From a bacterium (GTDB lineage Bacteria > Armatimonadota > JACIXR01): DNA of 37,025 nucleotides. This document shows, piece by piece, positions 1 through 37,025 of the stretch. Each line of letters starts with the position of its first letter. Position 1 is the stretch's first letter. The stretch is taken from the NCBI GenBank assembly GCA_014360465.1, contig JACIXQ010000019.1, positions 1 through 37,025 of the forward strand, read 5' to 3'. The notes beneath the pieces were generated by a model. The model did no database searches. It saw nothing but the letters and a program-made list of their open reading frames with translations, and was not told the DNA's origin. The translations under genes and the position numbers were made by a program.

Positions 1-1
1 T

Positions 2-175
2 ATTTGCGGGAAAGGACCAATTACCGGTTCATCCATAAGCCACTCGCATAGAGTGATAAAGAGAAGGTTCCTACCCAACCTACAAAAAGTTAGAATAGAA
101 ACGGAGGAAGGATTAAAAAGGGTCTATGTCTGTGCTAAATGCCTGAAAGCAGGCAAGGTGCAGAAAGCCGTTTAA
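2..175 (+). CDS. rpmB: 50S ribosomal protein L28, C-terminal part
   Basis: The open frame enters from the left edge (first full codon at 2) and ends at TAA 173-175. It encodes about 57 residues starting [16 protein letters not shown] and containing [12 protein letters not shown] near the end. The early Cys, the G-x-SISHSHR-x-x-KRRF segment and the late C-x-x-C are hallmarks of bacterial L28, a small zinc-ribbon-type protein of the large ribosomal subunit. The N-terminal residues and start codon lie outside the window. Its stop codon overlaps the stop of the convergent minus-strand gene (they share bases 173-174). The identification is firm from the translated motif; nothing can be said about its promoter. 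Confidence 0.9.
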
Positions 176-1029
176 TGTTTCTTAACTGCTTCCTTCAAGC
201 GACAATATGAGCATATCTCTGCGGTCGTTGGCTGACCGCAGAGTTTACACTCTTTCAATTGTACCTTCCTTTCCTCAAGCCTCTCCCTTTTCTTGAGGAA
301 CCCTTCGTAGAACTTTCTTTTTATACCAGGATTTTCCCCTTCTATCTCGTTCAAAAATTCCTTCAAAGAAAGGAGGGTTGCCCCGCTTGATAAGGGACAT
401 CTCCCCTCCACCGGTTTTATCCCGATAAGACGGGCATATTCCGCTATATCTTTCTCATAGGTCAAACAAAGAGGCTTTATTTTCCTCGTGAACCGGGAGT
501 GACTACGAGGGAGAAGGGGAGACTGGCGGGCAAGCGAATCAATGTCCCAGCGAATTATGTTCCAGAAAATCACATTCACCTCATCGTCCAGATTGTGACC
601 TGTTGCCACGGTCTCCACCCCATAGCGGAGGGGAATGACATTCATCAGATATCTTCGCACCATTCCACACACAGAGCAAGGGCTCCTTCCCGTTTTCGTT
701 TTAGCTTCCCGAACAGTTACTCCTAATTCCTCTCTCAAATCAACTATAACAAGTGGAAGATTTCTCTCCTTACAAAAAGTCTCACAGGTTACCCTGCTAT
801 CATCGGAATAATCATCTATGCCCAAATCTATGAAGAAGCATTTAACATCATATCCCAACCTCCAGAGAATATCGGCGAGGGACAAGCTATCCTTCCCACC
901 CGAAATAGCAACGAAGAGCGGCTCTCCCTCCTTAAGAAGGGAGAATCGCTCTATTGTCTCCTTTACATTTTCTATTATTGCTCTGCAGAAATCATCCATC
1001 TTTCCAAAAGCTGTTGATGAAATGGGCAC
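172..1029 (-). CDS. TtuA/Ncs6-family tRNA 2-thiolation enzyme (PP-loop ATPase)
   Basis: This is a 285-residue PP-loop adenylating enzyme of the TtuA/Ncs6 (CTU1) group, which thiolates tRNA uridine using ATP and a protein-thiocarboxylate or sulfide donor. SGGKDS (43-48) is the pyrophosphate loop. ATGHNLDDE (142-150) is the second ATP motif. C118, C121 (CSVC) and C211 (GRCPLS) match the three [4Fe-4S] ligands known in TtuA. A C-terminal zinc ribbon has C261/C264 and C273/C276. The N-terminal zinc ribbon present in Thermus TtuA is missing: only about 38 residues precede the P-loop, with a single Cys. The start shown is GTG without a clear ribosome binding site; an ATG at 999 would also fit. It is the last gene of the long minus-strand operon, overlapping the end of the preceding gene. 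A MoaD/ThiS-like carrier and an E1 in the same operon are plausible TtuB and TtuC equivalents (inference). Confidence 0.78.
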
Positions 1030-1727
1030 AATTCGTATGGACTTTCAAGCTGGGCATATATCAATTCCTTTTGCCAATGGGCATTGTAAAGGCAACACCC
1101 TCTGTCAAAGCAAAAAGGTTCCCCAAATGCTTGATAGAAGAAGGCTTGGAGGACATAACCTCGCAAGACAAGGGGAAGGCGAGGGTCATTATATTTTAGA
1201 TAGCTATTCTCGCTTAATAATTGGTAGCCGATAAGTTCATCCCCGAAGAGGCGACGAGACAAGTAGAACTCCTTAGCTTTAGCTGGTCCTTCAACTAACC
1301 CGGAGACAGAAATTATAGAAGGATAACCGAGCAAGATAGTCCTGATATGATGAATGCCTTCCTCCGGGGTTGATAGCAGACGAGATGAAATGAGAATTTG
1401 GAGTTTAGATAAAGAACACGACGGCAGGATGGAACGAAGGAATCTCATAAACGCCCATCCATCGTAGATAACCCCTTTCGGAGGACTATTACCGATTATC
1501 CCTTTTCGCTCAAGCTCTACTTCTAAGGGATGAGGCTCAAATCTGAGTCCTTGAGGGTTTCTTATTCTGAATGAGGCGAGTAAATAGGGGGAATTTTCCC
1601 GATAATGAAGTTCCTCAATTTTGACTTTTATTTTAAGTCTATCCCTCAAATAAAAAGCAATGGAAGAGAGGAGTTGAGAATCCACTCCCTCACCATAGAG
1701 GATTATTTCCTCGGGAACCTTCTTCAT
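975..1727 (-). CDS. DUF6775-like conserved protein with C-terminal Cys/His cluster
   Basis: A 250-residue soluble protein without signal peptide or membrane helix. Segments GVIYDG (85-90), YPSIISVSGLVEGPAKAKEFY (135-155 region) and the C-terminal C206, C211, C212, H217, C234 and H237 (CCLYNAHWQ, CPFH) match my memory of the archaeal DUF6775 family. That family has been tagged a putative metallopeptidase because of archaemetzincin similarity. I see no HExxH motif here, so protease activity is doubtful; the Cys/His set looks like a metal or Fe-S site. Start ATG 1727 abuts the thi4 stop (its TAA is at 1728-1730), and the gene overlaps the ttuA-like gene, so the three are surely co-transcribed. 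Its role is unknown; the neighbours suggest sulfur, iron or cofactor work. The family assignment is from memory, not a search. Confidence 0.55.
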   Translation of the reverse strand: MKKVPEEIILYGEGVDSQLLSSIAFYLRDRLKIKVKIEELHYRENSPYLLASFRIRNPQGLRFEPHPLEVELERKGIIGNSPPKGVIYDGWAFMRFLRSILPSCSLSKLQILISSRLLSTPEEGIHHIRTILLGYPSIISVSGLVEGPAKAKEFYLSRRLFGDELIGYQLLSENSYLKYNDPRLPLVLRGYVLQAFFYQAFGEPFCFDRGCCLYNAHWQKELIYAQLESPYELCPFHQQLLERWMISAEQ

Positions 1728-2516
1728 TTAGCCTTTGAGTATATTAAGAGCTACTTCTGCCCCTTTCTTACCCGAGAGGAGCATAGCTCCAAAGGTAGGT
1801 CCCATTCTGGGAAGACTGAATGTAGTTGAAACAGCCATCCCCACGACAACAAGACCCGGGTAAATCTCCCCAGTGTGCTCCACAACAAGGTCTTCTGAAA
1901 GTTCCACCCACATCGCCCCGAATGCACCTGCCTTCAATAGACCTCTATCCTCAAGTTTTTTAACAACTACAGCATCATGTCCCGTAGCATCTACAACGAC
2001 CTTTGCTTCCAGAGCTATGGGGTCAACGCAAGTGAGCTCACGGGGAAGAAAGGCTACCGGTGTCCAATTTATGACCACTCCTGCCACCCTCTTTTCTCTT
2101 AATACCACATCGTCAAAGGAGGTCATATTGAGGATTTTCGCCCCCGCTTGGCAGGCAGAGTTTATGAGAGCTGAGCAAGCCCAGGGACCATCTGCTACGA
2201 AAAGCCCGGGCGCCACCTCCTCACACTTGACCCCCAATTCCTCCAACATCTCTTGTCCTGGTGCCCTAACGGTTATCTTGTTCATCAAATAACCACCTAT
2301 CCAGAAGCCTCCGCCAAGATAATTGTTTCTTTCTATAATCAACACCTTATACCCCGCCTTTGCTATCTCCCTACCAGTCACCAAACCGCTTGGTCCTCCA
2401 CCTATCACGATGACATCGCTCTCCGCAAACTGGGAAAGCATTTGAGAGAAGCTGTTGACTATAGCTCTTGTTATCTCCTTCTCCGAAACTTCGCTGAAGA
2501 TTTTCTCATTTTGCAT
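1728..2516 (-). CDS. thi4: Thi4-family thiazole synthase with a Cys at the sulfur-donor position
   Basis: A 262-residue protein of the Thi4 family, which makes the ADP-thiazole moiety of thiamin from NAD and glycine plus sulfur. GGGPSG (39-44) is the dinucleotide-binding loop. ERNNYLGGG follows (62-70), and the FAD/NAD-like C-terminal segment [20 protein letters not shown] (226-245) is typical of the family. In eukaryotic Thi4 a cysteine donates its sulfur and the enzyme is used once. Methanogen enzymes have His there and use sulfide. Here the equivalent motif is TCVDP with C163, so the suicide-type residue is present in a bacterial protein. The ribosome binding site is AAGGAGG ahead of ATG 2516. 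It lies five bases downstream of the small exported-protein gene and directly upstream of the DUF6775-like gene. No TPP riboswitch is visible upstream of the operon. Family assignment is strong; catalytic mode is inferred. Confidence 0.88.
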
Positions 2517-2520
2517 AGCA

Positions 2521-3030
2521 TTAACTTCCTCCTTTCTTAAAGCTTATATTCTCTTTAAAGTTTAGCCTCCCTTTTTCATAAACGGCAAGGGGAAAGCCTC
2601 GTATGAATATTTCCATCTTAACCACATCATCGGTGACATTCGGCATAGGGACCTGGATTGTTTTCATAACCACCTTAACCGCTTCCATCAATGCCGAACG
2701 AACTTCTTCTTCACTTACATCAAAAGCCCCATTCCCCAGATAATGGTTCCAAGTGGGCTGGCACTTCAGGTCCAAGATAACCTGAAACCACTCTGGGTAA
2801 GGATAGCAGGAAAAATGTGTTTGAATGAATTTATTTGTTAAGCCTTGTTCATTATTGTATTCAGCTGTCAAATGGAGAGATTTCCACTCCGTAGAAGTGG
2901 GTATGTATGGCTCGCTGCATAAAGGGGGTAAGTAGGGATGAGTTCTATTGGGTTTTATCTCTAAACCTAAGAGAAACCCAGTCAGGAGTAATATCAAGCC
3001 CATTAAAATAATAGTTATATAGCGTTTCAT
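2521..3030 (-). CDS. Exported or membrane-anchored protein of unknown function
   Basis: The best start is ATG 3030, eight codons inside the longest frame, because AAAAGGAGG sits just before it; this gives 169 residues. Residues 1-24 form a signal peptide or single membrane anchor ([21 protein letters not shown]). The rest is predicted outside the cytoplasm and carries three cysteines, at about 38, 74 and 89. The middle contains acidic-hydrophobic stretches ([20 protein letters not shown]) that look helical, and the end is basic with [11 protein letters not shown] do not recognise the family. Its place directly after the TonB receptor (about 26 bases) and before thi4 suggests a periplasmic partner of the receptor or of the uptake route, but this is inference from position only. 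Confidence 0.6.
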
Positions 3031-3056
3031 AGCTTGAACCTCCTTTTTGATCATTT

Positions 3057-4973
3057 TTAAAATTGCTGTGAATACTCAAATAAGAAAGTCCTCCCTGCCT
3101 GGGGATAGAAGACCACCTCTTGCCAATCCTTGTCGAATAAGTTTTGAATGGAAAGGGAGATGTTTCTATCCTTTGAAAACCTCTTTGAAACTTTGAGATT
3201 CAAGATAGTTGCTGATGGCACGCTCCTGGGAACAATTATCTGTATCGGCCCACCGGGCGCCCCATACCAGGTTTCCGGCTTTCCGTCTGAATCTGTTGCC
3301 CTTTCTCCCCAATAAAAAAGCTCGGCACTATATGTCAGATTATCTCTACTATTATAAGTAACTCCCATTTTTAACGAATGTCTTGGTTCCGCGGTGCGAT
3401 AGGTAGGGACAAGTGTGCGGTCATGGTCAATATCCCAAGCGTCCAAGTATGTATAATTTGCCCAGAGGGAAGTTCTCCCAAGCTGTTTTTCCCAAGCCAA
3501 TTCCATTCCTTGCTCGCTTACTTTCCCAATATTGTAATATTTACCCTCTTTGTCATTTCCAATAAGGTTTTCCTCCTTGGAAAAGAAAAGGGAAGCAGTT
3601 AATTTTGCATTCCCTAAATTCCTTTCCCAATCAATTTGCACGCTGTTGGCGACGGTAGGTTTAAGGTTCGGGTTGCCTATGAAGCACCCACCACCATAAA
3701 GTTCCTCCAAAGTGGGGAAAAGTTTGTTTCGTCCAATCGCTATCCTGTATGCATTTTCCCTTTTCATCCAGTTGTAGGAGGCAAAGGGGACTATTGCTGT
3801 GCCTCCAAGGTTAGCCTCTTCATACCCTAAACCCAAGATAAAACTTCTTCCTTCTTTGAAATTCAAAGCCCTTTGAAAATATGCTCCTTTTCTGTTCATA
3901 TCCTGCTTCCTCCATATACCAAGTTGAGGCTCCTCAGTTGGAACAGTCGAACGCCGCCAATCTCCCTGCCACCAAAAACCGAGAGCATTTGCTATAGACT
4001 GTGAGGTTGAGAACTGGTAATGCAATTCGGAGCGCAAGAGGTTATAGCGAAGCAGGGTAATCATAGGCACTGCCTTTAGCTTGCTTTGGTCCCATTGATA
4101 ATAATGCAATTCTGAGCGGAATGTTACAGGAGATAAACGAAACAGGATAGAGGAACCTTCTTTAAGTTGTTTTTCATAAGTCAAGGATGTTCCAAATCTT
4201 AGCATAGCAGGCCATCTTTGTCCCCATCTATCCGCTGGATTGGGACCGGTAGGCGTGAATCCTGCCTGTTCGCCCTGAAGAAGGGTTCCAACTATTGTGA
4301 ATTTCTCCTCTTTTGTTCCATTTATCAATTTGAATGATAGGTCGGAGAGGTCGGTTCTCATCTTTTCTCGCCACTCATTGCCTGTCGTCCGGTTGAAAGC
4401 TATAAAATAGTTTTTTGTTTCGTTCCCTCCTCCTGCTGAAAGCTGATACATTTGCGTATTATAGGAACCAAATCCTGTTGAGAAGAAAGCCCCGGGGTAT
4501 TCATAACCATTTTTAAGGGAAACCAATACCGCGCCGGAAAGGCTACCGATGAACTGGGGAGGTAGGGGTGCTTTTAGAACATCCACTTTCTGTATGGATG
4601 TCCAGGGGACGCGGTCTAAAACACAAGAGATTATAGGATTCACATTTATGCCTTCCACCAATACCTGCCGAGAGGCGAAAGAAGAGCTCCTGATTGTGAG
4701 GCGAGGAGAAGACATAACGCAACCGTACAATCCCTCCAACCCGGGAAGTCGCGTAAGCACATCTGAGATGTTTTGGATTGCCGCCATCTCTTCCGCTCTC
4801 TCACTAGTAACACTTGCCGTTCCGATTGGCTTCGCCTTCTCCGCCTCCACCTGCACCTCTACCTTTATTTCCGGGATTTCCTCTTGGGCAGAGAGTGGCA
4901 GTTGAACGATGAAAAATAATACAAACAACATCAGCATCTTATAGCCTTTTGATTTCGCTGGATTTCCTATCAT
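3057..4973 (-). CDS. TonB-dependent outer-membrane receptor
   Basis: A 638-residue outer-membrane active-transport receptor. Residues 1-29 are a signal peptide ending LSAQ. A possible TonB-box/linker (EIKVEVQVEAEK) follows. A plug domain spans about 45-155, with ISDVLTRLPGLEGLYG, LTIRSSSFASRQVLVEGI and VDVLKAP. The remainder is a 22-stranded-type barrel with many alternating aromatic strands and a terminal FLFEYSQQF, ending in Phe as outer-membrane proteins do. The plug has two unusual cysteines (GLYGC and NPIISC) flanking the region of the plug loops. A ribosome binding site AAGGAGG lies about 15 bases from ATG 4973; an internal Met at residue 13 is also possible. It is embedded between the MoaD/ThiS-like gene and an exported-protein gene of a cofactor operon. 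Substrate is unknown; thiamin precursors, a metal or a metal chelate are candidates (inference). Confidence 0.87.
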   Translation of the reverse strand: MIGNPAKSKGYKMLMLFVLFFIVQLPLSAQEEIPEIKVEVQVEAEKAKPIGTASVTSERAEEMAAIQNISDVLTRLPGLEGLYGCVMSSPRLTIRSSSFASRQVLVEGINVNPIISCVLDRVPWTSIQKVDVLKAPLPPQFIGSLSGAVLVSLKNGYEYPGAFFSTGFGSYNTQMYQLSAGGGNETKNYFIAFNRTTGNEWREKMRTDLSDLSFKLINGTKEEKFTIVGTLLQGEQAGFTPTGPNPADRWGQRWPAMLRFGTSLTYEKQLKEGSSILFRLSPVTFRSELHYYQWDQSKLKAVPMITLLRYNLLRSELHYQFSTSQSIANALGFWWQGDWRRSTVPTEEPQLGIWRKQDMNRKGAYFQRALNFKEGRSFILGLGYEEANLGGTAIVPFASYNWMKRENAYRIAIGRNKLFPTLEELYGGGCFIGNPNLKPTVANSVQIDWERNLGNAKLTASLFFSKEENLIGNDKEGKYYNIGKVSEQGMELAWEKQLGRTSLWANYTYLDAWDIDHDRTLVPTYRTAEPRHSLKMGVTYNSRDNLTYSAELFYWGERATDSDGKPETWYGAPGGPIQIIVPRSVPSATILNLKVSKRFSKDRNISLSIQNLFDKDWQEVVFYPQAGRTFLFEYSQQF

Positions 4974-5006
4974 ATCTCAAATACTCAACCTCCTTTTTGT
5001 ATATTT

Positions 5007-5270
5007 TTAGCCTCCTGCAATAGGGAGAAGAATAAATAATTCGTCTCCGTCATTTAGTTCCCCATCAAAATCCTCAACATTCTCCTCATTTCGCAATACT
5101 ATTACATTGTCCCTTATCTCTCCATTCTCATCCAATAGAAACATAGCTCCCTCCTCATTTAAACTCGCTATTTCCTTTATCGCCTCCCTTACTGTCTTTG
5201 GAGAGGAGAGAAAGAGCTGTTTGCCCAGCACATCCGACAACCTCCCGGTCAAGGTAACCTTTACTGCCAT
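5007..5270 (-). CDS. MoaD/ThiS/TtuB-like sulfur-carrier protein
   Basis: An 87-residue ubiquitin-fold sulfur carrier. It has the expected length, begins MAVKVTLTGRLSDVLGK, has the DGELNDGDELFILLPIAGG tail pattern, and ends in the obligatory Gly-Gly that is adenylated and converted to a thiocarboxylate. The LPIAGG end is more like MoaD than like classical ThiS. The ribosome binding site is AAAGGAGG nine bases before ATG 5270. The gene is four bases downstream of the ThiF/MoeB-like E1, the usual E1-carrier pair. With the TtuA-like enzyme and thi4 in the same operon it could serve tRNA thiolation, thiazole or molybdopterin synthesis, or all of them, as TtuB/TtuC do in Thermus. Which pathway it serves cannot be told from sequence. 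Confidence 0.85.
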   Translation of the reverse strand: MAVKVTLTGRLSDVLGKQLFLSSPKTVREAIKEIASLNEEGAMFLLDENGEIRDNVIVLRNEENVEDFDGELNDGDELFILLPIAGG

Positions 5271-5274
5271 AATA

Positions 5275-6012
5275 TCAAACCTCCTTTTTTATTAAATTTT
5301 TACAAATGGGACAATTTTCTCTTCTCTTGATTGGAAAAACTTGCACTTGCATGCTCTCGCCATCAAAACGCAACATCTTGTTAAGTAATAGCTCACCAAA
5401 TCCAATAATTATCTTTATCGCCTCTAAAGCCTCCAAACATCCCATTACCCCTGGCACCACCCCTACAACGGGAAATGGTCTTATCTCCCTGGGCGGCTCG
5501 GGATAGAGACAGGAAAGGCAGGGGGTTTTGCCCGGGATTATCGTCGTTATCCTACCTTCAAGTCCATATATAACAGAATGGATTAAGGGAATACCCATCT
5601 CCAAACACACTTTGTTTAAGAGAAATCGCGTGGGGAAATTATCAAGGCAATCCAATACGACATCTACACCCTCAATAAACTTGTAGGCATTCTCCTCCGT
5701 TAATCTCTCCCCTATTCCGATTACTTCTATCTCATGATTAAGAGCCCGCAGTTTCTCCTCTGCAGAAACAGCTTTAAGCTTGCCTATATCTTTATCCCAG
5801 TGAAGGATTTGCCTGTTGAGATTGGAAAGCTCAACCACATCGCAATCTATAACCCTCAGCTCGCCCACACCAGCAACAGCGAGGTAGATTGAGGCAGGAC
5901 TTCCTAACCCTCCAGCACCGATAACCGCCACTTTAGCCGATTTCAATTTATTCTGTCCTTCTTCTCCCCAATCCCGCAACATCATCTGGCGGACATATCT
6001 TTCAAAACCCAT
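5275..6012 (-). CDS. ThiF/MoeB/TtuC-type E1 adenylyltransferase (canonical)
   Basis: A 245-residue E1-like enzyme that adenylates the C-terminal Gly-Gly of a sulfur carrier. All expected residues are present. R8 of YVRQ is the finger arginine. The Rossmann loop is IGAGGLGSP (31-39). D56 and D58 (IDCDVVE), N66/R67 (SNLNRQ) and K80 form the ATP site. DCLDN (121-125) is the Mg/ATP motif. Zinc cysteines are C165/C168 and C234/C237. C192 (MGCLEAL) is near the position of the reactive cysteine of related proteins. ATG 6012 follows AAAGGAGGAATAAG, which overlaps the larE stop. It pairs with the carrier gene four bases downstream. ThiF, MoeB and TtuC cannot be separated here by motif alone. Compare the degenerate paralogue at 13670-14428. 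Confidence 0.88.
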   Translation of the reverse strand: MGFERYVRQMMLRDWGEEGQNKLKSAKVAVIGAGGLGSPASIYLAVAGVGELRVIDCDVVELSNLNRQILHWDKDIGKLKAVSAEEKLRALNHEIEVIGIGERLTEENAYKFIEGVDVVLDCLDNFPTRFLLNKVCLEMGIPLIHSVIYGLEGRITTIIPGKTPCLSCLYPEPPREIRPFPVVGVVPGVMGCLEALEAIKIIIGFGELLLNKMLRFDGESMQVQVFPIKRRENCPICKNLIKKEV

Positions 6013-6013
6013 C

Positions 6014-6814
6014 TTATTCCTCCTTTTGGGGATTTAAGCTTCCCATCCTATAACCTTCCAAATCAACGGTCACAAATCTGAAACCTATCCTTGAAAACTC
6101 GCGGGCAATTTCTTCCCTCTTCTCCCAAACTTTATCCATCTCCTCCTTCGGCACCTCAATCCTCGCTAACTCCCCATCCGAATGGCACCTCACCCTCACA
6201 TCTTTTACTCCAAGTGATTTTATGAACTTCTCCCCTTCTTCAATCATTCCGAGTTTTTCCCTCGTTAGCCTTTCTCCAAAGGGAATACGCGTAGCGAGAC
6301 AGGGCGAAGAAGGCTTATTCCAGATAATAAGCCCGAGTTCCTTCGCCAGCTCCCTTACCTCCCTCTTACCCATCCCGACCTCGGCAAAAGGGCTCCTCAC
6401 CCCTAACTCTTCCTTCGCTCGCAAGCCAGGACGATAATCCGTGTAATCGTCGGCATTCGTCCCATCAATAAGAAAATTTATTCCCTTTTCCCTTGCTTTT
6501 TCCCAGAGCCTTGAATGTGTCAGCCTCTTGCAGATATAACATCTCTCAGGAGGATTATCAAGGAGGGGAGAAATGTCCACTTCTATTATCACCTGTTCAG
6601 CTCCGAGTTCAGCACATAATTCCTTCGCTTCCTCAAATTCATCTTTTGGCAAAAGTAGGGACTTTATCGTTCCAGCAACCACATTTTCCTTCCCCAATGT
6701 CTTGATAGCCATAGCCAGAAGAGTGGAGCTATCCACTCCCCCAGAAAAAGCCACCATCACCTTCTCCATATCCCTTATGATTTGTTCCAATTTAGATTTT
6801 GCGGAATCAACCAT
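6014..6814 (-). CDS. larE: LarE-family ATP-dependent sulfur transferase
   Basis: A 266-residue PP-loop protein of the LarE family. LarE adenylates the carboxylates of a pyridinium substrate and inserts sulfur, in lactate racemase maturation, to build the nickel-pincer cofactor. SGGVDSS (24-30) is the P-loop. GTNADDYTDYRPG (118-130) and WNKPSSPCLATRIPFG (165-180) are family signatures. C172 corresponds to the cysteine that is sacrificed in Lactobacillus LarE. CYIC (92-95) adds two more cysteines, as in LarE types that hold a [4Fe-4S] cluster and are catalytic. The ribosome binding site AAGGTGAT precedes ATG 6814. It opens the minus-strand operon, with a -10 TATAAT upstream. LarB and LarC are not in the window, so its partner could instead be the thiazole or tRNA system here (inference). 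Confidence 0.85.
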   Translation of the reverse strand: MVDSAKSKLEQIIRDMEKVMVAFSGGVDSSTLLAMAIKTLGKENVVAGTIKSLLLPKDEFEEAKELCAELGAEQVIIEVDISPLLDNPPERCYICKRLTHSRLWEKAREKGINFLIDGTNADDYTDYRPGLRAKEELGVRSPFAEVGMGKREVRELAKELGLIIWNKPSSPCLATRIPFGERLTREKLGMIEEGEKFIKSLGVKDVRVRCHSDGELARIEVPKEEMDKVWEKREEIAREFSRIGFRFVTVDLEGYRMGSLNPQKEE

Positions 6815-6837
6815 TTCGTATCACCTTGGATATGTTA

Positions 6838-6866
6838 ATTATACAACCTTTCTGTTCAGAGTTATC
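6838..6866 (-). promoter_or_regulatory. Candidate promoter of the larE-to-ttuA operon
   Basis: On the minus strand TATAAT (6838-6843) lies about 24 bases upstream of the larE ATG. Only a weak -35 (GATAAC, 6861-6866, 17-base spacing) is present. This is the only gap before the operon, only 47 bases long, so transcription may also come through from the pilin gene. No room exists for a riboswitch. Confidence 0.45.
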
Positions 6867-7629
6867 TTACGAGGTCTTGACCGCATACGCGCAATTCTCC
6901 TCCGTGTGTTCGGGAGATTATTTTGTCTCCTCTATACCATTTAGTATGAAAATCGGCAAAGAGTATGTTAGCGCCTGCTGAATGCCGTGAGAGGGTTTCA
7001 AGGGCGAGATTAAGGTCTAAAATGGTCAAGTCGTCTGGGACCGCTGCTCCAGGACCGTTTGCGAAGGCGACGCGGTTGTAAATGCCAGTTGGTGAATGAG
7101 CCCAAGGGGTAACAAGGTCGTTCCAGCTATCGGCAAGGAGCAAAGTCTGCGAGGGTGAGACCAAAGAGGATAATTTCCCTACAGGTTTCCCATCGCATTT
7201 CAAATTGCTCATTATAGCTTCATTATAACCATAATTTACTCTCAGATTGTTCCAAGGTCTTCCTACCTTCCCTGGATAACAATTAGCATGGTACTCCCAT
7301 TCTTGGGAGGCGCTGGGGCAAGCAAATATATCCACATTTCTGATGTAAGGCATCAACTGCTCAGTCCAATGCAACCCTCCGGGAGGGAAGTTCTTGTCGT
7401 TATAACAAGGCATAATCCAGAAGGGGAATGTATCATCATAATCTTGGATATACATCGCTAAAGCCATTCCTAACTCTTTTAGATTATTCATACAAGTTGT
7501 CTTCCTTGCCTGTTCTCTTGAGCGACTGTAGACAGGAAACAAAATTCCCGCAAGGATTGTGATTATCGCTATCACGACTAACAATTCTATCAATGTAAAA
7601 CCATTTCTTCTACTATTCATATTATTCAC
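6862..7629 (-). CDS. Type IV pilin-like/pseudopilin protein (DUF1559-like)
   Basis: A 255-residue protein with a class III prepilin leader: RRNGFTLIELLVVIAIITIL, cleaved after Gly and with Glu at mature position 5, followed by the hydrophobic assembly helix. The mature domain contains CMNNLKELGMALAMYIQDYDDTFP, WTEQLMPYI and FACPS. A C-terminal RHSAGANILFADFHTKWY matches the H-x9-D(G) motif of the large pilin-like family expanded in Planctomycetes, Verrucomicrobia, Lentisphaerae and Armatimonadota (here D-F-H rather than D-G-H). Start GTG 7629 has GGAAGGAGG ten bases upstream. It probably localises at the cell envelope; its function is unknown. It stands alone between the methyltransferase genes and the larE operon, with a perfect inverted repeat upstream. 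Confidence 0.85.
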   Translation of the reverse strand: MNNMNSRRNGFTLIELLVVIAIITILAGILFPVYSRSREQARKTTCMNNLKELGMALAMYIQDYDDTFPFWIMPCYNDKNFPPGGLHWTEQLMPYIRNVDIFACPSASQEWEYHANCYPGKVGRPWNNLRVNYGYNEAIMSNLKCDGKPVGKLSSLVSPSQTLLLADSWNDLVTPWAHSPTGIYNRVAFANGPGAAVPDDLTILDLNLALETLSRHSAGANILFADFHTKWYRGDKIISRTHGGELRVCGQDLVR

Positions 7630-7900
7630 TTATCTCGATCCTCCTTCCTAATATTACAATTTCAATCCAGAATTTTACTTTTATATTTACTATAAATTTA
7701 ATCAAATAATTATGTCATAAATATGACAAATAAATTATTTTTTGCATTTTGAAATGAAGGAAATTATGTGAAATTATTCCCAACTCATCGGCACTTCACC
7801 AAAATGAGCATTTTTCGTTCAACTGATTACCAAGATTTAAGCGGAAGGCAAATCAACAGGCTATAAAAAGCAGGCTTTTGACCATTTCGGATAGGGAAAG
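7630..7900. other. Intergenic region upstream of the pilin gene
   Basis: No gene is seen. The region is very AT-rich near 7660-7740, as expected for the pilin promoter on the minus strand, and contains a 16-base inverted repeat (listed separately). Near 7866-7906 two short hairpins follow or overlap the end of the methyltransferase gene. Confidence 0.5.
7713..7728. promoter_or_regulatory. Perfect inverted repeat, candidate operator
   Basis: TGTCATAAATATGACA is a seven-base inverted repeat around AA, about 85 bases upstream of the pilin GTG. The TGTCA-N6-TGACA layout is that of sites bound by CRP/FNR-type dimers. No such regulator is encoded in the window, so the binding protein is unknown. 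Confidence 0.4.
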
Positions 7901-7906
7901 CTATCC
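7866..7906 (-). terminator. Possible terminator after the methyltransferase operon
   Basis: On the minus strand GGATAG-6-CTATCC overlaps the stop codon, followed by AAAAGC-CT-GCTTTTTATAG. Both stems are short and AT-leaning and the T run has five bases, so this is only a weak intrinsic-terminator candidate. Confidence 0.3.
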
Positions 7907-9655
7907 ACTATGTTTGAACATTTGCCTTATTTCCCTCCAACTCTTGCCAGATAAGGCAGCCTCGGCAATCATGGGAGCTCTCCTCGCTTCTCCTCCATAA
8001 ATCCCCAAGGGGAAAGTGTCGCAGAATTCCTCATTAACTGCTCCGCCCCCACACGCGAAGGGAACCTCTATCCCTTCATCTACTAATTTTTGGGCAATCC
8101 GAGGAAAAGCAGACATAGTCGTGGTCATTAATGCAGAACCACCAAGCAAAATCGGTTTATGTAGCTTTACTGCCTTAATTACCTCTTCGTCATCAACATC
8201 TACACCGAGGTCTATCACTTCAAAACCAGCAGCTGAAAGAAGCGCCTTCACGATATTTTTCCCAATGGTATGGATATCACCCTTAGCCACGAAGAGCACC
8301 ACTTTGCCTTTCCTCTTTAGTTTGCCTCCCATCTTCTCCTCACACAATTTTAACCCTTCCATTAAGGCATCGGCGGAGAGCATAACTTGGGGCAAAAAGT
8401 AATATCCTTCTTCCCACAGCTTCCCAACCTCCTCCATTGCCTTAACCAAACCATTCTCCATTACCTCCTCTGGTGATGCTCTGAGAAGTGCCTCCATAGT
8501 TGCCCGCTTACATTCTTCCTTATTACCCTTCAGTACAGCTTCCCTTATTTCGGGGAATGGAGAGGCTTCCGCAATGCCAATTCTTTCCTTTTCTTTTTCA
8601 ACCACTCCGTAAAGTTTGAATGGATATACATTGATTAAACTCCTTCTTTCCATTCTTGTCGGCTTTGCTTTGTGCGCCTCATCCACCATAGATTTCAAGT
8701 TAGAAAGGGGAGCCTTTAGAGGGATTGCACAACCAGGGGCAACTATATCTATACCTTCACGGATAGCTTTTCTTGTCGCTTCTCTTACCCTCTCCTCATC
8801 TCCCTGGAGAAGCACCTGAGAGGGATTTATATTCCCTATCAGTGCTGTTCTCCCTTGAGTTAACCCTTTAATCTTAAGAAGGTCCGTCTTATCGTCTATG
8901 CTTAGTGCATCTGCTCCAGTCTGTGTCATATACTCTACTATTGGAGTGGCGTTCCCGCATATATGGAGAATGGAAGGAAGGGAGATAGAGCTTAGCAATT
9001 CTCTATGATAAGGAAACACAAAGTCCTTATACATCATAGGGCTTATAATATCAGTTGAAGCGGCCATATCCTCAACGCATATTATATCTGCTCCTGCTTC
9101 CTCAACGGCTTTTGCGAGTCTTTTTGCACCCTCCGTAGCGATTTCCATATAGGGATGTATATCATCGGGAGAACTTGCCATCTGCATTAGAAGATTGGTA
9201 AGTCCAACAAGAGACCCCGTAATCGAGAAGGGACCGACAATACCAACAATCAAAGGCACTTCTTTGAGCTCATTTTTGATTATTTTTATTGCTTCCAACA
9301 GCACGGGAATCCTCCCTTTTTGTAGAAAATCCTCTGGAAACTTTGGGACATTTCCTATCACATAGGGATGCGAGACAACAACGGGAATGTTATCGCCCGG
9401 CAAAAATACCTCACAACCGAATGCTTCAGCCTCTATAGTTTGGCAAAAAGGAATACGGACAGCGTCAAAGCCAACGAGCTTATGCCCTGCCATAGCAAGG
9501 GTTGCCATCTTTTCGGGGTCTTTGTGGGCCTCTGGGAAATAAACCCCAACGGCATTCATCTGTTCAAATGTAGGGGTTGGATTAGCTGAAAGGCAAGGAT
9601 AAAATTCTTTTCTTTCTTTTAAAAGCGCTGAAATTACCGTTTTCATTAAAAACAT
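7901..9655 (-). CDS. MtaA-MtaC fusion: UroD-fold methyltransferase plus corrinoid protein (CmuA-like)
   Basis: A 584-residue two-domain methyl-transfer protein. Residues 1 to about 335 are a uroporphyrinogen-decarboxylase-fold methyltransferase of the MtaA/CmuA group. Its zinc site is seen as H231-x-C233 (HICGN) and C309 (APGCAIPLKAP). After a short linker (about 336-365), residues 366-584 form a corrinoid protein: a helical cap, then the B12 Rossmann domain with the D460-x-H462-x-x-G465 motif (GDIHTIGKN) whose His ligates cobalt, and later GGSALM and GGG. In methanogens MtaA and MtaC are separate proteins. The same fusion order is known in CmuA of chloromethane degraders. It lies 17 bases downstream of mtaB, so the natural methyl source is probably methanol. 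The methyl acceptor (thiol or folate) is unknown. The ribosome binding site AGGAGG precedes ATG 9655. Confidence 0.85.
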   Translation of the reverse strand: MFLMKTVISALLKERKEFYPCLSANPTPTFEQMNAVGVYFPEAHKDPEKMATLAMAGHKLVGFDAVRIPFCQTIEAEAFGCEVFLPGDNIPVVVSHPYVIGNVPKFPEDFLQKGRIPVLLEAIKIIKNELKEVPLIVGIVGPFSITGSLVGLTNLLMQMASSPDDIHPYMEIATEGAKRLAKAVEEAGADIICVEDMAASTDIISPMMYKDFVFPYHRELLSSISLPSILHICGNATPIVEYMTQTGADALSIDDKTDLLKIKGLTQGRTALIGNINPSQVLLQGDEERVREATRKAIREGIDIVAPGCAIPLKAPLSNLKSMVDEAHKAKPTRMERRSLINVYPFKLYGVVEKEKERIGIAEASPFPEIREAVLKGNKEECKRATMEALLRASPEEVMENGLVKAMEEVGKLWEEGYYFLPQVMLSADALMEGLKLCEEKMGGKLKRKGKVVLFVAKGDIHTIGKNIVKALLSAAGFEVIDLGVDVDDEEVIKAVKLHKPILLGGSALMTTTMSAFPRIAQKLVDEGIEVPFACGGGAVNEEFCDTFPLGIYGGEARRAPMIAEAALSGKSWREIRQMFKHSG

Positions 9656-9672
9656 TTTTAAACTACCTCCTC

Positions 9673-11043
9673 TTAAAGCTGATATGATGAGGGAAGGAAA
9701 TCCTCGACAAGCTCTCTATATTTTGCTTTACCCCATTCAATAAATTTCTCCTCCTCTTCGGGAAGTCCCTCCAATACAGCAAGCGCCTCATTTAAAGCAT
9801 CTATTTCCATCGGGGGTAATTTCATATTACCGTCTCTTAACTCCCTTTTTATTAATTCTCCTGCCTTTAGAGCTGCCTTTTTAGCCCTCAAATAATATCC
9901 CCGATTTTCCACAATGACTTTGCCCAGCTCCCAGGCGATATCTGGCGAAATGACGAAAGCCTGTGGGTCACGATATTTATCAGAGGTAATTAGCAGGTCT
10001 CTGAGACATTCAGCGGTTCCGGAAGCAAGCGCTGTGTTCATTAGAGAGACATCGTAACCCAATATCTCGGTAAAGACCGCTGCCGAGGAACCGCCGAACA
10101 TCTCCCTATATTCCACAGCTTCGTTACTCCATAGGTCGCAAACCGCAGCTGATAGGTTTCCCATAAGGTCCATATGGGCGCAGGCAGAAGTTTTACCCTC
10201 CATTGAAATAGGAACTCCTGAAATTGCCTTTATAATTGGATTTTCATATCCACAATCCTTTAATGGTCCCCTCGCTCCCCTCTCAACTGCTACAAGGGAA
10301 CGTGCTGCGCCCATCGCTCTTATCAAAGCAGCGACCGTGTGTGGGAAATCGCCTCCTATCATCCCACCTGCTAACATCATAGCTGTATTGGCGTGAGCAC
10401 AATCTGTATCACCTCCAGGAACGCAATTATGTCGCTCCGCTATTTGAACAATGTTATCCCAGAGAAACTCCATATCCCTGCTTCCCAAAACAGCAATCGC
10501 GAAAAGGACCCCGGGAATGTCTTGTCGTGTGATGGCATAATTGAATACTTCCTTACCACCTATGGATTCAATGGAAAGGATATCAGCGCCTTCCTTTGCA
10601 CATCGCTCAAATGCTTGGAAAACGAGCTCGGTCTCTTTACTATTACGAAGACTTTTCTCGCTTTTTCTTATATCTGCAATTGTCGCTCTTAAAGCACATT
10701 TCACACCATACCTTTCGTTGAATCTTGACAATATTTCCTTTGACTGATTTATGACCGCTCCTCCCCACTCGGGATTTAGAGTTAGTTGGGCTACATGCTC
10801 TATCTCAACCATAATAGATGGAAAGCCCAACTTTATCGCCCTCTCCAGTGAATCATTCACAATATTTTTGTATTCTTCAAGTAGGGTATCCAAATTTTCC
10901 TCCTTTCCTGGGCGCGGATGAACTTTTATTTCGGGGATTACCTCCCCATTGCCAATTTCTAACCCAAAACCACAATTTATAGGGCGCTTTGCTATACCGA
11001 AAAGCATTTCTTGCCAGTCATTATAAGCTATATGATTACTCAT
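9673..11043 (-). CDS. mtaB: Methanol:corrinoid methyltransferase MtaB
   Basis: A 456-residue protein with the MtaB signatures FGIAKRPINCGFGLEIG near the start and GGDTDCAHANTAMMLAGG (210-227). The three zinc ligands known in Methanosarcina barkeri MtaB (Glu164, Cys220, Cys269) are present as E159, C215 and C264, all with the same offset of five, so it should be catalytically competent. MtaB activates methanol and methylates the cobalt of the corrinoid protein MtaC; here the corrinoid domain is in the fusion protein encoded next. ATG 11043 follows AAGGAGGAG. A strong promoter lies immediately upstream. No corrinoid reductive activator gene (RamA-like) is seen in the window. Confidence 0.92.
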   Translation of the reverse strand: MSNHIAYNDWQEMLFGIAKRPINCGFGLEIGNGEVIPEIKVHPRPGKEENLDTLLEEYKNIVNDSLERAIKLGFPSIMVEIEHVAQLTLNPEWGGAVINQSKEILSRFNERYGVKCALRATIADIRKSEKSLRNSKETELVFQAFERCAKEGADILSIESIGGKEVFNYAITRQDIPGVLFAIAVLGSRDMEFLWDNIVQIAERHNCVPGGDTDCAHANTAMMLAGGMIGGDFPHTVAALIRAMGAARSLVAVERGARGPLKDCGYENPIIKAISGVPISMEGKTSACAHMDLMGNLSAAVCDLWSNEAVEYREMFGGSSAAVFTEILGYDVSLMNTALASGTAECLRDLLITSDKYRDPQAFVISPDIAWELGKVIVENRGYYLRAKKAALKAGELIKRELRDGNMKLPPMEIDALNEALAVLEGLPEEEEKFIEWGKAKYRELVEDFLPSSYQL

Positions 11044-11072
11044 ATATAAATTCTCCTCCTTGTTTTTTAACT

Positions 11073-11100
11073 ATTTTAGTAGGAAAATGAGATAAGTCAA
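11073..11100 (-). promoter_or_regulatory. Promoter of the mtaB operon
   Basis: Minus-strand TTGACT (11095-11100), a 16-base spacer and TAAAAT (11073-11078) lie about 30 bases upstream of the mtaB ATG. This is a good sigma-70-type match and makes mtaB and the fusion gene a unit separate from modABC. The rest of 11101-11254 shows no gene or clear terminator. Confidence 0.65.
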
Positions 11101-11254
11101 CTTTAAAAATCAAAACTCTTTGTTTTGGGCACTTTGTTGGATAAATAAGACAGGAAGGAACCTCGCCCTCGGTTTAGTTTGCTTTTCAAGTCTTTCCTCG
11201 AGCTAAAAATTTACAAAAACAGGCTTAAAAAACGAGCGTTAGGAAAATGAATTT

Positions 11255-11989
11255 TTAAAAGGCAATATTTTGAAATATCTCTTGCGCGCAGAATAGCCGC
11301 GCTACTTCGGGATTGGCCGGGTTTCTGAAAACCTCATAGGGTGCCCCTATTTGGGCAACTCTACCTCCAATGTAAACGACCACTTTATCAGCAAGAGTGA
11401 AAGTCTCAAATATGTCGTGGGTAACGAGGACAATAGGGATATTGAACCTTTCCTTTACCTCCCTCAAAAGCTTCATAATTTCCATCTTTATCGGGCTGTC
11501 AAGGGCACTGAGCGGTTCATCCAATAAGAGGGCTTTTGGTTCCCTCATTAAGACCGTAGCCAAAGCAACCCTTCGCTTCTGTCCACCCGATATTTGGGAA
11601 GGAAACCTATTTTCCAGTCCTTCTAAATGGAATTCCTTTATCATTCTTCTTATTCTTTCCTCCCTCTCCCTCTTGCTAAGGTGTTTACCTCCATAAGCTA
11701 TGTTCTTCCAGACTGGCATATGAGGGAAAAGGGTATGGTTTTGGAAAACATAGCCGAGTTGTCTTTTCTGTGGGGGAAGGTCTATTCCCCTCTTGCTATC
11801 AAACAGGACATCTCCATTGAGATAAACATAACCTTCATCCGCCTTGAGTAGTCCGGCAATGATTTGCAAGGACATAGATTTACCCGCACCAGAATAGCCG
11901 AAAAGGACGACAAACTCATTGTTAGCTTCCCATTCCACATCAAGCGAAAAACCCGGGACATTTTTCACCAATTTAACGGATAAGCTCAT
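11255..11989 (-). CDS. modC: Molybdate/tungstate ABC transporter ATP-binding protein ModC
   Basis: A 244-residue ABC ATPase. GYSGAGKS (31-38) is Walker A, and the Q-loop is in VFQNHTLFPHM. ISGGQKRRVALA is the signature, LLLDEPLSALD is Walker B with the D-loop, and VTHD is the switch His. It energises oxyanion uptake through ModB. At 244 residues it lacks the C-terminal Mop/TOBE domain that full ModC proteins (about 350 residues) use to bind molybdate, so feedback control by bound oxyanion is probably absent; it resembles the short WtpC/ModC type. Its ATG overlaps the modB stop by four bases (ATGA), so translation is coupled. It closes the modABC operon. Confidence 0.88.
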   Translation of the reverse strand: MSLSVKLVKNVPGFSLDVEWEANNEFVVLFGYSGAGKSMSLQIIAGLLKADEGYVYLNGDVLFDSKRGIDLPPQKRQLGYVFQNHTLFPHMPVWKNIAYGGKHLSKREREERIRRMIKEFHLEGLENRFPSQISGGQKRRVALATVLMREPKALLLDEPLSALDSPIKMEIMKLLREVKERFNIPIVLVTHDIFETFTLADKVVVYIGGRVAQIGAPYEVFRNPANPEVARLFCAQEIFQNIAF

Positions 11990-12654
11990 CGTAAAGACCC
12001 CCTTCCCAATTTATTAGCAAGATAGAGGCAAACTCCTGAAATTAGCGTGAACATTCCAGCCATTATGTGCGCTTTTGTATATTCACCGCTTGTCATTGCA
12101 GTGTAGATAGCCAAGGGCATAGTATTCGTCCTTCCGGGAATATTCCCAGCGAACATAAGTGTAGCGCCGAATTCGCCCAGCGCACGAGCGAAGGCAAGGA
12201 CTGTGGCAGCGACTATTCCCTTGCCGGCAAGGGGAATGACAACTTTTAGTGCTGTCTCCCATTCTGAATGTCCCAGTGTGTAGGAAGCGTTTATGATATT
12301 CTTATCCACGGATTCAAAAGCTGCTTTAGTCGTCTTAATCATAATGGGAAGAGCGACGAAGAATGAAGCAAAAACTGCAGCATACCAAGTGAACATAATG
12401 CTTATCCCAGTCGCTTCATAAAGGGGCTTCCCCAAGAGCCCGTTTCTCCCCAAGATTACCACGAGATAATATCCAGTCACCGTGGGAGGCAAAACAAGGG
12501 GAAGGGTAAGAAAGGTGTCTACCACATCCTTCCCTTTGAAACTTTTCATAGCCAGAATATAGGCAACGAAGATACCCACAGGCAAAAGGAAAAGAGTAGC
12601 TATTACTGCTACTTGAAAGGAAAGTCTTAGAGAAAACAACAGCGAACTATCCAT
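11986..12654 (-). CDS. modB: Molybdate/tungstate ABC transporter permease ModB
   Basis: A 222-residue inner-membrane permease with five or six hydrophobic helices starting near residue 10 (SFQVAVIATLFLLPVGIFVA). It has the ModB/CysT-type cytoplasmic EAA loop around INASYTLGHSEWETALKVVIPLAGKGIVAA and the following ALGEFGATLMFAGNIPGRTNTMPLAIY, which is highly typical of ModB. It forms the channel for oxyanion delivered by ModA. It overlaps modA by eight bases and modC by four, indicating one transcript. Molybdate, tungstate or both could be the substrate; sequence does not decide. Confidence 0.9.
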   Translation of the reverse strand: MDSSLLFSLRLSFQVAVIATLFLLPVGIFVAYILAMKSFKGKDVVDTFLTLPLVLPPTVTGYYLVVILGRNGLLGKPLYEATGISIMFTWYAAVFASFFVALPIMIKTTKAAFESVDKNIINASYTLGHSEWETALKVVIPLAGKGIVAATVLAFARALGEFGATLMFAGNIPGRTNTMPLAIYTAMTSGEYTKAHIMAGMFTLISGVCLYLANKLGRGSLR

Positions 12655-13438
12655 TTTTCTTTTTCGCTGGTTCTACAGGCATAAAGCCATATTTGCTAAA
12701 TATTTTCTTGCCTGTTGGGGATAAAACTAAGGCTACGAATTCTTTAGCCAATTGCGGCTCCCTTGTCTTTGCTACTACTGCTATTGGGTAAAGCGGGCGG
12801 GTATAACTTCCATTTGGCGCCTCGGCGACGATTTTCACCTCTTTCGGTCTTAGCAGTGCATCCGTTCTGAACACGATTCCCGCATCTACCTCTTTTCTCG
12901 CCACATAATCAAGAACTTGCCGAACATCTTCTCCATAAACTATCTTGCCCTGGAGAGATTCCCAGAGTTTTTGATACTTCAGCGTCTCCTCGCCATACTG
13001 ACCACTTGGAACGGTCTTAGGATTACCCATTGCGAACCTTTGCACAGCAGGGGTCTTCAAATCGGCAAATGAGCTAAGCTTCGACCCTATGGGGGCAATC
13101 AAAACAATCACATTCTCAACAAAATTATGTCGCGTCCCCTTCATAACCAAGCCCTTTTTCTCCAACAAATCCATATCCTTCTGCCCTGCTGAAGCAAAAA
13201 CATCCACAGGCGCTCCAGCTTCTATTTGAAGCCTCAGAGCTCCACTCCCTCCAAAGTTGAACAACACCTTTACACCTTTGTGCTTCTTCATAAATATCTT
13301 CCCTATTTCCTGAAAGCTATCCTTGAGGCTGGCAGCTGCGGAGACCACGAGCTCCTTTTCCTTCGCAAGAGAACTACTACTAACCGCCAAAAGAATCAAC
13401 AAACTTAAAAAGAAAAACCTTCCATAACCCTTTTTCAT
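12647..13438 (-). CDS. modA: Molybdate/tungstate periplasmic binding protein ModA
   Basis: A 263-residue substrate-binding protein with a signal peptide (about 1-26, FFFLSLLILLAVSSSSLA). The typical ModA start of the mature chain follows: VVSAAASLKDSFQEIGKIF, then FNFGGSGALRLQIEAGAPVDVFASA, which holds the oxyanion-binding serines. The end GKKIFSKYGFMP is also standard. There is no lipobox, so in a diderm cell it would be free in the periplasm. The ribosome binding site is GGAGGTGA before ATG 13438, and a good promoter lies upstream. ModABC would supply molybdenum or tungsten to oxidoreductases such as formate dehydrogenase or aldehyde oxidoreductase, none of which are in the window. Confidence 0.9.
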   Translation of the reverse strand: MKKGYGRFFFLSLLILLAVSSSSLAKEKELVVSAAASLKDSFQEIGKIFMKKHKGVKVLFNFGGSGALRLQIEAGAPVDVFASAGQKDMDLLEKKGLVMKGTRHNFVENVIVLIAPIGSKLSSFADLKTPAVQRFAMGNPKTVPSGQYGEETLKYQKLWESLQGKIVYGEDVRQVLDYVARKEVDAGIVFRTDALLRPKEVKIVAEAPNGSYTRPLYPIAVVAKTREPQLAKEFVALVLSPTGKKIFSKYGFMPVEPAKKKNG

Positions 13439-13480
13439 AATAACTCACCTCCAATTGAATAGCTTAGTTATGTTCATCAA

Positions 13481-13508
13481 TATATAAATTACCAGTCTGA
13501 TATGTCAA
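13481..13508 (-). promoter_or_regulatory. Promoter of modABC
   Basis: Minus-strand TTGACA (13503-13508), a 16-base spacer and TATATA (13481-13486) lie about 43 bases upstream of the modA ATG. The consensus -35 makes this a confident call. I see no clear ModE-type inverted repeat. Confidence 0.65.
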
Positions 13509-13669
13509 AAATGTGTTTCACTTTTTTTAATTTATCAATCGGGAAAATAGGGGGGGTGAAATGCAAGACTTAAATGTTAGCACATAAGGGCTGCCGCTTA
13601 GCTGATTCAAATAGGTGGTTTATTAGGTAAAATTACAGATTGATTTTTAAGAAAGGTATAGTAAAGTGA

Positions 13670-14428
13670 TTATTGCCCTACATCTTTACCAATCTTTCCA
13701 CAAACGGGACAATCGGGCTTCCGTTTGACCTTTGTCTTTTTCATTTCCCAACTTTTTGTATCTATGTAGAGCATATACCCATCCAAAGTGCTTCCAATTC
13801 CCGTGATAAATTTCACCACCTCTGTCGCTGCAATACAACCCATCATCGCGCTTACGGAGCCGAGCACGGGAAAAGGGATTGACCATTTAGGCGGAGAAGG
13901 GAAAAGGCAGGCTAAACAAGGGGTTTGTCCCGGTTTTATGAAAGTTATATATCCCTCCATCCCATACATAGCCACCTCCACCAGGGGTTTTCCAAGCTCT
14001 ACGGAGGCTTTGTTCAAATTGAACCTTTCCTCAAATGTAGGGGGACAAGCAATGGATATATCAACCTGGGAAACCACCTCTTTTGTCAATGCCTCATCCA
14101 TAGCGATATCATCTCCATAAGCAACGAGTTCCATAAAGGGGTTCAGCGCTTTCAGTCTTTCAACTATACAATTTATTCTGGGTCTTCCAATTGCCTCGTA
14201 AGACATCAGCAATTGGCGATTTAGATTGGAGGGCTCCACGACACCTCCATGGGCAACAACCAACTTACCGATACCCGCTAAGGCAAGATATACAGCCACC
14301 GGTCCTCCCAATCCCCCTACTCTGGTGACAAAAGCGCTTGCTTCCTTCAGTTTTCTCTGCCCCTCCTCGCCGAAAATCATTATCTGTCTTCTGAATCTGA
14401 CCTTTTCCTCTGCTGTTAATTCTATCAT
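13670..14428 (-). CDS. Degenerate ThiF/MoeB-family protein lacking ATP-site residues
   Basis: A 252-residue E1-family protein, similar along its length to the canonical copy at 5275-6012, but altered at the adenylation site. The glycine loop reads VTRVGGLGGP: R36 replaces a conserved Gly. The IDCD motif reads AHGG, so both Asp are lost (H60, G62). The conserved Lys is R84. DCLDN reads ACPPT (127-131), which removes the Mg/ATP aspartates. Retained are RFRRQ (11-15), SNLNRQ (67-72), the zinc cysteines C171/C174 and C240/C243, and C198. The frame is intact and long, so it looks functional rather than decayed. It probably binds a carrier or delivers sulfur without adenylating (inference). It is 43 bases downstream of the Rrf2 gene and divergent from the cysK-HcyBio operon, which suggests a job in sulfide assimilation. 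Confidence 0.8.
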   Translation of the reverse strand: MIELTAEEKVRFRRQIMIFGEEGQRKLKEASAFVTRVGGLGGPVAVYLALAGIGKLVVAHGGVVEPSNLNRQLLMSYEAIGRPRINCIVERLKALNPFMELVAYGDDIAMDEALTKEVVSQVDISIACPPTFEERFNLNKASVELGKPLVEVAMYGMEGYITFIKPGQTPCLACLFPSPPKWSIPFPVLGSVSAMMGCIAATEVVKFITGIGSTLDGYMLYIDTKSWEMKKTKVKRKPDCPVCGKIGKDVGQ

Positions 14429-14471
14429 CCTGAGCCTCCCTTCGGGTTAATTTGTCTTTGGTGTATCCTTC

Positions 14472-14939
14472 TCAAATTACATATGGATAGGAATGGGGTG
14501 GCGTATCCTTGGGCAGAATTGCTCTTGCTTCCTTGAGAACATCCTCAAGGGTTAACGAGGAAAGGAAATCAGCAATGCTCTGCCCCAATCTTTGCCACAT
14601 TATCCTCGCTGCGCAATAAGGAACTCTATGGCAATGCTTCTCCCCATCGGGCTCCAAGCATCTCACAAGATGCACCTTTCCCTGCATAGCCATCACAACA
14701 TCCATTATTGTTATTTGGGATGGTTCCTTTGATAGCTTAAAACCACCCTCAGGTCCCCTGTTGCTATCAACCAAACCACCCATCCTGAGCCTTCGGAGGA
14801 TTTGCTCGGCATAATCCACGGATATCTCCTGCTCCTTGGCTATAACATTAGCCGATATGTATCCCGCCTGCCAACGCGTAGCGAGACCGAGCATTATCCT
14901 AACTGCATATCTGACCATCGTGTTCAGTCTGACCGGCAA
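14472..14939 (-). CDS. Rrf2-family transcriptional regulator with Cys triad
   Basis: A 155-residue Rrf2-family winged-helix DNA-binding protein. The helix-turn-helix covers about residues 28-62 (VIAKEQEISVDYAEQILRRL), followed by the wing GGLVDSNRGPEGGFKL. C94, C103 and C109 form the cysteine triad that binds an Fe-S cluster in IscR/NsrR/RsrR-type members; CymR, the cysteine-metabolism regulator, lacks it. Start TTG 14939 has GAGGTGATAGAAA before it, and a good promoter is seen. It is divergent from cysK, so it probably controls that operon and its own gene in response to Fe-S, sulfide or cysteine status (inference). Repeated ATTTCCTA elements in the divergent region are candidate sites. Confidence 0.88.
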   Translation of the reverse strand: MPVRLNTMVRYAVRIMLGLATRWQAGYISANVIAKEQEISVDYAEQILRRLRMGGLVDSNRGPEGGFKLSKEPSQITIMDVVMAMQGKVHLVRCLEPDGEKHCHRVPYCAARIMWQRLGQSIADFLSSLTLEDVLKEARAILPKDTPPHSYPYVI

Positions 14940-14961
14940 TTTCTATCACCTCAAGTCTATA

Positions 14962-14989
14962 ATTATATATAACCAAGTTTTTTTATCAA
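14962..14989 (-). promoter_or_regulatory. Promoter of the Rrf2 regulator operon
   Basis: Minus-strand TTGATA (14984-14989), 16-base spacer and TATAAT (14962-14967) are about 23 bases upstream of the TTG start codon. Matches to consensus are good. Confidence 0.65.
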
Positions 14990-15031
14990 TATTAGGTCAA
15001 ATATTTTTTTCTATTAAAGGGTATAATTTAT

Positions 15032-15124
15032 ATTTCCTACCCATTTTATTTCAGAAATTAATAAGATATTTTAACTCATAATTTTTAAATTTTATTTCCT
15101 AAAATATGTTGACTAATTTCCTAA
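15032..15124 (+). repeat. Direct repeats ATTTCCTA in the cysK-Rrf2 promoter region, candidate operator
   Basis: ATTTCCTAA occurs at 15094-15102 and 15116-15124, 22 bases apart (two helical turns). A partial copy ATTTCCTA occurs at 15032-15039, 62 bases from the first. The pair flanks the cysK -35, and the last copy lies inside the promoter spacer, where a bound protein would block RNA polymerase. Rrf2 is the obvious candidate binder (inference). Confidence 0.5.
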
Positions 15125-15136
15125 CTATGTTATTAT
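15109..15136 (+). promoter_or_regulatory. Promoter of the cysK operon
   Basis: TTGACT (15109-15114), 16-base spacer and TATTAT (15131-15136). An overlapping TATAAT at 15136-15141 has no fitting -35. Transcription would start near 15143, giving a leader of about 26 bases before the TTG start, just enough for the ribosome binding site AAAGGAGGCG. Confidence 0.6.
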
Positions 15137-15168
15137 ATAATCCAAACCAAAAAGGAGGCGGGTTCCTT

Positions 15169-16098
15169 TTGCGTATTGCCCAAGATATGACCGAACTTAT
15201 AGGAAGGACTCCCCTGGTTCGCCTGAGAAAAGTGACCGAGGGAGCGAAAGCAGATGTCGTTGCCAAGTTGGAGTTCTTCAATCCCTGCGGAAGCGTTAAG
15301 GACCGCATCGGTGTCTCTATGATAAAGGACGCTGAGGAGAAGGGGCTCCTCGCAAAGGATTCCGTCGTCATAGAGCCCAGCAGCGGTAACACTGCCATTG
15401 CCCTTGCCTGGGTCTGTGCCTCCCGTGGCTATAAGTTGATAATAACGATGCCAGACACGATGTCCCAAGAAAGGGTAAAAATATTAAAAGCCCTTGGAGC
15501 CGAGGTCATCCTCACTCCCGGCGAGCTGGGGATGAAAGGAGCGGTTGAGAAAGCATACGAGCTTGCCGATATTCTCCCTCGTTCCTTCATACCTGACCAG
15601 TTCGCTAACCCAGCCAACCCGAAAATTCATCGGGAAACGACAGCGAGGGAAATATGGGAGGATACCGATGGAAAGGTTGACATAGTCGTAGGCGGAATCG
15701 GAACAGGCGGCACCCTCACAGGAATCGGGGAATATATCAAGGGAGGTGGGTTGAAACCGGAATTGATAATCGTGGGGGTTGAGCCTGCAAATTCTCCTGT
15801 CCTCAGTGGAGGTTGCGCCGGTGCACACAAAATCCAGGGGATAGGGGCGGGATTCATCCCAAAAGTTCTGAATCTTGACTTCATAGACGAGATTATAACT
15901 GTGGAGGACGAAGATGCTTACGAGATGACAGCCCGCCTCGCCAAAGAGGAAGGCATCTTCTGCGGCATATCCTCGGGAGCGGCTTGCTACGCCGCTCTGG
16001 AAGTTGCTAAAAGGAAAGAGAATGAGGGAAAGTTGATAGTCGTCATTTTCCCCGACACGGGCGAGCGCTATCTTTCCGTGCCCGGACTTTTCGAATAG
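15169..16098 (+). CDS. cysK: Cysteine synthase (O-acetylserine/O-phosphoserine sulfhydrylase)
   Basis: A PLP enzyme that makes cysteine from an activated serine and sulfide. TTG 15169 is chosen as start because AAAGGAGG ends nine bases upstream and the resulting 309 residues is the usual CysK length; an open frame continues upstream to 15106 without a better start. [11 protein letters not shown] (about 33-43) has the PLP lysine, and [12 protein letters not shown] is the PLP-phosphate/substrate loop (the usual TSGNTG has changed to SSGNTA). [16 protein letters not shown] is the glycine-rich phosphate-binding loop, and PDTGERYLS is the typical end. It is the first gene of a sulfide-assimilation operon followed by HcyBio and NIL-ferredoxin. 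No serine acetyltransferase gene is present here, so O-phosphoserine or O-acetylserine made elsewhere must be the substrate. Confidence 0.93.
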
Positions 16099-16123
16099 AA
16101 CCCTTGAAAAGGAGGCGATTTAA

Positions 16124-17338
16124 TTGAGAGAACGAACGATTGAGGAGATAAACGAGAAGATAAAGAAAGGAACAGTCGTCGTTCTCACTGCGGAGGAAGT
16201 CATAGAGATGGCTAAGGAGGAGGGTTATGCAAAGGCAGCTGAGAAGGTGGATGTTGTAACCACTGGTACCTTTGGTCCTATGTGTTCCTCTGGCATCATA
16301 ATAAACTTTGGGCATCCCGTGCCCAGGATAAAGAAATCCCGCGTCTGGCTAAACGATGTGCCCGCATACGGAGGACTCGCCGCTGTGGATTTATACCTTG
16401 GAGCAACAGCCATACCCGAAAATGACCCAGCTAACACCAACTATCCAGGTGAATTCAAATATGGAGGAGGACATGTTATAGAGGACTTGGTTAGTGGTAA
16501 GGATATCCTTCTTTATGCAGAGGGTTATGGAACCGATTGCTATCCTCGTAAAGAACTAGAGACATATATCAATATCAATACGATAAACGAGGTAATCCTT
16601 TTCAATCCACGAAATTGCTATCAGAATTACAATGTTGCGGTAAATCTATCAAACAGAACGATATATACATATATGGGGGTCTTGAAACCCAATCTGGGGA
16701 ATGCCAATTACTGCTCGGCAGGTCAGTTAAGCCCTTTATTGAAAGACCCATTGTATGAAACCATTGGGGTGGGCACGCGGATATTCTTGGGTGGAGGCAT
16801 AGGTTATGTCGCCTGGTGGGGCACACAACACAGCCCCGCTGTTCCCCGCAACGAACTTGGAATTCCCAAAGTCCCAGCAGGAACACTCGCACTTATAGGC
16901 GACCTCAAGCAGATGAGCCCCAAATGGCTGAGAGGAGCGAGCATAAGGGGCTACGGTGTAAGCCTCGCTGTAGGAGTGGGCATTCCCATCCCCATACTCA
17001 ATGAGGAAATATTCCGCAGGGCATCGGCAAGCGATGAGGAAATAACCGCTCCCGTCGTTGATTACAGCGATGCTTATCCAAACAGAAAATCGGAAATTCT
17101 CGCCGAGGTCACCTACGCTCAGCTTAAAAGTGGCGAGATAGAAGTTTTGGGCAAAAAGGTCCCCACAGCTTCCCTCTCCAGCTACTACAAAGCAAAGGAA
17201 ATCGCCACCATTCTAAAAAACTGGATTAAGGAAGGCAAATTCCTTCTCACCAAGCCGGTTGAGCCCCTTCCGGGTCCGGAGAGCGGAATGAAGACGAAAC
17301 CCTGCGAGATAAGAAAGCCCTACACAGAGGAGCTATGA
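16124..17338 (+). CDS. HcyBio (DUF39) homocysteine biosynthesis protein
   Basis: A 404-residue protein of the DUF39/COG1900 family. In Methanosarcina (MA1821) and anaerobic bacteria this family is needed, with a NIL-ferredoxin, to make homocysteine from aspartate semialdehyde and sulfide-derived sulfur. Characteristic segments are TTGTFGPMCSSGIIINFGH (46-64) with C54, GYGTDCYPRK with C140, and FLGGGIGYVAWWGTQH. Conserved cysteines of the family are implicated in persulfide chemistry. Unlike several archaeal members there is no C-terminal CBS pair; the protein ends after KPCEIRKPYTEEL. Start TTG 16124 follows AAAAGGAGGCG. It is 25 bases after cysK and overlaps the next frame by four bases if the far start of that gene is used. 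Confidence 0.9.
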   Translation: MRERTIEEINEKIKKGTVVVLTAEEVIEMAKEEGYAKAAEKVDVVTTGTFGPMCSSGIIINFGHPVPRIKKSRVWLNDVPAYGGLAAVDLYLGATAIPENDPANTNYPGEFKYGGGHVIEDLVSGKDILLYAEGYGTDCYPRKELETYININTINEVILFNPRNCYQNYNVAVNLSNRTIYTYMGVLKPNLGNANYCSAGQLSPLLKDPLYETIGVGTRIFLGGGIGYVAWWGTQHSPAVPRNELGIPKVPAGTLALIGDLKQMSPKWLRGASIRGYGVSLAVGVGIPIPILNEEIFRRASASDEEITAPVVDYSDAYPNRKSEILAEVTYAQLKSGEIEVLGKKVPTASLSSYYKAKEIATILKNWIKEGKFLLTKPVEPLPGPESGMKTKPCEIRKPYTEEL

Positions 17339-17352
17339 AGGAGGTGATACGG

Positions 17353-17757
17353 ATGAAGGCAAGGCTCGTCCTGCGATTCCCTCCCCTACTGGTTGACCAA
17401 CCAGTAGTTTACAAGTTGATTAAGGATTACAATCTCGTCTTTAACATCTTACGAGCCGACATAACCCCCGATAGCGAGGGATTGATGGTTCTGGAAATCG
17501 AGGGAGACGAGAACGATTTCAAACAAGGATTGGAATATCTTGAAAAAAGGGGAGTAAAAGTTCAGCCACTCAGCCAGGATGTCGTTATGATAGAGGAGCT
17601 CTGCACCCACTGCGGCGCCTGCGTGGTCCATTGCCCTACGGGTGCGCTTTATTATGATGAAGAAAGAAGGGTCCTCTTCGCATCCGAAAAATGCGTCGCC
17701 TGTGAAATTTGTGTGGAAATCTGCCCATACAGAGCGATGGAGGTAAGATTGGAGTAA
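17353..17757 (+). CDS. NIL-domain ferredoxin, partner of HcyBio
   Basis: ATG 17353 is preferred over a frame starting at 17335, because a near-perfect AAGGAGGTGATACGG precedes it; this gives 134 residues. Residues 1-75 form a NIL domain (ARLVLRFPPLLVDQPVVYKL, GLMVLEIEGDENDF), the ligand-binding fold found after MetN ATPases. Residues about 83-134 are a two-cluster ferredoxin: CTHCGACVVHCP and CVACEICVEICP, eight cysteines for two [4Fe-4S] clusters. This is the architecture of MA1822, which acts with the DUF39 protein in homocysteine synthesis by supplying electrons for reductive sulfur transfer. It ends the cysK operon. Confidence 0.9.
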   Translation: MKARLVLRFPPLLVDQPVVYKLIKDYNLVFNILRADITPDSEGLMVLEIEGDENDFKQGLEYLEKRGVKVQPLSQDVVMIEELCTHCGACVVHCPTGALYYDEERRVLFASEKCVACEICVEICPYRAMEVRLE

Positions 17758-17953
17758 GAAACTTTTAAACGGAAAATGAAATTTTCAATTATATAAAAAT
17801 TGCAGAACGAGTATGTAAAGAGGAAGCGAGAGATACAATATAAGAGTGAACATCCCTTATTTCGTACTCCACAGTGCAGTATCACATCTTGGAATTAAGA
17901 AAGCGATTATACCCCTACATAGAAAATTTTTAAAATAGAGCACAAATTTTTAG

Positions 17954-17981
17954 TTGCTAATTTTGATTAATATAGTATAAT
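17954..17981 (+). promoter_or_regulatory. Promoter of the flavin reductase-rubredoxin-hcp operon
   Basis: TTGCTA (17954-17959), 16-base spacer and TATAAT (17976-17981) lie 25 bases before the ATG, with AAGGAGG in between. The 17758-17950 stretch upstream shows no gene; a small AT-rich hairpin GAAAAT-GAA-ATTTTC lies shortly after the ferredoxin stop. Confidence 0.6.
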
Positions 17982-18006
17982 TTATTCAAAATTAAGGAGG
18001 TTTCAG

Positions 18007-18516
18007 ATGAACGAGAAGGCGCTTACCTTGATAAGCTATGGATTATATGTTATTAGCACGAAGGTGGGAGAAAAATTGAATGGACAGATTGCCGATGCGT
18101 TATGTCAAGTGGCGAGCGAACCGCAACTGCTTGCCCTCAGTAGCAATAAGAAGAATCTCACCCACGATATGATAAAAGAAAGCAAGAAATTCAGCGTGGC
18201 AATCCTGGAGAAGGATACTCCCCTCACCTATATAGGTAGGTTCGGCTTCCGCAGTGGCAGAGAAACGGAAAAATTTGAAGGAATTAACTACTTCTTTGCT
18301 GAGAATGGTTTACCCATCCCTACAGATTATGCACTCGCCTATATTGAGTGCGAGGTTATTAATGAAGTTGATGTCGGCAGTCACACCCTCTTCATCGCAA
18401 AGATTTTATCTGCCGAGGTTCTTAAAGAGGGAGAACCAATGACCTATGCTTACTACCGAGAGGTCAAAAATTGGAAAGTGCCAGAAACGGCACCCACCTA
18501 TCATAAAACTGGCTGA
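18007..18516 (+). CDS. Flavin reductase-like FMN-binding protein (rubredoxin reductase type)
   Basis: A 169-residue flavin reductase-like split-barrel protein. YGLYVISTKVGEKLNGQIADALCQVASEP (residues 12-40) is the typical FMN/NAD(P)H-binding start, with KKFSVAILEKDTPLTYIGRFGFRSGRETEKF in the middle. It matches the flavin reductase half of the high-molecular-weight rubredoxin (Hrb) of Moorella, where NADH electrons pass through FMN to rubredoxin and on to a flavodiiron NO/O2 reductase. Here the rubredoxin is a separate gene 13 bases downstream. ATG 18007 follows AAGGAGGTTTCAG. Confidence 0.85.
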   Translation: MNEKALTLISYGLYVISTKVGEKLNGQIADALCQVASEPQLLALSSNKKNLTHDMIKESKKFSVAILEKDTPLTYIGRFGFRSGRETEKFEGINYFFAENGLPIPTDYALAYIECEVINEVDVGSHTLFIAKILSAEVLKEGEPMTYAYYREVKNWKVPETAPTYHKTG

Positions 18517-18529
18517 GGAGGTATGAAAA

Positions 18530-18691
18530 ATGAAAAAATATGTCTGCTCGGTATGTGGATATGTTTATGACCCTGAAGTCGGCGACCCCGATTCAGGCGT
18601 GGCTCCTGGCACACCCTTTGAGGAACTTCCCGAGGGCTGGGTGTGCCCTGTCTGTGGTGCGGATAAATCCGCCTTTGAACTCGTGCAATAG
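18530..18691 (+). CDS. Rubredoxin
   Basis: A 53-residue rubredoxin, the one-electron carrier with an FeS4 centre. [10 protein letters not shown] (6-15) and [11 protein letters not shown] (39-49) give the two C-x-x-C-G iron ligands. [21 protein letters not shown] is the canonical middle. GAGGAGGT precedes ATG 18530. It sits between its probable reductase (flavin reductase) and electron users Hcp and the flavodiiron protein in one operon. The ends are certain because the whole length is standard for the family. Confidence 0.96.
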
Positions 18692-18706
18692 AAGGAGGTA
18701 ACTTCT

Positions 18707-20014
18707 ATGTCCGAGACATTTGAGATGTTTTGCTATCAATGCTCTCAAGCAGCGGGAGGAATAGCCTGCACCAAGCGGGGAGTTTGCGGTAAGGTTCCCA
18801 CCGTTAGCCGCTTGCAGGACAATCTGATATTCGCCCTCAAAGGGATGACGGCTTACCTCTATCATGCGAGGGAGCTTGGCTATACCGACCCCGAGATAGA
18901 TGCTTTTTTGGAGAAAGCCTTCTACACTACCTTTACGAATGTCAACTTTGACGCTGAAGCATTCGTCAACTACGCCCTAAAAACTGGCGAGATGAATATA
19001 AGAACTATGAAGCTGTTGAAAAAAGCCCACATTGAAACATTCGGAGAACCCGTTCCAACGAAAGTTGAAACCGGCACGAAGAAAGGTAAGGCTATCATCG
19101 CAACGGGACATAGCCTTAAGGCATTGTATGAACTTCTGCGCCAAACGGAGGGAATGGATATAAACATTTATACCCATTCGGAGCTCCTGCCCGCCCATGG
19201 TTACCCCGGTCTTAAAAAGTTCCCTCATCTCGTCGGCAACCTTGGTAAAGCATGGTTCGACCAACGCCAGCTTTTCGCCCGCTATCCTGCTGCTATTCTG
19301 GGAACCTCTAATTGCCTTCTCATCCCTACCGATGCATACAAAGATAGGATGTTCACCACAGGTCCCACTGGTCTTCCAGCTGTTCAACACATAGATGGTT
19401 ATGATTTCTCCCCTTTAATAGAGAAGGCGAAGGAACTTCCTGAGTTAGAAGAAGAAAAGAGCGATATCGTCCTCACCACGGGCTTCTCTAAATCCGTCAT
19501 CCTTTCCCTTGCGGAGAAGATAAAGCAGTTGGTAGAGGAAGGTAGGATAAGGCATTTCTTCCTGGTTGGTGGTTGCGATTCACCTATGAAGAGGGCGGAG
19601 TATTATAGGGAATTCGTCCAGAAGCTACCTGACGATACCGTCGTCCTTACCCTTGCTTGCGGAAAATTCCGCTTTAATGACCTGCCCCTTGGAGAGATAG
19701 ATGGCATTCCGCGCCTCCTCGACCTCGGGCAATGCAACGACGCCATAGTCGCAATAGAGCTTGCCGAAGCTCTTTCACAGCTCTTTGGCGTGGGCATAAA
19801 CGAGCTTCCCCTTTCCCTCGTCCTCTCCTGGATGGAACAGAAAGCCGTAGCGATACTCTGGAGCTTGCTGTCCCTCGGCATAAAGGGAATCATCATCGGA
19901 CCAGTCCTTCCCGCTTGGGTGAATGAGGATATACTTAAGGTTCTCCAGGAAGGCTATGGTTTGAGGCTGATTCGCGAGCCGGAGGAGGATATCAGGGATT
20001 TGCTCAAAACATAG
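18707..20014 (+). CDS. hcp: Hybrid cluster protein (hydroxylamine/NO reductase), class III-like
   Basis: A 435-residue Hcp. The N-terminal cluster motif is C9-x2-C12-x8-C21-x5-C27 ([20 protein letters not shown]). Later residues for the hybrid Fe-S-O cluster occur in [48 protein letters not shown] and [16 protein letters not shown]. The length is shorter than the roughly 550 residues of class I and II because the helical insert after the first cluster is reduced, as in the class III proteins of thermophiles and archaea. The enzyme reduces NO or hydroxylamine; electrons probably come from the rubredoxin just upstream. ATG 18707 follows GAAGGAGGTAAC. Confidence 0.94.
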
Positions 20015-20028
20015 GAGGTGATTCCTAA

Positions 20029-21210
20029 TTGCCCATTAAGGAAATCCGCGAGAACATCTACTATGTCGGTGCCATAGATTGGGATAGGAGATTATTCGAT
20101 TCCCTTATCCCCCTTCCCGACGGCACAAGCTACAACGCCTATCTCATAAAGGGAAGCGAGAAGGTAGCCCTCATAGATACCGTTGACCCTTCAAAAGAGG
20201 GAGAGCTCGTTGATAATTTGAAAGCTCTTGAGATAGAAAGGATTGACTACATAGTAGCCAATCACGGTGAGCAGGACCATTCGGGAACGATTCCTACCGT
20301 TCTTGAACTCTACCCAATGGCGAAGGTCGTTTGCACTCCGAAAGCGAGAGAAATACTCGCTGATTTGCTCCTTCTGAAAGAAGAGGTTTTCCAAACTGTC
20401 GAGGACGGTGCAGAGCTTTCCTTGGGAGATAAGACGCTGAAATTCGTCCACGCTCCCTGGGTTCACTGGCCAGAAACTATGCTCACCTTCCTCAAAGAGG
20501 AGGAAATCCTCTTCCCTTGTGACCTCTTCGGCTCACACCTTGCAACCAGCAACCTTTATGCAGAGAACAAGGAAGAGGTATATCCAGCCGCCAAGCGATA
20601 CTATGCTGAGATAATGATGCCATTCCGCAACCTCATTAAGGGACATTTGAAGAAAGTCAAGGAACTAAACCCAAAGCTTATAGCTCCCAGCCATGGTCCC
20701 ATTTACTCTGAGCCAGAATTCATAATATCCACCTACGAGGACTGGATATCAGATGATGTTAAGAACGAAGCTGTCATAGCCCATATCTCTATGCATGGCT
20801 CAACAGAAGTTATGACCAGGCACTTCATAAACTCTCTGATGAAAAGAGGCGTCGGAGTGAAGGTTTTCGAGCTGACGAAATCGGATATCGGAGCTATTGC
20901 GATGGCACTTGTTGATTCCGCAACCCTCGTCCTCGCAACACCTACGGTTCTTGGTGGTCCTCATCCCCTCGCCCTCTCCGCCGCCTATCTCGTTTCTGCC
21001 CTACGCCCCAAGCTGAGGTTCGTCGGTTTGCTCGGCTCTTACAGCTGGGGAGGTCGCGCCGCCGAGAGGATAAAGGAGATACTTGGGAATTTGAATGTGG
21101 AAGTTCTACAACCCGTTCTGGCAAAGGGTTATCCTAAAGAAGAGGATTTCAAAGCCCTTGACAACCTCGCCGATGAGATTGCGAAAAGGCATAAGGAGTT
21201 TGCGAAATGA
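20029..21210 (+). CDS. fprA: Flavodiiron protein (A-type flavoprotein, O2/NO reductase)
   Basis: A 393-residue flavodiiron protein that reduces O2 to water or NO to N2O with rubredoxin electrons. The metallo-beta-lactamase domain (1 to about 240) has a complete di-iron ligand set: H79-x-E81-x-D83, H146, D165 and H222. The flavodoxin domain (about 247-390) follows, starting ISMHGSTEVMTRHF and with ATPTVLGGPHP and GSYSWGGRA FMN loops. TTG 20029 is the start, behind ATAGGAGGTGATTCC. It is 14 bases after hcp and overlaps the next gene by four bases, so all are one operon with rubredoxin and its reductase. Confidence 0.94.
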   Translation: MPIKEIRENIYYVGAIDWDRRLFDSLIPLPDGTSYNAYLIKGSEKVALIDTVDPSKEGELVDNLKALEIERIDYIVANHGEQDHSGTIPTVLELYPMAKVVCTPKAREILADLLLLKEEVFQTVEDGAELSLGDKTLKFVHAPWVHWPETMLTFLKEEEILFPCDLFGSHLATSNLYAENKEEVYPAAKRYYAEIMMPFRNLIKGHLKKVKELNPKLIAPSHGPIYSEPEFIISTYEDWISDDVKNEAVIAHISMHGSTEVMTRHFINSLMKRGVGVKVFELTKSDIGAIAMALVDSATLVLATPTVLGGPHPLALSAAYLVSALRPKLRFVGLLGSYSWGGRAAERIKEILGNLNVEVLQPVLAKGYPKEEDFKALDNLADEIAKRHKEFAK

Positions 21211-21710
21211 AAGCTCTGATAATCAGCGCCGATAATTTTGAGGATTCTGAACTTCTCCAACCCTACCAATATCTTAAGGAACTTGGACTGGAGGTTGATA
21301 TAGCCTCCCTTAAAAAGGGAAATATCGTCGGTAAAAAGGGAACAATCGTTGAAGCAAACCTTAGCCTTGAAGATGTCAATCCTGCAGACTACGACCTGCT
21401 CGTTTTACCCGGTGGAAAGGCACCAGCGGTTCTCAGGCATAATGAAAAGGTCAAAGAAATAGTAAGGCATTTTATCTCGCACAACAAACCAATAGCAGCG
21501 ATCTGCCATGGTCCCCAAATCCTCATCTCGGCTGGCGTTATTGAAGGGAGACGAGCTACCGGCTATCGCACGGTTCAGAGCGAACTTCGTTCGGCACGTG
21601 CCATCGTTGAGGATAAAGAGGTGGTTGTTGATGGGAACCTCGTGACTTCCCGCCAACCCTCCGATATACCTGCATTCTTGCGGGAAATAGGCAAGTTGAT
21701 AAAAAAATGA
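21207..21710 (+). CDS. DJ-1/PfpI family protein
   Basis: A 167-residue DJ-1/PfpI superfamily protein. E12 (ADNFEDSE), the nucleophile-elbow C100 with H101 (AAICHGPQIL) and the strand VLPGGKAP are the family's active-site features. Members act as stress-related glyoxalase/deglycase, chaperone or (PfpI) peptidase; sequence alone does not decide. Its ATG overlaps the stop of fprA (ATGA), and its own stop overlaps the ATG of the following membrane microprotein, so expression is tied to the oxidative/nitrosative-stress operon. It is probably cytoplasmic and may repair damaged metabolites or proteins under that stress (inference). Confidence 0.88.
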   Translation: MKALIISADNFEDSELLQPYQYLKELGLEVDIASLKKGNIVGKKGTIVEANLSLEDVNPADYDLLVLPGGKAPAVLRHNEKVKEIVRHFISHNKPIAAICHGPQILISAGVIEGRRATGYRTVQSELRSARAIVEDKEVVVDGNLVTSRQPSDIPAFLREIGKLIKK

Positions 21711-21856
21711 GGAAATCGCTCTTCCGCTCGCTCTGGTTCATCCTTTTAGTAATAGCGCTTTCTATCGTTGTGTTCGGAGCCAAAAGGGGAGAATGGAAGA
21801 AGATAAAAACGAATGCCGAGTACATCTGCACATCCTGTATAGGACTTGGTAAGTAG
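21707..21856 (+). CDS. CXXC-motif membrane microprotein (CD1871A-like)
   Basis: A 49-residue protein starting at ATG 21707, overlapping the previous stop. A basic start (MRKSLFRSL) is followed by one membrane helix (about 9-24) and a short extracytoplasmic tail with YICTSCIGLG, giving C-x-x-C at 41-44. This layout (one helix, terminal C-x-x-C-I-G-x-G) matches the small CD1871A-type CXXC family that I recall next to membrane 4Fe-4S proteins in clostridia, exactly the context here. Its stop lies inside the start of the next gene. Likely role: a redox or metal partner of the polyferredoxin (inference). Confidence 0.75.
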   Translation: MRKSLFRSLWFILLVIALSIVVFGAKRGEWKKIKTNAEYICTSCIGLGK

Positions 21857-22712
21857 AAGGGTTCAATCTTATCAAAACAAGATAGCGAAGCTCAGAGCAT
21901 TCTCCCAAACCCTTGGGCTTGTCCTAACCAATCTCTATTATCTCCATCTCCGATGGCTTCCTTTCCCCGTTATGAACTGCTATGCCTGCCCATTAGCAAC
22001 CTTTGCCTGCCCCATAGGCTCGCTCCAGTTCGCTATCGGTGCGGGCGGTTTCTTTCCCTTTTACCTTTTAGGGATAATCCTTTTTTCAGGGCTTCTTTTT
22101 GGCAGGATAACTTGCGGCTGGCTCTGTCCCTTCGGCTTCATACAGGACTTGCTCTACAAAATCCCCTTGAAAAAGAAGTTTCGCTTACCTGCTTTTGTTT
22201 CCTATGGCAAATATCTATTCCTTCTGGTATTCGTCTTATTTCTGCCCATCCTTCTTCACGACCCTATCTTCTGCAAGATATGCCCAGTGGGAACTATGGA
22301 GGCAGGTATTCCCTGGCCAATATTAGAGCCAAGCTTCCGCGCCCTCCTTGGCTGGCTTTACGCCCTCAAACTCACCATCCTTGTCGGCATAGTCATCCTC
22401 GCCATCTTCACCCCACGCCCCTTCTGCAAAGGGATGTGTCCACTTGGCGCCCTCCTATCCTTCTTCAACCGCTTCAGCTTCCTGCGAGTCCAAGTGAAAG
22501 AAGAAGCTTGTAAGAAATGTGCCCTTTGTGCCGAACCCTGTCCCCAAGGCTTGATGATTTACGAGGATGAAGGACATCCTGATTGCATAGGCTGTATGGA
22601 GTGCAAAGTCTGCCCCGCTGTGGAAATGAAAGCGGGAATCCCCGACCGTTTGCTTGGCGGTAAGAAACAATCCAAGACCGAAAGGATATCCGATATCCAA
22701 CCCAAGCTATGA
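21846..22712 (+). CDS. Membrane polyferredoxin (NapH/CcoG/YccM-like 4Fe-4S protein)
   Basis: A 288-residue integral membrane iron-sulfur protein. Hydrophobic helices lie at about 65-90, 118-138 and 165-188. They are separated by loops with CYACPLATFACP (45-56), CGWLCPFG, CKICPVG and CKGMCPLGA, the repeated C-x-x-x-C-P motif of NapH/NosR/YccM-type electron-transfer proteins. A C-terminal ferredoxin segment has CKKCALCAEPCP and CIGCMECKVCP. It probably moves electrons across the membrane to a periplasmic or exported reductase, with the microprotein encoded just before it. Start TTG 21846 overlaps that gene by 11 bases, and no strong ribosome binding site is visible, so translation is likely coupled. 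It ends the stress operon. Confidence 0.85.
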   Translation: MVSRRVQSYQNKIAKLRAFSQTLGLVLTNLYYLHLRWLPFPVMNCYACPLATFACPIGSLQFAIGAGGFFPFYLLGIILFSGLLFGRITCGWLCPFGFIQDLLYKIPLKKKFRLPAFVSYGKYLFLLVFVLFLPILLHDPIFCKICPVGTMEAGIPWPILEPSFRALLGWLYALKLTILVGIVILAIFTPRPFCKGMCPLGALLSFFNRFSFLRVQVKEEACKKCALCAEPCPQGLMIYEDEGHPDCIGCMECKVCPAVEMKAGIPDRLLGGKKQSKTERISDIQPKL

Positions 22713-22835
22713 GGATAAATATTTGAGCTTTCTTTCCATTGGTAAAAGGTCGCATCTGGTTGTGATTACCAGTAAACAATTCTCTTATAAACATCACCAA
22801 GCTATAGACATTATCCGCCAACTCTTTGTTCAACG

Positions 22836-24392
22836 CTATTTTGATTTTTGCTTTCGGACCACTCTGATACTTGCTTTTGGGTCTATCGCATAGACTCGTA
22901 CATAATCTATGTATGTGTTTGGGATTCCGCCCATCGCGCCGCCTATCTGTAGGTTTCGCCACAATGGGGGAGATAGGGGAGTTCCATCTATCATACTGAA
23001 AAGATAGCTACCAGAGGGTTGACCATTTTGCGCTATCTGGTTACCTCTCCAGCAGATAGCTTGTTGGGGAACACCGTCAAAGTAAATCTGGCGGTATCCA
23101 TACCAACCATTTTCGGCTGTAGCTGGGACCCAAAGCTCTCCATATGTGTGCCACTCCCTATAATCCGTCCCATATGGGGGATACACTACCGCATTGAAAT
23201 TACCGATGTTATTACCATTGAACCAATCGTGAATCGTGGAGGAGTGATGATTTGCTCCCCAAGAGGGATTATATTCCATTATGTCGTCTTCAATAACCTC
23301 CCAGAGACCTGGCCAGCCGGGCATTGGATAGTTCTCAGGTGAAAAGCTCCAGGGTGGAGGGTTCATATTTCTGGGTCTTGAAGCCACCGGCATTGGAACG
23401 GACCAAAATGCTGGCCATCCATTCTGGCTAATGTGCTCGGGGTTCGCTACCGCTATCCTTGCTTCATAATATATCCCTTTCCCAGGCTGGAAAACGGTTC
23501 CCCTGTAGCCTTCGGGTTGTTCATCATCAAAAAGGGTTGTCGCGAAATTCCAACCCATTGAGACCGGGGCATCTTTTATCACCAAAACGCCTTTAGCACC
23601 CTTGTAAGATGGCAAGATTTCATACATAGAGGGAGAGGTACTGGGGAACCACATACCCTTCACATACCATTTGTAACCGTCTTTCTGCGTGTTCTCCACA
23701 TCAATGGTTTTGATGTTCCTGAACTCGTCGTTAAAGATAAGTTTGAAGCCGGGTGGAGCGTGGGGCTCAGGGTCATAGGCAGGAGGCGCGGTGAAAGCAA
23801 TCGTGTGAGCGTGAGCGAGCCCTGTATAGATGTCGTCTAAATAAAGCGTGCCCTTTTCACTGATATCATCACAAAAGCCGATAACGACCGCTGTTGCCTC
23901 TCCGGAATTCCAACGAAGCTCAACCTTTCGCCAGGAATTCGTTCCTCTGACTGGCAGATGGGCAATTTTCTTTGAAAGGTCCTTCGTTGCAACAAAGAAG
24001 GTGCCGCTCCCATTTCCCCGAACCCAGAGGCTTGAAACATAGTCGGTGTTTTCCCAGGTTTCAATGGGCGAATACATCATTTTCCCACTACGAGATAGAC
24101 TCACTCTTACCACGGCTTTCCCACTATGGGCGTCAGAATCTTCTACTATCTTGAAAGGAGCATCGAGCCTACGGGAGAGCCATTGTCCACCAATGCATAC
24201 CATAACCCCTGGTCCCATTGATTCGAAACTCCAATCTACAATCAAATTCGGACCTATATCATCTGCTTTCGTGCCTCGTGGTAAAGGAGCAGAACAAACC
24301 TGTTTCATTAAGGAGACGATGAAAATGAGCGCCAATAGATTGAGAAAAGACCCCTTGAAGAAAATTAGTTTACCAGTTAATAAGCGTACCAT
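22836..24392 (-). CDS. Secreted GH16-like glycoside hydrolase with N-terminal carbohydrate-binding-like module
   Basis: A 518-residue exported protein. The signal segment is about residues 16-35 (LLALIFIVSL and following). Residues 47-195 form a beta-sandwich of the CBM4/9 type (SWRKVELRWNSG, GTLYLDDIYTG). From about 213 a concanavalin A-like GH16 domain begins with PPGFKLIFNDEF, then GWPAFW (325-330). The catalytic motif is E368-D-D370-I-M-E373, matching the E-x-D-x-x-E of laminarinases, agarases and relatives (usual EIDIME; here an Asp replaces the Ile). The domain ends with YIDYVRVY. It should cut a beta-linked polysaccharide outside the cell. It is convergent with the stress operon; no ribosome binding site as strong as its neighbours' is visible. 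Confidence 0.8.
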   Translation of the reverse strand: MVRLLTGKLIFFKGSFLNLLALIFIVSLMKQVCSAPLPRGTKADDIGPNLIVDWSFESMGPGVMVCIGGQWLSRRLDAPFKIVEDSDAHSGKAVVRVSLSRSGKMMYSPIETWENTDYVSSLWVRGNGSGTFFVATKDLSKKIAHLPVRGTNSWRKVELRWNSGEATAVVIGFCDDISEKGTLYLDDIYTGLAHAHTIAFTAPPAYDPEPHAPPGFKLIFNDEFRNIKTIDVENTQKDGYKWYVKGMWFPSTSPSMYEILPSYKGAKGVLVIKDAPVSMGWNFATTLFDDEQPEGYRGTVFQPGKGIYYEARIAVANPEHISQNGWPAFWSVPMPVASRPRNMNPPPWSFSPENYPMPGWPGLWEVIEDDIMEYNPSWGANHHSSTIHDWFNGNNIGNFNAVVYPPYGTDYREWHTYGELWVPATAENGWYGYRQIYFDGVPQQAICWRGNQIAQNGQPSGSYLFSMIDGTPLSPPLWRNLQIGGAMGGIPNTYIDYVRVYAIDPKASIRVVRKQKSK

Positions 24393-25071
24393 ATACTCTT
24401 CACTTCCACTGGGCTAATTTTATTCACAAAAAATATCAAGCTCAAGCTATAAGAGAAGCATTCGGGTCACTAAAAGCACTTTGTATTATAAGGTCAGATT
24501 CCCCGTGAAAGAATATGAATGGAACACTGACGAGCAAATAGGAATAAAAGAATTCAACAAGCGCTTGATGCATTTTGAGGTAGAGCCTAATTCCTTATGG
24601 AATCCCACAACTTGCGTCTTTCCTAAAAATAAATCGCTTTGAAAGCGTATTTTGTTTATCGGCTTCCCGACATCTCAACCCGTTAGGGACATCATTCTTG
24701 CTATGAGAACGATAACGCCTAAACTCTATGCCCTTGTATGGGTAAGCATAAAGAAAAATTCTCTTTTTTAACATTTGAGCTGAATGGTTTGCTTTTGTAT
24801 TTCCCCTTGTCTCTCAGTTTCCACCTATGCTGTTTGAGCAGTCTATCTATTGTAGCGGGGCTTATATTCGGCAGTATCTTATCTATCTCCCCTTATCGTA
24901 TCTTCACAAGAGCCGTGGGATATAAGAGCATGATAAGCATAAAATAGCACTTAACTCATTAAGTAAATTTAAGAAGCCGTTCATTTACCAGTGAATTATT
25001 TTTAATGAAGAGCGATTCCTTTACAAATTCCCCAATACCCCTTAGACTTATAAAAAGACCCTCAAAACAGG
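24393..25071. other. Non-coding stretch with transposase remnants
   Basis: No intact gene is supported over nearly 700 bases. Decayed transposase sequence occupies the middle on the minus strand (listed separately). A second fragment on the plus strand (about 24505-24660) reads YEWNTDEQIGIKEFNKRLMHF before a stop; it resembles an integrase-core C-terminus but is too short to call. The right end is the AT-rich leader of the large secreted protein, with a small ACCCT/AGGGT hairpin at 25054-25069. Confidence 0.5.
24719..24945 (-). pseudogene. Decayed DDE/integrase-type transposase fragment
   Basis: Minus-strand translation gives YPTALVKIR, an in-frame stop, then GEIDKILPNISPATIDRLLKQHRWKLR and a degenerating tail to a stop at 24719-24721. 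ISPATIDRLLK followed by K-x-K-S-K-P strongly recalls the DNA-binding to integrase linker of ISNCY-type transposases (ISPATIDRLL, then RG-x-S-T-K-PG). The stop falls where a Tyr is expected in RYGE (TAT/TAC to TAA). No catalytic core or terminal inverted repeats are found nearby, so this is an old remnant. Confidence 0.6.
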
Positions 25072-25095
25072 GTGTTTGTCAAGGAGGTGCCTTTC

Positions 25096-28000
25096 TTGAA
25101 ACTCATAACGAGAAATCTGGCTCTCTTTCTCATATTTATTGCTATGACAATTCTACCCCTTTTGGGGCAGGTTAATCCTGTGACCAATGGAGGGTTTGAG
25201 GAACTTAACGAGCAGGGTTTTCCCCTTCACTGGGAACCCGTTGGCGGACCGCCAACCAGCGAGATAGGTGTTTCCCCAGATGCCCACTCGGGGAAGTATT
25301 CCCTTAGACTCCATAGGGTGAAAGAAGTCCCCACGGAAGAAACCGGCTTGAACCGCGCTTGGAAACCTTTCAGCGGTGAGCAGGGCAGTATGCTATCGGA
25401 GCTCAAGGGAGCAATCTCCTTCTGGTATAAGGCTGTTTCCGCCGATAAAGATACCAAACTGACATTTTTCGTCATCCCGATGTCGGCAAAACCCCTTGAG
25501 GATACTGGCAATCCCCGCCAAGCTTATGTCGTCCCCAAAAGTCATATCGGTGATGGAAAGTGGCACAAAGCTGTTGTAACCTACGACTTTTCCAAAAAGC
25601 CAGAGGTCAAATGGATTATGCTCGCTCCAAGAATCATCGGTGGTAGGGGCGATTGGTTGATAGATGATGTGGAATACCTACCAAACGCAGGTGCGGTGCC
25701 AGCGATTAATAAGCTATATATTGATGAAATAGCAGGGCAGGAAGGGAAAGCCTGCTTTGTAAAGGTGGAAATCCAGAATATAGGCGACGAAGTCGGTGAC
25801 ATAAACATCACTTTAACCCTACCTCCCTATCTAAAAACTTCTTCTCCCCTCTTCCAAGAAGTCAAATCGCTTGGAATCAAGGAATTTCCCAGAGAGATCA
25901 GTTGGAAAGTGGAGGGCGTAAGGGAAAAGGTGGACAGCATAAAAATAACAGCGGTTTCAAAAGCGGGCTGGGAGGCTGAGTCCGAGCTCAAGCTCGCACC
26001 TTCGCTCAAGGCTGAATTGAGGTTAAATCAGTTCATCCTTTCCACCCATCAGAACGGCTCAATATCCCTTATCCTGACCAATGATGGCACAGCTATAGAA
26101 AAGGATATAGTGGCCCGAATATCCCTCCCCGATAGCATCAAGTTGCTTGATACAGCGGATAAAAAATTAGATTCTCTCGCCCCCAAAAGCTCCACAAAAC
26201 TTAACTGGCTGATAAAAGCCCAAAAGGAAAGCAAGGAAGAAGCGATAAAAATTGAATTAAATAGTCCCGAGGGCAAGCAGGTATTCTCGGGAAACATCAT
26301 AATAGGCGCTCCCTTCCCCGCTTCTTTATCTCTCCCACCCAGACTAAATGCTACCATCAGAAATGGAGTGGCAATTATCTCAAATGAAAACTTAGCATTA
26401 GTCTTTCCACGCTCCTCCTTCGGCTATGGAATAGGAGAGATAATGGTCAAGCAGAAGGGCGAATGGAAGGTCGTGGGAAGGATTCCCTACCTTGCGAAAG
26501 TCGTCTATTCTCTTGCGGGAGAGAGAAAAACGCTTCCGATATATGCTTCCTCTCCAAAACCCACAACTAAGGGGGATGAGGCTTCCCTTACCTTCTCCAC
26601 CCTATTCAAGGATAAAGAGAACGGCAACTGGCGCTTCCAGCTTGTCCTGACGCTGGGCAAGGGAAAGGATACGCTCAAAGCCGATTATTCGCTCACCTGC
26701 GACAAGGATAGAGATGTCCTTCTGTTTGAAGGACCCTTACTTTACGCTGGGGAGGGTAGCTTCGGGGAAGCTAAGGAAGAAGCCCTTTTCCCCGGGCTGG
26801 AATGGCTCGTTGATGGGGAACGCTCCTCAAGCAGTCTGGACATATCCGAGGACCATCCCGATAGAATAAGATATGTTCCTCATCCCAACAAGATAACCAT
26901 TCCTCTGATGAGCGTCTACAGTAAGGGGCTATGTCTCGCTCTTCTCTGGAACCCCTACCAGAAATGGGATGGAGCTAATGATAGACCATCGGCAGTCTTC
27001 GCTTCCCCTGACTGGTTTGAAAATCGCAACTCCCATCTGATGGGCTTATTCCTTCCCTCTGTTCCTCAATGGGTGAAGGAAAACGAGAGAATCGCCTCAA
27101 CTCCCTACAAACTTTCAAAGGGTAAAAGCTTGAAGCTCCAAGCTTACATATTTGCTACTGGAACGGCAAAGGATTCTCTTTCAGCAATGGATAAATGGTT
27201 CGCCCTCTTCGGTGTTCCTGAGCCGATGCCCATCCCTCGGGGAAATTATCTCAAAGAGATAGAGTTCAGTATGAACGCCTATCTACATTCCCTTTGGGTG
27301 CCCGAGGAAGAGCAATGGTGGACAACTAAGGGCGCCGGACCCCTTCTCTCCGGCAAAGGACGTCCATCCCCATTCCTCTATGACCTCTACCAAGGTTACC
27401 TCCTTTCCCCTTCCAAAGAGATAAGGGAAAGATGCAAAGAGATGATAGATATGATGACGAGCAAATACAAGATAGAGATAGCGGGCGATGACCTCGGCTT
27501 CACATTCAACGAGCCGGTTCGTTCAATGAAGGGGCTTGCCATACAGGCGATAAATCTCCTAAACCAACAATGGGAAGATGGCTCCTGGCGGTTCTATGCT
27601 AATCGCCTGGGAAGCGGCGTATTTGAAGGCTACGATTATCGCCAGCTTGGTCCTCACAATGCAGTTGAGGTAGGCACCTGCGCCTACAACGCCTGGCAAA
27701 TCCTTCGTTATGCCCGGATGACGGGCGACGAAAAACTTCTTGAAGCGGGTATTAAAGCACTGGAATTTATGAAGCGCTTCACTGTGCCACGCGCCGCCCA
27801 GGTATGGGAAGTGCCAGTTCACACCCCTGATGTCCTCGCTGCCTCCGATGCTGTGGATGCCTACATTGAAGGTTACAGGGCGACGGGAAATAAAACCTAC
27901 CTTGAGGAAGCGAAGAAATGGGCGCGGAAGGGGCTTCCCTTCATTTATATGTGGAACGACCCCAAATTCCCCTTTATGCGCTATGCTTCTATTCCCGTCT

Positions 28001-29007
28001 TCGGTGCCAGCCTTTATCAAGGCTCCTGGTTTGGTAGACCAGTTCAATGGAACGGACTCCGCTACGCATACGCTCTCCTGAAGCTCTGGGATTACGACAA
28101 GTCATTCCCCTGGAAAACAGTCGCTGAGGGCATAACGAGAAGCGCTATGTATCAACAGGATGAGAAAGGCGAGAATATCGCTCTATGGCCCGATAGCATA
28201 GGGGCGATTAAGGGCGATAAAGCCAGCTGGGTATTCTCGCCAATGATGATATTGAAATGCGTCTATAAATTGCTTGGTAGGGATAGTGAACCCCAGACGC
28301 TGAAAGTAAGCGAATTCCGCATCAATTACAGGGGAAGTGTCCGCGATGTCTCCTATCGCAGAGGGAATCTGGCTCTTGAGATAAAGCTACCCACCGGCGA
28401 GCCAGGCTCCATAGTGATAGCGGGGACAAGCAAACCTCAAAGAGTAAGGCTCAACGGCAAGGAGATAGGGTTTGAATATGACAGCAATATGGCTGTCCTT
28501 GGCATCAAGCTTCCTCAAAGCAGTACCTGGCAAAAGGTGGAAATTGAAGGGATAATGCCAAAAAGGGTCAGTGCCCTTCCCGAGATAAAGAAGAGGATAG
28601 ATTTCTCATTTGACGAATCTGACGAAGGATGGGTTGCCCAGAACGACATAGATTCACTGCATGTGGAGAATGGCTACTTGAAAGGGATAGCAACGGGAGG
28701 CGACCCCTATATGGTGAGGTTGGGAATGGATGTGAAGGGTGATGAATGCAAAAGGTTGAGGATAAGGATGATGACGACGGGAGGGACTAATGCGCAGTTC
28801 TACTGGACAACGGAGGATTCGCCCAACTTCGCCGAGGATAAAGTGGTTGTATTCAATATAATCTCGGATGGAGAATTTCACGAGTATGTCGTAGAGGTAG
28901 GCAATCATCCTATGTGGAAGGGCAAGAGGATAACGGCAATCCGCCTTGACCCAACCAACTCCGCCCCCAACGCCACTTTCGCAATAGATTACATCAAAGG
29001 TGAGTAG
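25096..29007 (+). CDS. Large secreted multidomain protein, probably carbohydrate-active
   Basis: TTG 25096 is preferred as start (AAGGAGGTG ends just upstream), giving 1303 residues. A signal peptide (1 to about 26, ending LLGQ) is followed by a CBM4/9-like beta-sandwich (NPVTNGGFEELNEQGFPLHWE, GDWLIDDVEYL). Two CARDB-like immunoglobulin repeats cover about 210-400 (KVEIQNIGDEVGDINITLTLP). A large beta-rich region to about 690 includes DRIRYVPHPNKITIPLMSVYSKG. An alpha-rich domain from about 720 to 1080 looks like an (alpha/alpha)6 toroid (WEDGSWRFYANR, HNAVEVGTCAYNAWQILRYAR, AASDAVDAYIEGYRATG), as in many glycoside hydrolases and polysaccharide lyases. A C-terminal jelly-roll module covers about 1205-1303. 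Substrate and catalytic residues cannot be named. The porin gene follows about 250 bases later. Confidence 0.75.
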   Translation: MKLITRNLALFLIFIAMTILPLLGQVNPVTNGGFEELNEQGFPLHWEPVGGPPTSEIGVSPDAHSGKYSLRLHRVKEVPTEETGLNRAWKPFSGEQGSMLSELKGAISFWYKAVSADKDTKLTFFVIPMSAKPLEDTGNPRQAYVVPKSHIGDGKWHKAVVTYDFSKKPEVKWIMLAPRIIGGRGDWLIDDVEYLPNAGAVPAINKLYIDEIAGQEGKACFVKVEIQNIGDEVGDINITLTLPPYLKTSSPLFQEVKSLGIKEFPREISWKVEGVREKVDSIKITAVSKAGWEAESELKLAPSLKAELRLNQFILSTHQNGSISLILTNDGTAIEKDIVARISLPDSIKLLDTADKKLDSLAPKSSTKLNWLIKAQKESKEEAIKIELNSPEGKQVFSGNIIIGAPFPASLSLPPRLNATIRNGVAIISNENLALVFPRSSFGYGIGEIMVKQKGEWKVVGRIPYLAKVVYSLAGERKTLPIYASSPKPTTKGDEASLTFSTLFKDKENGNWRFQLVLTLGKGKDTLKADYSLTCDKDRDVLLFEGPLLYAGEGSFGEAKEEALFPGLEWLVDGERSSSSLDISEDHPDRIRYVPHPNKITIPLMSVYSKGLCLALLWNPYQKWDGANDRPSAVFASPDWFENRNSHLMGLFLPSVPQWVKENERIASTPYKLSKGKSLKLQAYIFATGTAKDSLSAMDKWFALFGVPEPMPIPRGNYLKEIEFSMNAYLHSLWVPEEEQWWTTKGAGPLLSGKGRPSPFLYDLYQGYLLSPSKEIRERCKEMIDMMTSKYKIEIAGDDLGFTFNEPVRSMKGLAIQAINLLNQQWEDGSWRFYANRLGSGVFEGYDYRQLGPHNAVEVGTCAYNAWQILRYARMTGDEKLLEAGIKALEFMKRFTVPRAAQVWEVPVHTPDVLAASDAVDAYIEGYRATGNKTYLEEAKKWARKGLPFIYMWNDPKFPFMRYASIPVFGASLYQGSWFGRPVQWNGLRYAYALLKLWDYDKSFPWKTVAEGITRSAMYQQDEKGENIALWPDSIGAIKGDKASWVFSPMMILKCVYKLLGRDSEPQTLKVSEFRINYRGSVRDVSYRRGNLALEIKLPTGEPGSIVIAGTSKPQRVRLNGKEIGFEYDSNMAVLGIKLPQSSTWQKVEIEGIMPKRVSALPEIKKRIDFSFDESDEGWVAQNDIDSLHVENGYLKGIATGGDPYMVRLGMDVKGDECKRLRIRMMTTGGTNAQFYWTTEDSPNFAEDKVVVFNIISDGEFHEYVVEVGNHPMWKGKRITAIRLDPTNSAPNATFAIDYIKGE

Positions 29008-29259
29008 AGAAAGGGGTCTCAAATAAACACATCCCTTAAAAACCAAATCCCGCAACAATAGTTTCTGCCATTACTTGATAATGTTATCTCTCCCCCTAAA
29101 AAAGGGCGAAAATCCTAATTTTTGAAAAGCTACCGAAACCTCTGAAGTTCATATTACCAATTTCAAAAAATTTGAGAGAAATTGATGACAAAATTCATTT
29201 ATACAATGATTTATCAGAGAAAATTTCAAAAATAAAACCAGCTGAAGGAGGAGATAGCT
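29008..29259. other. AT-rich gap before the porin gene
   Basis: No gene is seen in these 250 bases. The right part is AT-rich and carries the GAAGGAGGAG ribosome binding site of the porin. A -10-like TACAAT near 29205 has no clear -35 partner, so I do not call a promoter. No strong terminator hairpin follows the large secreted gene. Confidence 0.4.
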
Positions 29260-30183
29260 TTGCAAAACTCGTTGAAAAAGCTGTTCCTTGTTACCTTCTC
29301 CCTGGCGCTCTTGAAAATAGCACCAGCTGCAGATGTTAAGCTTAGTGGCTACACCAAGATGCGATATGTCTGGAACCAGACCGCCGACCCGGAAAGCCAG
29401 TTCACCCTCCAGGATTTGCGGCTGAAAAATACGGTGAAAGTAAGCGATATCGCCACACTCGTAGCTGAAGGCAACTTTACATCAACTGTCTCAACAACGG
29501 ATGCCTATATCCAGCTCAAACTGGGAAATAATGGACAAGCTCTGAAATTTGGGCAAGCGAAAATCCCCTTCGGCTACGAAATGCCTCTCTCCGGTGCTTT
29601 CTTGGAAACTCCATCAATCGCCACCGTCCTTCAAAAGCTATTTCCTAATCAAACTTACGACCAAGGCATTTTTTATTATCCTAACAAGTTCCTTTCCATC
29701 GCTCTGGTTAATGGAACGGGGCGAAATACAAAAGATAATAATAATCAGAAAGACCTTATCATTCACTTCGCCGATAAAAAGGACAAGCTCTCCTACGGTG
29801 CTTCCCTCTATGTGGGCAAACAAAGGGCAAGCACAAAGGATGTTACGAAGAATAGAAGCGGAATAGACCTTCTCTGGAATTGCGGAAAGTCCGTGCTGAG
29901 AGGAGAGGCTATCTGGGGTAAGGACCAAGATGAGACGAGCAAAGGTTGGTTCATCCAGTGGCGCTATAACGCAGATAAAACATCCTATATAATGCGCTAC
30001 GAATATTACAATGGTGTTGATAAATACGATACCAAAAAGGGCTGGATAAAGACGGAGGAAAAAGCATTTCTCTTCGGTCCAATGTTCTACCTGGATAAGA
30101 ATACCATCCTATCGGCTATTTACACAGCGGCAAAAGGAAGCGGAAACGATAACTTTATGCTACAACTTGAAGTTATTTACTGA
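29260..30183 (+). CDS. Outer-membrane porin (phosphate-selective OprO/OprP-like)
   Basis: A 307-residue outer-membrane beta-barrel. A signal peptide (1 to about 23, ending PAAD) is followed by VKLSGYTKMRYVWNQ, then alternating strands with aromatic ends. The pattern AYIQLKLGNNGQALKFGQAKIPFGYEMPLSG (about 87-117) is typical of OprO/P and porin-like DUF families. Asp/Asn-rich turns and a C-terminal MLQLEVIY ending in an aromatic residue fit a barrel. It is shorter than classical 400-residue porins, so perhaps a 12- to 16-strand barrel. TTG start with GAAGGAGGAG upstream. Its position next to carbohydrate-active genes hints at oligosaccharide or organic acid passage, but the substrate is unknown. 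Confidence 0.75.
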   Translation: MQNSLKKLFLVTFSLALLKIAPAADVKLSGYTKMRYVWNQTADPESQFTLQDLRLKNTVKVSDIATLVAEGNFTSTVSTTDAYIQLKLGNNGQALKFGQAKIPFGYEMPLSGAFLETPSIATVLQKLFPNQTYDQGIFYYPNKFLSIALVNGTGRNTKDNNNQKDLIIHFADKKDKLSYGASLYVGKQRASTKDVTKNRSGIDLLWNCGKSVLRGEAIWGKDQDETSKGWFIQWRYNADKTSYIMRYEYYNGVDKYDTKKGWIKTEEKAFLFGPMFYLDKNTILSAIYTAAKGSGNDNFMLQLEVIY

Positions 30184-30219
30184 TGATGATTTTGTTGGAG
30201 AGCTCGCCACCGCTTTAAC

Positions 30220-30759
30220 TCAAGTTTGCCCGACCTCTTCAATAACAACCTTGTCCGGCAAACTGAAAAAGGCAACAATCGCATATATAATTCCTACGAA
30301 AATCACGATTGGTCCAATGAGAACTATGGTCAGTAGAGCGCCAAAGGAAATCAACCTCGCCGCTTGAGCCAAAAGTTGCTCCTTCGTAACTTCAGCCACC
30401 GTAAAAAGGCTCTTACTCATATAATGCGCGCTCACCGTGGCAAAAATCCAAGTTAGGAAAAGACCACCTACGAAAAGCAAAAGCCCAACATCAGGCGTTA
30501 ATTCCCCGGAACCACCATTAGAAAAAAGGTGTGGACAAATCACCAGATAAAGAAAGATTAAAAAGAACCAGACGACAGCTATTACTGAAGCGGTTAGGAA
30601 ATCCCTGAATATGTTGGGCTTTTCCGTGGCATCGGCTAACTTCTTAAGAGCAACGAGAATAAGAACAAGCCCCACAATGGGCATCACATATATGCAAACA
30701 AACCCTATCCCTCCAAGAAGCTTTATTTCCTTCAAATCTATCTCCTTCTTATCAATCAT
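30220..30759 (-). CDS. DUF996-like four-helix membrane protein, copy 3
   Basis: A 179-residue membrane protein with four helices. It has the shared N-terminal signature KEIKLLGGIGFV, GLVLILVALKKLADATEKPNIFRDFL, and a last helix ending IVAFFSLPD. These features match the archaeal DUF996 family as I remember it; no function is known. It is 30-40% identical by eye to the two following copies, especially at the first 50 residues and the IYAIVAFFSLPD end. AAAGGAGG precedes ATG 30759, which overlaps the stop of a membrane microprotein gene. It ends the four-gene cluster. Confidence 0.7.
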   Translation of the reverse strand: MIDKKEIDLKEIKLLGGIGFVCIYVMPIVGLVLILVALKKLADATEKPNIFRDFLTASVIAVVWFFLIFLYLVICPHLFSNGGSGELTPDVGLLLFVGGLFLTWIFATVSAHYMSKSLFTVAEVTKEQLLAQAARLISFGALLTIVLIGPIVIFVGIIYAIVAFFSLPDKVVIEEVGQT

Positions 30760-30893
30760 AAAAAGCGCCTCCTTTCTATGACACTGACAAGCACCACGCT
30801 CAATTCTCTAAAAATTTCTCCCAGCTCTTCAATCTTTACATAGAGAACGAGGAGACCAACCACGATGAAAAAGTATCCCTTCAGATAAGGCAT
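30756..30893 (-). CDS. Membrane microprotein in the DUF996-like cluster
   Basis: A 45-residue frame starting at ATG 30893 and stopping at TGA 30756-30758, overlapping the next ATG (ATGA). It reads MPYLKGYFFIVVGLLVLYV, one membrane helix, then KIEELGEIFRELSVVLVSVIERRR, a probable amphipathic helix with a basic end. GGGAGAG lies directly upstream. An in-frame extension upstream (KEKIKELGEL) has the same heptad-like pattern, so a slightly earlier start is possible. Coupling to the next gene and the clear helix pattern support a real gene; no family is recognised. It may be a small partner of the DUF996-like proteins (inference). Confidence 0.5.
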   Translation of the reverse strand: MPYLKGYFFIVVGLLVLYVKIEELGEIFRELSVVLVSVIERRRFL

Positions 30894-30934
30894 TAGCTCT
30901 CCCAATTCCTTTATCTTCTCTTTCCAATAAGTCC

Positions 30935-31480
30935 TTAATATACTTCTTCCGTGCTTTCCCTTGGGAGTCTATCGGGCAGGGAAAAGAAAGCGATTATCGC
31001 ATATATCGCGCCAATCAAATAGACGATTATACCCACGAGAACAATCGTCGCTAAAGCCCCGTAGAAGATGAGATTCCCTGCTGTTGCAAAATCGCGACGA
31101 TTCGTTTCCTCCGAAAGAGAGAGAAGCCCCCTCCTCGCAAAGTAGGAAGCCACGATGTTGATGACCCATATCAAAATGCACAAAAGGAAAAATAGAACAG
31201 GGAATAGGAAATTCGTGTTAGATTCCATTGGGCTGTAGTACGGAACGGAAAGATAAATCGGGAAAAATATAATTGGGACCAAGACCGCCGCAACAGCACT
31301 TATGATTGTGGCAATGAGGAAATCCTTGAAAATGGAGGGTCTTTCAAACAAATCTGAGAACTTTTTCGCCGATATTAGGAGCAAAATGTATCCCACAATC
31401 GGATAAAGTATGAGGAAGATTGACCCGATTCCTCCCAGAAGCTTCGCGCTCCTAACATCAATTTCCTTCGCTTCTTCCAT
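30935..31480 (-). CDS. DUF996-like four-helix membrane protein, copy 2
   Basis: A 181-residue paralogue of the neighbouring proteins. It begins KEIDVRSAKLLGGIGSI, then PIVGYILLLISAKKFSDLFERPSIFKDFL with the next helices, and ends IYAIIAFFSLPDRLPRE. Four membrane helices are visible (about 15-40, 50-78, 88-112 and 136-165). AAAGGAGGTGAATT precedes ATG 31480, 15 bases after copy 1. Function is unknown; a helical bundle in the cytoplasmic membrane is expected. Confidence 0.7.
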   Translation of the reverse strand: MEEAKEIDVRSAKLLGGIGSIFLILYPIVGYILLLISAKKFSDLFERPSIFKDFLIATIISAVAAVLVPIIFFPIYLSVPYYSPMESNTNFLFPVLFFLLCILIWVINIVASYFARRGLLSLSEETNRRDFATAGNLIFYGALATIVLVGIIVYLIGAIYAIIAFFSLPDRLPRESTEEVY

Positions 31481-31495
31481 AATTCACCTCCTTTA

Positions 31496-32041
31496 TTAGG
31501 TCTCCGTTATCTCAAGCGTATCGGGAAGGGCAAAGAACGCGATAATCTCAACAATCCTCCCAACGAGAACGACTAAAACACCTACAAAGATTATCGCCAG
31601 AAGGGCTCCTATGAAAATTATGTTGCCAGCTGTCTCAAATAAATCAACGCCTGTTTCCCCAGCCAAGCTATTGAAGCTGAGTTTCAGGAAGTAGGCACCG
31701 ATGATAGTTACAACCCAGGCAAGAATTAATGCGATAAATAGTGCTCCAAGATGGAACAAATTCAGCCCTTTCTGAAAAAGAGCGGCGAGGTTGGCGGCTC
31801 CAGCCAAAAGCAAAAGCACATTGCCTATCGCCATAAAGATGGCTGAGACCAAAAAATCCTTGAATATACTCGCCGTGTTAGTTGCATCGGAGAGCTTCTT
31901 CAGAGCGATAAGGACAAGGATGAGTCCGGCAAAGGGCAAAACTCTATCAAGATAGGGGATAAACCCTCCCACTATCTCAAGAATTGCCCCTATGCCGCCC
32001 ATCAACTTCGCAGACCTGATTTCCACTATCCTGTTAACCAT
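31496..32041 (-). CDS. DUF996-like four-helix membrane protein, copy 1
   Basis: The first copy of the tandem set. The long frame begins with GTG at 32050, but that codon is part of a good ribosome binding site (AAGGTGA) for ATG 32041, so ATG 32041 is the chosen start, giving 181 residues. The signature reads VEIRSAKLMGGIGAI, then GLILVLIALKKLSDATNTASIFKDFL, and the end IVEIIAFFALPD. Four hydrophobic helices follow the same layout as its paralogues. Function unknown. A weak promoter (TTGCAA at 32084-32089, TTAAAA at 32062-32067) lies upstream on the minus strand. Confidence 0.7.
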   Translation of the reverse strand: MVNRIVEIRSAKLMGGIGAILEIVGGFIPYLDRVLPFAGLILVLIALKKLSDATNTASIFKDFLVSAIFMAIGNVLLLLAGAANLAALFQKGLNLFHLGALFIALILAWVVTIIGAYFLKLSFNSLAGETGVDLFETAGNIIFIGALLAIIFVGVLVVLVGRIVEIIAFFALPDTLEITET

Positions 32042-32128
32042 CTCTCTCACCTTATCTCATTTTTTAATATTTTTATTGAAATATTGCAAGTATTATTTAT
32101 AGAGAATTACCTAAAAAGCGGTTAGGTT

Positions 32129-34852
32129 CTATTCTCCTACCCTGCTTTTCCTGAGAGCTCCATTTTGATATATCCACAAATCCCCACCATCTTTTAAAAG
32201 AGAAATCCCATCAGGATAATCCTTTCCCTCCCACCTGACCATCATCCCCGCCTCCACCCCTTTCCCTTTAACATAAAAACCATAGGGAGCTATTACCATC
32301 TTCTCCGATAATGCGTAAGGTTCCGGGTCTGTATTGGCGATTATGCTAACCTTCGGATAGTCAACCCTCATCACTCCACATCCCCTTCTATCCTTTGCCG
32401 GACGAATTATCTGGAATTCCTTCGGCTTTTCCCCAAAATAAAGGGAAACCACCTTCCTTTGAAGCAAGCTCAACCATTGTAGCCAGTTGAATCTTCCTTC
32501 TTCATCCAATCCGCTCGGCCAAATTGTGTAGCTCAGTCCATAGCCAAGAAGAAGCGTCCAGGTCAGTGTCTCGTTGTTAGTTACGAACTGCCCCAAATCG
32601 TGATGATAGAAGCCGACCTTATCGTGGGCGAGGAATATCGCAAGAGGATAGAAATGCCACGCTTCGGGAGGATATTGCTCCCTGTAGAGCGTAGCCCAGG
32701 CGGGGCGCCACTCGCTGGGTAAAAGGAACCAAGTTACCCCGCAGAAAAGGGTTTCCCAATTCATCACCCCATCCCATCCTCCTTCCGTAGCGAGTGGCAC
32801 ATAGCGGGAGGTCTCCTTGATTATATTTATCCATCCTTGGGTATAAGCATAGGGTGTAGGAGAGGCAGGATTGGTATCATAAATCCAGCTCCTCGCCCCA
32901 ATCTGGTCCTGAAAGAGGATATCGCTCGGATAATATTTAGTGAACTGCTCCCTTATTTTTCGCTCAGCTTCTCTCACAGCTGGGTGCCAGGGGCAAATAG
33001 CCCATCCCCAGTTCGCCCCATATACCTCCTTAATCTTCTCCCCTTTCAAATCCCTTGCCAGGGGTGCCTCTCCCTCTTTGATGAATGTTGGTCCTTTAGG
33101 GTCATCACACCACCAGGTTGGATTGGTGTAGGGCATAACGAGATGCCCGAGCTTATGCAGTTCATCGTAAAGTTGGCGGAATTCCTCAGGGGTGCCCTTT
33201 CGGGGATTTGGAGGCAGATGGTCGGGATACTGCTTATCAAATCCGCCGTGAAGGTAATCGGCGAAATGGACGAGGGAAGGACGGGGAAGTTTTCCCGCCT
33301 TCTCTATCTGCTCCTTGAATGTGCCTCCCTCGTATTTCACCAAAACGCTTTGGGACAGCTTCTCAAAAAGCGAAGGCGATAATTTGTCCCGCAATTTCCT
33401 CGTCAAACCGTTAGCTTTGGCATAGCTTCCAAGAGCCTCAAGGAGAGGAACGCCCACAACTATCCTCACGCTTGGCGAGCGCCACCTCTTACCTACATCA
33501 ACATAAGTTCGCCATTCCCGCCAAAGATAGCCATAATCACCCTCCCTCCCCACTTGCATACTCACGGGAACAAATATCTCGCTATTCTGGACGCCATATA
33601 ATGCAATTGAACCCCTTTGGGATTGAACATAAAGAAAATCGCAGAAGGCTGGCGGATATTCCGTATGCCAAACGCCACCAATTCTTGGCACGAGCTCATA
33701 ATAAAATGGAAAACCGCCCAACTCCCACCAGATACCTCCCATCTCAAGGTAATTTCTCAAATCGCCCAGCACATCCCTCCAGGCTCCCCTTTCCCCCGTG
33801 GGTATGTATTCCCCATAGGGATTGATTATCAGAGGGTATTCAGAGGGATTCTTCAAGGCATTGCGAAACTCCTTTATGGTGGAAATTTTCTTCAATTGAA
33901 AAGAGGGAAGGAGAGAAGGTAGCCTATCCTCCCAGAAAGGAACAAGGAGCTCGTTAAAAGCCCCACCTTTTGGTCCTCCCGCTATATCCAATATGGCTAT
34001 GATACGGTTTTCCTTTTCCTCCCATAGATGCTGGACGGTTCTCTGGAAAAGGAGAAATACGATTTCCCCATCCTCCCTTTTTACCCAACCTCCGAAGCGA
34101 AACAGCCAGCCTTTACCAATTTTATAGCCAGCCAAGAGCGCCCCATTTGGGGAATCAACCAGCTTGACCACTTCAACTTTACCTTCTGGTGGTCTATTAA
34201 CGACCATCCTGTGTCCCACGAGCTTCTTTCCAACATCCTCGCCCAACCATCTCCTACCCATCTCCGTCAGCTCTATTGGAACAGGCTCATCAGCCACGGG
34301 ACGCATAACACACCCCTCCCCCACAACGCTTCTCAAGCCTTCATCACCTATTGGCTGGGGCGTCAAGCCCATATCGGCAGTGAAGAAATTCCTCGTAAAG
34401 GCGAGTCCCAATCCTTCGGGAACATAGATTTTCTCTATCGCTTCAGGTGGGAAATTCAAGATGGGCGAACGAAGCGAGAGAATCGTCTTACTCTTTGGAT
34501 GGAGGATGAAGGATAATTCAACTCCATCCGTTCCCGAAGAGAACATCGCCAGGACATCCGCCAGCTCACTTTTGTAATTTATCGCTATCCCATCACGCCT
34601 CTTCTCCCAAGCGATTTGGGAAATAGGGATATTATTGGATGCCAATGTTGAGCCATCGGAGAAGGAAATCTCCCAGAGGGGTAAGTTCCCCCTCAATGGA
34701 AGGATATCCTTTCCTGTTTTCCCCTTCTTTATGGCGGATATAGAGCCATTCTGGGAGAAAGAGATTACAAAAGTCTTGCCACTGAGGGAAGGGATTGGCG
34801 AATTGGCAGAAAAGGCAAGGAGTGGCAATATGGCGAGGATGAAATTTTTCAT
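32129..34852 (-). CDS. Secreted DUF6259-like putative glycoside hydrolase
   Basis: A 907-residue exported protein with signal peptide 1 to about 18 (FILAILPLLAFSANS). A beta-sandwich-like N-terminal half follows. The C-terminal part looks like a TIM barrel: HADYLHGGFDKQYPDHLPP-type start, GHLVMPYTNPTWW, ICPWHPAVREAERKIREQF, DILFQDQIGARSW and PLATEGGWDG. The Asp of FQDQ and Glu of ATEGG are positioned at strand ends as acid/base candidates. This order recalls the DUF6259 family associated with glycoside hydrolases, but I cannot confirm the family without a search. GGAGGAAATGAGAT precedes ATG 34852, directly after the beta-helix gene, so the two are one operon. Likely acts in the periplasm or outside on glycans. 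Confidence 0.5.
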   Translation of the reverse strand: MKNFILAILPLLAFSANSPIPSLSGKTFVISFSQNGSISAIKKGKTGKDILPLRGNLPLWEISFSDGSTLASNNIPISQIAWEKRRDGIAINYKSELADVLAMFSSGTDGVELSFILHPKSKTILSLRSPILNFPPEAIEKIYVPEGLGLAFTRNFFTADMGLTPQPIGDEGLRSVVGEGCVMRPVADEPVPIELTEMGRRWLGEDVGKKLVGHRMVVNRPPEGKVEVVKLVDSPNGALLAGYKIGKGWLFRFGGWVKREDGEIVFLLFQRTVQHLWEEKENRIIAILDIAGGPKGGAFNELLVPFWEDRLPSLLPSFQLKKISTIKEFRNALKNPSEYPLIINPYGEYIPTGERGAWRDVLGDLRNYLEMGGIWWELGGFPFYYELVPRIGGVWHTEYPPAFCDFLYVQSQRGSIALYGVQNSEIFVPVSMQVGREGDYGYLWREWRTYVDVGKRWRSPSVRIVVGVPLLEALGSYAKANGLTRKLRDKLSPSLFEKLSQSVLVKYEGGTFKEQIEKAGKLPRPSLVHFADYLHGGFDKQYPDHLPPNPRKGTPEEFRQLYDELHKLGHLVMPYTNPTWWCDDPKGPTFIKEGEAPLARDLKGEKIKEVYGANWGWAICPWHPAVREAERKIREQFTKYYPSDILFQDQIGARSWIYDTNPASPTPYAYTQGWINIIKETSRYVPLATEGGWDGVMNWETLFCGVTWFLLPSEWRPAWATLYREQYPPEAWHFYPLAIFLAHDKVGFYHHDLGQFVTNNETLTWTLLLGYGLSYTIWPSGLDEEGRFNWLQWLSLLQRKVVSLYFGEKPKEFQIIRPAKDRRGCGVMRVDYPKVSIIANTDPEPYALSEKMVIAPYGFYVKGKGVEAGMMVRWEGKDYPDGISLLKDGGDLWIYQNGALRKSRVGE

Positions 34853-34855
34853 ATC

Positions 34856-36022
34856 TCATTTCCTCCTTCTATAGGAATGGGCTCCCACATTCCTTGCAGG
34901 GCTCTCTTTCTTGACATCAAAGTTGCCCCTTTCAGGGTCCTTCAGCATCGGGTCTACACCATACACTCCCCCAATCTCGGGGCTGGGAAGATTCGGCTTG
35001 AGCGAGGGAGAATCAAGGCAAAACCACCAGTTATCGATGAAGCGAAAGCTCTTGGGTTCTGTGTTGGGACCGATGTTCACTCCGCCTTCAAACCATTCAT
35101 CGGAGCGAAAGACGACGAGATTGTTCCTAAAAACACCATTTCTGCAGGGAAGAAAGCCATCCATAGATTCCTGAAGGATGCGAATGACCCAGCGTTTTGG
35201 TCTGTAGAAGGTGTTGAACTGGACAGTAGCCCCATCAATTGTGGCGAAGGCGACAGCACCCAGGGAACCTATGAAGATACACCCCTCAACGGTTATATCT
35301 TTTGCCTCACAGTGTGGCTCCCCTTCCTTTAAGGGGGGGCGGAAAAACTGCTTCCCCGTGCTTCCTCCGATTTGCATCGCCCTTGCCCCAGCGTGTTGAA
35401 AGAGGCAATTCCTCACGATGATTTGCGAGCTTCCTCCCTTAGCCTGAATGCCGAACCCTTTATCATCCTCATAGCGTAGCACACAATTGTAGATAATTCC
35501 CTTATGACAGCCCACCATATCTATCCCCTGTCCCTCGTCTCCCCATCGCTCAATGACACACCTCTCAATCCTGAAATCATCAACTCCCGAGAGCTTTATT
35601 CCATCCCTGTTTCCCTTCGGTCCGATATCTCTAACCTTGAGGTTTTTCAGGACGATGTGATGGGCGGGTCTATCATAAACGCCGCCATCATCTATATTCA
35701 AACCATTGCCCGTTGCTTTCTCCAAAATCAAATCTCTCAATTCAAGGTATTCCGACTTGCTGAAGTGGAGGCATTCGCCTCCGCCCCTTATAATGGGTGG
35801 ATTAGAAGGGTCCTCACCACCTATTACGATTGGCTTTCCAGCCTTTCCCCGCACATTCTCAAAATATAAATCTCCCTCATAGACGCCCGAAGCGAGAAGG
35901 ATGACGGTCCCCGGTTTAGCGGAGAGCACGGCGTCTTTAAGTTCTTCCCTGTTTCTTACCTTCACGATATCCCCTTTCAATTGGAGGGAAGCGGCAAAGA
36001 AGAAAATTAAGAGGAATTTCAT
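34856..36022 (-). CDS. Secreted right-handed parallel beta-helix protein (PL6/pectate-lyase-like)
   Basis: ATG 36022 is preferred over the longer frame (36103) because it starts a clean signal peptide (KFLLIFFFAASLQLKG) behind GGGAGAAG; this gives 388 residues. The mature start VKVRNREELKDAVLSAKPGTVILLASGVYEG is the usual beginning of chondroitinase B/alginate lyase (PL6) and related beta-helix proteins. Many coils follow, each with short hydrophobic strands (HHIVLKNLKVRDI, DDFRIERCVIERW, SQIIVRNCLFQHAGA, KDITVEGCIF). The later part has FRNNLVVFRS and a PMLKDPERGNFDVKKESPARNVG end typical of this fold. It is probably a polysaccharide lyase, epimerase or binder. It lies upstream of the DUF6259-like gene and divergent from cas6. 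Confidence 0.8.
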   Translation of the reverse strand: MKFLLIFFFAASLQLKGDIVKVRNREELKDAVLSAKPGTVILLASGVYEGDLYFENVRGKAGKPIVIGGEDPSNPPIIRGGGECLHFSKSEYLELRDLILEKATGNGLNIDDGGVYDRPAHHIVLKNLKVRDIGPKGNRDGIKLSGVDDFRIERCVIERWGDEGQGIDMVGCHKGIIYNCVLRYEDDKGFGIQAKGGSSQIIVRNCLFQHAGARAMQIGGSTGKQFFRPPLKEGEPHCEAKDITVEGCIFIGSLGAVAFATIDGATVQFNTFYRPKRWVIRILQESMDGFLPCRNGVFRNNLVVFRSDEWFEGGVNIGPNTEPKSFRFIDNWWFCLDSPSLKPNLPSPEIGGVYGVDPMLKDPERGNFDVKKESPARNVGAHSYRRRK

Positions 36023-36154
36023 AAAGTTCTTCTCCCCAATAGCGAATTTCAGCTCGTCTAAATTTTGCCATATTAGGGTAAAAGAAGCAATAGATTTATC
36101 CATCGCGATAAAGACGGAAGGATTAAAACAATTCCTAATTTCCCCAAAATTGTT

Positions 36155-36160
36155 TATAAT
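36155..36160 (+). promoter_or_regulatory. -10 element of cas6 implying a leaderless mRNA
   Basis: TATAAT ends eight bases before the cas6 ATG (36168), so transcription should begin at or next to the start codon. No Shine-Dalgarno sequence exists before the ATG, unlike almost every other gene here. No good -35 is seen at the expected distance. Confidence 0.5.
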
Positions 36161-36167
36161 ATAAGCG

Positions 36168-36911
36168 ATGAGGCTTATTCTTCAATTCCAAAAGGACGGG
36201 GTTATTGAGCTACCCATACATTACAATTATATAATCCAGTCCCTTATATACAGATATATGGGGAAGGGGTTAGGAGATTTAGTTCATAATAAGGGTTTCC
36301 CATATGAGAAGCGGAGCTACAAGTTCTTCACTTTCTCCCGACTTTTGGGGAAGTCATTGCTCAAAGGGGACAAGATTCTCTTCACCCCTCCTGTGAAATT
36401 CATCTTTTCCTCGCCCAAACTGAACATATTGGAGAATTTTGCAGAGAACATCATAAGTGTGAAGGAGATACCACTTGGTGGAAACGAGGTTTATTTAGAG
36501 GGGATAGAAGTGAAGTTAACGCCTGCTTTGTCAGGCTCGGTGAAGATAAGGATGTTATCCCCAATGACGATATACTCCACTTTGACGGATGTGAAAGGGA
36601 GGAAGAAGACATATTATTATACTCCTTGGGAGAAGGATTTTTCTCTTTTGATGAGGGATAATTTAAGGAGGAAATACGAGGCATTATATGGACGGTCGGG
36701 AGAGGGAAAGGAATTTGAGATAAAACCCTTGAAAGTGAAGAAAGAGGATGAGAAGATAGTGATATATAAGGGGACGGTTATAAAGGGATGGATGGGTATA
36801 TATGAGATAGAGGGGGATAGCGAGCTTATGCGGTTGGCATATGAGGCAGGATTAGGGGCGAAGAATCCACAGGGATTTGGATGTATTGAAATTGTTGCAG
36901 GGAGGGGGTGA
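36168..36911 (+). CDS. cas6: CRISPR-associated endoribonuclease Cas6
   Basis: A 247-residue Cas6, the RNase that cuts CRISPR precursor RNA within repeats in type I and III systems. The start RLILQFQKDGVIELPIHYNYIIQSLIYRYM and VHNKGFPYEKRSYKFFTFSRL (39-59) are typical; H40 of VHNKG lies where the catalytic His usually is. A C-terminal glycine-rich loop GLGAKNPQGFGCIE (230-243) closes the second ferredoxin-like fold. No array, leader or other cas gene lies before it. The frame of a further gene starts six bases after its stop, so the rest of the locus is probably to the right of the window. Cas6 appears complete. Confidence 0.9.
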   Translation: MRLILQFQKDGVIELPIHYNYIIQSLIYRYMGKGLGDLVHNKGFPYEKRSYKFFTFSRLLGKSLLKGDKILFTPPVKFIFSSPKLNILENFAENIISVKEIPLGGNEVYLEGIEVKLTPALSGSVKIRMLSPMTIYSTLTDVKGRKKTYYYTPWEKDFSLLMRDNLRRKYEALYGRSGEGKEFEIKPLKVKKEDEKIVIYKGTVIKGWMGIYEIEGDSELMRLAYEAGLGAKNPQGFGCIEIVAGRG

Positions 36912-36916
36912 AAGTT

Positions 36917-37025
36917 ATGTCGTCTATCGGGAGTAGGGGGAAAAATGCTGGGGACCGACGACAAAAGTGGGGTAATTTTGGAGGTGAAGTCCCCATTATA
37001 TTGACAGAAATTGATGTAATAGCTC
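36917..37025 (+). CDS. Start of an unidentified gene after cas6, cut by the window edge
   Basis: ATG 36917 has a strong ribosome binding site, GGAGGGGGTGAAAGTT, overlapping the end of cas6, and the frame stays open to the edge (36 codons). The visible part, MSSIGSRGKNAGDRRQKWG and then NFGGEVPIILTEIDVIA, is polar and basic and is not recognised. Given its position it could be another CRISPR-associated gene. Identity cannot be settled from so short a piece. Confidence 0.5.
   Translation, partial: MSSIGSRGKNAGDRRQKWGNFGGEVPIILTEIDVIA

Follow-up and report, generated by a model that had tools for sequence, protein, structure and literature searches.

The window analyzed here, a 37,025-nucleotide stretch of DNA from a bacterium of the phylum Armatimonadota, encodes a homologue of ThiF and MoeB, designated pseudo-E1, in which the residues that bind Mg-ATP have been replaced. 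Genes for a putative molybdate-type importer follow it on the same strand, a regulator gene precedes it, and a divergent run of three genes lies beyond the regulator. A sulfur-carrier gene and an intact E1 paralogue are also present in the window. The features are as follows.

13670-14428, minus strand: pseudo-E1, a HesA-clade ThiF/MoeB homologue without Mg-ATP residues, 252 amino acids
14039-14323, minus strand: codons of the rebuilt nucleotide pocket (R36, 14321-14323; H60, 14249-14251; G62, 14243-14245; R84, 14177-14179; P130, 14039-14041)
13700-13918, minus strand: stretch with the zinc cysteines C171, C174, C240 and C243, invariant in all pseudo-E1, HesA and intact E1 rows
12647-13438, minus strand: ModA-type substrate-binding protein, downstream of pseudo-E1 (TIGR01256 modA, 210 bits, cut-off 62.5; ModA/ModB occur beside relatives)
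11986-12654, minus strand: ModB-type permease, assigned from sequence (matches permeases beside relatives at about 25-45% identity)
11255-11989, minus strand: short ModC-type ATPase, 244 amino acids, assigned from sequence (matches beside relatives)
14472-14939, minus strand: Rrf2-family regulator, 43 bp upstream of pseudo-E1 (PF02082, 1e-35; TTG start as called)
15106-16098, plus strand: cysK, divergent
16124-17338, plus strand: HcyBio (DUF39), divergent
17335-17757, plus strand: NIL-ferredoxin, divergent
5007-5270, minus strand: ThiS/MoaD-like carrier ending in PIAGG (PF02597, 1e-8; carriers occur beside many relatives)
5275-6012, minus strand: intact E1 paralogue adjoining the carrier; besides this protein and pseudo-E1, the genome yielded no further ThiF protein

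An E1 fold without Mg-ATP residues

The pseudo-E1 frame is intact, and its product belongs to the ThiF family over its full length (Pfam, 1.8e-51). Alignment with Escherichia coli MoeB and the intact paralogue places R36 at MoeB G38, H60 at D62, G62 at D64, R84 at K86, A127 at D127, and P130 at D130. Retained are R14, the SNLNRQ motif with R71 (R73 of MoeB), and the cysteines at 171, 174, 240, and 243. The alignment thus bears out the sequence-only reading that the Mg-ATP residues had been lost from an intact frame with the zinc cysteines and SNLNRQ kept. Two of its details need qualification. Both Asp residues of the DCLDN motif are indeed replaced in the window (A127 and P130), but A127 is special to this protein and a few others and is not a family trait, as D127, the first Asp of the motif, is kept in 35 of 42 relatives. 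Likewise, the Lys and a Rossmann-loop Gly have changed as described (to R84 and R36), but Arg is a mild substitute for Lys, and of the loop glycines the first alone is replaced.

The AlphaFold2 model has an ordinary E1 fold (mean pLDDT, 94.2; pTM, 0.92), and the nearest structures are ThiF (1zud) and MoeB (1jw9), with TM-scores of 0.88 to 0.90 by query length. Pseudo-E1 resembles both in fold (TM-score of about 0.89), zinc cysteines, R14 and R73 equivalents, and a ThiS/MoaD-like carrier nearby. It differs from them in its Mg-ATP residues and falls far under the NCBIfam equivalog cut-offs, with 133 bits against 377 for moeB and 134 against 275 for thiF. Pfam, alignment, and model together support a protein that has shed Mg-ATP residues while keeping its fold, zinc site, and carrier-type surroundings, much as first proposed.

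MoeB residues G41, R73, K86, and D130 are the counterparts of UBA1 adenylation-site residues, and changing the UBA1 Asp that matches D130 weakens Mg-ATP affinity, with similar effects in other E1s and MoeB (PMC12355090). Judged from its residues, the absence of Mg-ATP chemistry from pseudo-E1 is strongly supported.

A pocket signature in two phyla and its kinship with HesA

A survey of 291 genomes of the window's phylum found related proteins in the window and 21 other genomes (22 in all), at about 41 to 58% identity and with the same substitutions. When a profile of these pseudo-E1s was run over 392 Planctomycetota genomes, the scores formed two separate groups, with 52 genomes at 273 to 354 bits and none of the rest above 248. 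All 24 sequences read from these 52 carry the signature R36, H60, G62, R84, P130, and E134, in place of the G, D, D, K, D, and T of intact E1s. The signature is therefore present in 46 bacteria of two phyla, and among homologues the substitutions are neither sporadic nor context-free, a pattern that supports the sequence-only reading of a pseudo-E1. In an archaeal phylum (120 genomes), the five top-scoring matches were all intact E1s (GDDKD) without the signature.

Column by column, 42 pseudo-E1s (22 from the window's phylum and 20 from Planctomycetota) were compared with 19 intact E1s. R36, G62, R84, P130, and E134 occur in 42/42 pseudo-E1s and H60 in 41/42, the sole departure being D60 in one member (L021/L059); G36, D60, D62, K84, and D130, in pseudo-E1 numbering, occur in 19/19 intact E1s. 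Columns were taken as discriminating if at least 85% of the 42 pseudo-E1s share one residue and the 19 intact E1s predominantly (at least 60%) have another. Eight columns qualify, comprising the six signature positions plus M75 and S193, and five of the six signature columns align with the nucleotide/Mg region of MoeB.

HesA of nitrogen-fixation clusters is known from cyanobacteria, Paenibacillus, and Frankia, and to our knowledge this protein has been without a known function for decades. In a tree of 63 proteins, a branch with 100/99 support separates all 44 pseudo-E1 and HesA rows from the 19 intact E1s, the order within the clade being unsettled. The best plasmid matches of the window protein are cyanobacterial, with HesA at 43 to 45% identity. 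The two HesA sequences compared, both cyanobacterial, also lack D62, D64, K86, and D130 and have G62, R84, and E134 in common with pseudo-E1; in contrast, they keep the Rossmann G36 and have R60 and H130, whereas the pseudo-E1 clade has R36, H60, and P130. HesA thus attains a similar pocket charge through other residues (R60, R84, and H130). A limited search of open papers found none stating that HesA lacks catalytic residues.

Genomic setting both joins and separates the two. The nif cluster of Pseudanabaena has nifW on one side of hesA and an IscA-type gene on the other, and modA and modB lie downstream; in Nostoc, a HesA copy adjoins molybdate transport genes. Whereas HesA sits in nitrogen-fixation clusters, the genomes tested lack nitrogenase-type genes: PF00148 was found in 0 of 12 genomes, the window's included, and NifB above cut-off in 0 of 25. 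Deletion of hesA in Paenibacillus nearly abolishes nitrogenase while leaving nitrate reductase unaffected, and the mutant is partly rescued by high molybdate or cystine and not restored by E. coli moeB, a phenotype known for nif HesA only (PMC6361004). In Leptolyngbya, loss of HesA is mild, with 34% nitrogenase activity and normal growth (PMC6428710). The best reading of the window protein, from its sequence relationships, is a HesA-clade E1 that would not adenylate and that acts outside nitrogen fixation.

Importer, carrier, and desulfurase genes beside pseudo-E1

The conserved context of pseudo-E1 consists of ModABC-type transporters and a ThiS/MoaD-like carrier, with a desulfurase in part of the window's phylum. 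Of the 21 loci from that phylum, 12 have a ModA-like or ModB-like gene in the flanks retrieved, 7 a NifS/IscS/SufS-type cysteine desulfurase, and 6 a ChrA-type transporter; in Planctomycetota, ModA-like and ModB-like genes are both present in 12 of 20 loci, and most loci have a ThiS/MoaD-like carrier ending in GG directly beside pseudo-E1. These counts are rough, as some contigs are short and genes in GC-rich loci were called by a simple script.

Twenty intact-E1 loci from the window's phylum served as controls. ModB occurs in the flanks of 22 of 41 pseudo-E1 loci against 0 of 20 controls (Fisher, 1.2e-5), and within the window's phylum alone in 10 of 21 against 0 of 20 (P = 4.8e-4), values that overstate independence because the loci are related. 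ModA alone is a weaker marker, being found also in 4 of the 20 controls. No importer lies nearby in L042 to L045, L047, L052, and L060. As to identity, the window ModA passes the modA cut-off, and ModA and ModB of L055 pass theirs; the Planctomycetota ModA-like proteins differ in being tandem double domains, and molybdate is their putative ligand. Neither pseudo-E1 nor an orthologue of ModA is present in two genus mates of the window's bacterium (G206 and G207).

The carrier at 5007-5270 lies 8 kb from pseudo-E1, beside the intact E1, and is likely the relevant carrier in this genome. With a molybdate-type ABC transporter and a ThiS/MoaD-like carrier as conserved partners, the functional theme is oxyanion and sulfur, not sulfide delivery to HcyBio, and the sequence-only interpretation is partly supported. 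The sequence-only reading had linked pseudo-E1 to the adjacent Rrf2, cysK, HcyBio, and NIL-ferredoxin genes and had looked to DUF39 genes beside homologues; none of these four has a match in any of the 40 relative loci, HcyBio included (0/40).

Several further observations concern these loci. In six of them (L051, L053, L055, L057, L059, and L060), the carrier near pseudo-E1 ends in Gly-Ala (PPVAGA or PPIAGA), not Gly-Gly, and five of the six also have an intact E1 adjoining the carrier. In family f23 of the window's phylum (L042 to L045 and L047), pseudo-E1 lies beside an uncharacterized protein of 300 to 340 amino acids, with no importer; in the same genomes, ModA-like genes lie near the intact E1 (L128, L129, L131, and L132). 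Near planctomycete pseudo-E1s, proteins at L120 1552-2544, L124 5276-6478, and L125 7081-8280 have a signal-like start, a motif resembling AC-x-x-PV-x-x-YAL-x-x-W, and no Pfam match, and FtsX/MacB-type exporter genes occur nearby in L108, L124, and L125. A link to the SAO transporter, by way of an ArsP-type permease and thioredoxin-like proteins, was set aside, as these occur in few loci and no paper on it was found among the open papers searched.

Within the window, no RNA element or Moco riboswitch was found. By eye, positions 172-6814 (minus strand) hold TtuA-like PP-loop, Thi4-like, TonB receptor, carrier, intact E1, and LarE-like genes in one run, a second sulfur-transfer cluster, and the minus strand downstream of modC (7901-11043) encodes proteins that resemble corrinoid methyltransferases. 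Genes for a flavin reductase-like protein, a hybrid-cluster protein, a flavorubredoxin-like protein, PfpI, and a NapH-like ferredoxin stand in a row at 18007-22712 (plus strand), perhaps a nitrosative or oxidative stress set.

A candidate oxyanion pocket and competing explanations

The window genome, at 97.8% completeness, lacks moaC, MoeA, and any nitrogenase-type protein, as well as any NifB over cut-off, and the same holds for five others (G249, G253, G254, G256, and G257), absences that rest on draft genomes. In most of those five, the importer, carrier, and pseudo-E1 genes lie together. A route through Moco was rejected for these six genomes, which have neither moaC nor moeA; 22 of 24 Planctomycetota hosts do have moaC, so independence from Moco does not extend to pseudo-E1 hosts at large. 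The single PF00384 match of the window genome, a 568-amino-acid protein, was not accepted as proof of a molybdoenzyme, its neighbors being hydrogenase-type by eye. Separately, L079 3181-3729 of the window genome (minus strand; G000:C101) encodes a NifX/orange-protein-like domain, matched by the C-terminal part of the nifB model, which is a possible acceptor of a Mo cluster.

The acids lost from pseudo-E1 are those that bind Mg and ribose, and basic residues in the pocket have been gained or kept. In E1 structures, a sulfate occupies the gamma-phosphate site, held by two Arg residues of which one corresponds to MoeB R73, and the same arrangement is seen in MoeB-MoaD-AMP (PMC12355090). From the loss of acids, the Arg and His gained or kept, this sulfate, and the importer context, we infer that the pocket may bind molybdate, and that pseudo-E1 probably works without ATP, linking the handling of molybdate to that of sulfur. 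The specific proposal, which we hold tentatively and at somewhat short of an even chance, is a non-adenylating HesA-clade E1 whose ATP pocket has become an oxyanion (molybdate) pocket that meets a sulfur carrier.

In place of the ATP phosphates, the pocket would hold a tetrahedral oxyanion on its own, supplied by the importer and most likely molybdate (or tungstate). The intact E1 and a cysteine desulfurase would convert the carrier to its thiocarboxylate form, which would then dock on pseudo-E1 as MoaD does on MoeB. In MoeB, the carrier tail attacks ATP; here it would meet the metal oxyanion at the site where ATP would have been and either pass its sulfur to the oxyanion or hand both to an acceptor. 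In favor of this proposal we count a signature that is fixed in two phyla and falls mainly at the ATP site, the ModB context, the adjacent carriers, the desulfurases, the kinship with HesA and its phenotype, and the joint lack of pseudo-E1 and ModA in the two genus mates. Against it count the importer-less loci, the distance of the window carrier, the hosts without a known Mo pathway, the mild Leptolyngbya phenotype, and the invariant E134, which adds an acid near the site. In the six hosts without a known Mo cofactor pathway, a molybdate role therefore needs an unrecognized acceptor.

Among the alternatives, a sensor is unlikely, though it is the one with most to recommend it. Pseudo-E1 would bind loaded or unloaded carrier, or an oxyanion, and tune either the importer or a regulator, the neighboring Rrf2 for instance; the earlier suggestion of a sensor of sulfur-carrier loading belongs here. 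The closeness of the Rrf2 gene in the window and the importer genes adjoining pseudo-E1 in many loci fit such a role, but the Rrf2 match recurs beside no relative, and HesA phenotypes point to Mo and S delivery.

Slightly more unlikely than a sensor is the non-catalytic half of a bacterial heterodimeric E1, pairing with an intact E1 and supplying Arg14 in trans, as APPBP1 and SAE1 do. Like the inactive eukaryotic halves (APPBP1, SAE1, and the UBA1 IAD), pseudo-E1 would combine an E1 fold with no adenylation, and the trans Arg is invariant in the window's phylum (22/22); an intact E1 adjoins carrier and pseudo-E1 in L051, L055, L057, and L060 and lies a few genes off in L053, all five loci being from the window's phylum. 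Unlike those halves, pseudo-E1 has an adjacent intact E1 in a minority of loci, and a purely structural partner would need no fixed new pocket residues. Because Arg14 has become Trp in 19 of 20 Planctomycetota, such help appears unlikely there.

Slightly less probable again is a protein that remains an enzyme, with a nucleotide or some other phosphate compound as substrate and no D130 to coordinate Mg. R71 is kept, the change to R84 is conservative, and fold and carrier context remain, but every member has lost the equivalents of D62, D64, and D130, except for the single D60, and changing the UBA1 Asp that matches D130 lowers Mg-ATP affinity (PMC12355090). The role suggested earlier, in which pseudo-E1 would help CysK, HcyBio, and NIL-ferredoxin to deliver sulfide or persulfide, has little going for it: the head-to-head arrangement is confined to the window, and elsewhere those genes give way to importer and carrier. 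A degenerating E1 copy without function, suggested by the missing catalytic residues, is ruled out by replacements fixed in two phyla, at about 40 to 58% overall identity and in mostly intact frames, one signature being common to the 22 window-phylum genomes and the 24 Planctomycetota sequences.

We return to the pocket that would bind molybdate. A bolder form of it, which we regard as improbable and put forward as speculation, is an E1-fold family that has traded ATP for a metal oxyanion, such that the thiocarboxylate attacks molybdate or tungstate, not the alpha-phosphate of ATP, yielding thiomolybdate for a cofactor other than molybdopterin and FeMo-co. If true, such a cofactor would be used in genomes, the window's included, that have neither pathway. 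The six genomes flagged here seemingly import molybdate and have no known use for it. More broadly, the HesA sequences read here lack E1 catalytic residues, and HesA belongs to a broader clade in which an alternative pocket has become fixed and which is found near molybdate-type importers and sulfur carriers where there is no nitrogenase, which offers a testable idea for how molybdenum and sulfur come together.
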